From NCBI GenBank assembly GCA_947650285.1, contig CANTFL010000470.1, positions 124,001-188,000 on the forward strand: a stretch of 64,000 nt of DNA. The letters are read 5' to 3'. The position numbers were made by a program, and so were the translations under genes. The stretch's first letter is position 1. Each line of letters starts with the position of its first letter. The notes under the pieces were generated by a model. It had not been told where the DNA came from and searched no databases. It saw only the letters and a program-made list of their open reading frames with translations. Positions 1 through 64,000 of this stretch are shown here, one piece after another. Source of the DNA: Hyaloperonospora brassicae. Lineage: Eukaryota; Oomycota; Peronosporomycetes; Peronosporales; Peronosporaceae.

Positions 1-50
1 CTGCCGTTGCCGTCACGTTTGCCAACACCTTTGCGGCCCTTCTTGCCCAT
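1..50 (-). CDS. Possible 5' end of a gene running off the left edge
   Basis: On the minus strand an ATG at position 50 opens a frame that stays open to the window edge and encodes a strongly basic N-terminus (MGKKGRKGVGKRDGNG). Lys/Arg/Gly-rich starts like this are common in nucleolar or ribosome-biogenesis proteins, but only 16 codons are visible and I do not recognise the protein. It could be a chance ATG. Confidence 0.28.
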   Translation of the reverse strand, partial: MGKKGRKGVGKRDGNG

Positions 51-1816
51 TGATTACCGATGCTGAACAGTGTATCGCTCCCAATTGACAGACAGTGTAC
101 CTGAGTTATGGCTCCGTGTCCCTAGTTCATGTGTGCACATAATCATTGGGACCTCTCGCGGGTTATAGAGCGGCAAACCCACCTCTCTTTTGCACTATAA
201 TTACCGCAGTCGGGGACAGTGTGGCTGACATAAAGACACATCTTAGATCGTTTCTGTGTCGGTGTGTATTTTCTGTGGCGGAACAAGAGCAAAAAATGCA
301 ACATGGCTACAAAAAGGTCACACGTCTCGAGACGTTACGGCTGATGAGCGATGCACATTATAGCAATCCATCGATAGACCCCACCACGCAGTCCTCAGTG
401 CATTGATACCGTCTTGTTCATTGCGGGACACACAGATGGCGCCTGTGCGTATAGGCCTCCCATTTCAATGGGAGCCTCAAGCGATGCACGTACTGAAGTT
501 GAGAGTGACTAGCAGCCAAGTGACAACGCCTGATCATGCAGCCCTTGGCACGTGCAAGAGACTTCGTGTGCTGTGGCGGGCGGTGACATGCTGGTACACC
601 TTTCTGTGCTACACGTTTGCTTGCCGTGCTCAGACAGAAGCTTTCGACCCGCCGCTACTGTACGCTTTCGCTTGGCGGCCGTCGATGCTATCGCAAAGCG
701 TACGTCTTCATCATCTCATACATTATCACTACAGCACATGCTTTCGAGAGACACGATGCCTCGACTTGGGTGGAAGTGGTGCTCGAAGCAGTTACACACT
801 CAGTAGACTACAGCAGCGTCTACTTGACGAACATGTCGAGTCGCAAAGCTGCTGAGGTCTGCCTTAGCGGCGTGAAGCTGAGGATGCCGTTGCTCAACGC
901 TTTATGACCAGACTGATGCTTAGAGACGCTGAGGTCAACCAAACCTCATGCTGAGATCGTACGGCGTGGACGCTGCTGCATCCAGCGATGAATGTGACAG
1001 ACGTGACTGCGATCGATGAACCTGTGACGGCATGTAGAGCGCAGCTTATAGAGACTGTCGCTACGACAAGGAATGCTGGCAAGTCTGACAGGGTTGAACA
1101 AAGTGCTCGTCAGGATTGCCAACCCTTCGCCAAGCAAAAACAGTCGACTATTGACAAACGTCCAGCCCGAATGAAGCGTTCCTGAGTGGTAAACGTCGCA
1201 CCCACCAGGTGCTCAACAAGGCCCGACGGGTCACGCGAAACAAGAGTCAGTAGCGTCTCCAAAGGTCTTGCACTTCGATGAGGGCGAATAGCAAATGCGC
1301 AGACACCGCCCGCAGCAGCACACGGATATTGATCATGGCATTGAGAAATGGGACGGACTCGCGCGGATGCAATCAGATCTAATGCTGATCGTCAACATTG
1401 AAGCCCCTTAGTGTTTACGGAGCTAAAGCTATATCAAGAAGCTCACAGCACAAAGACCAGGTGCGGTAGGGCGCTGAGTTGAGTTACAAGAGAACTGTCG
1501 GATGATGCGGTCACGACTTCGGTTGCAGCAACCGTTCGCTAAAGAGAGATTGTGCAGCACAATGACGACATTTACTATTTACGTTCATGAGAAGCTCAGT
1601 TGATGGGTGCAAGTCGAAGAGCTCACAGCGCTAGAAACGCGCTTGCTGACATTCGCGGAAAAAGAGCCAGGAACCACTTCTTTCTCGCCCCAGCGCACCG
1701 GTGTGACGTCCCAAATCAACGACGCTGAGGTCAAGTTCTCGGTGCTCTTGCGCCTTGTTCCCACATCGCAAACAAGTCGTATCTTGCATCGGAACGTACG
1801 TTGACAACTTGTATGC
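51..1816. other. No recognisable gene
   Basis: About 1.8 kb between the left-edge ATG and the transporter stop codon. Around 400-910 three different plus-strand frames are open for 80-150 codons over the same bases, but none resembles a known protein and no splice arrangement joins them convincingly. I see no LTR, tRNA or repeat structure. It may be decayed coding DNA or simply the downstream flank of the transporter. Confidence 0.4.
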
Positions 1817-3463
1817 TTATGCCTCCAGCGATCCATACGTATGTCCTGCCGGATCAATCCGCCGTCGAGTATCTGCGTCGGCCAACGGCTGGTACTCAGT
1901 CATGAATTCGCGGCGGACACGATCGCGGTCATTGGCATTGGGTGTCCGACGTGCGATTTCGGCTGCTTTCATGGCGTTGCGCGTGATCAAAGGCGACCGA
2001 GAGAACGTGGACGCAGTGAGGGCCTCCGGCGTACGAATTGACGCCAGCGCTGGCTCCAATGGCTCCAAATACACGAAGCCGGGAAGACGCAGTGTGCCAT
2101 TGTACACTGCCGTGCCTGCCAACAGAGTTATCATGCCAGCAAGCTGCAGCCAGCTCCAGATCGTCCAGCGTTCACCGAATTGGCCCTGCGTGAAGAGGTA
2201 AAACAGCATCAAATCTGCTCCCCAGACCGTGATCGGACGGAAGTTGTCGAGAATCGCGTGCCAGATAGAGTTCAGCAGGTAGGTGACCGACACGGCGAAG
2301 ACGTTGTAGCCCAAAATCACCAGCAAGTAAATGAGGACGATCGCCTGGGCCAGTCCGCTGTTCATCAGCATCTCGCACGCATCGTCAAGTCGTTCATTCG
2401 AGCCCAAGTCGTTGCCTGGGACCAAATATGCGATCGGGTAAATGACGAACGTGGTCAGGATCAGGCCCCACACGCCTTCCATGCCCACTACCACCAGAGG
2501 AGGTGCACTGTCGCCTTCGTCCATCAGTTTCTCTTCAAAGACGTATTGCACCGACTGAATGGCACAGCTCAGTACCACCATCATCACGCCAAACGCTGGG
2601 TGCTGGTCTTCCGCGTTGTTGCCTTGCGCGCCCGAGTCTGCGAGACTTGTGGCGCCCACCATCAGCGCTGCTACCATGTTGAACCCAATGCCGATCCACA
2701 TGTAACTGCGAAGTCGGTCCTTGAGGACAAACACTTTGAGCAGCGCCACAAACACAATGACAGTGCACTTCATCAGCTGGAACACACTGACAGTGACGTA
2801 GAGAAGGCCAAGATTGGCCACAAACGTTGCCAGCAGGTCAAACGCTGCAGGAAGAGCGAGCAAGAAGTACGTTTTGCGTGGAATGTGGTAGCGGTACTTG
2901 ACTAACAAACAGCGCAGCAGAAGAAGCACAGAGCGTTAGGTGGAGCCCATGAGCCTGCAGTAGCAGCATCAAAGTGAGCAGCGACATCAATCGTACTGTT
3001 GCGCTTATTGCGACGCCATTTCCGCTCGACATGATAGCGGTACGCCCAGTGAATGGGTAAGGCAAAGATCATGGCGAGGAACATGAGCCATGTCTGGAAA
3101 ATGGGCTTCTCGAACTTCTTGACTTCGCCGTCCAGACCGATCGAGTCCACGCCGTACAAGATCTGTCATTCAAGTCAGCACAAGAGGTCAGAAAAGGTTA
3201 CTTGTGTGTGTGTAGAACCAACGAGTTACAGTATGCAGTTCGACAGAAGGAGACACACCTTGCCAGTTCTAGAATACAACACAGTTGTTCACAGTGTCAC
3301 AAAAGGCAGAAAAGAGTGTCTGGTAAGCGGAAGGCGATGGAATAACTGGCACGACGTGACGAGAGGGCAGCACACACACACACACACACACTTACAAAGT
3401 CGTGCCTGTGCCGGTGATGAGCCCCAAGCTAAAGACCAGCGCCTCTTTCGTGCCGCACGACAT
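1817..3463 (-). CDS. SLC35F6: SLC35F6-like drug/metabolite-transporter family protein
   Basis: Four-exon model on the minus strand: 3463-3396, a 10-nt microexon 3268-3259, 3162-2997 and 2901-1817, giving 442 residues. All three introns (127, 96 and 95 nt) are GT-AG, and the exons join in frame only if the microexon is included. The start MSCGTKEALVFSLGLITGTG matches the family's first membrane segment (LxTGSxNTL in animal SLC35F6), followed by KILYGVD, a second segment ending ALPIHW and about eight further hydrophobic segments. The order FQLMKCTVIVFVALLKV, then VLKDRLRSYMWIGI, then the later EamA-like half fits the SLC35F6/nucleotide-sugar-transporter-like branch. Members sit in lysosomal or Golgi-type membranes; the substrate is unknown. 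The tail after about residue 375 is hydrophilic and ends RRRIDPAGHTYGSLEA. Family call firm, microexon well supported by frame, function inferred. Confidence 0.85.
3371..3390. repeat. (CA)10 microsatellite in the transporter's first intron
   Basis: Ten CA units lie directly inside the 5' splice site of intron 1 (donor at 3395-3394 on the minus strand), so on the transcript the donor GTAAGT runs into a GT repeat. Confidence 0.9.
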
Positions 3464-4509
3464 GAGTGGCTGAGGAAGACGCAGTCGTTGGGGTGTGTGC
3501 GAGTGCCTTATGGACCGAATTGAACAATGGGAAAAGATGCCGCAGAGGAGACGTGTGGCTGGATGGGGCTTAGAAGATACGCTCGAGAAGATCCACGACC
3601 GGTCGGTCGGTCGGTCGGTCGGTCGGTCGATCGATCGGCGGTGTGGATTGGCCAAAACGGCCGAGAGGCAACAGCGGCTATGGTTCGTGTAAATTACCAA
3701 AGTCTATGCGGGAAGCTAAAATCTTTTGGTTCTTTTTTACAGCCGACAACCACACCAATCGCTACTGCAAGAAAGGCACAGCCCAAGTTGCAGGAGACGA
3801 GGAACCGATGGGCAGACCTGAGATCAAAGGTGGCCACTGCACGAGTGCACGATCTTCTGTCTGTTTTGAGCACCGAGTTCCTCAAAGTCGTGCGTATCGT
3901 ACAGCACTATCTCAGCAATGACTTTAGCAAAGTGCTGTCGATGTTGCTGTCCACTCGTTCGATAGTCTGCAGGGATTCACATCATCGTTAGTCAACGTCA
4001 CAAGTGAAAACGATACCTGATAGGGATAATCAATAAGGATCAGCGTGTCGTTCGTTTACGAACAAGAAGCAAGAGATGTTGCGAGCACTGTAATTTTAAA
4101 CGATAAGCAGAGCTCTTTGGACAATCGGAGTGAGAGCCTCCTTGCTGGCGTTGACTGTGATCGTTTCTTCGAATGACAGTGGTCATGAAAAAGAACGTGC
4201 CACGTAGCGAGATATGACGAAGCTGTGGAGAAGAATCTCCCTGTGGCGCAGTAAGGTTCACATATTCGATATGGTGTTCGGAACCTTCTGACAATCCTTC
4301 CGCCTAAACGGATGCTGCTCTTGCAAGTGGTGCCGGAAGCTATCAGTGTGATAATTTGGCCTCGTGGATTCCTTTACGATGAGTGGCACGCTTTTACCGC
4401 TGCTTCTTTCTCCCATCCTTCTCTATTGACATCATCAGTGGACACCATATTCGTTTTTTTGATGCAATAACGAGACATCTGTGGCTCTACTTCCCTCCTC
4501 CTTGTAGTT
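3464..4509. other. Upstream flank of the transporter, no gene seen
   Basis: Contains the 5' flank of the SLC35F6-like gene and a (GGTC)7 tract. Open frames of 60-150 codons occur here but look like chance frames: no family resemblance and no conserved composition. Confidence 0.45.
3601..3628. repeat. (GGTC)7 tetranucleotide tract
   Basis: Seven tandem GGTC units followed by two imperfect GATC units. It lies about 140 bp upstream of the transporter start codon, in the probable promoter/5' UTR. Confidence 0.92.
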
Positions 4510-4665
4510 ATGGCAAGCAGGATCACTTCGTCGTCAGCTCCTCACGCCCGGACTCAACGCAAAGCGACAATCGGCACTTTGACCCTAACATTTTCTATAA
4601 TCTTTGCAGTAGCTCTCAATGTCATCGCGGCCATGAGAGTCCCTTACTTAGTAAACTACTTGTGA
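4510..4665 (+). CDS. Small ORF with one predicted membrane helix (uncertain)
   Basis: A 51-codon frame (MASRITSSSAPHARTQRKAT..., ending MRVPYLVNYL) has a basic N-terminus followed by a clear hydrophobic stretch (about residues 21-42), then the stop. It could be a real small membrane protein. It could also be the first exon of a longer gene: a GTAAAC donor-like site follows VPYL, and the helix-then-VPYL arrangement recalls the N-terminus of ALG10/DIE2 glucosyltransferases. I found no following exon with the expected motif, so this may be a gene remnant or chance. Confidence 0.22.
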   Translation: MASRITSSSAPHARTQRKATIGTLTLTFSIIFAVALNVIAAMRVPYLVNYL

Positions 4666-6325
4666 GGGGCGACGAGTGGTGAGCGGCGAACGGTGAAATC
4701 GATGTGCATGTTGCAGCGTTGACCCCAGGCTCCACAGCCTACGGAATATCGAATATAAGGGGAACGATGCATACGGGAACAAGTGATATTTGCAAAGTCT
4801 TCTGGAGTCGTGCAAAGCACTTTTCGGTGAGGTTTCGCACGACCTTAGTCAGGCATGTCGAAATAGCAGGAAAATAGCTGATCGAAAGCACATAAAGCCG
4901 CACCACGTATGAGACTTTGAAATAGTCGAGTTTACGCTAACTACAGCTACAATCTGCAGCGGTTTATTCTAGACCATTTTAGCGTTTGTTGACGCTTCTT
5001 TCGTTCAGCTTACGGTATTGCATTTTGCTTGATTCCGTGAACGTATAAGTGCTCGATGAAGGTAACACACATTACGCCAAGGTCGATCGGGAGCAACTAC
5101 CGACGCAGCCATGACCACAATTTCTGCTTATTTTCTCCCTCTATAATAATTATTTTTGATATACCTATATGTATATTAACAATGCTAATATTATTTATAT
5201 TACTAATTTACTATAATTTGTTATTATTTAATTTTTGATCTTAGTCTGACACAACATATGAATTGGAATCGGTATGCAATCAAGGATACTTGAGAGGCGC
5301 CATTACCGCGATCATTGGAAACAATTTTATCACTTACATTGACAGTAATCGCTGTTTCTAGTGGTATTAATAACTTGCTACATTCTCACTACTCACTGTA
5401 GTCGCATGGGTAAAAATATGAGTCGAGTGTCGAGCTGCTATAATAAAGAACGGCGACGCGGTCGTTCAAAAGTATTCACAAGATGGGTACTTTGGATTTA
5501 TTGGGAGTGCAGCGATACGGTAGCAGAAAAAATTCGGTACTTTATTGTCGAACAGACACTAACGTTTTGTCCTGCATATAAGACATATCGGCCACCACGC
5601 TCGATTTTAATGCAAAATTATGAAACAAATGCGAAAATGTACATACTCTAAGTACCAATATAACACATGTTTATGCTCAAGCGTTCATTTGAAATGACGG
5701 TGTACTCTTGGGTGACTGATAGAAGAATGTCTAGGTGCTTGCGCAAAAATTACTGTCAGGCTGGCATGGGAGGTCTTGGGTCTACGTGATTGCACATATT
5801 ACCTGTAGTCACTGTTTGAATATACATTAGTTCCAATAACCTTTGTTCTTGAAAGTTCACCGAAGACCCCATAAACTTAAGCACGATGATGCTGTTTATA
5901 AAGTTCCTTCTGTGCATATGGATACCACTTCGTTACGAGTTTAACTCGAGACTCTTCACACACAGCAACTTGGTAGCAAACACTGTCAACTCGCATCACG
6001 GTGGCTGTGCATCTGGCCACACGCCTATATATTCTACGCCTCCCTTAAAGATCTCTCATCGACTAATATATTGACTCCGAAGAAGTGAAACAGAGGCAAA
6101 GAAGCTATTTGTTGAATGCTTTATAATAATTTATGGCAGGGAGGTAAGTTTTTTTGAGAAAATAAAAAATGCCCCATTTAGTCACGTAAAAAAGCCCCAC
6201 ATACTTGGAAAACAAAAAATGTCTTAAATATATGTAAAATTAAAAAATGACCTACGTCCTAGTATAAAAAAGTTTATGTGACATGTATAAGATTACACGT
6301 CCTTTATCATTTTTCGTTTTTCCAT
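4666..6325. other. AT-rich intergenic DNA, nothing recognised
   Basis: Strongly AT-biased compared with the host genes, with runs such as the ATTATTT-rich patch near 5140-5240 and A-rich runs near 6150-6270. No gene family, tRNA or repeat boundary recognised. Confidence 0.45.
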
Positions 6326-6475
6326 TTTACGGCCGCGACCAATACCCGACCTGTTTGGGAAGTCGCGAAGAGAGTTCTGCCCCGGGCGTGCTGCGCTTGC
6401 AGCCACCAGTTGCAGATGCAGACGCGAGATATGAGTACATGAGCGCGTCTTTATATCACCGGCCGCGGCCGTAAA
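6326..6475. repeat. 150-bp segment bounded by a 12-bp inverted repeat
   Basis: TTTACGGCCGCG at 6326-6337 is matched exactly in inverse orientation by CGCGGCCGTAAA at 6464-6475. The interior is GC-richer than the flanks. The outer flanks show no matching direct duplication of 2-9 bp, so a MITE-type element is possible but not shown. Confidence 0.4.
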
Positions 6476-6879
6476 CACAGTCGATCGGTGCTAATGTTCG
6501 TGATATATATGCTATTGCTTTTAGGTATGTTGTTTAAATTGATATTGTTGATGGTGCTACTGCTGTTTCTTCTGCTGCTGATGTTGTTATAGGTGCCGTG
6601 GTTGCTGACGTTGCTCTATTGATGCTGCAACTGCTGCTTTTTGCTGCGAGGTGCAGTCGTTGCAGTGAATGTGTGGTGAAGTCGATCTCACAAAATCGCT
6701 TGTGTGAGGGTCGATATTTCACTTTCCCAGACTTGTCGACTTACGGAGGGGGTACTACGATTCGTGCCTTGTTGTATAGCCTTGTGATCACCTTGTGTAC
6801 CCGTCGGTTGGGCTGACTTGAGCTCTTCGTAACGGCCTTGGGAGATGTCAATCTTGCTGATAGGTTGAGTTGAGAGTTC

Positions 6880-8560
6880 GCTTTCGGTGCGAAAATCTTC
6901 ACACCACAAACAGAAATTCTGCGATCTTGATCTTGAGTCGCGGCGATCTCTAGTTGAAAATGTCGCGATCTCGATCTTGAATTTCACCGATCTCGATCTG
7001 TCTTTGGGATCAAGGTCTTTGCTGCACGGCAATCCTCACTCAGCAAATAGTACTCTTGCGTCTATATTGTCTTGGGATCGGTCCGATCTGGTCTGGGGAT
7101 CGGCCGATCTTGCAGGAAGTGCGCAATGTGGGCAGATAGGTGTCCTGTTTCGCCAAAATGAAACGGGCCGATCTGCCTTGTGTATCGTTTCGATCTCGCT
7201 CGGTCTTTTCTTGAACTCCTTGTCCAGATTTTCTGACCACTTAATCCGTCTCGCGATCTTGTAACCAGAATCATCTTCCTTGTCGCTGCTACCCTAGAAG
7301 TTGAGATGAGTTTGAGTACTTGATCGATCCTGGCCAAACTTCCCAAGGTCGCTCTTCTCGATCTTGGCCAAAAATCCAAGATCGGTCTTCAATGTCCTTG
7401 TAGCACGCGTGTCTCAAACCGTCGGGAATGCCAAAGAAATCTTGCCCAGAAGAGAGGGAGGGAGCGCGCGTCGTGAGCAGAAGAAGTAGAGTTCAAGTCT
7501 GTTTTATTAACCAACCAATTACTAGCCAACCTATTTTTAAGCCTATTCCAAAATATAGGTCACTCTCCAAACCGATATTGCCTTTAAGCTTGATCCCCCC
7601 CTCAAACACGAGTTAAAATTTCATGACCTTCACTCCAAAGATAGCGCCAATGTCCTCGATATCGCACATAAACACCAAATGAGAACAAAATTCCAAATAC
7701 GATACCAAATTCTCAATTTTGGTACCAAAAGGTCCGAAATAGTACTTAAGTGCCAAATGTGCCTAAATCCATTTGCGACGTCAATTCAACCGGCTTTCAC
7801 TGGATCTTTCGGTCCGAACTTAGCGACATCACTCATGGACCTTCAAAAAACATATTCATTATGATCCCAAAGTCTCATCAGCGATATATCCATAATCAAC
7901 AGGGAGCATGACCGATCTGGTGCCCAAATTCGAGATCGTTGAGATCGACACGGTACAATTCAGCAGTAGGTGTTCTTTTCTGTTCATTTTACATGCTCCA
8001 ATATCACCCTTCAGGGCTTATCTGGTCCACGAGACTCTCCACATAGCTCCCTGGACGCCCACGAGTATACACTTTTCCAGATCGGGCTATAATTAACCTA
8101 AAATCAGTACTTTTATTGTGAGATCGGTAAAGAGTATTACCGATCTACAGGATGTTACACGTTCGTCCCAAATTCATATCGCATCGCATCACCTGGTTTC
8201 AGATGCATATTTCCAGAATGACTTGGCCACAATATCCACGACCGTTGCTATACGTATACTTCTCCTTTACTAACATTCAGGTAAATTGTATGACTTCGTC
8301 CCACTTCCTCGTCCCAGATCGCTCCATGGAAATCGCTCTATTTGTCGTCTTGTCCCAGATCACTCTGTCCCCGGTCGTTCCATATACATCAGTTTGGCGA
8401 CATTTATATCGGATCGCCGATCCCCGTTGAGATCGCTTTCCATCTCCATATTGGATCGCTGGGTCCCTTGATATCATTTCCACCAGTGAGTGACACCCAA
8501 ACTGGGTGGTCACCGATCCACGTCCCATCATTTAATCCGTGAATTTACCACAGATGGTGT
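6880..8560. repeat. GATC-dense low-complexity tract
   Basis: The tetramer GATC recurs in phrases such as CGATCTCGATCTTG and GGATCGGCCGATC. I count roughly 19 copies in 6890-7400 alone, about ten times chance, with lower density continuing to about 8.5 kb. No clean repeat period is visible, so it looks like a decayed tandem or satellite-like sequence. No gene is supported here. Confidence 0.5.
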
Positions 8561-9879
8561 TGCGTGCTTGAACAATTTCAACGCGCGCGTGCTGGTGCTC
8601 AATGGCGGACTGTGTAGGTTTGTGTGTGTAGATGGAAAAGGCGAGTGTGTTGCTGCTCCTACCGATCTGCGTTTAAGACTCATGACACGATATAAAATAT
8701 AGATTGAATATAAGCAACTTGCATTCGGAATTGCCAACACCTACTGTGAGGGGTTAGAGTGAGTTGCAATGTGCTCATACCAATTGCGTTGAGAACCATC
8801 ATAACCAGAACCAAAAGTTTTATCGATGTGCTGCGCTTGAGTTGATTGAAGTGTTGCTGCGTCATGATTCTTCTTTTGTGTACCACATTAAGCTGAGTTC
8901 ACTAGAACGTGGGCCATTTTTTATTTCGTGATTAAATAGGCATTTTATTCTCCCTATTTACTTGTACCTCACCAAAAACGGTGACTTTTTTAAAGGCCCA
9001 TTGTCGCAGATTTTTTTTATTGGACGTGTTGCATTCGTTGATTGTGCTTGTATTCCGCCATCAACAATTCATCCTGGCGATCAATACCGACATATGCCCA
9101 GATATTTTTATGACATTTACACTTCCTGTGTACTTCGCATTTCCAGTATTTTCATGTTTGCCTCACATGCCAACATATTGGACAAATATGCCTCAGCCAA
9201 TAGAGAGGTGAGATGACCTTAGTATATTGCAAACTTCATACTATATTATGTAAAGTTAGGTACGTTTCTCCTTCGTCAGGTTCCACAAACTATTCGTGCG
9301 CTCTTTTGATACACTCCAGGCGGTGATCATGATGTACGGGCCACGTAGGCATACCCATAATTTAACACACCACATACTTTGCTTCGGCCATCAATGTAGA
9401 AGTAATGAATTGTCGGCATAACATCTATACAATGAAAGTTCTAGCATATATACAAAAAAATTCGTGATGCATTTATAAGTCTGCACATTGTTCGCCCTAT
9501 TTGTCACAAATTCATGCTCAACAATTAACGTGGACATCTATGGATTTTTCTTCTGCGTAATTTTCCCAATGTTGCGTGCCTACTAAGCATTACAGTGTTC
9601 ATTTTTCTACGCAGATTGGTACATTCGTAGAAAGTGACTTATATTGAAATTTGGCCGAAAATTATACACAAGTCAGGTCTTGCGCGCTGCGGCACGATAC
9701 ATAAGCCTTTCAATTGCCACACGATATGAGCTTTCTGGTGTCACCTGTTTGTATATAGTAGCGCTACAAGTAGATGGATTCCTTCAATCAAGTCTCCAAC
9801 TGCATACGAGCTCCCGTAATTGATTCTCTCAGGTCATGTTCGCTTTTTATATTTGTAATTGCTCCTCGATTTAGTCAAT
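8561..9879. other. AT-rich intergenic DNA, nothing recognised
   Basis: No ORF with family resemblance. The left part is a transition from the GATC-dense tract; the right part may contain further unrecognisable copia remains adjoining the reverse-transcriptase fragment. Confidence 0.4.
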
Positions 9880-10290
9880 CTCATATCAAGGGATATGCCA
9901 AAATGTTTGGTTTTGCATTCTATACGCTCTGTCAATCTCACCAAACAGCAGTTCATTGAAGTGTCCATTGTTGGTCACAATTAATATGTTGTTAGCAAAG
10001 AAATGACACAAAAAGTAAGCTATAGATCGAGTTTATGGCATGCAAAAGACTTCCGTTATCTAATGCTAATACTCATGCTGACGCATCCATTCATGTGATC
10101 ATAAGCGTCTTTTTTCTACATATTTCATTAAGCCGTGTAAAGATTTTTGCAAAACATAAACGTTTATCATCTCCATATAACTAGTGTCTTTCAATTTTGA
10201 TGGGACTGGTATGCACCCATTCGTGAAGATTATCAAGCCGCATTGGCACCGCCTCCATTTAATGCATCCCCAGTTCCACGGCAAGTGTCA
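9880..10290 (-). pseudogene. Decayed copia reverse transcriptase fragment
   Basis: Minus-strand translation gives VYVLQKSLHGLMK, matching the copia RT block KLKKSLYGLKQ, and further downstream ANNILIVTNN in the place of the catalytic block VDDILIxxNN, followed by a GEIDRAYRMQN stretch in the place of the FEMKDLG region. Catalytic aspartates are replaced and stops interrupt the frame. Weak copia-like resemblance may extend to about 10520. It is independent of the younger copia element at 12993-26124. Confidence 0.5.
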
Positions 10291-10520
10291 ACAGCAATTA
10301 GATCAATGACATGCTCACCACTGTAGATTATGTAGTGCTGAAACTGATTTTGAGTGTAGTATAATTCTGCTACAAATAACCGAACTTGAATCGAACGGTG
10401 TAACCTCCGTAAATCTTCTTTACGGCGAATACCCACATACTCCATACATTTTCCGTTGTCGGCTATTTCGTCGGAAATGCATAGTGGTCTTTCCTTTCTT
10501 TTAACGTACCGAATCACATC

Positions 10521-12992
10521 AATTTTCGTACTATATAAATGGTCTCTTTCGAGCCCGACAGTAGTATGTCTCGACTAATGCGTGGCACTCGAACTCACGA
10601 ACCGCAAGTGAATCGTCATTTGTCTTATAAAAGCGGGAGGTAGCTCGGGTAACTCTTACCATATAACTAATAATACAAGTGGGGCTAGATTATGATCATA
10701 ACTTCGCAGTACGATGCCTGTCTCCTTGACATCTTGTTTAGTCCCGTCTCTCCTAACACTTTCGTCGTCGGACGGTGTATTGTCTATTTTCATACACTTA
10801 CCGTCTTGCGTACATTGATTCTTTGTTACTATTTTTGCCTTAACATCATTATATAGCTGACCACGGTTGACATGCTATCATTGTCTTCTTGATGCTTGCG
10901 CAAAGCAGCACTATACAAAGTGTGTACTCTTCACAATCGTCGTCCTTAAAGTCTTCTGCTGCAATTGAAGATCCGCACAAGCCAACATTTGACACTGCAG
11001 CTTTGGCTTCATGACAAGAGGCGTAAAGTTTAACCCATTCTTCATGCAACGTGTGTTACATCTTTTATTTTTGCTGTTTATCATATCATTTGATGTCGTC
11101 AGTGTAGCATTCTCATTACAGAGCAGTCGATGGCGTCAATTTAGCGTTTACCAACCCCTTGTAGCCCGGATTAATATCCTACACGTTTCCTAATAGTTTA
11201 TAATTTAATGTGAGCTCTAACAAGGTTAGCTCACCATTTAAAAGGCAATGAAATAGTATTCTCGTAGACAGAGTTTTTCTGTCGTACGAAAACAATGAAC
11301 TGTGTAGCTATGTTGGCTTCTGAAATAACCTTATGAACATAAGTATCCAGCAAAAAGATATACGTACCCAATCTTGGCATATTTGGGATGCTCACAACGT
11401 CATGTTGCTACCGGATCGTGCACATACGACAAAGCATCGATATTCGCATTTGATACGTAATAGTCTTTACCATAATCAAAATCTGGTTATAAATACCTTT
11501 CGTGCTTTTTTATACACAATGCCGAATTTAGACTACAATCTGTGATCCTTTGGATCAAAAGTTGCGCGGTAAGTTTATATGGTGCATCGCAAATGATGTC
11601 CTGGCTACCGATGACTGATGTTTACTCTCATTGAATTAACTAGCAGCATTATGCGACCAACTTTACGTGCTCGAAACCATGTGCCGCGTACCAAGTTGAT
11701 TTGAATTATTAGCAATTGTCCACCTTATTCAGTCGAATATTCGTTTATAGAACGAACCATTTTGTGTGTCTATCAGCTCGTCGTCTACCAGTGTATAGTT
11801 TTTACACTATTATGTACGTATTTGATACTATGCTCAACTTTGACGTCAATAAGTGAACGTTGTAGAACGTGCGCATCGATTCACAATAAAAGCTCAGCTT
11901 CGCATCGCGATCAGCAAAATTTTGAGCACTAACGGAAACTTATAAAGACATTTCATATCAATCGTAGAAGTCTATTCATCCAGTACACCTGCTAGTGTAA
12001 GCCTTTCTGGCAGCGGCTGCATATTAAGACCCTCCTAGCTCTGGAAACACGCTAGAACCCTTGCTGAGCATCACATTCGGACCTAGAACCGGGTCGCGAC
12101 CAATTAGCGGAGTGCTTATCATGCTGGGCGCCGCACGGTAAAGAGCGGCAAAAACCTCTAGCGTTCCAAGGGTTCGAAAGTGACAGTAGACCATATTTCT
12201 TGGACTGCTCAGCTGCGCAAGCGCGTTGGCAACAATTACTGTACGGTGAAATGGGGAGGGAAAGGGTAGTACAAGCTGAAGAATCACTTACGGCATTGCG
12301 GTGACTGTACGACACAGACGTCGTCGTAACATTCCCGACAGAGTTTATAGTACCGCTTTCATGATTTCTCCATCGATGCCGAGGGCATTATCCGGTGTTT
12401 CTGGTGTATCTGATGTTCTGTTTGCCAAAATGCACTACCGGACGAAGCGTAATACATCAGCATTCCGAGAAAGAGTTGACTGATCCATTGCGGAGCGCTT
12501 TGACATTCTGGGAATGTGGTCGGCGGCAGCTGCGAGCGATCGAAAAATGGAGCACAGGTCAGCGTAAAACGCAGTCAATAAGGTGTGTTTACATGTTTAC
12601 ATTGAATTGCTTGGTTATAAGCCGACATGGCACTCGGCCGCATTCAATATTAACGACGACGAGGTACTAACATCGGCACTCGTACCTGGCTCAGGGCCTT
12701 TCAGATATGTTGCTAATGTTAACGTGTTTATACATGATCATTAGTCTTCCCATCTCTATTTGACGCCGGCACCAATGATCGCATAATGGCGTCTACCTAC
12801 GAATGTTCCAAATCGACTTCAACTCAGTGGCGTCTAGCATTTCCGATCAGCATGGAGATTGTATGGTATGCCGTTTCTTAATTGTACTCACCGAAACGAT
12901 CGACTGGTGGACCTATACGTATGTCGTGGCCCATCAAGTTACGTTGTCCAAATTTTGAATTCATACGCGACCTTCTTCGTACTCGAGAGGGA
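10521..12992. other. AT-rich intergenic DNA; one unidentified ORF
   Basis: Mostly AT-rich with no family resemblance. A minus-strand frame at 12024-12287 (87 codons, somewhat GC-richer than its surroundings) contains TVIVANALAQLSSPRN and ends VFPELGGS. I do not recognise it, and it is preceded by in-frame stops. It may be part of a decayed gene. Confidence 0.35.
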
Positions 12993-13220
12993 TGTTAGAA
13001 TGTGTGTTATCTCACACGCACTTGCGTATTAGGACGTAAAATGAAGACTAAATAAATTTGTGGTGGTACTAAGTGGTTTTCTTTCCTATTCTTACAATTT
13101 CACCGTTCCCACATAACGCCCTTACCAGTCCTAACGGCGGCTTCCATTTCCACATAACTTTTCCCATACAACGACCTGATAGGCCCATGTATCACTGTGA
13201 TATCAGTTCCATATCCAACA
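12993..13220 (-). repeat. Copia 3' LTR (left copy)
   Basis: 228 bp, aligning throughout with 25888-26124 apart from substitutions and a few indels, e.g. the shared blocks ACATAACG, CTTACCAGTCCTAACGGCG and CATACAACGACCTGATA. A purine-rich strand (GAGGAGGGCT on the minus strand, 13230-13221) adjoins it as polypurine tract. Confidence 0.93.
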
Positions 13221-13244
13221 AGCCCTCCTCGAAGAGAAATCTTC

Positions 13245-15320
13245 AATCACACGTGGTCAACCACTCCAGAAAAGTGCATCAATCTGCGACGTTGATTCTT
13301 GTAAAGAGGCTTGGTGAATATGCCAGCTGGGTTGTTTACACGTTTGACCTTGTGCAGATTACTAACACCTTTTTGAACTTTTCCTCTCACGTAGTGCCAC
13401 CGTATATAAACACGACGTTTCTGGCGACTGTACGTAGGAAATGTCGTCAGGATGTAAGCCGCTTGGTTGTCGATACCAATGCGTAATTTAATCTGGCACT
13501 GTGTCGGTAGTATTTCTTGTATGATGATGTACTCGGCCATTACTTGCATGATTGCTTCACAGGCAGCGACGTACTCAGCTTCTGCTGTCGATAGAGCGAT
13601 AATCGGTCGACGTCGTGACATCCATGCGACAGCACCCTCAGCCAATGTGAACGCATAACCTGTAGTGCTATTGAGTTGCTCGGGGTCATCAGCCTAGTCG
13701 CAATATCCTTCGATTATAACGTGCATCGTATTTCGATCATCATGTCGTATTTCTGTCGGGTGTACGTGATGCCATTGCGCAATGTACCTGCCAAATACCG
13801 TAAAGCTCTTTTCAACGTTTCAACATGCTTGGTGTGTGGATGGGTGACAAATTGACTAAGCTGGACCACCACAAACGATAAATCGGACCTAGTACTGGTC
13901 GCCAGGTACAAAAGCATCCGATAGATAAACGATAAGATAATTTTCGTATCTCATGTTTGTTTGTTGTTCGTATTATCGCCCACCAGTCGCATATTGACTT
14001 CCATGGGGTTGCCCACAGCATGTGCTTAATCATACCCAAACTTCCGCAGGACCTCCTTTTCATACTGTTCTCGACTTATCGTGATCTGTTTCTCTGTCTG
14101 GTTTACTTCGATACCAAGATACTGGGTCAGTATTTCTTGATCTTTGAATTCATAATTGTCAATTAAGTCATTTAGTAGTCTCATCTTGTAGTCCTCATTG
14201 TTGCTTGCGATCAGTATGTCATCAACGTAGACCAAGACATATACGATCGTGTTTTCATGAAAGCAATAATGCAGACATGGCTCGGTTCGCAACCACTCAT
14301 AGCCATGATCTAGGAATCACTGATTAAGATTCAAGTTCCACTCGTGTCCTGATTGACGAAACCCATATAATGACTTTTAAACGATGCACACATTTCCATT
14401 TTCCTCGCACGGATATTTTCTTATCGATTGTAGGTACTGCTTGATACTGAGTGATGCATTTAGATACGCCGTGTTTATGTCCCCTCCATAGACGTCAAGA
14501 CCAAGCTTGGCTGCTAGGGCAATCAGTAGCTAAAACGAAGACATCTTTGCCACGGGAGATTTGTTACTTGAAAATTATTAAATGTCCTCCGGTTATTCCC
14601 TAGGGCCAATATTGGTTCTTCGAACCTGATCACATAGCCTGTTGATTGCTCTTTACAGCATATACCCACATGGTATTTATCAAGATCGCCGTCTTTGGAA
14701 CCTTTGACCCTCGATTTCTGCAATCACACCCTTGGATTTAAGCGCATCCATTTCCTTTAACTCTGCTTCTAGAAAGGATTCTTTTCATCTCGAGTGCAAC
14801 ATGTCCTGGTCGCTTTTAGGTAGAGTGATATCGCTCGCACGTAAAGGTTTTACGCTTTGATCCAAAACTTGATATGACGTCAGGGCCATGTTCATATCGT
14901 AATTATTCAAGTATCCTGGCTACTTGCATTCACTTAGCGTGCGAAATTCAGTTCTCGTCCTCTTGACATCTTCTTTGTGTGCGTCTAGCTCAACTTAATG
15001 TGCCCCAGATGGTGTCTCATATCGACAATATGTTTTCCAGTTATTTTATCAGGCTGTCGGTCATGTGTCACTTGATCATCAGGATCTGAAACAGGACCTA
15101 ATACGCTGGACAATAAGAATTCAATGCTTCCTTGATATTCGTCGTCGTCTTCTTCGCAAGCTAAAAAAGTTTTATTTAAATCATGTGCTCAAAATTCATC
15201 CGGGTTCGATTTGTCTGCGTCATACTCGGCTACGGTCGACCCGCATGCACCAACTATGGACTGTTCGTCGTCTTCAAATCCGTCTTTCGTTCTGAGCACA
15301 TCATTTTCATCATGATAAGA
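13245..15320 (-). pseudogene. Copia reverse transcriptase and RNase H, broken
   Basis: Minus-strand fragments in order: GGDINTAYLNA and KSLYGFRQSG (RT palm), LVYVDDILIASNN with catalytic Asp pair (about 14240), FKDQEILTQYLGIEV, then LLYLATSTRSDL and LKRALRYLAGT, and finally an RNase H/C-terminal block with TAEAEYVAACEA and IDNQAAY (13640-13460). Several in-frame stops and frameshifts separate the pieces. It shows the copia signature YVDD and keeps both aspartates, but cannot be translated as a unit. Confidence 0.9.
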
Positions 15321-15326
15321 TCGCCC

Positions 15327-16620
15327 TTATTTGACTCCCTGGTTGAATTTATTATCCAGATCTGTAGTAGCCTGAGCGGCATCCTCGACGCCACAAGTTT
15401 CTTCATAGTTGCTAAACACACTCAACATATCATCGTCAGAATATGTGTGATCTTCTTCATCATACTGATCAAATTGTAGCGAAGAAAGATCATCCTCTGC
15501 CACTTCCACATCATGTCCATCGTGGTAGACAATATTTTTGGTAACACGTAGATACGAGACAAATCTCACGATGTGTTCACCGGGAAAATATACCTTGCAC
15601 CCTGCCAAATCTTCTGCATAACCAACAACAAACCCAAGCTTGACATTCATTCCATTTTTCTTGCATCCTGGTGATACTGACATATGCGCGTATACAAGAG
15701 CTCCGAACTTTCTGATATGGTGTATATCAGGTTTCACTCCTTACATCATCTCGTACGGAATTCCCTGCGTGCTTTTGTTGAAAACTCGATTTTTAGCATA
15801 CGCTGCATTACGCTTATCTTCAGTCCATATAATTTGGGAAAACCCTGCATGAACCATAGTTGATTTTGTCATGCCTTTAATCGACCAATGTGTCCTCTCC
15901 CACAGGTTCAGCTGTGAGCTTTTGGTTTCAACTTTAACGTGCACAATTCCTTTCGAGTCATGCCAAGCCTCCATCGCAACGTTGCAAAACTCGCCACCTT
16001 TGTCGCTAAGTACTTGCGTCACCTTTTATGAACAATTGCTGATGTGTCGACCAGCTTGTCGTTCTGTCCATTGGATGTGCTCTTGCACATGCTGATTTAT
16101 CTTCTTGCTGTCCTTGCTTTTGCGTAACTTGATGGTAACAAACCTCGAATAACCATCCATAATAATCATCCCTGCCGCAATTTTAGTTGCATTCGACTGT
16201 CCCGGTGTCAGCACATCTGCATATACCACTTAATTTGGTTCATGTGTCGCTCGGCCGATTGGCAGGCGTCGCACGTGCGGTGCTCTCATTTTGTTAGCAT
16301 CATGCCTCGTACCAGTCCTTTGTCCACCATGGTTTTTAAATACTGTGGACACGTATGACAAAGTCTTTCATGCCAAAGGTGCAATGATCCTACTCCTTCG
16401 GCCATTGTGTAGGTGCACAGTGCTTCAACTTGTGGCAACTGACCATATCTCTGAGAATAAACCGCCGCTTGGAAGTTCCAAGTAGCATCTTGTGGTTTCT
16501 CTACAGCCACCACCCATTCTTCCAATAGTACAGAAAATACTTGCGATGTTCCATCAAATTTAAATGTAGAACCCTGGCGAAAGGTGAGGTCGGAGAGAAT
16601 AACCCTTATTTTGCTCCCGG
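15327..16620 (-). pseudogene. Copia GAG-pre-integrase and integrase, broken
   Basis: LHLWHERLCHTCPQYLK (about 16420-16350) is the zinc-binding GAG-pre-integrase block with its H-H. It is followed by VYADVLTPG and IIMDGYSRFVTIKLRKSK, then VLSDKGGEFCN (integrase core) and the C-terminal RKFGALVYAHMS/GYAEDLAGCKVYFP block ending near 15327. Stops and frameshifts lie between these blocks. Protease-like sequence upstream is too decayed to place its active site. Confidence 0.88.
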
Positions 16621-16845
16621 GATGTACGAGACATAATTCAGAAAGAATACCAATGTTTCCCCTTCCACTTCTGTGACCTGTCCTACGGTCCCCGGACCGG
16701 AAATACGCGATATAATATTCGGCGCCACGCCAAGTATGCTCGGAACCCGTGCATTCACCTCCGAGAACGTAAAATGCGCCCTATTCCCACTAACGTGTAA
16801 TTTGACGCAGTGTCAAAATACCCCATCTGTTTGCTTTCATTCACA

Positions 16846-17564
16846 TCATCCTTGTGGCTGATTGTTGATGCGTATTCTGCGCGACTTCATGGACTTCATC
16901 ACCATGAGCCTCTTGCGGGGATAACCATCTGTTGCTTGATTTTTTATACCTCGACCCAGTAACCTTACCATCATAATAATGAATCGTTTTAGTGGATTCA
17001 TCTCTAGGATCTCCTTCACTATTTGCATGACCTTTTTGCCAAATTAGGAAGTTTCCTCGCAGTTTTTGCTTCTGGTTTGACGTATCAGCTCTGTCCAGAT
17101 TCTGTGTCTTTTGAGGAAAGCCAGTCTTAAGATTTTTGTCACTTCCGCATATGTAACACGTCCGATTTTTTTATTCACGAACACTATTTTGATGTTTGGC
17201 ACCTCGGTCTACACCAAATCTGGGAATTTCACTGCGAAACCCACCTCTCTTTTCTTGCTTATGTTTTTTTGCCTCGGAACTCTATTTGTTTGGCGGTAGC
17301 AGCGAGAATTTGCTGACAAACTCGAGTCACTGTACGCATACTAGGGTCTGCACCATAATAGATCGAAGACTTGAGACGCTCAAACTCGATCTTATCTGGT
17401 AGACTATCAAGCAGCATGTCAACCATAGTATGATCTTCTACCGTGTGCTTAAGTTATATATTCCGCTTTGAGGCTAAACATCTTGCACATATGTAGATTT
17501 ACATCTCCTCCCACGATTTGGCTCGGTATTCCAAAGCTCATGTTCCACGCGACGAATCTTATAT
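16846..17564 (-). pseudogene. Copia gag C-terminal part, broken
   Basis: Contains LPDKIEFERLKSSIYYG (UBN2-type gag) near 17400-17330 and a degenerate zinc knuckle, CYICGSDKN (about 17160), in which the usual His and last Cys are missing. The fragment ends at the TATAT target site where the gypsy element entered; the N-terminal part of gag is on the other side at 25543-25882. Confidence 0.8.
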
Positions 17565-17955
17565 TGTAACGGGGCAGCCCGTTACATGGAATTGTCACTT
17601 TGAGAAAAGTGACACTAAAGAATATGAAGTTGAATATTCTTTAAACAATATCACCGAAGTGGTGATATTGAAGGGTCGACCAAAGAGTCTGTTCATTGGT
17701 TGATATCTTGATGATATCAACCCACCAATCGCCTCAAGACGCGCGCAATGAGTGGTGACGAGACGTCACCATACACTCAGTTATATAAGTATAATTAAGT
17801 TAAGTCAAACAAAGAGACAGTAGTTAAAAGACTTAATTATATTAATATAACAGTTCTGCTTTTACCTTACCTACGCTTCCTCGCTTGCCTTGTGTACGTC
17901 TGTCGGGGCACCGATACCCTTGCGTTAGGTTCACGCAAGGGTGTGCCCCGTTACA
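17565..17955 (+). repeat. Element 1 5' LTR
   Basis: 391 bp, starting TGTAACGGGGCAGCCC and ending CCCCGTTACA. It contains nested hairpins, e.g. GTCACTTT/AAAGTGAC (17594-17601/17606-17613) and CAATATCACC/GGTGATATTG (17646-17655/17661-17670). Confidence 0.96.
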
Positions 17956-17957
17956 CT

Positions 17958-17965
17958 TGGTAGCA
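17958..17965 (+). promoter_or_regulatory. Probable primer-binding site (initiator tRNA-Met 3' end)
   Basis: TGGTAGCA begins two bases after the 5' LTR and is the complement of a tRNA ending UGCUACCA, as eukaryotic initiator tRNA-Met does. Element 3 has the same eight bases; element 2 has AGGTAGAA. The match is short, so the tRNA identity is inference. Confidence 0.55.
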
Positions 17966-17999
17966 CTTTGTAGTTCTTCCAAGGACCACAACATCCAAC

Positions 18000-19171
18000 A
18001 TGAACATGTTGGATGATGAATAGACCTTTCACGCCACGCGTGAAGGGTTTACCCATTTGAGTGACATCGAATGGGGTGCGGTAGAACGAATGAGTTCTAC
18101 CGTAGGCGAGTTCGCCATTTGCGCCATGTTGGAGTCTCTAGACATAGACCAACAACATGCCGCTATAGCCAAGTTCATCCAAAATGAACTTGTCGCCGAA
18201 CGGGAAAAAGTAGCCTTGCTTCACCAGCAAGGCTCTCAACAGGCCGAGCAGTTGAGAGAACTCGGTGCTCAACAGACAGAGCTTTTTAGACAGCAGCAAT
18301 TCCATGCTGCTGTTGGCGGGACGGCACATGCGCGTCGTCCCGAGGTCATGAAAGTTGACATCTCCAAGTACAGTGGAGTCCCGGAAGACTGCCTGTTACT
18401 ATGGTTTGTCGAACTCGACAGAGCCTTAAGGGCTCGTCGCGTCGAAGATGAGCAAATGAAACTTACATTTGCTCAATCCCACTTGACAGAGCGTGCCAAA
18501 ACTTGGTCCCTGGGGCTCGAGAGTAGCGACCCACATGTGTTTAGGTCGCTAGATGACTTCAAGTCCCGGCTCGGACAAACGTTTGAGCCGCCACGAGCTG
18601 AGTTCAGGGCTCGTTCTGAGCTCCTGAAACTCAAGCAGAGTAAGCGTGATGTGCACGCTTACGCACAACATACACGACTCCTAGCGAGTAGTACAACTGC
18701 TGACCCAGTCCATGAACACACGTTGATTACGGTGTTCATGCAAGGGCTCGCAGAAGGGCCCGTCAGGAGCCACCTGTTCCGCCTTGAGCTGAATACGCTG
18801 GAAGAAGCGAAACAGCCGCGGAACAGGAAGACTTTAGCATGAGACAGGCTCATGCTAGCTCAAACTCTTATCGTCCACCAAGACGACAAGAGATCGGAGG
18901 TCCAGAACCAATGGACCTCTGCTATGTTGAGAGCAAGAGACCTCGCTCTTCGGACAAAAAGCGATTGCAGAGGTGCAATCGCTGTCAGAAGTTAGGGCAC
19001 TACGCATACGAGTGTAGTGCTCCACGCCCAGTACCAAACAGTACTGAGCGAAATGGACGACCATTCGCCAAGAAGGGCAATGGTCGTGGGTCCAGCGCTA
19101 TTGCGCTTCGCAACAGCGAGACGGACCATCAAAAAATGGTCGGGCTCAGTAGGGGCGGAGCGCCCTACTGA
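18000..19171 (+). pseudogene. Gypsy gag, element 1, broken
   Basis: The start ATG at 18000 corresponds to the intact gag of element 3, but codon 8 is TAG (GAG in element 3). After this the frame runs to about 18805, where a one-base deletion shifts it. The rest continues in the next frame from about 18839 and carries the zinc knuckle CNRCQKLGHYAYEC. The central part is a retrotransposon gag domain (DISKYSGV..., LTERAKTWSLGLES) preceded by a Gln-rich coiled-coil-like segment. The Gag product would form the particle and bind RNA. Confidence 0.88.
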
Positions 19172-22100
19172 TCCAGCAACCTCAAGAGAATTTGCCAATC
19201 TCTTGACGAAAGTTGCTCCAGATACACAATCATTGTGTGTCTCTGCACCTGGTAATGACGTTTCGCTCATCACCTTGAAGCTGGAAGCGACACATGATTT
19301 GTCGCTTCGTGCCCTAGTAGACTGTGGGGCGTCGAACAACTTTGTTCGACGCCAGTCACTAGAGGGTCGTAGGCTCAAGTTAGTTGAGCGCGACATTTCC
19401 CTCACAAGGATGACGGTGCGCCTTGCCACAGGCGCATTGATTGCCGTTGCAAAACGTGTAGTAAGAATCCACTACATGTTGGAGGGCGAACAGTACGATG
19501 ATGACTTCATCGTACTGGATCTGGATGACAAATTTGATGTCATCCTGGGATTACCTTGGCTCAGAAAGTACGAGCCAAGGGTGAGCTGGCAGCATCGATC
19601 CGTGAAGATGCCTGCCGCTTGTTCATCAGATGGCAATCTGATGAATATCTTGGAGCGTCCACAAGCGTGTGGATGTGCTGCGAGTGAGTGCGATGGCCTC
19701 ACTTGCGGTACGGTCGTTAGCACGACTGCACAAGATCACAGTGTAGCTGATCACTACACTGTGGAGCAAGCTCCCGGCGGCTGTACAGAAGTACAGGCTG
19801 CGCCGAAGGTCCACCACTCGAATAAGTCGAGTGGACCGGGACATGGATGCATACCTAGCGGGCAGCATCTTAGACAGAAGAAACCTGTTGCCCCCAAAGG
19901 GCAACATGGAAATCCTAGGTCGACTGGAGAGTCGACCGTAGAGGATCGGGCCCTGACTGTGGTTGCACAGCCACAGTCAGAAGACGTCGAGGGAATAAGT
20001 CCCCACGTACTTGAGGAAGGATTTCCTCAAGAGTCACTTTCTGAGGGATCAGGCTCTCAGGAACCTGTGGAAAGAAGTTCCCAGGAAGTAACCGAGACGT
20101 TGAACGTCTTGGTTAATGACGGATCAAGCGTAGGCGCTTATACGCTTGATCTGATTGTGCCTCCGAAGTTAACTTCGGAGATAACTCAGTTGCCAACGCT
20201 AGAACCGAAACGGTTCTTGCGTGATCTGCGTAGTGGCAAAGTCAAGCAGATCTGCATACTCTTCACAGAGGATGAGTATGTGGCCGATATTCGGTCGGCA
20301 ACAGCATTTGCTGATAAAGAACGGGTTTTCAGCAGCTCATCGATAGACGAAAGTGTCCTCGATGAGAAGACTCGGATTGAGCGATACGCGTCCCAATCCT
20401 GGGAGTCACTTCAGGCAAATCCTTTGTACAAGGATTTGATCGAATTTAAGGACGTATTTCCTGAATTCGTACCTTTCGAGTTGCCTAAGGACAAAGGCAG
20501 TCGACACGAGATCGAGCTCAAACCGGGCTCGAAGTACTGTGCCATGAAGCAGTGGCCCCTGACTCGTGAACACGTACTAGAGATCGACAAGTTCTTTGCC
20601 GATCGCTTAGCAGCGAGCCATGTCAGGGAAATAACTTCTCCTTACACCCCTCCGACCTTCTGTGTGCGAAAGGCTACAGGAGGGTGGCGGATAGTGCACG
20701 CATTCAACAAATTGAATGCTGCAACGGTACCGGCTCAGACGCCGATACCGAGGAAGGACGTAATCATAGATGGTATGTCAAAGAGTACCATCTTTTCGTC
20801 CATGGATCTGATCTATGGGCTCTATCAGATCCTCATGCGTAAACGGGACATCCCGTTCACGGCAGTGAGTACCTTAGCGGGATGCTGTGGGAGTGGCTAG
20901 TTATGCCACAGGACCTGAGCAATGCCCCTGCAACATTCAACAGATGTGTCACAAATCTGTTGAGACCGGTGCGAGACTTCGCACCAAGTTACTTCGACGA
21001 TGTGTTCGTCCATAGCCGGGCTATGGACGGAAAGCCTGACGTTGAAGTTCACAGAACTCACGTTCGTCAGGTTCTTCAACTTATGCGCAAGCATAAGTTG
21101 TACGCATAACTCAAGAAGTGCATATTCGCGGATAGCGAAATACCACTTCTTGGGTGCATCGTGGGTAAACACGGCGTACGCCCTGATCCCGAAAAGATCA
21201 AGGCGATCACCGACTGGCCAGTGCCAGTCGATGTCAAGGGGCTAAGGAAGTTCCTTGGTCTAGCGGCGTACTTGCACAAGTACTCGCGCAACTACGCCGA
21301 TATGACTGTTCATCTTTCTTGCTTGCTCAAGAAAAATGTCAAGTGGTCATGGAACGCTGATTGACAGCGTTCCTTTGAGGGTATCAAGCAAAGCTTGATG
21401 CAATCGCCGATCTTGGCGATCGCAGATCAGGACAGACCATTTCATGTGGTCTGTGACGCCAGCGATATTGCAATCGGCTGTGCGTTTATGCAGTTCAATG
21501 CAGATGGTGCGGAGCGCGTCATCTATTATCAGTCGCGTCAGCTGCAAGCAGCTGAGCGTAATTACCTAGTGCATGACAAGGAACTCCTTGCCATGAAGTA
21601 CGCACTGGCTAAGTTTAGCGTCTATCTCCTGGGAGATAGACCGTTTGTTGTCTATACGAACCATGCGTCATTACGCACGGCCGTAAACAGCCCACACCTC
21701 TCACAAAGGATGGCGAGGTGGCTGTCTTTTTCTTCGCGGAGTATAACTTCTCCGTGGAGTATAAACCAGGACGACTCAATGTCGTCGCTGATGCGCTTTA
21801 GCGCCGGCCCGATTTCGAGCCGGACGCACAAATCAACAGTGAGGATAAGCTTACTGTTGCGAAACTGTCAGTCAGTGTCCCGTCGTCAAGTTTACTTGAC
21901 AAAGTACGAAAAGCATACGCAAAAGATAAGGATCTTCTGCGATTGTTGGATCATCTGGTGAATCCATCCAGTAAGTCCATGAAGGATTCACCAGCTTTGT
22001 ACCAATTATCATCGGATCGGTATAGTACACGCAATGGATTGCTGTACTATACAGCGGTTGCCGACGACACGCCTCGTGTCGTCGTACCCACTCATCATGA

Positions 22101-24045
22101 TTTGCGTTTACGCATCATGTATGAGTGTCACGATGCCCCAAAAGGCGGCCATCGTGGTAGAGAAAAGACTTACCTCGCGGTAAGTCGTGACTTTACTGGC
22201 CACGCCAGTATCAGTTTGTCCGCAAGTACATACGTGCTTGCGAGGTTTTGCAACGGATAAACCCAGTCTCTCATCCCGTGCGCCATTTCAGCCTCTGCCT
22301 GTTCCGACAGAGTGCTGACAATCCGTTTCAATGGACTTCGTCTTCGGTTTTCCCGAAGACTCTCACAACAATAATGGTATTCTTGTGTTCGTTGACCGAT
22401 TCAGCAAGATGGTCCATCTTGCTGCTGTCCCTGAGTCGATTAAGGCTTAAGGTTGTGCTCGTGTCTTTCTAGACACGGTCTTTAGACTCCACGAATTACC
22501 CCGTGAACTCGTATCCGACCGTGACCCTCGGTTCACGGCGGCATTTTGGCGAACCGTGTTCCGCACGTTGGAAACACGATTGAAGATGTCTAATTCTGGC
22601 CATCCCGAAACAGATGGTCAGACGGAACGTGCGAACCGTGTCCTCGAAGAGATCCTTCGAGGATATGTCCACTCGTTTCCGAGTTGGAGCGAATTTCTAC
22701 CCATGTTGGAATTCGCCATCAATAATTCGGTGCATGCTTCCAACCAGCACACACCGTTTTACGTGAATGGCCTACGCCATCCACGTGTGCCCACCCTTCT
22801 CGGTTGTGACTCTTGGATAAGAAGGGAGGGACTCGCTCGAGCAAAAACCATTTTGGCTCTTGCTCATCACGTGTCGACGCTAACGTCGTCACGTATGATG
22901 CCGATGTCGACAATGTCGACATCGATGAAGCACACCACCGCAATAATAGCGACAACGCTATTACTGACTCGGATGATGATGACGATGCTGATATATTCAG
23001 CATCGTCAACGATTATGCCAGCGAGGAAGAAGACAACCTCGCTGAAGAAGAGAACAATCTCTTAGCAGTGCGCACGAAGCACACTGAAAGACAAAACAAA
23101 GAGTCAGCAGAGAACTTCCTGCTGACTCGAGAGGCGGTAGTCCGTTTCGTTCAGGACTCCATCGCAAATGAGGTGGACCGCCAGAAACGGAACGCAGACA
23201 AGAATGGAAGAGCAAATGTTCTTTCACTTAAGATTTATGACCTAGTACTACTGTCTAAGGTAAACCTACCTGGACACGCAGTCACTATTGTCGGCAGTAG
23301 TAAACTAATGCCGAGGTACATTGGGCCATTTCGAGTGTTGCATCGCAAGGGCAATGCATACACACTCGAATTGCCACGTAAGATGCGCACGCATCCTACG
23401 TTTTTCGTGGGGAGGCTCAGGCCGTACTGTCAGTACGAGCCTTCTTCTTCCGGTGAAGATAGCCCCCACGTTCAAGAACATCCATCAAGTTCTTGCGTTC
23501 GCGCTCCAGACGATCCGTCTGGTCGCGCAGATATGATACCTCGGAGCTCAACCGAGATATCTCCCCGCGAGCTGTCGCCAGCTCGCCGAATAGGGAGCGG
23601 ACATCCCGCTCGACCTGAAGATGCGCCGTGGCATAATCGGCGCGATCCCTCGCCCAATCAGCCTCGTGATCCTTGCGGTTCTTCCGCGCGGTATCAGTCA
23701 AAGCGTATCGCCGGTCGCGCTCGTGTTTCAAGTCATCGCGCAATTCATCGATTGCACGATCCATCTCGTAAGGGTCGAGATGATGGGCCTGGGGCTCTGG
23801 AGGAGGTCTTTCCTCCTCCACCACATCCTTTGGTGGATGCTCACGGTGATCAACGCTTTCTAGTGGAGCGTATCTTGAATCACCGTGACGATTCAGGATC
23901 AAGGACGAGCTACCTCGTCCAGTGGAGGGGATATCCACCCTCTTGGAACAGCTAGGAGCCCCGCTCTCAGCTGTTGATGGATGTTGAAGGTCTCGTCCGC
24001 CAGTATGACGAGACCCATCCGATGAGTCCTCGAGCCAATCGGTAA
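19120..24045 (+). pseudogene. Gypsy pol (protease-RT-RNase H-integrase-chromodomain), element 1, broken
   Basis: Protease active site LVDCGASNNFV (about 19313-19345). RT from DVFPEFVPFELP to the catalytic YFDDVFVHS (about 20990), with a frameshift near 20890. Stops follow at 21107 and 21362, where element 3 has sense codons. RNase H HVVCDASDIAIG (about 21440). Integrase zinc block CHDAPKGGHRGR (about 22120) and core end GHPETDGQTERANRVLEE (about 22600). A further shift at about 22810 separates the core from the integrase C-terminal domain (VNDLVLL-type block, YVGRLRPY). The C-terminal chromodomain [13 protein letters not shown]...[14 protein letters not shown] is cut by TAG at 23953-23955 where element 3 has Trp, and would otherwise end at 24045. 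Confidence 0.93.
19131..19168 (+). promoter_or_regulatory. Candidate -1 frameshift signal between gag and pol, element 1
   Basis: The slippery heptamer A_AAA_AAT is at 19131-19137, followed after 11 nt by the hairpin GTAGGGGCG/CGCCCTAC (19149-19168). The pol frame (IKKWSGSVGAERPTD) is open across the site. The reading in gag frame is best seen in element 3, where gag is intact. Confidence 0.55.
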
Positions 24046-25020
24046 ACACGCGACCTAGGTGCTTGTAGACGGATTGCAAGTTTGCGATCGCGTCACGCAT
24101 CTCCTCCGAGATGTGTGCCCTTCCCCAGGTCGAACTTAGGGAATACACGTCCCTATGTGCACGCTGCGAGTTGTCGACACAACTCGCACAAGGGTCTCCC
24201 CATGTGAGGCAAGGAATGCCTGCCTTACTCGACAAACAGTGCAACCGGTACCTGGCACCGGTTGGCGTTCGCTTTTCGAACCTGAGGCGTGTCGCCTCAA
24301 GTTTCTTGAGCCACCCTTCTCGTCCAAAATTCTTTACGTTTTGGACGAACGCGTTCCACGCAGCCAAAAGCGAGGCTTTTTCGCGCTTTTGGTTGCTGTT
24401 GTACCATCGATGTCTAAGGAATACATCGAGATAAAAGTCTTCTTCAGCGCGAAAGTTGCTCGCGCTGGGAGTCAAGCCGTGAAGCTCAGTCGCATCGAAT
24501 AAGGGTATTCGATGGTGCTGGCTTGTCTCGTGAGACAAGCCATTGATGAGCCGTTCGGGCAAACGCCACGGCTTCAGCTCATCACGCTTCACGGTGGTAC
24601 CTTTGTTGGTACCACGGTTTCAGTATGACGATGGGTTGCACCATCGTCAAGTCGCTCGTGCGAAGGAGCACGAGCTGATTGCGGTGATGAGCAAACATAC
24701 TCATCACCAGATTCGTCATCACTGCCGAACAGACTGTGTTGCAACTCACGAGTCCGTTCGTTCGGCAGTGGCCTTGGCGGACACTGAGGCGTCGCCGGTG
24801 AGCGAGACGCCTCTGCAGCATTGCCCGAGTCAGACACGTCTGACTCGCCAGAGTAGATGACCTCAATATCGGGGTCATCATGCGCACGCGGTGCTCTACC
24901 GCGTGCACCTGCAGCACCTCTTGCTGTAGGCGAAGAACGAGCAGCAGACGACGAATCGCCTGCCGCAGAAGCTGGAACAGGCACAGACTCTGTGTGCCTT
25001 GAGTCACCCCGCATAGACAT
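23417..25020 (-). CDS. Antisense ORF of the gypsy element, element 1 copy (one frameshift)
   Basis: On the strand opposite to gag-pol, ATG at 25020 (MSMRGDSRH) opens a frame that, apart from a single missing base near 24620, stays open for about 534 codons to 23417. It has an acidic Ser/Pro/Ala-rich N-terminus, then [12 protein letters not shown] central block follows ([55 protein letters not shown] with four cysteines). The C-terminus is Glu/Arg/Leu-rich with heptad character ([19 protein letters not shown] ... [20 protein letters not shown]) and ends [10 protein letters not shown]. The central block is conserved with many amino-acid and silent differences in element 2, which argues for a real protein. 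The last third overlaps the pol C-terminus in antisense. Plant Tat-lineage gypsy elements (Ogre, Grande, Retand) carry antisense ORFs in the same region; I see no sequence relation. Function unknown; a structural or regulatory coiled-coil protein is one guess. Confidence 0.7.
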
Positions 25021-25151
25021 GTTAGCTATCCGAGGTCGAGCGGAAAGTGAATGGAACGGACCCAACAAGTGCTCCCTGTCCCAATGGTGACCAACGGGTG
25101 GCCGCCATTATTTTCGATAGTCACACGGTGACTATCAGTTATGGGGGGTGA

Positions 25152-25542
25152 TGTAACGGGGCAGCCCGTTACATGGAATTGTCACTTTGAGAAAAGTGAC
25201 ACTAAATAATATGAAGTTGAATATTCTTTAAACAATACCACCGAAGTGGTGATATTGAAGGGTCGACCAAAGAGTCTGTTCATTGGTTGATATCTTGATG
25301 ATATCAACCCACCAATCGCCGCAAGACGCGCGCAATGAGTGGTGACGAGACGTCACCATACACTCAGTTATATTAGCATAATTAAGTTAAGTCAAACAAA
25401 GAGACAGTAGTTAAAAGACTTAATTATATTAATATAACAGTTCTGCTTTTACCTTACCTACGCTTCCTCGCTTGCCTTGTGTACGTCTGTCGGGGCACCG
25501 ATACCCTTGCGTTAAGTTCACGCAAGGGTGTGCTTCGTTACA
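25152..25542 (+). repeat. Element 1 3' LTR
   Basis: 391 bp, about eight differences from the 5' LTR by hand count. Preceded by the purine tract ATGGGGGGTGA and followed by the TATAT target duplication. Confidence 0.96.
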
Positions 25543-25882
25543 TATATGCCCTGCTTGCTTCGTTCTGCACCCCTTCATACAGTTTGCAAAGCTCTTTTCA
25601 CATGTCCGATCCGGTCTCCTTGTCGCGTATCTGCTGAAGAACTTCCGGAGGCACCAACGTACCAATCATGCGCATGTTTTTAAGTTGTTTTTTCAAAAAC
25701 TCTTTTTGCTTTTCTGCGGAAGCAGTAGCAAGCATTGCCTTAGTCAAGTCACCAACTGCAATATTCTTGAGGTCGTTCTCCTTAAAAACATTTATCATCG
25801 TCCATTTTTACGTCTGCCAATCCTTGCTGTCCCAGTTCTTCGACACCCCTTCAATCGTGAACTTCATCAGTTTTGAGCTCAT
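25543..25882 (-). pseudogene. Copia gag N-terminal part, broken
   Basis: ATG at 25882 lies only five bases inside the 5' LTR and starts MSSKLMKFTIEGVSKNWDSK. An in-frame stop follows at codon 25. The frame resumes with NDLKNIAVGDLTKAMLATAS and SDMWKELCKLYEG (the UBN2 gag block) and is broken off at the gypsy target site 25543-25547. It joins in order to the gag fragment at 17564. Confidence 0.85.
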
Positions 25883-25887
25883 GACCC
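25875..25887 (-). promoter_or_regulatory. Candidate copia primer-binding site (half-tRNA-Met type)
   Basis: Directly inside the 5' LTR the minus strand reads GGGTCATGAGCTC. The complement of the initiator tRNA-Met anticodon arm is GGGTTATGAGCCC, an 11/13 match. Internal (half-tRNA) priming is known for Drosophila copia and Ty5-type elements. The gag ATG lies within this site. Confidence 0.45.
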
Positions 25888-26124
25888 TGTTAGTATGTGT
25901 GTTAGCTCACACACACTTGCGTACTGGAAGGTCAAATGAAGACTAAATATATTTGTGGTGGTACTGACTGGTTTTCTTTCCTATCCTAACGGTTTCCCCG
26001 TTCCCACATAACGTCCTTACCAGTCCTAACGGCGTTCTTTGTTTCAACATAACCACCTGTCTTTTTACCATACAACGACCTGATAAGACCATGTCTCACT
26101 GTGATATCACTTCCATTTCCAACA
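25888..26124 (-). repeat. Copia 5' LTR (right copy)
   Basis: 237 bp; counterpart of 12993-13220 with several substitutions and small indels. Followed by the AGGGA duplication at 26125-26129. Confidence 0.93.
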
Positions 26125-26129
26125 AGGGA

Positions 26130-27110
26130 CTCGTCTCTGTTCGTACTATTATTTGGGAGATGCTTTGCGCTGACCGACCTTCTGCGGGGTTGTGGATTCA
26201 GAATCGGCGGAATGAATCGGATAACAGCGCCGAATGTGCTTTTATTGTGTGAATGGAAGCCTCTCTTTACACACCGTTTTCGTTCGGTGTGAATCAAAGC
26301 CTCAAACATCGATGTCGGAGACAAGTCAGTTGCATCCTTTGTATCGGTAAACATGAAATGTGATGTCAGTCAACATTTGCTTCCCTCTAACATGACTGCA
26401 TTGCTAGAATGAGCACTTTCTTTACGGTATCATTCTCTCGATTCAAAGTTAAAGTTGGTGGAAGGTAAGTCGCGGCGAGGACAGAACCATCTTTTGAAAT
26501 TGCAAAGTGGGGAGCAAGACGGTTGCATTTGTTGTATTAGAAGAGTAATCACGTAGACGTGCCCAAAAGCTTATGTTCACGTGCTTCAGACGGAAGTGGA
26601 TCGGAGCAAAAAAGGGAGCGAATTTATCAAATCCCTATAGCAATATGTACCACGAACATTTAAGGGATTGAATGTGGCCCCAAATGAGTGAAATAAACGA
26701 TTTTCAGAATAATTCTGTTTAATACAAGTAGATCTCATAAAAACCTCTTTGGTCTTGCTTGCTATATTATGATACACACGTCAAATGTGGCTACTCGCTC
26801 AACACCCATTGCGCGCGTCTTACAGCTAGTGGTGATTGAGCTGGTAGATGAATTGGCCTATATTATCTGACGAGTAGAGCAGTACCGAATATCACATGTA
26901 AATGTAGAAGCTTTCTAGCCTTTCCTTCGCAAGGTAAATATTGGAAACTACTTTCATCTACGATAATATTCACGCTGACCTAATTTGGTGTCAATGCCAT
27001 AGAACGGGTTCCCTTCGTGACAAACAACAGGTTCCCTAATTCCGGTCCGGTCGTCGGGTGTCGTCCTTTTCTTCCAATCACATTGCTTCGTAGCTGCTCA
27101 CAACATCAAA
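26130..27110. other. Intergenic flank before the host gene island
   Basis: No coding family recognised. It borders the copia 5' LTR on the left and supplies the promoter/5' UTR of the kanadaptin-like gene on the right. I could not fix a core promoter element. Confidence 0.5.
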
Positions 27111-29016
27111 ATGACGCACTATTCGCCTCCCGACTGGAGTGCCACGGGCCGTAACGTCTTCAATCTGTCGCTGGAGGTGATCAAAAGCGGCGTGACAGTC
27201 GACAGTCTGCCGCTATGTCAGCAAGAGACTCGTAGCTACGTCGTCATTGGGCGCATGGCGACCGTGTGCGACGTGACGCTGGCCCATCCCTCCATCTCTA
27301 GAGTCCACGCTGTCCTGCAGTTTGACGATCAAGGCGCGCTCTTCCTCTACGACACGAGCAGTACCCACGGGTGCTACGTGAACAAGAGACGGGTCGATGC
27401 CGAAGATTTCGTGCGGGTGCACATTGGCGATGTGATTGGGTTTGGCGAATCGACGCGACTGTATGTGGTTTGTGGACCGAAAGAGCTCTTGCCGCCCGAG
27501 TACGAGTCACTCAATTTGACCAAATTGAGGGAGAAACTGGACAAGAAACAGCGCATGCGAGAAGAGAGTGAGACGTTGGAAGACAATGGAGTCTCGTGGG
27601 GGCTGAAAGAAGATGCAGAGGACGAGGAGGAAGCAGAGAGTGACGACGAGGCGGATGCTACGAAGACTCGTGAGGGTTTGCCTGACTATCTTCGTAATGT
27701 AAGGAGATGCGGTAAAGGTGAGAGCTGAGGGAAGATCGTGTGACTAAGTTTTGTGTAATGTGGTATGGATGTTGTAGCTAAAGGAAGACGATCAGCCATA
27801 CACGTCGAGTGTGGGGCCGTCGCAGATTCACGAGAAGGACCAGCGACTGTATCAGCAGCTGCAGACACGAATACGCAAGATGGAAAACCTGAAGCTGGAG
27901 CGATCGAGGATTCTGGCGAAACAGAACCAGCTGAATGGACTGTCAGAGGGTCAGCAAAACACGCTCGACCGAAACGAGCAACGGATTGACGTGCTGATGA
28001 AACAGATTGATGATCTGGAAGGGCGGATACATGCGAAGAACGATCAGCGGGGGAAATCGGGCGGCACAAATGGTACTGCTGCCAGAAAAAAGCGCAACAT
28101 GAACGAAGAGCTGTATGGATACAGTAGCGACGAAGACGACTTTTACGATCGAACGAAAGCCAATCAGCAGAAAATTACAGCACGAAAGCGGAATGTTATA
28201 GACTCGGTCGTCACTGGTGACGCGACTACAGCAGCAACACTGGCACGATCGACGGAGAGCGAAGTTCTCACCGAAGACTCGATTCGGGCCAATGTCAAGA
28301 AGCTGGAAGCCGAGCTTGCAAAAGTCCAAGATGAACTGACTGCTGTGTCTACTGTGGCTGCTGAAGAACGTCGAGCTACCCATGGAGACAGCAAATGTCA
28401 AGCGGGAAGGGACACTTTGGAATCTTTCATGGCGGCGACGACCACACAGATGCATAAGAGCAAGGTAGACGCACTCGCGGCACGAAAAGAGGAGGTGGAG
28501 ATGGAATTGAAACGTCAGCGACAGCTACTTGTTGTAGCAACGCCGGCGCTGGCTGCCATTCCGATCTCGAAGTCATACGACACCTCGTCGATAGATGATG
28601 ACGAGAGTGGACTTCCGGCTCCTTCCTCAGAGGAAAACTCATCAGCACACGAATTTGCTTGTGCGGAAAGGGCTGTCGAGCTCGATGCAGCGAAAACACA
28701 AGAAGCAGCGCCAGAGCGTACGTCGGCTGCAGCAGAGATACAAGCTCTCGCGAGTGCCAATCCAAGCACACAGCCGCTGGCTTCGCAGAAAACAAAGCCA
28801 GTAACACAAGAAACCGATGTCACGCCAGTCGCATCGAAACGTCGACGGATTGTAGGTCCAGCACGGGTTCCGCCCCCGCAGTCAAAGCTGAAAACAAGTG
28901 ATGAGCATCCTGGCGGTGACCCGAGTGTTCTCGAAGGAGGCGATCAAGTATGGGTCCCGCCAACAAACCAAACTGGCGACGGCCGCACCAAACTGAATGA
29001 CAAGTATGGCTACTAG
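27111..29016 (+). CDS. SLC4A1AP: Kanadaptin-like FHA-domain protein
   Basis: Two exons, 27111-27698 and 27778-29016, joined in phase 0 across a 79-nt GT-AG intron; 608 residues. Residues 35-120 form an FHA domain with the phosphothreonine-binding residues in place: GR (47-48), SISRVH (61-66), STHG (84-87) and NK (91-92). An acidic stretch follows, then coiled coil (KDQRLYQQLQTRIRKMENLK...), the family signature ELYGYSSDEDDFYDRT, more coiled coil, and the characteristic C-terminus WVPPTNQTGDGRTKLNDKYGY (shown in part). These ends are diagnostic for kanadaptin, a nuclear/cytosolic protein found with spliceosomal components. It converges on the FRA10AC1-like gene with only 95 bp between stops, another splicing-linked gene, though the pairing may be chance. 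Confidence 0.93.
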
Positions 29017-29111
29017 GAGCTGTAACGATGAATCGAACGCGGTTGCGGTCCACCCATGGCTGAAACTGATCTCTCGCATCATTCAACAAAACCCAACGAG
29101 CAACGAGTTTC

Positions 29112-30080
29112 TCAAGGTAGCAGCTCGTCAAATCCTCCGCTGCGTCGGCACAAACTCCGCGGATAACTCGCGTTTTGCTCTGCGTTGATCGCCGCACACA
29201 CCTCATGAATGTCCGGATCAGTGTCTGCACCAAGTTCAACGCGCACTTTGGACCCCGCTTCTGTCTGTTTATCAGCATCCCCGCAGGTACCTTTATCGCT
29301 CGTGCTTAATGCAATACGTGACGCCGGGTGTGTATGCTGTTTGTCGCTCTCTTCCCCGTCGCTCTCTTTTTCCATGCGACATCGCTTTCGCCCTCTCCTC
29401 TCCATCGCACGTGTCTCCTTTCTCCTCTCGTTCAACTTCTTGTGAAACAGCTTCGCAGCGCAGGTGCTGCACACGCGCACCTTTACGAAACACCTCTTCC
29501 GCTTACCGTGCTCCACGTATGCAAACAACAGCTCGTAGCTGTGCAATTGCGTACGTTCGTCGCAGCGTTTGTTCCCGCAGATAAACTGCCCTTTGCCAGC
29601 CACGACCTCCGCTTCGGTACGCCATCGCAGTCCGATCTTTCCCTCTGCGTAGCGAGACAAATCAGCCAGTGCGTACTCTCGAAAGAGCTGTTGATAGTAG
29701 CGCACGCTCATCCGGATCTGCCAGTCCGTCTCGCCCTGTTCAGCGTCCGCATCGTCGTCACGAATGAATTGGAACTTGCTCTTCAGCACGTTCAGATCAT
29801 CCTGAGACATGTAAAGGTCACGGTCAGGAGCCAACGAGCTGAAGCTACGACTGCTGACGCTGTCACTACGACAAGACGATGTCGAGTACAGCCTCATGAG
29901 CTCTTGATGGCTGTCGACAAAGCACAACACCGCGTGCGTAGAGCAAGTGGCAAAGGTGAATAGCACATGAGTATAAAGCTAAGACGCTGGAGATTGTGAA
30001 GATGGTGCGAGATGCAGTCGACCGTACCGGCGGAAGCCACGCTCCGAGTCGCGAGAGGCGGTGGCGGACGGTCGCGCCAT
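29112..30080 (-). CDS. FRA10AC1: FRA10AC1-like nuclear protein
   Basis: The conserved domain is unmistakable: DWQIRMSVRYYQQLFREYAL, YAEGKIGLRWRTEAEV, GKGQFICGNKRCDERTQLHS and KVRVCSTCAAKLFHKK (29800-29480), with four cysteines in two CxxxxC/CxxC pairs. FRA10AC1 proteins are found in late spliceosomes. The C-terminus is basic then acidic and poorly conserved. My model has two exons, 30080-30028 (MARPSATASRDSERGFR) and 29910-29112, with a 117-nt intron, giving 283 residues. The donor GTACGG is weak but the polypyrimidine tract and the fit of RRHQELMRLY to the family N-terminus support it. The alternative is an internal start at 29897. Its upstream side is shared with the ABCA gene as a divergent promoter. 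Confidence 0.88.
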
Positions 30081-30119
30081 GGTGTTTTGCGTCGCGTTGT
30101 GGCCGGAGCGAAATGCAAT

Positions 30120-30159
30120 GATCGGCAGCAAAATGCAGTGATTGGCAGCAAAATGATGT
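30120..30159. repeat. 20-bp tandem duplication in the divergent promoter
   Basis: Two copies of GATYGGCAGCAAAATGNNGT at 30120-30139 and 30140-30159, 17 of 20 positions identical. They lie 40-80 bp upstream of the FRA10AC1-like start. Confidence 0.85.
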
Positions 30160-30310
30160 GTTGTGTTTACGTGCTGCAATTAATTGAATATTGTTGAAGA
30201 CGGGGGCGTTCGAGTCAAGTTAATTGATCCGGCGAATCTGAGAGATCGGCTCCATGGGCGTAAACATTCGGGACCGCGTCGCTGACTACGCAATACTGAT
30301 GGGCAGCCGA

Positions 30311-30360
30311 GCAAACAAAGAACAGGCTACTCGCAAACAAAGAACAGGCTACTCGCAAAC
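30311..30360. repeat. 22-bp tandem repeat, 2.3 copies
   Basis: The unit GCAAACAAAGAACAGG plus CTACTC is repeated exactly at 30311-30332 and 30333-30354, with a 6-bp third partial copy. Confidence 0.92.
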
Positions 30361-30568
30361 ATCCATGAACGTGTCATAGCGTCCAATGCCATATGAGTTC
30401 TTTATGCTTCTTGCGAGCAATGTATGAATTAGCTTTGACAGTTGCACGACGACTTCTGTTCATACAGCGACATCAGATCGCTCACCTTCGATTCACTAGT
30501 GCGTATGGTATGTGCAGACCTCCTCTCATGACTGAACCCAACTTTTCCTTTTCGATTGCAACATAAAC

Positions 30569-30613
30569 AGGCAAAAGGCACGCGATAAATAGGCAAAAAG
30601 CACGCGAATCAAT
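30569..30613. repeat. 22-bp imperfect tandem duplication
   Basis: AGGCAAAAGGCACGCGATAAAT (as two blocks AGGCAAAAGG and CACGCGATAAAT) at 30569-30590 is followed by AGGCAAAAAG and CACGCGAATCAAT at 30591-30613. Confidence 0.85.
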
Positions 30614-30926
30614 GCTGGCGGATCGACTGCGGCAGCCCTTGTCGTCTTAAACATCATACCTCTCCACACTTAATCGCATCAGATTCCAGAACCAGTCCAA
30701 CCCGCCTCCTACCTCTTACTACCCTCTACAACCCAATCGCATCAACAGCGAAGTGCGCGCCCGCGTGTGACAGTATCCGCCCGCATCTCCGCCACTTGCC
30801 TCGACACTCGCACTTGTGAATTTGCCACTCCGCGCGCAAGTCCCGACGAGAGAGAACGCGATACAAAAATCAGTATCGTCCGACTGACCCCCACTTGCGC
30901 CCACATCATCGCTCTCGTCGCGCCCC

Positions 30927-33900
30927 ATGGAGCCGCTCACGTCGTGCCTCACGACGATCACCACGTCCGACTTTGACTACGCGCTCTGCGTGATGAACTC
31001 GGGCATCTTCCAGCTCTCGCCCTCGGCCTTCACACTGCCCGAAGCGTTCTCGACCATTCTCTCGCCGGCTCTCCTTGCGCCGCGTTTGAGCACTGCGACG
31101 CCCATCACCGCCGTCGGCGCCTGTGCGCTCACGTGCACCGAACCGTCGCCGCTCTACACCTCCAGCTCGTGCTGCGCAGCCGCGCGCACCGTCTTTGACT
31201 GTGCACAGTCCATACCAATACCGCCAGCGACAACGTCGTCAACGGCAGTGATACGCAACGTGACCGACTGCCGCGCCATCGTCCACGCTACGATCGCCGA
31301 GAGTCAGCAGTGCTCGCTCGCAGCCGGCAACATCGTCCTGCTCGTCGTAGCAGCGCTCGCCGTGGCGCTCTTAATCGCTGCGACCATTGCCACGCGCCTC
31401 TACGCGAGGACCAAGCAAAAGGCTACCAGCGCTGCTCCAGAGTCTCGTGGAGCTGAGGAGGACCACGAGACGCTGGAACAGCGCCTCGCGGCCGTCGCGC
31501 GGCCGTCCACGTGCGGCGTTTTGCTCACGTCGTGGCGACAAGTGAGCAATTTGCTCTGGAAGAACCTCGTGATCCGACGGCGCAAGCCCCTGTCGTTCGT
31601 GCTCGAGCTCTTCTTACCCGTGCTGCTGGCGCTCGCGCTGGTCTTTATTGCCAATCTCGACACGATCTTTGGCACGGGCGACCGCCGGAACAGGAGCTCG
31701 GCGTCGTCGACGGAAGCAGCCGCGGCGTCGACAACGTCCGAGACGATCGTGTGCACGGCCCTGGAAACCACCGACTACGGCGGCTTGAGCACCAACATGA
31801 CCTTGTTCTACACGAGCGGACAAAGCGTCATTGGCCTCTTTCTGCTCATCTGCTACGTCAAGTTTGTCTCGACGACAACGACGACCATGGTGAGTGAAAA
31901 GGAGACGCGCATCCGAGAAGTGATGAAGATCATGGGGCTCTCGAACTTTACGCTCCTGTGCTCGTGGTGCCTCACGACTGCCATCTTGACCACGCCCCTC
32001 GCGTTCGTCATTGCAGCTGAGCTCAAGTTTGGTCAAGTGTTCCCCATGACAACGTACGCGACGCTCGTGTTCCTGTTCTGGACGCTGAGCTTGTCGATCG
32101 TGGGCTTTAGCTACTGCATTACGCCGTTCTTCAACAAGGCTCGCGCCGCTTCCATCGCGTCCGTGCTGGCATGGATCTTGCTGTTCTTCCCCTTCTTGAC
32201 CGTCATGTCCAAGTCCAACGCGACCAAGTACCTCAGTGCGCTGGCACCGCCTACTGCCTTTGCGCTCGGCATTGATGACATCGTGCGCCACGCGCAGCTC
32301 GGACGAGGAGTGGCATACGCGATAACGGTCACGGCATCGCCTGTGACTGTGCCGACGGCATTTGAAATGAGCTGGTTCTTGATCCTCGACTCGTTCATTT
32401 TCGTCGCGCTTGGCTGGTACTTTGACAATGTGCTTCCGCAAGAGTTTGGCATCCGCAAGCCGTGGAACTTCCTCTTTACAAGAGACTTCTGGCGTCCGAC
32501 GAGTTCGACAGCAGCCATTTCCTCAGTCTCATCGCCGCACCCGTACCGTACATTCGCCTCGCCGCGAGAAATAAGCTTATCGCGTCCGATGTCGACGAAC
32601 GGATCGATCGTGATGGTGAAGGATCGACCTGGGCTTGTAGCTTGTGTGGAGCCTGTGGACGCCACGCTATCAGCACAGGAACGGAAGGGAACGTGTCTCC
32701 AGATCCGAGGTCTTCGCAAAGAATTTGCATCAGGTGGTGGCGGAGTAAACGTAGCAGTGCGAGGGCTCGACCTCACTCTGTACAACGGGCAGATATCTGC
32801 TCTGCTGGGCCACAATGGCGCTGGAAAGACAACGACAATCTCGATGTTGACCGGTCTCATTCCACCCACGTCGGGCAACGCAACGCTCTTCGGTCTTTCG
32901 TTTCGCGAACACCTGAACGAGCTGCGCCGGATTATGGGCGTTTGTCCTCAGCACGATGTCTTGTTTGACGAAATGACTGTGGAAGAGCACTTGTTATTGT
33001 TTGGCACGATGAAACACATTCCGCGTGGTAGTCTGAAGCCAGAAGTGGAGCGAATGATTCGGGAAGTGGGTCTAGTGGAGAAGCGGAAAACCGCTGCGAG
33101 GAACCTGTCGGGTGGACAAAAGCGCAAATTGAGTCTTGCGCTGGCGTTCATGGGAGACAGCAAGCTTATCTTTCTGGACGAGCCAACGTCGGGCATGGAC
33201 CCGTACTCCCGGCGGTTTACTTGGAATTTGCTGCAGCGTAACCGCGACGACCGAGTCATTCTGTTGACCACGCACTTCATGGATGAGGCCGACATTCTAG
33301 GTGACCGCGTCGCCATCATGGCTGATGGCCAGCTTTGTTGCGCCGGTACTCCCCTCTTTCTGAAAAATTGCTATGGTGCTGGGTATCGTCTGACCATGAT
33401 CCAAGCGCCCGGGTGTGATGCTGAAGCCGTGGGCACCTTTCTACGCGGCTTCGTGCCTGAAGCAAAGTGCTTGAGCAACTTTGGTTCAGAGGTCGTGTTC
33501 CAGCTGCCAACGAAATCAGTGGGAGTATTTTCCACGATGCTGCAAGCTCTCGACGATGAGTTGCACCGTTTGCATATTGTTCAGTACGGTGTGTCCGTGA
33601 CAACCCTCGAGGAAGTATTCCTGCGCATCGCACGTGATCGAGAAGAAGAAGCCGCCATCAATGCTGCTGTCTGTAGCGTGGAAACAGTCGACCGAATCCG
33701 CAAGACGTCAGCAAGCTCAGCGTATTCGAGCGGCACGTTGACGAGCCCAATGTCTGCTGAGAGTGCTGGCCGACCGACGCTGTGGACCCAGTATACTGCA
33801 CTGCTGACAAAGCGTTTGCGTATTGCAAAGCGAGACACGAAAAACCTCCTGAATGCTGTGTGCATCCCGCTGCTTTTCCTGATCATCTTAGTGTTGCTCC

Positions 33901-36338
33901 CGGACATCGATGTGGCCAGCTTCCTGCCAGATGGTACCTACGCGGAAAGCCTTGCATCGCCGGCGCAACAAGCACAGTGCACGAGCGAAAGGTTTTCGCT
34001 AGTGCCTGCTACAAGCAGTTGTGACAGCTTTTCGTTTACCTACTGCAAGCTGGGCGTGATCGATTGCAGCGCCTCGACATGCTGCGATCCGAGAAACGTC
34101 CAGTCTCCGTACTATGCGTGCAACACGTGTGAGGGCACTTCGTCGTCCAACGCAGTGACCCCGTGCTACAACAAGCACTGCCTCGACGACGACGGTGCAA
34201 GGCTTCAGGTTACTCTGTCCGCCTTTTTGACAGCTGTCGTAGTGATGTTGGTTTTCGCTTTTGTTCCTGCTGCGATTGTCGCCTTTATCGTGCGCGAGAA
34301 GAGTCCGAACCAAAACGCGAAAAGTCTGCAGCTGATTTCGGGTGCCAGTGCGTCAGCATATTGGTTGTCCACGTGGACTCACGATTTCCTCATCATGGCA
34401 GTGACCGTCGTTGCCTCCGCCGTGATGATTCCTCTGTCAGATCCAACGTTGGCAGGCACCGCGGAGGTATGGGGAGTCTTTTGTCTGATCGGGTCGCATG
34501 CTCTCGCCGTGGTCCCGATGGCATACCTGTTTTCGTTCAAGTTCGAGAGGCATGCTGTGGCACAGACGTCGCTGCTGGTTTTCGCTCTCTGCACGGGTGG
34601 ATTGCTGAGCATTTTCTCGTTCATGTGCAGATTCATCGACTTCAGGTTGACCTCAAGCACCTCGTCCAACTTAACCCTTCCATCGCTCGACAGGAACTAC
34701 CTGCGATGGATTTTCCTGCTTTTTCCAGGCTACGGCCTGAACAGCGGTATCTACGAGCTTAGTACACGACAGCTGAGTCGACGCACGCTGCGCGGTAACG
34801 TCACCGAGGTCGTGGCCCCACCTTCCTTTTTCGGTCTCTGGGAAGGTCTTGGCACGGACTATACGTGCGTCTCGTGCTGGGATGCACCTGCCGATACGCC
34901 CTGTTGCGAGCGCGGCGTCTTCGATCTGGACGTCGCTGGGGCCCCCATCGCCTATGCTTTGGCCGAGTTTGTGATCTTCATGGTGCTGGTGTTTGTTATC
35001 GAAAACGGCAGCTCGTCGTGGCGACCTGAACAGCGGCAAGACCGGCTTCGCAATGAGGACGACGACGTGGCTGCTGAGCGCCAAAAACTCGAGCAGTCGC
35101 AGCCCACGCAGAACGACAGCGTCTTTATCCGTAACTTGCGTCATGAGTATGGACGCAAAGGCAAGCTCGCGCTAGACGACTTGTGTCTCTCCGTGACAAA
35201 GGGAGAGTGCTTTGGGTATCTCGGCATCAACGGAGCTGGTAAGTCGACGACGATGAAAGTGCTGACGGGTGAGATGGCTCCAACGAACGGATTCGTTACG
35301 CTGAGTGGATACGATTTGGCTCGCGAGCGCAACAAAGCACGAAGTGCGATTGGATACTGTCCCCAGTTCGACCCATTGCATGACTTGCTGACCGTGGAAG
35401 AGCAGCTTGAGCTGTATGCTCGACTCAAGGGGATCCCGAGTCACGGGGTGGACGATGCGGTTGATCAAGCTATTGAGAACATGGGACTCACTGAGTACCG
35501 GACCAAGCTGACGCGAGGGCTCAGTGGAGGCAACAAGCGCAAAGTGTCCACCGCCATCGCCATGATTGGCAGTCCAAGCGTCATCCTTCTTGACGAGCCT
35601 TCGACGGGAGTAGACCCAAGCTCTCGACGGAAAATGTGGGACGTCATTGCCAATGTCTGCGCAGCGAAGAAGTCCTCTGTCATTCTTACTACCCATAGCA
35701 TGGAAGAATGCGAAGCACTTTGCACGCGAGTGGGGATCTTGGTGAATGGAAAGCTGAAATGCTTAGGAAGCGTCGAGCACCTGAAGCAGAAGTTTGGCCG
35801 AGGGTACATCGTGGAGGTAAAGCTGCAGCAGCCACATGCCTCTGTTCTGGCATCATTGCAGCAAGATGTGCATCGACTCCTCGGAGGCAACAGCCCTGGT
35901 ATCTCACGACACCATGTTGTCAGCCTATGTTCGTCACTCGGGTTTCCAGAGCGGGCGCAAGACATCCTGGAAGGCGAGAACAATGGCAGCGTCCTCAACA
36001 GCTACCTCGAGACGTCGGGCCTCGTCCCCATTGACACCTTTTGCGCATGGTGGGCCACCGAGAACATGGACTCGACGCTGCAACAGTTCTTCCACGACAA
36101 GTTTCCAGGCTGTCAGCGTATCGAACACCAGGGCGGCCACTTTCGTTTCCAAGTGCCAAAGCAGTCGTTGCGACCGCACGCGATCTTTGGCCTCCTCGAA
36201 GAAAACAAAGACGTGCTGCACGTGAGCGAGTACGGCGTGAGCGCAACGTCGCTGGAATACATTTTCAACACAATGGCTGCCGACCAAGAAGGGGCCGACG
36301 ACAACGAGACAGCGCGAGAGGACCAGAATCGTTCCTAA
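30927..36338 (+). CDS. Full-size ABCA-family transporter with an extra N-terminal ectodomain
   Basis: Single exon, 1803 residues. Two ATP-binding cassettes are complete. NBD1: Walker A GHNGAGKTTT (about residue 628), signature NLSGGQKRKLS (about 726), Walker B LIFLDEPTSGMDP, H-loop LLTTHFMDEAD. NBD2: Walker A GINGAGKSTT (about 1433), signature LSGGNKRKVS (about 1530), Walker B VILLDEPSTGVDP, H-loop ILTTHSMEECE. Each is preceded by a membrane domain; the first starts WKNLVIRRRKPLSFVLELFL (about 211-230), the second near residue 953 with a Cys-rich loop at about 985-1080. The order TMD-NBD-TMD-NBD and the NBD2 C-terminal extension are ABCA traits, so lipid or sterol export is likely. Before the usual ABCA start there are about 200 extra residues: nine cysteines (7, 21, 66, 70, 82, 83, 92, 115, 129) and a membrane helix at 134-157. 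Second-signature Q is replaced by N. Confidence 0.95.
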   Translation: MEPLTSCLTTITTSDFDYALCVMNSGIFQLSPSAFTLPEAFSTILSPALLAPRLSTATPITAVGACALTCTEPSPLYTSSSCCAAARTVFDCAQSIPIPPATTSSTAVIRNVTDCRAIVHATIAESQQCSLAAGNIVLLVVAALAVALLIAATIATRLYARTKQKATSAAPESRGAEEDHETLEQRLAAVARPSTCGVLLTSWRQVSNLLWKNLVIRRRKPLSFVLELFLPVLLALALVFIANLDTIFGTGDRRNRSSASSTEAAAASTTSETIVCTALETTDYGGLSTNMTLFYTSGQSVIGLFLLICYVKFVSTTTTTMVSEKETRIREVMKIMGLSNFTLLCSWCLTTAILTTPLAFVIAAELKFGQVFPMTTYATLVFLFWTLSLSIVGFSYCITPFFNKARAASIASVLAWILLFFPFLTVMSKSNATKYLSALAPPTAFALGIDDIVRHAQLGRGVAYAITVTASPVTVPTAFEMSWFLILDSFIFVALGWYFDNVLPQEFGIRKPWNFLFTRDFWRPTSSTAAISSVSSPHPYRTFASPREISLSRPMSTNGSIVMVKDRPGLVACVEPVDATLSAQERKGTCLQIRGLRKEFASGGGGVNVAVRGLDLTLYNGQISALLGHNGAGKTTTISMLTGLIPPTSGNATLFGLSFREHLNELRRIMGVCPQHDVLFDEMTVEEHLLLFGTMKHIPRGSLKPEVERMIREVGLVEKRKTAARNLSGGQKRKLSLALAFMGDSKLIFLDEPTSGMDPYSRRFTWNLLQRNRDDRVILLTTHFMDEADILGDRVAIMADGQLCCAGTPLFLKNCYGAGYRLTMIQAPGCDAEAVGTFLRGFVPEAKCLSNFGSEVVFQLPTKSVGVFSTMLQALDDELHRLHIVQYGVSVTTLEEVFLRIARDREEEAAINAAVCSVETVDRIRKTSASSAYSSGTLTSPMSAESAGRPTLWTQYTALLTKRLRIAKRDTKNLLNAVCIPLLFLIILVLLPDIDVASFLPDGTYAESLASPAQQAQCTSERFSLVPATSSCDSFSFTYCKLGVIDCSASTCCDPRNVQSPYYACNTCEGTSSSNAVTPCYNKHCLDDDGARLQVTLSAFLTAVVVMLVFAFVPAAIVAFIVREKSPNQNAKSLQLISGASASAYWLSTWTHDFLIMAVTVVASAVMIPLSDPTLAGTAEVWGVFCLIGSHALAVVPMAYLFSFKFERHAVAQTSLLVFALCTGGLLSIFSFMCRFIDFRLTSSTSSNLTLPSLDRNYLRWIFLLFPGYGLNSGIYELSTRQLSRRTLRGNVTEVVAPPSFFGLWEGLGTDYTCVSCWDAPADTPCCERGVFDLDVAGAPIAYALAEFVIFMVLVFVIENGSSSWRPEQRQDRLRNEDDDVAAERQKLEQSQPTQNDSVFIRNLRHEYGRKGKLALDDLCLSVTKGECFGYLGINGAGKSTTMKVLTGEMAPTNGFVTLSGYDLARERNKARSAIGYCPQFDPLHDLLTVEEQLELYARLKGIPSHGVDDAVDQAIENMGLTEYRTKLTRGLSGGNKRKVSTAIAMIGSPSVILLDEPSTGVDPSSRRKMWDVIANVCAAKKSSVILTTHSMEECEALCTRVGILVNGKLKCLGSVEHLKQKFGRGYIVEVKLQQPHASVLASLQQDVHRLLGGNSPGISRHHVVSLCSSLGFPERAQDILEGENNGSVLNSYLETSGLVPIDTFCAWWATENMDSTLQQFFHDKFPGCQRIEHQGGHFRFQVPKQSLRPHAIFGLLEENKDVLHVSEYGVSATSLEYIFNTMAADQEGADDNETAREDQNRS

Positions 36339-36486
36339 GCTGCACAGCTTACCACACCGCTCTGCCTGGGCGCGTAAATACAATACAAATACACTAAGCA
36401 CATACTTTCACGCTTTTCCTCCGCAACACCAGTGCTGCGTACGTACCACAACAGAGTACAGCGTATCGCTTCACAGCAGCATCGAG

Positions 36487-37551
36487 CTACGACTCGAACT
36501 CCTTGAGCCAGCCCTTCTCCTTTGCGTCCTCAAACATCCTGACAACAGCCTCACGCTCGCCTTGCACCAGCTCTGGGTGCCAAACGTCGAACAGCAGCAC
36601 CACGCGGTCGCCGTCACTTCCACGATGCCACACTTCGTGGTCATACGCGTCTATTGCAACAACAACAACAACAGCAACAACAGCAACAACAATACCACAA
36701 CACAGCACAATCCACGTCACTCACTACCATGTCACAGGGTCCCCAGCCCAACCATATCGAACTCAATAGCACAACAAACCGTCGAACACGAGCGCTTTTC
36801 CTGCCTCCCACTGCCGCGTCTCGTCGCCCACTCGAATGCCACAGCCGTCTGGTACAATCAGCGGGAAATGGCACCGCAGTCGAATGTTGCACGGCGCCGA
36901 GTGGGCCTTGATACTCGACTAAGTGTACAGTCCACGCGCCCACACACATGCACACATACCATTTGCCTCGTATAAGTAGCTACTCGTGCACAAAACAAGC
37001 GACGCGCGATCGAGTCGACCGCCGGACCCCTTACCCCAGGCTTTAAAATAGAGAAAAACGCATAGGCAAACGGGACAGTCGCCATAAAGCCCGGAATGCT
37101 CTCTAACACGCGCACGGTCGCGGGGCACTGCTCGGCAAAGTCCGCTTGCCGCCGGCCTTGCGCCACGTACGAGAGCCAGTCCCATTGACCCGCATGCAGC
37201 TGGTGCTCGTTGCTGGACGCGTTGTAGTCGCTCGATTGGGCGGAGCGGTGGCGCTGTGCTTGAAGAGCGAGGAACTCGTTCGTGATGACGTCGCGGTTGG
37301 CTTCGAGGCGCGGGATCCAGTCAAACGACTGCGTGTCGTGCCATGGCGTCGAGGAAAGGCCGGGGAAGCAGAAGAGCGTAGGCGTCGGACGCGGTTTAGC
37401 TGGATACGGCCGAAATAGAGACCAGATAGGGGGAAATAGGGGTGAGTTGATGCTGGCGACGGGCCGTTGTGGCGTTGTTTCGATGGTTAGAAACGGACCT
37501 ACCGGTCGTGAGACACAGCGCCGAGCGGATTAGGGCAGCGCGGGGCGGCAT
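36487..37551 (-). CDS. Aspartyl/asparaginyl beta-hydroxylase-like 2-oxoglutarate dioxygenase
   Basis: Four exons on the minus strand: 37551-37503, 37399-37035, 36918-36780 and 36650-36487, all introns GT-AG (103, 116, 129 nt), all phases consistent, 238 residues. The N-terminus MPPRAALIRSALCLTT resembles a short targeting leader. The domain then reads LFCFPGLSSTPWHDTQSFDW, LESIPGFMATVPFAYAFFSI, LKPGSSIKAHSAPCNIRLR, WEAGKALVFDDAYDHEVWH and RVVLLFDVWHPEL. The ASPH family iron ligands (His of KAHS and of YDHEVWH) and the 2-oxoglutarate-binding Arg of DRVVLLFDVWHP are all present. Animal ASPH hydroxylates EGF-like domains in the ER; here only the catalytic domain exists, so substrate is unknown. 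It converges on the ABCA gene with 148 bp between stops. Confidence 0.88.
36654..36693. repeat. CAA/CAG trinucleotide tract inside the last intron of the hydroxylase-like gene
   Basis: CAACAA(CAG) repeats next to the 3' splice site (acceptor AG at 36652-36651, minus strand); on the transcript this is a UUG/CUG-rich tract serving as polypyrimidine-like region. A plus-strand poly-Gln frame across it is an artefact. Confidence 0.85.
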
Positions 37552-37759
37552 GTTTGCAATAGCGACGAGAGGACGGCACAATTGCGTCGGATCGGAAGTG
37601 ACTGGGGGAGAGGAGAGGTGTGGAATGTTGCACGAAGAAGAACAGACGACAATGGCGCGGCTAGAAAACGAACAGAAATTTGAAACCAGTAGTAGTAGTA
37701 GAGAGAGAGAAGAGAGAGACAGAGAGAGACAAAGAAGCAGACGTGTCTAATTAGCCATT
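37552..37759. other. Upstream flank of the hydroxylase-like gene with purine-rich tract
   Basis: Contains (AGT)4 and GA-rich repeats (about 37687-37735) just before the 3' end of the LINE remnant. The purine-rich tract may be the LINE insertion point or promoter DNA; I could not identify a LINE target duplication. Confidence 0.5.
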
Positions 37760-38445
37760 TACCGGTTGCAAGATGTCTGATAGATCTTGAGCCTGGTTAG
37801 CAACGCCGGTCCCTCGTTCGAGCCCGGTGGTTTTAAGGGGCTGGTCACCATAGGCGACGGCTCTCTTGGTTGCCTTGCGATTTGTCGATGACATAATAGC
37901 AGGCGTGCTCCTTGAATTTTCGTCTTGGTCCTGCGGAATTCCCGCTTTGCTACAGCCCGGAGTTGCCGCATGCCGTTTTGCCCAAACTCCTCGACGCTTC
38001 CTGCGAGCGTGACTTCCTCGCGTTGAAAAACGACTCTGTTCGTTGAATCCACAACGTAGTTACACAGATGCTGCTCAGCAGACGCCAGAGCCTCCTCCAG
38101 ACCTTCGCATATTCCGTATCTTCGTCCGGATGATCCCGCCTTAAACCGTCTTCGACCACCTTGGATAGCGTCGGCGCCGACCTACTTGCACTATTGGAGC
38201 GAAAGTCGTGTAGTTGATCCAGTCCCTAGCGTTCTCCCGTCCAATGGCATATCAGTTTCTGCCAACAGGTCTGCGTGCAGGGGCAGGACCAGAAGATGTG
38301 TTCCAGCGCCTCGGTCACCCCACGACAGCAATGAAGCTTGTGACGAGAGGGGTCAAGCCCCCTCCCGTAAAATACTGGTTCAGTTGCCGAACCGCGACTC
38401 AATCGCAGATCAAGACCTGGTATGCTGTTAGCTCGTTGCCGTGCG
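37760..38445 (-). pseudogene. LINE 3' piece: ORF2 C-terminus with zinc-finger-like cluster
   Basis: Begins RANSIPGLDLRLSRGSATEP and contains LHCCRGVTEALEHIFWSCPC (38340-38280), the C-C-H-C cluster found at the C-terminus of many LINE ORF2 proteins. It then runs with one stop to ...LLTRLKIYQTSCNR, ending at about 37759. Confidence 0.78.
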
Positions 38446-38916
38446 TGTAACGGGGTGAGCCCGTTACATTAAAATTGGTACGAAAGTACCCATTTTTGGA
38501 TATTATCTATTTTGATAATATTCAATCAACATCACTCGAGAAAAGTGGTGTTGTTGGAATATTACCTCTAAGGGTAATATCCGTGGAGGGGTCTACTTCT
38601 TGGTTGATGCACACGGTACATCAACCAATTTAACCACCGATCGCTGCTGGACGAGCGCAATGGGTGGTGGACAGAAGACCCACATAGGAGACAGTGGTTT
38701 AATATAGTTAGTTTAAGACGAAAGATGCTTTAGCAAGAAACATAACTATATTACATACAGTTCTGCTTTTCCCTCAAGACAGAGCCTTCGGTTTCTGTAT
38801 TGTCTCGGTAGCGCTTCCTCACGCCACGTGTACGTGACGTCGGGCGTACGCACCCTTGCATTGTTATCAATACAAGGCCTTGCTCAGTTATCTGAGCAAG
38901 AGCGTTACCCGTTACA
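38446..38916 (+). repeat. Element 2 5' LTR (subfamily B)
   Basis: 471 bp, TGTAACGGGGTGAGCCCG to CCCGTTACA. Hairpins occupy positions similar to those of subfamily A but with different arms, e.g. ATATTACC/GGTAATAT (38559-38566/38573-38580). Confidence 0.95.
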
Positions 38917-38964
38917 CCAGGTAGAACTTTGTAGTCCTTTTAACGACCACCCATCTTATCCGTC

Positions 38965-39483
38965 ATGAACAGGAGGGATGAGGAAGAGAGCTTTCAAGCC
39001 ATACGTGAAGGTTTCGCCCATTTGAGTGAACTCGAATGGGCCGCGGTAGGGAGAATGAGCTCTACCGTGGGCGACATTGGCGTTACCGCTATGTTGGAAT
39101 CTCTTGACAGAGACCAACAACATGCCGCCATCGCCAGGTTCATTCAAAATGAACTTGGCGCGGAACGAGAAAAGGCAGCCTTGCTTCGCCATCAAGGCTC
39201 TCAACAGGCTGAGCAGTTGAGAGAACTCGGTGATCAACAGACAGAGCTGTTGAGACAGCAGCAACTTAATGCTGCTGTGGGCGGGACGACACACACGCGT
39301 GAACCCGAAATCTTAAAGATTGATATCTCCAAGTACAGAGGAGTCGAGGAAGACTCCATGTTATTATGGTTCGTCGAACTAGACAGATAAATAAAGGCCC
39401 GTCGCATCGACGATGAGCAAATGAAAATAACATTTGCTCAATCCCACTTGACAGGACTTGCTAAGACTTGGGCCTTAGGCCTG
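38965..39483 (+). pseudogene. Gypsy gag N-terminal half, element 2
   Basis: ATG at 38965 (MNRRDEEESFQAIREGF). The Gln-rich segment and DISKYRGVEED follow, then a TAA at about 39388 where element 4 has GAG. Gag-like sequence continues to ...KTWALGL and stops abruptly at the inversion junction (39483/39484). Confidence 0.88.
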
Positions 39484-41134
39484 GACGAAGTTAACTTCGG
39501 AGGAACAATCAGATCGAGTGTATAAGCGCCTACACTTGATCCGTCATTTACCACGACATTCAACGCCTCGGTTTCTTCCTGAGAACTTGCTTCCACAGGT
39601 TGCTGAGGGCCTGATCCCTCAGCAAGTGACTCTTGAGGAATTCCTCCCTCAAGCACATAGGGACTTATTCCCTCGACGTCTTCTGACTGTGTCTGTGCAA
39701 CCACAGTCAGGTCTCAATCCTCTACGGTCGGCTCTCCAGTCGACCTAGGATGACCGTGTTGCCCTTTGGAGGCAACACGTTTCTTACTTCTAGGAAGTTG
39801 CCCGCTAGTCGTACGCCCATGCCCCGATCCACTCGACTTATTCGAGTTGTGGACGTTCGGCGCTGCCTGTACATCTGTACAGCCGCCGGGATTTTGCTCC
39901 ACAGTGTAGTGATCAGCTACACTGAGGTCTTGTGCAGTCGTGCTAACGACCGTACCGCAAGTGAGGCCATCGTACTCACCCGCAGTACATCCGCACGCTT
40001 GTGGACGCTCAATGACGTTCATCAGATGGCCATCTGATGAACAAGCGGCAGTCATCTTCACGGATCGATGCTTCCAGCTCACCCTTGGATCGTACCTACT
40101 GCGACAAGGTAATCCTAGGATGAAATCAAATTTGTCATCCAGATCCAGTACGATAAAGTCATCATCGTACTGTTCGCCCTCTAACATGTAGTGGATTCTT
40201 ACTACACGTTTTGCAACGGCAATCAATGCGCCTGTGGCGAGGCGCACCTTCATCCTTGTGAGGGGGATGTCGCGCTCAACGAACTTGATCCCACGCTCCT
40301 CCAGTGGCTGGAGACGAATAAAATTATTCGACGCCCCACAGTCAACCAGAGCACGAAGTGACATACCTGTTGTCACTTCTAACTTCAAGGTGATGTGTGA
40401 TATCGCATCACCAAGTGCAGAGACACACAATGATTGTGTGTCTGCAGCGACTTTTGTCAAGAGATTTGCGAATTCTCTTGAGGTTGCTAGATCAGTAGGG
40501 CGCTCCGTTCCTACTGACCCCGACCATTTTTTGATCATTCGCTTCGCTGTTGAGGTTTCGTAACATCGTTGGACCTGCGCTCATTGCCCTTTCTGGCAAA
40601 TGGTCGTCCATTTCGCTCAGTACTGCTAGGTATCGGGCGTGAAGCACTACACTCGTATGCGTAGTGCTCTAATTTCTAACAGCGATTGCACCTCTGCAAT
40701 CGCTTGTTGTTCGAATAGCCAGTTCTCTCGCTCTCAACATCCCCGATGTCCATTGGTTCTGTACCTCCGGTATCTTGTAGTCTCAATGGAAAATAAGAGC
40801 TCGAGCTAGTATGAGCTTGTCTCATGCTAAAGTCTTCCTGTTCCGCTGCTGCGATATCATCTTCTAGAGTATTCAACTCTAGGCGGAACAGGTGATTCCT
40901 GACGGGTCCCTCTGAGAGCCCTTGCATGAACACAGTAATCAACGTGTTTTCATTTACCGGGTTCGCAGTTATACTATTCGCAAGGAGTCGTATGTGTTGA
41001 GCGTAAGCGTCAACATCACGCTTACCTTGTTTGAGTTTCAGGAGCTCAGATCGAGCCCTGAACTCAGCCCTTGGCGGTTCAAACGTTCGTTTGAGCCGGG
41101 TTTGAAGGATTCGAGCGAACCGAAAGCATACGGG
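39484..41134 (-). pseudogene. Inverted gag-protease segment of element 2
   Basis: Reads on the minus strand, from right to left: gag C-terminal half (ITVFMQGLSEGPVRNHLFRL, knuckle start LQRCNRC), the heptamer AAAAAAT (40532-40526), the protease (RALVDCGASNNFIRLQP, about 40400-40330) and the linker up to IVPPKLTS. On either side the element reads on the plus strand. Only a few bases were lost at the junctions. Confidence 0.9.
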
Positions 41135-44100
41135 TTCTTGCCAACGCTAGAACCGAAACTGTTTTTGCGTGATCTGCGTAGTGACAAGGCCAAGCAGATC
41201 TGCATACTCGTCACAGAGGATGAGTATGTGGCCTGTATTCGGTTGGCGATAGTATTTGCTGATAAAGAACGGGTTCTCAGCAGCTCATCGATAGACGAAA
41301 GTGTCCTCGATGAGAAGACTTGGATTGAGCGATACACGTCTCAATCCTGCGAGTCGCTTCAGTCAAATCCTTTGGATAAGGATTTGATCGAATTCAAGGA
41401 TGTATTCCCAGAATATGTACCTTGCGAGTAGCCTACGGAAAAAGTCAGTCGACACGAGATCGAGCTCAAACAGGGCTCGAAGTACTGTGTCATGAAGCAG
41501 TGGCCACTGCCTCGTGTACAAGTACTAGCGATCTACAAGTTCTTTACCGATCGCTTGGCAGCGGGCCATGTGAGGGAATCAACTTCTCTTTACACCTCTC
41601 CGACCCTCTGTGTGCGAAAGGCCACAGAAGGATGGCGGATAGTGCACGCATTCAACAAGTTGAGTGCGGCAGCGTACCGGCTCAGACGCCGATACCGAGG
41701 AAGGACGTAATCATAGATGGTATGTAAAAGCGTACCAGTTTCTCGTCCATGGATCTGATGGATGGGTTCTATCATATCCTCATGCGTGAACGGGACATCC
41801 CGTACACAGCAGTGAGCACCTTAGCGGTACGCTGTGGGATTGGCTAGTGATGCCACAGGGGCTAAGCAATGCCCCTGCTACTTTCAACAGATGTGTCACA
41901 AATCTTTTGAGACCGGTGCGAGACTTCGCACCGAGTTACTTCGACGATGTGTTCGTCCATAGCCGGGCTATGATCGGAAAGACAGACGTTGAAGCTCATA
42001 GAACACACGTTCGTTAGATCCTTTAACTTATGCGCAAGCATAAGTTGTACGCCAACTTCAGGAAAGGTATATTCGTGGCTAGCGAAATACCACTTCTTGG
42101 GTGCATCGTGGGTAAACACAGCGTACGTTCTGATACCGAAAAGATCAAGGCGATCACCGACTGGCCTGTGCCAGTCGATGTCAAGGGACTTCGTAAGTTT
42201 CTTGGGCTAGCAGCGTACTTGCACAAGTACTCGCGCAACTACACCGAGATGACTGTTCATCTTTCTTGTTTACTCAAGAAAAATGTGAAGTGGTCATGGA
42301 ACAATGACTGCCAGCGTTCCTTTGAGGGTATCAAGCAAAGCTTGATGCAATCGCCCATAATGGCGATTGCAGATCAGGACAGACCATTCCATGTGGTCTG
42401 TGACGCCACCGATTTCGCGATCGGCTGCACGTTGGTGCAATTTGACACAGACGGCGCAGAACGCGTCATCTGATATCAATCGCGTCAGCTGCAAGCAGCT
42501 GAGAGTAATATCCCAGTCCATGACAAAGAGCTCCTTTCCATGATGTATACATTGGCCAAGTTTTGTGTATGTGCATATCTCTTAGGAGATAGACCGTTCA
42601 TCGTCTATACGGACCATGCGTCACTACTTACGGCCGTAAACAGTCCACAACTCTCACAACGAATGGCGAGGTAGCTGTCTTTCTTCGCGGAGTACAACTT
42701 CTCCGTTGAGTATAAACCAGGACGACTAAACGTCGTCGCTGATGCGCTCTCGCGCCGACCCGATTTCGAGTCGGGCGCGCAATCCAACAGTTGAAACAAG
42801 CCCACTGTTGCGACACTTTCAGTCAGTGTCCCGTCGTCAACATCACTTGACAACGTGAGGAAGGCATACGCAAAAGACAAGGACCTTCTGCGCTCGATGG
42901 ATCATCTGGCAAATTTATCTCGTGAATATCTAAAAGATTGACCGGCTTTATACATATCCTCTTCGGATCGGTACACAACACGCCACGGGTTGCTGTACTA
43001 TACGGCCGTTGCCGGGGACACGCCTCGTCTCGCCGTCTCCGATCATTACAGTTTTCGCTTGAGCATATTGTATGAGTGTCACGATGCCCCAACAGGCGGC
43101 CATCGTGGTAGAGAAAAGACTTACCTTACGGTAAGTCGTGACTTTTACTGGCCACGCCAGTATCAGTTTGTCCGCAAGTACATACGTGCTTGCGAGGTTT
43201 TGCAACGGATGAAACCCAGTCTCTCATCCCGTGCGCCATTGCAGCATCTGCCTGTTCCGACAGAGTGCTGGCAGTCCGTTTCAATGGACTTCGTCTTCGG
43301 GTTACCCGAAGAAGCTCACAAGAATAATGGTATTCTTGTGTTCGTTGACCGATTCAGCAAGATGGTCCATCTTGCTGCTGTCCCTGAGCCGATCACGGCA
43401 CAAGGCTGTGCTCGTGCCTTTATCGAAACGATGTTTCGACTTCACGGGTTTCCCCGTGAACTCGTATCCGACCGTGGCCTTCGGTTCACGGCAGACTTTT
43501 GGCAATACGTGTTCCTTTCAATCGTAACACGGCTAAAGATGTCGACATCTGATCTTCCCGAAATACATGGTCAGACGGAACGTGCCAATCGTGTCCTCGA
43601 AGAGATCCTTCGAGAACATGTCCACTCGTTTCCGAGTTGGAGTGAATTCCTACCGATACTGGAATTCGCCATCAATAATTCAGTGCATGCCTCGACACAG
43701 CACACACCGATTTACGTGAATGGCTTACGCCATCCACGTGTGCCCGCCCTTTTAGAGTGTGAATCTTGGATAAGAAGGGAGGGAATCGTTCGAGCAAAAA
43801 TCGTTATGGCTCTTGCTCATCACGTGCCGACGCAAACGTCTTCACGTATGATGCCCATGTCGATCAAGTCGACATCGATGAAGAAGACAAGCTCAATAAT
43901 AGCGATGATGCTATTATTGACTCGGATGATGATGACGATGCTGGTATATTCAGCATCGCCGACGACTATTCCAGCGAGAATGAAGACATCCTCGCCGATG
44001 AACAGAAAGAGGAAAGGACCATTTATACAGTTCGCACAAGGCAAACTGAACAAAACAATGCCGAGTCAGCAGAAGGATTTCTGCTGGCTCGTGAAGCAGC

Positions 44101-45006
44101 GATCCGTTTCGTACAGGATTCCATCGCTTACTCAGTGAGCCGTCAGATACGGAACGCTGACGAGAATGGAAGAGCAAATGTACATTCATCTGTCGAAGGC
44201 GACTTAGTCCTACTATCTACGGTAAACCTACCTCGACACGTAGTGACCAATTTGGGCAGCAGTAAACAACTGCCCAAGTACATCAGTCCCTTTCGTGTGC
44301 CAAGCCGACAAGGAAACACATACACGATCGAACTGCAACGTAGGATGCGCAATCACCCTACGTTTTACGTGGGACGTCTCCGCCCGTACTGTCAGTACGA
44401 GCCCTCTTCCGATGATGAAGATACCTCCACGTTCAAGAACCTCCACCAGGCTCTTGCTTTCGTGCTCCAGACGATCCGTCTGGATGCGTAATGAAGAGAT
44501 CTATCCGTTCAAGCGAGAGATTTCCATGCGTGCCGTTCCCAGCTCCGCAACGAGGGAGTGGACATTGCGCTCAACCTGCAGTTGCGCGACCGCGTACTCA
44601 GCACGGTCCTTCGCACGCTCGGTCTCGCGATCCGTGCGGTCCTGTCGCACAGTGCTGGTCAGAGCGCAACGCCCGTCCCTCTCGTGCTCTAAATCCTCGT
44701 GAAATTCAACAATTGCGCGATGCATCTTGTGCGGGTTGAGATAGTGAGCAGAACGACCTGGAGGAGAATTTTCCTCCTCCTCCACATCCTATGATTGAAT
44801 CCCACGGGCGTCAACGCTTCCTTGTGGAGATTATCGTGAGCCACCGTGACGATTCAGGATCAAGGACGAGTTACCTCGTCCAGTGGCGGGGGTATCCACC
44901 CTCTTGGAACAGCTGGGAGTCCTGATCCCAGATGATGTTGAATGTGCCCGGTCTCGTCGAGCAGTACGACGAGACACGCTCTTTGATGGAGGGCCATCGT
45001 CGCATG
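41135..45006 (+). pseudogene. Gypsy RT-RNase H-integrase-chromodomain, element 2, broken
   Basis: Order: linker (LPTLEPKLFLRDLRS), RT start DVFPEYVPCE then TAG at 41429, a TAA at 41725, catalytic SYFDDVFVHS (about 41940), RNase H FHVVCDATDFAIG (about 42390), integrase CHDAPTGGHRGREKT (about 43080) and HGQTERANRVLEE (about 43565). The usual shift at about 43766 precedes the C-terminal domain, and the chromodomain FLVEIIVSHRDD...[17 protein letters not shown] (44820-45000) has a TGA. Most RT/RNase H stops are shared with element 3. Confidence 0.9.
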
Positions 45007-46146
45007 AACGCCCGGCGCGTTTGTAAAGGGATTGCAGATTCTCAATCCTTTGACGCATCTAGGACGAGGTGCGAGCCATCTAGTAGGTTTGATTAGGGAG
45101 GTACTCTTCCCTAATGGCGCGAACTGAGCTGTCAACACAACTCAGACAGTTCTCTTCCCACGAGAGGCAAAGTAAACCTGCGTCTCGAGACAATCGGTTC
45201 AATTTGTACCGAGCACCGTTATGCGACTTCAGCTCAAACCTGTTGCGAGCAACATCAAGTTTGTCCAGCCAAACCTTGCGACCAACATTCTCAATGTTGA
45301 CGATGAACGAATTCTACGCCTGCACCAAAGAGAGCTCGTCTCTCTTGCGGTTGCCGTAGTACCATCGATGTCTAAAGAAGACATCGATGTAGAATTCATG
45401 CTCAGTGCGATAATTTATCGCACTGGGGTCAAGTCCATGGATCTTTGATGAGTCAAAGAGTGGGATCCGACAACTCGCAGTGGTTTACCCATAACACTGT
45501 CTCAGCTCGCTCACGGAAGGCAACCATGGCTTTTTCTCAGGAGCAGATCGCAACGCGTTGCAATCCTGTTCCTCCTGCGTGGTCCCGACATGCGAGCTGG
45601 CACCAAGATCGCCACAATACCTCGCATTACTGCGGATATGGCTACGATGACTCCGCGAAGATTCATCGACATCGTCATGAGGACGTGCGTCCTCATGTTG
45701 CACACTAGAATCGTATGAATACGAGCGCGATCGGTTCGATCCCGGTGACGAGTTTCCGGAATCGTCGGATGAACCGAACATCTCATGCCGCGATTCAGGA
45801 TCAAGACTGCTGCGAGGCGAGCAGTCTTCGTTTTCGCAACCGTACGGTCGGGCTGTGCGGACGACTTGGAGTCGGAAGGGGGATCCGACTCGCCCGAAAA
45901 GAGCACCTATATCTCGTTTTCTAGGTCCATGGGACTACTACCCGCAGCATTGGCTGCGGGTGAAGAAGCTGCACGTGGATGGCCACATGCACCTGCAACT
46001 ATGGGTGTTGCAGACTGCTTGTTAGCAGCATCAGGCGCATTATCGCCTGCTGCCGACTCTTGAGTGTCTTTCCCTCCGGCTGCACGGATGCGTGCAGCCG
46101 CTTCGGACGCAGCCTTGATTGCGGAGTGCATGTACCGACTCGTCAT
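44228..46146 (-). pseudogene. Antisense ORF, element 2 (subfamily B) copy, broken
   Basis: Starts MTSRYMHSAIKAAS at 46146, with the N-terminal acidic landmark SGESD (about 45895) also seen in subfamily A. The central block reads EFYIDVFFRHRWYYGN, GARYKLNRLSRDAGLLCLSW and ENCLSCVD (about 45380-45150), matching subfamily A at protein level despite many DNA differences. The coiled coil AIVEFHEDLEHERDGR...AQLQVERNVHSLVAELGTAR follows and the C-terminus differs (GIFIIGRGLVLT). Several stops and shifts. Confidence 0.7.
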
Positions 46147-46278
46147 GCGCTGTAAAGTTGAAATGAGAAGGAAAAGACCAACAAGTGATCCCGTCCCCAG
46201 AGCGACACGACGGGTGATATCTCTGTCATTAACGAATCAATCATTCACTATAGTGACTGATGGTTATGGGAGAGGTGA

Positions 46279-46750
46279 TGTAAGGGGGTGATCCCGCTAC
46301 ATTAAAATTGGTACGAAAGTACCCATTTTTGAATATTATCTATTTTGATAATACTCAATCAACATCACTCGAGTAAAGTGGTGTTGTTGGAATATTACCT
46401 CTAAGGGTAATATCCGTGGAGGGGTCTACTTCTTGGTTGATGCACATGGTACATCAACCAATTTAACCACCGATCGCTGCTGGACGAGCGCAATGGGTGG
46501 TGGACAGAAGACCCACATAGGAGACAGTGATTTAATATAAGTTAGTTTAAGACGAAAGATGCTTTAGCAAGAAACATAACTATATCACATACAGTTCTGC
46601 TTTTCCCTCAAGACAGAGCCTTCGGTTTCTATATTGTCTCGGTAGCGCTTCCTCACGCCACGTGTACGTGACGTCGGGCGTACGCACCCTTGCATTGTTA
46701 TCAATACAAGGCCTTGATCAGTTATCTGAGCAAGAGCGTGCCCCGTTACA
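46279..46750 (+). repeat. Element 2 3' LTR (subfamily B)
   Basis: 472 bp, about a dozen differences from the 5' LTR; its terminal inverted repeat is mutated (TGTAAGGGGGTGATCCCGC). Preceded by the purine tract GGGAGAGGTGA. Confidence 0.93.
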
Positions 46751-49430
46751 GTACGCCCACAGAGAAACTGGTGTCTGTGATAATGCCTTCGCTTTCCAAG
46801 CGCTAGTACACGCTGCCTCCTCGATCCTGGACACCGGTAGAGTGAGTGCAATTCCTGACCCTTTAAACAAACAATATATTTTGGTTGTTTAATACCCGCT
46901 GGACGTGTTTGTTTGCGATAGAGTCCAGGAAACTTTATGGAAGCCCGTGGACTTGCGGATGCGCGTAAAAGACGATGCCTTGGGCGGCTTCACTCTGGCG
47001 TAGCGCCAGACAGTAGGCCGCCGTTCGCTGATCTTCAACGTTGTCTACCGCAATGCATCAATTTGGTACCGTCTTGCTCCTGCTCGAGCTGGATAGTGAT
47101 TCGATGCTCCGGGAAATGACACTCCCCTGTCCCCTGGGCACGCCCCGGGCTCTAGAAGTCTCCAGACATATGTCCGTACCAAGTCAGGTGGGTGCCACAG
47201 GAGCAGGGATCGCTGAACATGGAGGCTGGCTCCGACTGTCATATTTGGCGCAATCAGCAGTATCTCAATCCGCCAGCGAAGCAGTTTGGCCTGATGATGG
47301 GTTATGTCACCGACCGAGGGGATGACCATGGAGTAAGTGTGGACTCCGATTCTCTGCAGGCCCAGCTCCTCGAGATCGCAAGGCCGAATTCGGTCATACT
47401 TTATGGCGGTCAGAGGGTCTCCCCGTCGATCGAATATCCAAGAATTGTCAGCCCAGGAGTACGTGAGACAGGAGGCTTGATCTTCATCCGTCATCGCTCG
47501 GGAACAGCGGTATAGTGGCTGTGAAAGCTCTACAACCCATTCTGCCGATTTTCTCCAGCTGATGACTGTCGAAGTCAGACTCGCAAGATTTTCTATGTAC
47601 CGTTGCTGCCTGCTTGCGAGATCAGGTAGACTGGGGACCAGCCACGGGTGTAGCAGCTGCAGAAGATTCCTTTCTGTGTGCCGTCAATACTGAGGCCGCC
47701 GAGGCGTTCGTTCGTCTAGTGGCGATATAACAGCAGGCCTCGGATCGGAAGTTCATCTAAAGACCCAAGCCTGCCATGCCGAATGGTAGATATCCTTGCG
47801 TTGTGTAAGCCATAATATAGCATGTTTTAATCGCTGAGTTTTGCATGCGATCACAATCGAAGCTAGCCCGACACCACCGGCTTGTTTAGGCGTGTGAAGG
47901 AGCGCCGGGTTTACTTTGAGCCTCGTGTCGCCGGTACTGGTCGAACGTTTCCACAAAACTGCTTCTGGAGATTCCGGAGTTGTTTTCATCCCATGCCGGG
48001 AGATCAAACACCCCTGCCGTGAACAAAACCGACGGTAGCATGATGATATTTAGGATCAATACACAGAGCTTGACACTTGTGCCAAGCTGCGTTGCAGTGG
48101 CAAGACGTCGTTGGACGTTGCGTATGCGCGCTGCCCAGTTCACGTCCGTGAGCTCACCAGTTCCAACTAGGTAACCTAAGTATCGCGTCGTTTATCTGTG
48201 ACGAAGCACTGGAAACCCACAGAACTCCTCACTGTGAACAGTAAAGATTAGAAAAATGAGCTTGCTCTTGCGTGGTTGCACCCGAAGTCCCGACAGACGG
48301 CCAAACTGTTACAAGATCTGCAGGACCCATGGAATTGCCTCGCTTCTTGTAAAAATACAGTTGCATCATCGACGAACGCTGAAAATTTGTATCGGGTGCC
48401 TCCTACATGTAGAACGGTGATGCCTGGGTCAGTAGGGTCATCATTTATTGTCAGCGCAAGCACTTTCGCTGTGATGATGAATAATAAAGGAGCCAGCGGG
48501 CATCCTTGTCGGATACCCGAGCACACTTCCTGTGTCCTCTAAAGCTTTTAATGGACCAGTAATTGTGCTGTAGTCCCGTGATGAATTTTCCGAATCATGG
48601 TAACAAACTCCGGCGATAAATTAAACCGCGTGAGCGCTAAGAAAAGAAATTATCTGGCAACGGCATCATATGCCTTGCAAAATTTGAGTAAGAGTATTGC
48701 TTCACTGTGCATGTCCGCCACGTCAGATTTGGCCGCACCAGTGTTAAGGGTAGCCATCATCATCAGGATAGTCTTCTGCATCTGCCGTTCATGAATAAAG
48801 CCTTGCTGCAAATCTCCAATTAATTTCCCAGTACGCTCTGGACCCGCGTGGCGATGACCTTCGCGAATATCTTGTAACTGGTTTGTAGAAGTGCGATGGT
48901 CTGTAATCCATAGCATCCTCAGAATCCCTCTGTTTGCGTAACGGAATAATCAGCTCTTCAAAATTTTATTGCGGTGGGTGACTGCTTTGAAGTATCTCGT
49001 TGCCAATAGCGACCATCGTCGATGCAAGTACGGATTAGGTTTCCCTAAGAAATCATTATCAAGACCATCCGCTTCAGCTGCTTTGTGGCGGTTCAGTGCA
49101 TCAATGGCTTTGATCACCTCAGTGAGACATATCACGCGCATCAACAAACCATTATCAGTCTCTGACAAGTGACTGGTATCCGGAATCGTGACAAAGTCGT
49201 CGAACTGAGCATCAAGAAGCTGAGGTGGTGCTGAGTTGTGGACAGCATCCAATATAGGCTTCCATTCCGATGCAAACCGATCAGTCGCTGTCATGTCTCG
49301 CGTAAACGCAGCCCCATTAATGTTTCGATTGGATGTAGTGGTTTGATCCTTTTCAAACACAGAAATTCGCTTAACATTCCATCGAATCTGTCCCGTCGTC
49401 TGGTTTAACCTGTCACCCATTTGCACCAAA
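46751..49430 (-). pseudogene. LINE reverse transcriptase and following ORF2 region
   Basis: Minus-strand pieces: EVIKAIDALNRHKAAEADGL (49110-49050), GKLIGDLQQGFIHERQMQKT (about 48830), [33 protein letters not shown] (about 48510) and the catalytic [12 protein letters not shown] (about 48380), where the usual FADD is FVDD. The thumb-like KVNPALLHTPKQAGGVGLAS is at 47910-47850, and the tail extends to 46756. Stops and shifts interrupt between blocks. Confidence 0.87.
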
Positions 49431-50503
49431 TGTACTTCCCTCGCCTCCTCGCTTGTGACCGCAAGACGATCCTGAAGAGTTGATAGATGCGCTTGGCTCT
49501 GAGTCTTAGTCCGTCGTACTACTTCTTATCTTCGTTGGTCCTTTCGCCGCCGCAGCCGCTGAATCGATGTCACATACCCTCTGGCGGTTGCGTTCCAAGT
49601 CGCACATGTCGCTTTGTAGCCCAGGAGTGCATCGATAAGAGCTTCCAGGAGCTCCTTGATAATTTGAGAGGTTTGTGCACATCTAATGAAATATGTAACC
49701 GTACGACGCTGTCGTCGTGACTGGGAATATAGTCAGGTATCCTTGTAATGCAAATGCACACGCTGATGGTCTGACGATATCCGCGGTTCAGATACCGACA
49801 CACCTTGCACCACGGAGGAACAGGATGCGGCACATCTAGAACCGATTTACACTACTCGTCGCATCGGGCCCCCAGTACGTAAAAAATCTATGGGGTCAGG
49901 GTCGCCACCTTCCCCATCCACTGGAGCACTGAGAATGCAAGCGTCCTCTAGAATATTAGCTTCTATCAAACCCCTGAGTGCTGCGCTTTCTGTCCGTCCC
50001 TTCCGTGAACCGCCAAGCCTGTCGAGAGGCGTACTTTGAACACAATTGAAGTCACCGGCGAGTATTTTAGGTCGTTGATTCCACGACCATGCCTGCGATT
50101 CAGTGAAGAAACGCTCACGACAGACTGCATTGATCGGCGCATATATGTTCACCAAGCAGGTATCGTCTAGGTCGACTGCAATGAACCGAGTCGACCATTT
50201 CGTTGTGTTACAAGGATTAGTCAAGGCAGCTGCCATCGGGGTCGATAGAATTGCTACTCCCGCAGTCCGTTCATCCCCGAGGCTCCAATACGACATCGGT
50301 GGACCACTGGGCTGCTCATGTTGACCCCATAAGTGGGGCCATGCGGAAATTAGCTGATACAATTCGTCTTGACTTCTTACGTGAGTCTCTTGGACATCTA
50401 GGCGAGTAAGCGTTCTTGTACCGGAGTTCGACGCCATGCAGTGAGCCACGAAATTCGATCTGAATACCCCTGACATTCTGGATTTCTCCCAGTTTGGACC
50501 CAT
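49431..50503 (-). pseudogene. LINE endonuclease domain
   Basis: Frame 50503-49847: SNSGTRTLTRLDVQETHV (catalytic Glu in QETH), SYWSLGDERTAGVAIL, FIAVDLDDTCLVNIYAPINA, KILAGDFNCVQSTPLDRLGG (GDFN active-site block) and DPIDFLRTGG (where DxxxxR/S-H blocks normally follow). The frame shifts near 49860, after which the remaining EN-RT linker reads VPPWCKVCRYLNRGYRQTI. Confidence 0.87.
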
Positions 50504-51739
50504 TAAATTGCATTACACCTTGATGACTCCTCCACATGGTACGTGGTTGCCGGAGAAAGTGATGTCTGCTGCAGGTGTCTGTGGGTGTGTGGCTTCCTGT
50601 GCAGGTCGACGCCCCCGTGTCTAGTATAGAGGATCCCTTAGTAATTTTGGACGGCCTCTCAACTCCTATGCTCAAATGAAGTAGAAAAGAAGCGCGCGAC
50701 GGAGAACAAATTGTCGGTGGCCATCAAGGTATTAAACGCCTGTAGATACGTGGCAATCAATTTCAGCGCAGCCGAAGGCCTTCCCAGGCTGGGTAACGTA
50801 CACTTCGCCGTGCGATCCTCTTGACCCAGGAGAACTTTGATCTCGTGCTCGTATAATCCCACGCAAATTAAGTGTTTCGTAAATAGAGATTTGTTGGTCA
50901 CACCACACAATTTAAAGATAGGATCATCCCCACGAGCGTCGGTACGTAATCGGACCCAGTCGTCGCGGCTGTCTGTAAGCGCCGGTAAATTGCACGCACC
51001 CAGTCTTGTGGATTTGGTACACCAAGACTTCAACCACTTTTTCGTCGATGGACCGGTTGTTCTTAACAATAGGCTCCCAAAAGGACTTGCAGACATCCAC
51101 GTCGCCAGAACGCCGTCCAGATTTCTAGAACATGGTCGGTTAAGGCGTTGAGGACTTCATCCGGATGCTGGAAGCTTTGAACCATGGATAAAAGCAGCTT
51201 CGGCTGCCGCTGCGTCACCGTGACCCATACATCAGGACTGCTATGCACATGTGGGAAAACAGCCGTGGCCGAGGCTGGCCAAGCCTCAACTCGTTTCAGC
51301 CAAAGCTCTGTACAACTCCCTCGAGTGTTAGCCGGCTCACGTAAAACAATTTGCATAGAGAAGTCTGACATGACCGCGTCTTCATCTTCTTCATGAACCT
51401 CAACACGTGTGCGCAGCATTTGTATAATTTGCTTTCCCTCCGCAGGAGTGGTAGAGTGCGCTCTCTTTTGAGCAACTGGAAGATCAGGGATATCACGACT
51501 GCTGGGCACTAAAGCTAGCTGTTTAATGTCGCTGCTGTCACCTTTGTGACTTAGCGATTCTGGTGTCAGGCATTCTTCTGTGGAGTGCTGGGCATGCGCA
51601 AGAGGCTGAGTGCCCACCAGATCCGATTGCTGTCCGAGCTGTGTCAACCATGTGTGTGGATTGGATATTGTCGAGCGTTGTTCAGTCTCCGGAAACCGCG
51701 TGTAGACATAGGCTGAGTAATGGTCGCCTCATAATCGGA
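50504..51739 (-). pseudogene. LINE region between ORF1 and endonuclease
   Basis: Two overlapping long minus frames (51647-51063 and 51096-50659) look like one reading frame broken by a shift near 51080: ...ALTDHVLEIWTAFWRR then SPFGSLLLRTTGPSTKKWLK. No known domain recognised; position suggests ORF1 C-terminus or ORF2 N-terminus. Confidence 0.6.
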
Positions 51740-53474
51740 CTACCAGTGGCTGCAGCTGGTTCTGCGTTTTTGATTGCGAAATAGCCTTGACTCACTGGCG
51801 TATATCCAAGGGAATTTGTTGTCCAGTCTCGTAACGTTTCGCTCCTCTCGTGTTAGTACTAGGGCGAAACGAGGAGCAGGTCCACGATTGATTGCCGTCC
51901 GTGTTGTATCCAGGTACATATAGCTTACGTCGTAAAAAGTTAGCAGCGATCGATAAAATTTCACTGCTGCCCCAAGTGTGCCTCTCAATAATAGAGATAC
52001 GGGCAGAAGAGGAGGTGGCATGCTCATGTAAAACCACTAAATTGTTCCGCTGATTCCCGTGTGGTCATGCCGTCCTAACCTCGTTGTACATTGACCAGCG
52101 TTGCCGTACAAACAGAGTGACTGAATTGCTCATCAAGATGTAAAAGTCCAGCCCAGTGGATACCCCGTCTAATAAAAGCCATGATAAACTCCAGAGAGCA
52201 ATCGTCGGCAATTAGGTCATGATCAGAAACGGCGTGGGCTAACGCCATTTCCATACAATTACTTGTGGCTGGGGTTGTCACCGGCGTAAGGCCGAGACCT
52301 TTCTCGATTGTGGGCAGATCGGAATCCGTGGCTTAGTCCATGACCTTGGGTGGAATTATCTATCCCAAGCTTGGCCGCACGTCCGTTACCGCTTGGCGTA
52401 AAGTAGAGCGTCGTGATGTGAGCTTGTGAGTAACTGCGATGTGGGCGGCCGTTTTGGTGGTGTTGTCGCACGAAGATGCAGCTACTTCTTCTCCTCTTCC
52501 GTAATTGTCAGAGACGGACGTTTTTCCTCGTCATCACCGGACGAGATCTCGCCTGCACCCACCCCCGTAGGCAAGGAAGAAAGAGGATCGACTGCTTCAC
52601 TCGTGTCCACAGGTCGGTTTTCGGGGTCAGCATAAAAAGAGGCGACTGTCTGAGGACGTGCCAGTCGGTCCCAAGAACGGGCGATTTGATGTTGACGCCC
52701 GCGGATAAGCACCGTCACCCATCTCTCCTTCGGAGATGGCGCGGTCTGCGGAGCGCTTAAAGAAGGCCGAGAGACGCTTGGACTGGGCGCTTGTATCGTG
52801 GTTTCGTCGGAAGATCCATCAACTGGCGCGGATGGAGCAACTGCCTCTTGAGCCCTCTTGTCCTTGCCGTGCTGTGAATGCAGTCTGCGCGCTGTCATTT
52901 CTTTACTCTCGTCCAGGCTTTGAAATGGTGTAGCCAAACTCTGTAGCGCTGCAATTTCCCGTTCGGCAGCGACTCTGCTACCGGGGCCGCTCAACTGAGC
53001 TTCCGTGAAGCGGCACCGGGCCATGGTAGTCCAATCACAGGGGACTTTATCATGATTGGTCGCCCAAACCAGATAATGCGTACGACACCACGCAAGAAGT
53101 CTGTACAGCCAGCAAGTTTGACTGTCAGCCGCCAGACTGTAGAGATCCGGAAGTTAAGAGTGCAAATATCTTAGTCTTTCAATTCAAAATTCGCTGCAAT
53201 ATGAGCCTGAAAATACGCGGGTAGCTTCCCGATGTCCGTAAACCTTATGACGTAATGTATCTCCACGGTATATTCCCTGGATACTGCAACACCAAGTCGA
53301 TCCCTACCATTCTGCCGGGTCCATACGGACCCCGGAGATGGCAGATGTACGGTGATCGTTCAATACACCGCGCTTTGAAACGGAATTTTGGTGGACCCTA
53401 ATTCACGTGCCGTCGCCCGATCGAAAAAGTAAAAGTGGATGCTTCGTTTCACCTGGTTGTAGCTAATCGTCTTG
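51740..53474 (-). pseudogene. LINE ORF1 remainder
   Basis: From the insertion junction: ISYNQVKRSIHFYFFDRATA and IHYVIRFTDIGKLPAYFQAH (an RRM-like, nucleic-acid-binding ORF1 pattern is my inference). Then 53024-52482, a hydrophilic segment rich in Ser/Pro/Glu (MARCRFTEAQLSGPG ... SLTITEEEKK). The part below 52480 is decayed. Confidence 0.6.
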
Positions 53475-53865
53475 TGTAACGGGGCAGCCCGTTACATGGT
53501 ATTGTCACTTTAAAGAAAGTGACAATAAAGAATATGAAGTTGAATATTCTTTGAACAATATCACCAAAGTGGTGATATTGAAGGGTCGGCCAAAGAGTCT
53601 GTTCATTGGTTGATATCTTGATGATATCAACCCACCAATCGCCGCAAGACGCGCGCAATGAGTGATGACGAGACGTCACCATACACTCAGTTATATTATC
53701 ATAATTAAGTTAAGTCAAACAGAGAGACAGTAGTTAAAAGACTTAATTATATTAATATAACAGTTCTACTTTTACCTTACCTACGCTTCCTCGATTGCCT
53801 TGTGTACGTCTGTCGGGGCACCGATACCCTTGCGTTAAGTTCACGCAAGGGTGTGCCCCGTTACA
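53475..53865 (+). repeat. Element 3 5' LTR
   Basis: 391 bp, same structure as the element 1 LTR; followed by CC and TGGTAGCA, the same candidate primer-binding site. Confidence 0.96.
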
Positions 53866-53909
53866 CCTGGTAGCACTTTGTAGTCCTTCCAAGGACCACA
53901 GCATCTAAC

Positions 53910-55064
53910 ATGAATATGTTGGATGATGAAGAGACCTTTCACGCCACGCGTGAAGGGTTTAACCATTTAAGTGACATCGAATTGGGTGCGGTAGAACGAA
54001 TGAGTTCTACCATAGGCGAGTTCGCCATTAGCGCCATGTTGGAGTCTCTGGACAGAGACCAACAACATGCCGCTATAGCCAAGTTCATTCAACATGAACT
54101 TGTCGGCGAAAGGGAGAAAGTAGCCTTGCTTCACCAGCAAGGCTCTCAACAGGCCGAGCAGTTGAGAGAACTCGGTGCTCAACAGACAGAGCTGTTGAGA
54201 CAGCAGCAATACCATGCTGCTGTGGGCAGGACGGCACATGTGCGCCGTCCCGAGGTCATGGAAGTTGACATCTCCAAGTACAGTGGAGTCCCGGAAGGCT
54301 GCCTGTTACTATGGTTTGTCGAACTCGACAGACCCTTAAGGGCTCGTCGCGTCGAAGATGAGCAAATGAAACTCACATTTGCTCAATCCCACTTGACAGA
54401 GCGTGCCAAAACTTGGTCCCTGGGGCTCGAGAGTAGTGACCCAAATGTGTTTAGGTCGCAAGATGACTTCAAGTCCCGGCTCAAACGAACGTTTGACCCG
54501 CCAAGGGCTGAGTTCAGGGCTCGTTCGGAGCTCCTTAAACTCAAGCAGGGTAAGAGTGATGTGCACGCTTACGCTCAACACATACGACTCCTTGCGAATA
54601 GTATAACTGCGAACCCAGTCTATGAACACACGTTGATTACGGTATTCATGCAAGGGCTCGCAGAAGGGCCCGTCAGGAGCCACCTGTTCCGCCTTGATCT
54701 GAATACGCTGGAAGATGCGATATCAGCCGCGGAACAGGAAGACTTTAGCATGAGACAGGCTCATACTAGCTCAAACTCTTACCGTCCACCAAGACGACAA
54801 GAGATCGGAGGTCCAGAACCTATGGACCTCTGCTATGTTGAGAGCGAGAGACCTCGCTCTTCAAACAACAAGCGATTGCAGAGGTGCAATCGCTGTCAGA
54901 AGTTAGGGCACTACGCATACGAGTGTAGTGCTTCACGCCCAGTACCAAACAGTACTGAGCGAAATGGACGACCATTTGCCAGAAAGGGCAATGGGCGTGG
55001 GTCCAGCGCTGTTGCGAAGCCGCAACAGCGAGACGGACCATCAAAAAATGGTCGGGGTAAGTAG
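53910..55064 (+). CDS. Gypsy Gag polyprotein, intact, element 3
   Basis: 384 residues without interruption, starting MNMLDDEETFHATREGF 44 bases after the LTR. Helical, Gln-rich region (QQGSQQAEQLRELGAQQTEL, about residues 70-90), retrotransposon gag domain (VDISKYSGVPEGCLLLWF to about residue 265), a basic/proline-rich linker, a CCHC zinc knuckle CNRCQKLGHYAYEC (about residues 328-341), and a short tail ending NGRGK. Gag would assemble the particle and bind element RNA. It is the only complete gag in the window although pol of the same element has many stops. The slippery heptamer lies 15-21 bases before its stop. Confidence 0.93.
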   Translation: MNMLDDEETFHATREGFNHLSDIELGAVERMSSTIGEFAISAMLESLDRDQQHAAIAKFIQHELVGEREKVALLHQQGSQQAEQLRELGAQQTELLRQQQYHAAVGRTAHVRRPEVMEVDISKYSGVPEGCLLLWFVELDRPLRARRVEDEQMKLTFAQSHLTERAKTWSLGLESSDPNVFRSQDDFKSRLKRTFDPPRAEFRARSELLKLKQGKSDVHAYAQHIRLLANSITANPVYEHTLITVFMQGLAEGPVRSHLFRLDLNTLEDAISAAEQEDFSMRQAHTSSNSYRPPRRQEIGGPEPMDLCYVESERPRSSNNKRLQRCNRCQKLGHYAYECSASRPVPNSTERNGRPFARKGNGRGSSAVAKPQQRDGPSKNGRGK

Positions 55065-58000
55065 GGGCGGAGCGCCCTACTGATCTAGCAACCTCAAGAG
55101 AATTCGCAAATCTCTTGACAAAAGTCGCTGCAGACACACAATCATTGTGTGTCTCTGCACTTGGTGATGACGTTTCGCTCATCTCCTTGAAGTTGGAAGC
55201 GACAAATGATTTGTCGCTTCGTGCCCTAGTAGACTGTGGGGCGTCGAGCAACTTTGTTCGACGCCAGTCACTAGAGGGTCGTAGGCTTAAGTTCGTTGAG
55301 CGCGACATTCCCCTCACAAGGATGACGGTGCGCCTTGCCACAGGCGCATTGATTGCCGTTGCAAAACGTGTAGTAAGAATCCACTACACGTTGGAGGGCG
55401 AACAGTACGATGATGACTTCATCGTACTGGATCTGGATGACAAATTTGATGTCATCCTGGGATTACCTTGGCTCAGAAAGCACGATCCAAGGGTGAGCTG
55501 GAAGCATCGATCCGTGAAGATGACTGCCGCTTGTTCATCAGATGGCCATCTGATGAACATCTTGGAGCGTCCACAAGCATGCGGATGTACTGCGAGTGAG
55601 TACGATGGCCTCACTTGCGGTACGGTCGTTAGCACGACTGCGCAAGACCTCAGTGTAGCTGATCACTACACTGTGGAGCAAGCTCCCGGCGGCTGTACAG
55701 ATGTACAGGCAGCGCCGAAGGTCCACCACTCGAATAAGTCGAGTGGATCGGGACATGGGCGTACGCCTAGCGGGCAACTTCCTAGGAGTCAGAAACATGT
55801 TGCCTCCAAAGGGCAACACGGTCATCCTAGGTCGACTGGAGAGCCGACCGTAGAGGATTGAGACCTGAATGTGGTTGCACAGACATAGTCAGAAGACGTC
55901 GAGGGAATAAGTCCCTATGTGCTTGAGGAAGGAATTCCTCAAGAGTCTCATGCTGAGGGATAAGGCCCTCAGCAACCTGTGACAACAAGTTTCCAGGAAG
56001 AAACCGAGACGTTGAACGTCGTGGTAAATGACGGATCAAGTGTAGGCGCTTATACACTTGATCTGATTGTGCCTCCGAAGTTAACTTCGGAGATAACTCA
56101 ATTGCCAACGCAAGAACCGAAACTATTTTTGCTCGATCTGCGTAGTGGCAAGGTCAAGCAGATCTGCATACTCGTCACAGAGGATGAGTATGTGGCCGAT
56201 ATTCGGTTGGCGACAGTATTTGCTGAGAACGAACGGGTTCTCAGCAGCTCATCGATGGACAAAAGTGTCCTCGATGAGAAGACTCGGATTGAGCGATACA
56301 CGTCTCAATCCTGAGAGTCGCTTCAGTCAAATCCTTTGGATAAGGATTTGATCGAATTCAAGGATGTATTCCCAGAATATGTACCTTGCGAGTAGCCTAC
56401 GGAAAAAGTCAGTCGACACGAGATCGAGCTCAAACAGGGCTCGAAGTACTGTGTCATGAAGCAGTGGCCACTGCCTCGTGTACAAGTACTAGCGATCTAC
56501 AAGTTCTTTGCCGATCGCTTGGCAGCGGGCCATGTGAGAGAATCAACTTCTCCTTACACCTCTCCGACCCTCTGTGTGCGAAAGGCCACAGAAGGATGGC
56601 GGATAGTGCACGCATTCAACAAGTTGAGTGCGGCAGCGTACCGGCTCAGACGCCGATACCGAGGAAGGACGTAATCATAGATGGTATGTAAAAGCGTACC
56701 AGCTTCTCTTCCATGGATCTGATGGATGGGTTCTATCATATCCTCATGCGTGAACGGGACATCCCGTACACAGCAGTGAGCACCTTAGCGGTACGCTGTG
56801 GGATTGGCTAGTGATGCCACAGGGGCTGAGCAATGCCCCTGCTACTTTCAACAGATGTGTCACAAATCTGTTGAGACCGTTGCGAGACTTCGCACCGAGT
56901 TACTTCGACGATGTGTTCGTCCATAGCCGGGCTATGATCGGAAAGACGGACGTTGAAGCTCATAGAACACACGTTCGTTAGATCCTTTAACTTATGCGCA
57001 AGCATAAGTTGTACGCCAACTTCAAGAAGTGTATATTCGCGGCTAGCGAAATACCACTTCTTGGGTGCATCGTGGGTAAACACGGCGTACGTTCTGATCC
57101 CGAAAAGATCAAAGCGATCACCGACTGGCCTGTGCCAGTCGATGTCAAGGGACTTCGTAAGTTTCTTGGGCTAGCGGCGTACTTGAACAAGAACTCGCGC
57201 AACTACACCGAGATGACTGTTCATCTTTCTTGTTTACTCAAGAAAAATGTGAAGTGGTCATGGAACAATGACTGCCAGCGTTCCTTTGAGGGTATCAAGC
57301 AAAGCTTGATGCAATCGCCGATCTTGGCGATTGCAGATCAGGACAGACCATTCCATGTGGTCTGTGACGCCACCGATTTCGCGATCGGCTGCACGTTGGT
57401 GCAATTTGACACAGACGACGCAGAACGCGTCATCTGCTATCAATCGCGTCAGCTGCAAGCAGCTGAGAGTAATATCCCAGTCCATGACAAAGAGCTCCTT
57501 TCCATGATGTATACATTGGCCAAGTTTTGTGTATGTGCATATCTCTTAGGAGATAGACCGTTCATCGTCTATACGGACCATGCGTCACTACTTACGGCCG
57601 TAAACAGTCCACACCTCTCACAACGAATGGCGAGGTAGCTGTCTTTCTTCGCGGAGTACAACTTCTCCGTTGAGTATAAACCAGGACGACTAAACGTCGT
57701 CGCTGATGCGCTCTCGCGCCGGCCCGATTTCGAGCCGGAAGCACAATTCAACAGTGAGAATAAGCCCACTGTTGCGACACTTTCAGTCAGTGTCCCGTCG
57801 TCAACATCACTTGACAACGTGAGGAAGGCATACGCAAAAGACAAGGACCTTCTGCGCTCGATGGATCATCTGGCAAATTTATCTCGTGAATATCTAAAAG
57901 ATTGACCGGCTTTATACATATCCTCTTCGGATCGGTACACAACACGCCACGGGTTGCTGTACTATACGACCGTTGCCGGGGACACGCCTCGTCTCGTCGT

Positions 58001-59962
58001 CTCCGATCATAACAGTTTTCGCTTGATCATATTGTATGAGTGTCACGATGCCCCAACAGGTGGTCATCGTGGTCGGGGAAAGACTTACCTTACGGTAAGT
58101 CGTGACTTTTACTGGCCACGCCAGTATCAGTTTGTCCGCAAGTACATTCGTGCTTGCGAGGTTTTGCAACGGATGAAACCCAGTCTCTCATCCCGTGCGC
58201 CATTGCAGCATCTTCCTGTTCCGACAGAGTGCTGGCAGTCCGTTTCAATGGACTTCGTCTTCGGGTTACCCGAAGAAGCTCACATCAATAATGGTATTCT
58301 TGTGTTCATTGACCGTTTCGGCACGCTGGTACATCTTGATGCTGTCCCTCAGTCGATCAAGGCACAAGGCTGTGCTCGTGCCTTTATCGAAACGATATTT
58401 CGACTTCACGGGTTTCCCTGTGAACTCGTATCCGACCGCGGCCTTCGGTTCACGGCAGACTTTTGGCAATACGTGTTCCTTTCAATCGTAACACGGCTAA
58501 AGATGTCGACATCTGACCTTCCCGAAACACATGGTCAGACGAAACGTGCGAACCGTGTCCTCGAAGAGATCCTTCGAGAAAATGTCCACTCGTTTCCGAG
58601 TTGGAGTGAATTCCTACCGATACTGGAATTCGCCATCAATAATTCGGTGCATGCTTCCACCCAGCACACACCGTTTTACGTGAATGGCTTACGCCATCCA
58701 CGTGTGCCCGCCCTTTTAGAGTGTGAATCTTGGATAAGAAGGGAGGGAATCGTTCGAGCAAAAATCGTTATGGCTCTTGCTCATCACGTGCCGACGCAAA
58801 CGTCGTCACGTATGATGCCCATGTCGATCAAGTCGACATCGATGAAGAAGACAAGCTCAATAATAGCGATGATGCCATTATTGACTCGGATGATGATGAC
58901 GGTGCTGGTATATTCAGCATCGCCAACGATTATGTCAGCGAGGAAGAAGACAAACTCGCTGAAGAAGAGAGCAATCTCTTAGCAGTGCGCACGAAGCGCA
59001 CTGCCAGACAAAACAAAGAGTCAGCAGAGAACTTTCTGCTGACTCGAGAAGCGGTAGTCCGTTTCGTTCAGGACTCCATCGCAAATGCGGTGGAACGTCA
59101 GAAACGGAACGCAGACAAGAATGGAAGAGCAAATGTTCTTTCATTTAAGGTTAACGACCTAGTACTACTGTCAACGGTAAACCTACCTGGACATGCAGTC
59201 ACTAGTGTCGGCAGTAGAAAACTACTGCCGAAATACATTGAGCCGTTCCGAGTGTTGCATCGCAAGGGCAATGCATACACACTCGAATTGCCACGTATGA
59301 TGCGCACGCATCCTACGTTTTACGTGGGGAGGCTCAGGCCGTACTGTCAGTACGAGCCTTCTTCTTCCGATGAAGATAGCCCCCACGTTCAAGAACATCC
59401 ATCAAGTTCTTGCGTTCGCGCTCCAGACGATCCGTCTGGTCGCTCAGATATGATACATCGGAACTCAACCGAGATATCTCCCCGCGAGCTGTCGCCAGCT
59501 CGCCGAAATGGGAGCGAACATCCCGCTCGACCTGAAGCTTCGCTGTGGCATAATCGGCGCGATCCCTCTCCCGATCGGCCTCGTGATACTTGCGGTTCTT
59601 CCGCGCGGTATCAGTCAAAGCGTAGCGCCGGTCGCGCTCGTGCTCCAAGTCATCGCGCAATTCATCGATTGCGCGATCCATCTCGTAATGGTCGAGATGG
59701 TGAGAAGAATCATCTGGAGGAGGTCTTTCCTCCTCCACCACATCCTTTGGTGGATGCTCACGGTGGTCAACGCTTTCTAGTGGAGCGTATCTTGAATCAA
59801 CGTGACGATTCAGGATCAAGGACGAGCTACCTCGTCCAGTGGCGGGGGTATCCACCCTCTTGGAACAGCTGGGAGCCCCGCTCTCAGCTGTTGATGGATG
59901 TTGAAGGTCTCGTCCGAAAGTATGACGAGACCCATCCGATGAGCCCTCGGGCTCATCGGTAA
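55041..59962 (+). pseudogene. Gypsy pol, element 3, broken
   Basis: Protease LVDCGASSNFV (about 55230); stop at 55859. RT from DVFPEYVPCE followed by TAG at 56393, TAA at 56689, catalytic SYFDDVFVHS (about 56905). RNase H HVVCDATDFAIGCTLVQF (about 57360) with a stop after RMAR at 57636. Integrase CHDAPTGGHRGRGKTYL (about 58045), FRFTADFW-type core and HGQTKRANRVLEEIL. The frame shifts at about 58730 into an intact 410-codon frame with the integrase C-terminal domain and a complete chromodomain ([30 protein letters not shown]), ending PRAHR at 59962. Confidence 0.93.
55043..55080 (+). promoter_or_regulatory. Candidate -1 ribosomal frameshift signal, element 3
   Basis: In the gag frame the codons are TCA AAA AAT; the heptamer A_AAA_AAT (55043-55049) allows a -1 slip into ATC AAA AAA TGG, the pol frame. 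After 11 nt comes the hairpin GTAGGGGCG/CGCCCTAC (55061-55080, one bulged G). The heptamer is conserved in elements 1 and 2. In this copy the pol frame then meets TAA at 55058-55060. Confidence 0.6.
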
Positions 59963-60940
59963 ACACGCGCTTTTGGCGCTTGTAGAAGGATTGCAAAAAT
60001 GCAATCGCGTCACGCATCTCAGCCGAGATGTGTGCCCTTCCCCAGGGCGAACTTAGGGAATACACATCCCTATGTGCACGCTGCGAGTTGTCAACACATC
60101 CCGCACAAGAGTCTCCCCATGTGAGGCAAGGAATGTCTTCCTCACTCGACAAACAGTGCAACCGGTAACTGGCACCGGTTGGCGTTCGCCTTTCGAACCT
60201 GATGCGTGTCGCCTCAAGTTTCTTGAGCCACCCTTCTCGTCCAAAATTCTTTACGTTTTGGACGAACGCGTTCCACGCAGCCAAAAGCGAGTCTTTGTCA
60301 CGCTTTTGGTTGCCGTTGCACCATCGATGTCTAAGAAAGACATCGAGATAAAAATCTTCTTAAGCGCGAAAGTTCTTCGCGCTGGAAATCAAGCCGTGAA
60401 GCTTAGTCGCATCGAATAAGGGTATTCGATGGTGTTGGCTTGTCTTGTGCGACACGCTATTGATAAGCCGTTCGGCAAACGCCACGGCTTCGGCTCATCA
60501 CGCTTCACAGTGGTACCTTTGTCGGTACCACGGCTCCCAGATTGACGAAGGCTCGCGTCATCGTCATCACGCTCGTGCGAAGACGCACGAGCTGGCGGTA
60601 GTAAGGAATAATATTCCTCACCACCCTGTTCATCGTCATCACTGCCAAACAGACTGTGATGCAAATCACGAGTCCGTTCGTTCGTCAGTGGCCTTGGCGA
60701 ATACAGAGGCGTCGCCGGTGAGCGAGACGCCTCTGGAGCATTGCCCGAGTAAGACACGTCCGACTCGCCAGAGTAGATGACCTCAACGTCGGGTTCATCA
60801 TGCGCACGCTATGAGGTGCCGCGTGCACCTGCAGCACCTGTTGATGCAGGCGAAGAAGGAGCAGCAGACAACGAATCGTCTGCCGCAGAGGCTGGCACAG
60901 CACCGGGCTGTGTGGGTCTTGATTCACCTCGCATAGACAT
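59334..60940 (-). pseudogene. Antisense ORF, element 3 copy
   Basis: ATG at 60940 (MSMRGESRPTQPG), aligned with element 1. A TAG interrupts near 60812, a missing base near 60475 shifts the frame and a TAA lies near 60362. The last 316 codons (60284-59334) are open: [33 protein letters not shown], then the coiled coil [20 protein letters not shown] to [20 protein letters not shown] and stop. The final 629 bp overlap the open pol frame on the other strand. Confidence 0.7.
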
Positions 60941-61071
60941 ATTAACTATGCGAGATCAATCGGAAAGTGAATGGAACGGACCCGACAAGTGCTCCCTGTC
61001 CCAATGGTGGCCAACGGGTAGCCGCCATATTTTCGATAGTCACACAATGACTATCAGTCAAGGGTGGGTGA

Positions 61072-61462
61072 TGTAACGGGGCAGCCCGTTACATGGTATT
61101 GTCACTTTAATGAAAGTGACAATAAAGAATATTAAGTTGAATATTCTTTGAACAATATCACCAAAGTGGTGATAGTGAAGGGTCAACCAAAGGGTCTGCT
61201 CATTGGTTGATATCTTGATGATATCAACCCACCAATCGCCGCAAGACGCGCGCAATGAGTGGTGACGAGACGTCACCATACACTCAGTTATATTATCATA
61301 ATTAAGTTAAGTCAAACAAAGAGACAGTAGTTAAAAGACTTAATTATATTAATATAACAGTTCTGCTTTCACCTTACCTACGCATCCTCGATTGCCTTGT
61401 GTAAGTCTGTTGGGGCACCGATACCCTTGCGTTAAGTTCACGCAAGGGTGTGCTCCGTTACA
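61072..61462 (+). repeat. Element 3 3' LTR
   Basis: 391 bp; preceded by purine-rich AAGGGTGGGTGA and followed by the TCTTG duplication. Confidence 0.96.
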
Positions 61463-62432
61463 TCTTGGCTACATTAAGTAGCCGCCGCAACTCATCCTGG
61501 TTCACTTGCAAGCACTCCACTGCCAGCAAAATGTCCTCCATGATCGCACTCGTATTCTGGCGACACTTCTTGATGCTGAGTCCGGTGTGCAGGTGTAAGA
61601 CGATTTCTCCAATGACTTGAGCTGGAATTGTCCTGTACAGACGGACGCGTCTTTGAAATCCAGCACGTCATTAAAAAAGGGAAAACGCCTGCAAACAATA
61701 CTCCCTTCAGCTAGGCCGCTGATTATGCACCATTCGTCTTGCGTGCCGTCACGAAGTCGGCTCCTGCTGTTGGAAACCGCCGGCTGTAGGAGCCAGAGAG
61801 CACGCAATTCTTTATGTCCTTCGCGTTGTATACTGCTGGACTGAACATGAATGGCTTGTAGGTTGCTCGTATTCCATAATTACCGTCGGCACCTCCCACT
61901 GAGTCGGACGTCGGCGTGGCAGTCGTCGTCCACGGGTTGAGTTTTGTCAGCTTCGGCCATTTGACTTTGCTGATCATATTCTGTACGACGGTCGTAAAAG
62001 ACCAATTCGTCTTATACAGCGAGTGCGTCACCTTCTTGGCCTGTGTCACCCAGCCCTCGTAAGAAGCGTTGCACGCCACACATGCATCCTCGAAGAACTG
62101 GAACAAAACCACCTTCTCATCTTTGTGTTATTTAGGAAATCGCTTCTTGCCTGGCTGGCCCTGCGTCGCCTCTTTGGCCTCAGGGCGGACCTATGGCTGA
62201 CGCTGTCCGGAGCTTCCCACCGAGGGAGTCCATCCATTACATTCCGTGCTGATATCGTGACGCGGATGAGGGAGCGGTGAAGAGGGCTTCTCCTGACCTT
62301 TTTTACCCCTCCAAAAGGGGGACCGGTAGAGCGCTCGATCCATAGATACTGCTCGAGGCTCCAGTAGTGAAAGACCGCGTATCTAAAGTCTGCATATGCT
62401 GCTCCAAGAAGGTCGTGTCGGGCGGTACGCAT
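61463..62432 (-). pseudogene. LINE 5' piece: ORF1 N-terminal part
   Basis: Minus frames 62432-62046 (MRTARHDLLGAAYADFRY), 62112-61723 (FEDACVACNASYEGWVTQAK) and a last frame (QVIGEIVLHLHTGLSIKKC ... LLAVECLQVNQDELRRLLNV) overlap in series, separated by shifts. The last continues in frame into 53474 when element 3 is removed. The domain type is not recognised. Confidence 0.6.
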
Positions 62433-62629
62433 CGTAGTGCGAGGATCTCACCCATGTCGGGGTTCGCCGCTACACGCATGGTGCGTGTTTAGCGAAAGGG
62501 TTTCTGGATCAAGCGCTTAAGCAGATAACTAGGTCGTGTATTCGTGCAATTCCCAATCTATAAGTTAATACGTGGCTGACAGGGTCGTGCGGAGACGAAG
62601 CAAATTTAAAAAGTGAAACTAGCAGTAGT
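62433..62629. other. Probable LINE 5' flank up to element 4
   Basis: About 200 bp without coding sign, between the first LINE methionine and the LTR of element 4. Whether the LINE ends here or continues beyond element 4 cannot be seen. Confidence 0.4.
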
Positions 62630-63105
62630 TGTAAGGAGGTGAGCCCGTTACATAAAATTGGTACGAAAGTACCCTTTTTTGAACATTATCTATTTAGATA
62701 ATGTTCAATTGACATTACTCGTAAGGCGTAAGGTTGAAGGAATATTACCCCCGAGTGTAATATTTCTTTGATGGGTTGCTCCACCTGATTGAGAGATGTT
62801 CCCGGTACATCAACCAGATTAACCACCAATCGCTACTGGACGTGCGCAATGGGTGGTGAGCAAGAAACACAAATAGGAGATTGTAGCTTAACATGGTTAG
62901 CTCAAGACAAAAGATGGTTTATCAAGAAACATAACTATATCACATACAGTTCTACTTTTCCCTCAAGACAGAGCCTTCGGTTTCTGTATTGTCTCGGTAG
63001 CGCTTCCTCACGCCACGTGTACGTGACGTCGGGCGTACGCACCCTTGCATTGTTATCAATACAAGGCCTTGCTCAGTTATCTGAGCAAGAGCGTTACCCG
63101 TTACA
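62630..63105 (+). repeat. Element 4 5' LTR (subfamily B)
   Basis: 476 bp, TGTAAGGAGGTGAGCCCG to CCCGTTACA; more diverged from the element 2 LTRs in its first 280 bp than in the last 200 bp. Confidence 0.93.
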
Positions 63106-63153
63106 CCAGGTGGAACTTTGTAGTCCTTTCAACGACCACCCATCTTATCCGTC

Positions 63154-64000
63154 ATGAACAGGAGGGATGAGAAAGAGAGCTTTCACGCCATACGTGAAGG
63201 TTTCGCCCATTTGAGTGAACTCGAATGGGCCGCGGTAGGGAGAATGAGCTCTACCGTGGGCGACATTGGCGTTACCGCTATGTTGGAATCTCTTGACATA
63301 GACCAACAACATGCCGCCATCGCCAGGTTCATTCAAAATGAACTTGGCGCGGAACGAGAAAAGGCAGCCTTGCTTCGCCATCAAGGCTCTCAACAGGCTG
63401 AGCAGTTGAGAGAACTCGGTGATCAACAGACAGAGCTGTTGAGACAGCAGCAACTTAATGCTGCTGTGGGCGGGACGACACACACGCGTCGTCCCGAAAT
63501 CTTAAAGATTGATATCTCCAAGTACAGAGGAGTCGAGGAAGACTCCATGTTGTTATGGTTCGTCGAACTAGACAGAGAAATAAAGGCCCGTCGCATCGAC
63601 GATGAGCAAATGAAATTAACATTTGCTCAATCCCACTTGACAGGACTTGCTAAGACTTGGGCCTTAGGCCTGGAGATGAGCGACCCATATGCTTTCGGTT
63701 AGCTCAAATCCTTCAAACCCGGCTCAAACGAACGTTTGAACCGCCAAGGGCTGAGTTCAGGGCTCGATCAGAGCTCCTGAAACTCAAACAAGGTAAGCGT
63801 GATGTTCACGCTTACGCTCAACACATACGACTCCTTGCGAATAGTATAACTGCGAACCCGGTAAATGAAAACACGTTGATTACTGTGTTCATGCAAGGGC
63901 TCTCAGAGGGACCCGTCAGGAATCACCTGTTCCGCCTAGAGTTGAATACTCTAGAAGATGATATCGCAGCAGCGGAACAGGAAGACTTTAGCATGAGACA
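63154..64000 (+). pseudogene. Gypsy gag, element 4, broken and cut by the edge
   Basis: MNRRDEKESFHAIREGF... is open to 63702, where TAG replaces the sense codon seen in element 2. A shift follows, after which the gag domain continues in another frame (LKRTFEPPRAEFRARSELLK, ENTLITVFMQGLSEGPVRN) to the window end. Confidence 0.88.

Follow-up and report, generated by a model that had tools for sequence, protein, structure and literature searches.

Dense perfect hairpins in one lineage of gypsy retrotransposons of Hyaloperonospora brassicae, a trait possibly upheld by selection

Related systems and the elements in the window

In RNA viruses, dense structure over the whole coding genome is known as genome-scale ordered RNA structure (GORS), and elsewhere quasipalindrome mutation by template switching can perfect inverted repeats and invert their loops. 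Mutation of this type acts at imperfect inverted repeats and has been studied in E. coli (PMC7202029). Viroid folding has been argued to be an escape from silencing, an argument that extends to folded RISC-resistant targets (PMC3185485). In Phytophthora infestans, LTR retrotransposons give rise to most transposon-matched small RNAs, of 21 and 25/26 nt (PMC3522703). Among Ty3/Gypsy elements, the oomycete Chronos type carries a chromodomain after the integrase (PMC5348765), and the plant Retand elements, a non-chromovirus lineage, possess an antisense ORF between pol and the 3' LTR (PMC11963269). The terms 'hairpin', 'inverted' and 'palindrom' are absent from the main text of the Chronos paper, and a search of the Retand paper gave no match to 'hairpin' or 'inverted repeats'. 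Hairpin tiling of gypsy elements, which the original prediction believed to be undescribed, was likewise not found in searches of open-licence papers.

The hairpins reported here are like GORS in being spread densely across a coding element, and unlike GORS in their overwhelmingly Watson-Crick pairing, their likeness on the two strands, their local range, their clade-typical stem length and their setting in an LTR retrotransposon. With viroids they would share a self-folding that protects against silencing; viroids are non-coding, whereas here small separate hairpins lie within coding RNA. Inverted repeats link them to quasipalindrome mutation too, but that process is known from local hot spots, whereas here hairpins number in the tens within a few kb of each young copy and recent events are few.

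The window, a 64-kb stretch of H. brassicae DNA, contains gypsy elements on its plus strand. Element 1 (17565..25542), a member of clade A, carries hairpins throughout and has LTRs that are 98% identical (5' LTR at 17565..17955 with 7 hairpins, 3' LTR at 25152..25542 with 5, all with arms of 8-10). Between them lie gag (18057..18842; PF03732 Retrotrans_gag; 8 hairpins with an arm of 8 or more), the protease and start of pol (19017..20900; PF08284 RVP_2), the RNase H part of pol (21395..21961; PF17917 RT_RNaseH and PF17919) and the 3' end of pol with an SH3-like domain and a chromodomain (22813..23955; PF24626, PF00385), followed and partly overlapped by an antisense ORF of 391 amino acids (23417..24592, minus strand). 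LTRs ending in TG...CA around gag and pol, together with the gag, protease and RNase H domains, place element 1 in Ty3/Gypsy, and in the related families L061 and L062 RVP_2, RVT_1, RT_RNaseH, H2C2 and rve occur in that order. The chromodomain at the end of pol is as in chromovirus or Chronos-type elements, which makes element 1 a candidate for the latter, and sets it apart from Retand, with which it shares the placement of an antisense ORF. Chronos is further defined by a plant-like (archaeal-type) RNase H and by its place in the RT tree; the RNase H match of element 1 is to RT_RNaseH. Positions 17958..17974, which we take to be the primer binding site, fall within a hairpin-free gap (17943-17991, arm 7 or more), and the purine-rich stretch at 25137..25151, presumably the polypurine tract, directly precedes the 3' LTR and adjoins a hairpin at 25116-25136.

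Element 2 (38446..46750; LTRs of 471/472 bp) has hairpins throughout and inner parts 84-87% like those of element 1, and includes a 1.6-kb inverted inner segment (39486..41107, minus strand) that BLAST aligns on the minus strand to elements 1 and 3 with 87-91% identity. Element 3 (53475..61462), 91% like element 1, is also covered with hairpins throughout, and element 4 (62630..64000), with hairpins present, is cut off by the end of the window.

Hairpin excess and stem geometry

Perfect inverted repeats (arm of at least 8, loop of 3-15) were counted per 2-kb window and compared with ten dinucleotide shuffles of each. Eleven such windows that fall entirely, or nearly so, within elements (18001-26000, 40001-46000 and 54001-62000) contained 178 of them, against a sum of shuffle means of 3.1. 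Single counts were 11-26 inside elements and 0-3 in sixteen element-free windows, with five mixed windows intermediate; the shuffle means of 0.0-1.0 are near the once per 5 kb expected beforehand for arms of 8 or more. The low counts in non-gypsy DNA, in which the copia element and the LINE were pooled with all other non-gypsy stretches, agree with the earlier view that such DNA shows no tiling. All eight hairpins that had been read in the protease region (19284..19645) were recovered in place as exact reverse complements, and hairpins were indeed present in the LTRs, gag, pol and antisense region alike. Tiling 'end to end' proved too strong a description: in the young copy L002, about 41% of the sequence lies in hairpins with an arm of at least 7, and the gaps between them have a median near 20 nt.

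Forty codon-preserving shuffles gave 1.4 +/- 1.1 hairpins (maximum 4) in the pol of L002, where 56 were observed, and 0.8 in that of L055, where 44 were observed. The predicted excess over both kinds of shuffle was thus borne out, and it is silent codon choice that builds the hairpins, with the protein coding kept. Codon or protein bias was discarded as a cause, since the codon-preserving shuffles remove the signal. The proposed RNAfold comparison pointed the same way, with z-scores in 150-nt windows of -5.6 (plus strand) and -5.8 (minus strand) for L002 and of -0.23 to +0.25 for three non-gypsy parts of the window. Mean plus-strand values were -5.6/-5.5 for L002/L055, -1.9 for L061 and -2.4/-1.3 for L062/L077 (partial copies), and L067, also a partial copy, is weakly structured (-0.7/-0.6). 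Folding energy lies below that of shuffles along the whole genome of the elements, as far as the partial copies represent it, and every part of element 1 contains hairpins.

High hairpin density is found in L001-L060, which comprise 57 distinct copies on many contigs, and two distant gypsy families and two LINE-like elements of the same genome are near flat. Element 1 itself is partly decayed, with 9.8 hairpins per kb in its middle part versus about 14 in young copies, and such loss in old copies indicates that the hairpins are kept up in the active lineage only. A host-wide process was rejected because non-gypsy DNA is flat, the LINE-like and distant gypsy elements are near flat and old copies lose their hairpins. 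Relatives were searched for in viral contigs and in bacterial and archaeal genomes, and none were found there.

Each clade has its own stem length, the related gypsy families having stems of 8-10 bp, 7-9 bp and about 5 bp. In L002, arms of 8/9/10/11 occur 21/17/17/4 times versus 0.8/0.1/0.0/0.0 expected, with a sharp upper end; L061 has 18/10/0 arms of 8/9/10, and L062 has 96 arms of 5 versus 29 expected and 20 of 6 versus 7. Loops of 3-10 nt are most frequent, those of 0-2 nt also exceed expectation, in part as chance extensions, and by inspection known stable tetraloops are not enriched. The GC content of the arms is 0.69 in L061 and 0.59 in L067, compared with 0.53 between hairpins, an outcome that selection for stability would give. 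For all their different geometries, L002, L061 and L062 reach similar 25-mer folding energies (-4.4, -4.1 and -4.0 kcal/mol; shuffles -2.5 to -3.1), with L067 at just -3.4. In clade A the energy excess per base rises up to a size of about 60 nt, and no special size appears at 21-25 nt; an optimum at the size of small RNAs was therefore rejected, and the similar energies at 25 nt are no more than suggestive.

Selection and template switching

We propose that in one gypsy lineage the hairpins may be a structural trait upheld by selection during the retrotransposition cycle, the selected property being that short stretches of either strand fold on themselves through perfect Watson-Crick pairs. 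Sense and antisense RNAs, and the small RNAs cut from both, would then self-fold, by which duplex formation and targeting would be hindered. Selection for two-strand hairpins, whatever its agent, we consider to have slightly better than even odds; that their benefit is a shield against RNA silencing, by antisense and small RNAs, is a tentative suggestion, and the whole reading, selection-maintained two-strand hairpins with a silencing shield, receives a probability of roughly 0.35. In its favour we count the codon-shuffle result, the sharp stem-length peaks, the strand symmetry, the similar 25-mer energies, the GC-rich arms, the LTR places and stem changes in L061/L067 described below, the antisense ORF and, from the literature cited above, the Phytophthora small RNAs and the argument on viroid folding.

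This ORF has 88 database relatives, in other downy mildews among them, with many in Peronospora matthiolae (36-44% identity across 97-99% of the query). Given these relatives in other genera, the element may produce antisense RNA alongside its sense RNA. When elements 1 and 3 are compared, the antisense frame shows no more than a weak third-position excess, and it is broken in element 3; this weak signal speaks against the proposal, as do the weakness of 5-bp hairpins, the weakly structured L067, the lack of stable-tetraloop enrichment and the upper limit of stem length, which is 5 in one clade but close to 10 in a second and which the proposal leaves unexplained.

Alternatively, a mutational drive, which we judge rather unlikely, would produce the hairpins: near-palindromes would be made perfect again and again, either by the element's reverse transcriptase or through the correction of mismatches in folded cDNA (a quasipalindrome correction in which the nascent strand snaps back), protein selection would purge the harmful events so that hairpins remain at silent sites, and the RT of each clade would set the stem length. 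Watson-Crick, strand-symmetric stems of sharp, clade-specific length with no preference for stable loops would be expected from such a process, and their loss in chromosomal copies would confine it to the element's own cycle. The GC-rich arms of L061 speak against it.

Changes among copies bear on both readings. The copy alignment kept 63 of 66 copies (L037, L057 and L075 were left out as short matches or duplicates), and substitutions were counted in 60 distinct copies (L042, L045 and L050 duplicate L005, L025 and L003) on a hairpin map in which one subfamily dominates and which hence leans towards pair loss. Reverse-complement matches to nearby sequence outnumber other matches in substitution clusters: they account for 6 of 205, two of them exact in-place inversions, versus 2 reversed, 0 complement and 0 direct. 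A looser rule gives 26 reverse-complement, 10 reversed, 5 complement and 6 direct matches among 403 clusters. Part of this excess would arise even if nothing were copied, since any decayed arm, set beside an intact one, gives a match to the partner. Reverse-complement matches also make up 3 of 20 LTR clusters (in a copy set including three duplicate rows), the LTR loops ACG and CGT are mutual reverse complements, and three exact micro-inversions are found at hairpins among distinct copies. Strand switching thus appears to occur, as had been supposed when an RT writing reverse-complement copies was put forward, and of the two-sided changes on terminal branches 13 preserve Watson-Crick pairing and 10 do not. 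Other counts fit that idea less well: 30 young copies with 371 pairs show only 3 two-sided Watson-Crick changes versus 92 private and 17 shared one-sided ones, and in clade A third codon positions are paired with third positions in 7 of 53 cases, below the shuffle baseline of 0.28 (p 0.014; baseline from shuffled hairpins with an arm of 6 or more, longer ones being too rare). This phase fits stepwise change in both arms and not one-step copying of arm onto arm; stepwise correction is still compatible with it. Frequent loop inversion was rejected as the motor, being seen at 3 of 61 hairpins, two of these with loops of 2-3 nt; of 65 multi-change loops, 2 were reverse-complement, 2 complement and 1 reversed, a count that missed the ACG/CGT case.

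Six LTR hairpin places are common to two LTR subfamilies averaging 61% identity, with a hairpin in 13-14 of 14 copies and in 5-10 of 13 copies, so that places are shared despite changed sequence. Three of four LTR hairpin places compared pair by pair have two-sided changes; as perfect hairpins only were used, the one-sided count is zero by construction and carries no weight. In pol, 13 of 479 alignable L002 stem pairs are also paired in L061 with density maintained: hairpin places turn over between clades while density stays, and no single pol hairpin would matter. Silent third positions differ between L061 and L067 at 312/553 sites between hairpins and, less often, at 50/113 in stems. For a pair of young copies of clade A the two classes are nearly alike (9/247 in stems, 28/637 elsewhere), and in clade C stems change slightly more (10/240 versus 14/599), likewise at first and second positions; stems of either copy were taken for these comparisons, since a definition by reference-perfect stems biases paired versus unpaired rates. 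Recent purifying selection on stems is thus not visible in young copies, a further point against the selective reading.

Folding of cDNA or RNA and the possible role of the hairpins

Selection might also act on the folding of single-stranded cDNA, or of DNA at another stage, as a protection or to avoid wrong annealing, which we think unlikely. DNA hairpins would tolerate neither G-T nor A-C pairs, in keeping with the Watson-Crick, strand-symmetric pattern, and hairpins spare the probable primer binding site and polypurine tract of element 1, perhaps by chance. Hairpins of 5 bp would, however, be barely stable as DNA, and the somewhat A-rich loops on the coding strand of L002, L055 and L061 (0.31-0.32 versus 0.24-0.25) hint at the sense strand.

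These loops would suit an ordinary genome-scale fold of the sense transcript, like that of structured RNA viruses, by which the genomic RNA would be packaged, compacted or stabilised; so would the very negative z-scores. We nevertheless disfavour this explanation as improbable. A densely folded RNA genome had been one of two causes suggested originally, and the predicted RNA is indeed extremely structured, but the two strands are structured to about the same degree, and G-U hardly ever stands in for a Watson-Crick pair. In the 5-bp stems of clade C, all-Watson-Crick stems number 401 versus 57 expected, and one-mismatch stems with GU (99) exceed those with AC (69), yet shuffles already give 91 stems with GU, nearly as many as observed, and 84 with AC; copies within a clade are near-identical and these counts hence not independent. 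Clades A and B show no surplus of GU over AC; of the mismatches that 80% or more of 30 distinct young copies of clade A have in common, 5 are GU, 6 AC and 2 other. Directly outside the arm, AC exceeds GU in clade B (16 to 6 and 40 to 13) and is near shuffle proportions otherwise, again among near-identical copies that do not count as independent. The near absence of a G-T preference over A-C, together with the likeness of the strands, speaks against folding of sense RNA alone, and so does the energy excess per base in clade C, which stops growing beyond about 20-40 nt. Neither chance nor composition, nor an artefact of coding or assembly, is a serious candidate in view of the dinucleotide and codon shuffles, the 57 dense distinct copies on many contigs and the near-flat controls.

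Returning to selection for self-folding on both strands, these gypsy families might carry a second genome-wide code over the protein code, a tentative thought, in which self-complementary stretches with family-inherited stems (about 5, 7-9 or 8-10 bp) would blunt base-pairing silencing and so let the family spread to many copies. If selected, the hairpins would be a protein-free, sequence-level defence or structural code active on both strands, would tie transposon success to self-complementarity and would allow the way in which silencing reads its targets to be tested directly. If driven by RT, they would mean that template switching can remodel a whole genome yet spare its proteins, which bears on models of retroelement and retrovirus evolution. 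Under either cause, these elements have a biased codon use that also distorts the mapping of small RNAs to them and the substitution models applied to them, and clades of differing stem length beside hairpin-free gypsy families in one genome provide a ready-made comparison.

Tiled hairpins in the window elements and in related gypsy families

All eight perfect inverted repeats reported for the protease region of element 1 (19284-19645) were found to be exact and correctly placed. A window scan (loop 3-15) revealed a sharp rise in such repeats inside each of the four gypsy elements, namely element 1 (17565-25542), element 2 (38446-46750), element 3 (53475-61462) and element 4 (from 62630, truncated by the end of the window). 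Outside these elements counts were close to the shuffled value, in line with the original prediction that the copia element, the LINE and the host genes do not show the tiling. In eleven windows within the elements, 178 repeats with an arm of at least 8 were observed compared to 3.1 in shuffles, and 250 compared to 14.3 with an arm of at least 7. As was also predicted, all parts of an element carry them: element 1 has 17.9 per kb in the LTR, 10.2 in gag, 8.7 in pol and 13.4 in the 3' region (arm at least 8).

The LTR of element 1 has a 10-bp terminal inverted repeat, starting with TGTAACGGGG (17565-17574) and ending with CCCCGTTACA (17946-17955). Between the two LTRs of element 2, a 1.6-kb inner segment (39486-41107) has the opposite orientation to its counterparts in elements 1 and 3; the same holds for the comparison with element 4, over the available part of the latter. 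Outside the gypsy elements, a dispersed 240-bp repeat occurs at 12993-13222 and 25888-26126 (84% identical). An antisense ORF (23417-24592, minus strand) overlaps the end of pol in element 1 and has 88 database relatives, including many in Peronospora matthiolae that align along almost all of it at 36-44% identity. In element 3 the frame is interrupted, and the substitutions in it follow a codon-like pattern only weakly. Three Hyaloperonospora arabidopsidis relatives are named 'RxLR effector candidate protein' and may be misannotated transposon antisense ORFs.

Judged by sequence matches in the genome assembly (100.56 Mb, 898 contigs), the element family is large: a DNA search with its reverse transcriptase (RT) stretch gave 2162 first-look candidates, and all 40 that were scored matched at 87-100%. 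An RNase H search, which covers any gypsy family, gave 3630 first-look candidates, 150 of which were scored; by our own count, open frames of 1339 aa hold 37 of these.

The control set consisted of 19 RT stretches (L061-L079), hand-picked to sample the breadth of the RVT_1 list. Six are close relatives, with 90-99% amino acid identity and 7.7-13.7 hairpins per kb (arm at least 8, also below). Clade B comprises four, L061 and the single family L067, L069 and L078 (53-59% amino acid identity, 2.0-6.2 per kb), and clade C five copies of a single family, L062, L070, L076, L077 and L079 (54-56% identity, 0.3-0.5 per kb). Clade C hairpins, near-absent at arm 8, have 5-bp arms and loops of mostly 3-6 nt, in places every 15-25 nt; these arms are in 2.6- to 3.3-fold excess (59-96 observed, 22-29 expected). 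The four distant stretches, gypsy families L064 and L065 (27-28% identity) and L063 and L066, taken for LINEs (RVT_1, no integrase found), are flat, except for a mild 5-bp excess in L066 (35 compared to 22.5). The hairpin habit is thus common to three clades, and stem length is specific to each: 8-10 bp in clade A, which includes element 1, 7-9 bp in clade B and 4-6 bp in clade C. Beyond each peak length counts drop about as expected of chance extension.

Silent codon choice and pairing on both strands

Synonymous codons were shuffled within single pol frames, keeping protein and codon use. The predicted excess over such shuffles held in the clade A copy L002 (56 compared to 1.4 ± 1.1, arm at least 8) and was present in clade B (L061, 25 compared to 1.3; L067, 9 compared to 0.8) and, for 5-bp arms, in L062 (96 compared to 35.5 ± 5.2); the four controls stayed within about 2.3 SD of their own shuffles. 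The phase pairing third with third codon positions, where silent change is most constrained, occurs less often in clade A than in shuffled sequence (7/53, p 0.014; 6/41, p 0.018 in the relative L055), which suits stepwise change on both arms; clades B and C have no such bias.

Selection for a folded sense RNA predicts that G-U pairs are tolerated better than A-C mismatches. One-mismatch stems in the four window elements numbered, as G-U/A-C, 12/20, 10/22, 11/10 and 3/4. Among 8-bp stems of clade A, 60 had one G-U and 63 one A-C, far more than the 3.2 and 2.0 of shuffles; for clade B the counts were 14 and 23 (shuffles 5.0 and 4.5), and among 5-bp stems of clade C 401 were Watson-Crick (57 expected), 99 had one G-U (91) and 69 one A-C (84). 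In a set of 30 young copies of clade A, the mismatches present in 80% or more were G-U in five cases, A-C in six and other in two, next to 31 perfect stems. Since stems are overwhelmingly Watson-Crick and RNA fold z-scores are similar on plus and minus strands, the cause seems to act on a property common to both strands. From the proposal of a densely folded RNA genome, selection is retained as the cause we lean towards; sense-RNA folding fits neither the G-U nor the strand test.

Loss and turnover of hairpins

Hairpin density falls from about 14 per kb in young copies to as low as 6 per kb in older ones. On a tree of 60 distinct copies, with a hairpin map that is biased to loss, terminal branches carried 547 pair breaks and 44 restorations as single changes, and 13 two-sided changes that keep pairing and 10 that do not; internal branches carried 107 breaks and 44 restorations. 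As changes mostly break pairs and density falls with age, there is no visible upkeep in the chromosome, and the cause operates in the active lineage.

Hairpin places turn over between clades: of alignable L002 stem pairs, 13/479 also pair in L061 and 5/412 in L062, and 44/172 L061 pairs also do so in L067. The 27 LTRs compared come from clade A and fall into a subfamily of about 391 bp and one of about 471 bp, whose members are 97% and 89% identical among themselves and 61% identical across subfamilies. Six hairpin places are common to both, with stems rewritten at two (by eye) and both sides changed at three others. In these LTRs the hairpin persists and the sequence does not.

Selection or copying bias as possible causes, and the relation to known RNA structure

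A copying bias of an RT that switches strands and writes reverse-complement copies would account for the Watson-Crick pairing and the stem length per clade, and rare exact micro-inversions show that strand switching occurs; few recent two-sided changes were found, however. When clade A copies are aligned, L024, L048 and L029 each have a stretch of 6-7 nt exactly inverted in place at or near a hairpin (in L024 it is the loop), and the LTR loops ACG and CGT at column 162 are mutual reverse complements. Elsewhere, five LTRs stand in tandem with a spacing of 23 bases, adjoining an element (G000:C93:228276-230324).

We lean towards selection for self-pairing of both strands, which would build hairpins through silent codon choice and would explain this choice, the Watson-Crick symmetry, the upkeep in the active lineage together with the turnover of places, and the short, GC-rich arms of L061. 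Against it counts that stem silent sites of young relatives show no visible extra conservation compared to the rest. The agent of selection may be RNA silencing, with folding as a shield. To this we are inclined by the antisense ORF at the end of pol, by the small RNAs of Phytophthora infestans, for which LTR retrotransposons are described as the main transposon source (21 and 25/26 nt; PMC3522703), and by the argument, put forward for viroids, of escape from silencing by folding (PMC3185485).

No description of tiled hairpins in retrotransposons, nor, as the original prediction had it, in gypsy elements, was found among the open-licence papers listed, judged by title and start of abstract. 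The nearest idea is the genome-scale ordered RNA structure (GORS) of RNA viruses, but the outcomes of the G-U and strand tests are at odds with it. As no nameable known kind fits all tested features, we consider the tiled hairpins a new kind; if sense-RNA folding were true after all, they would be a form of GORS.
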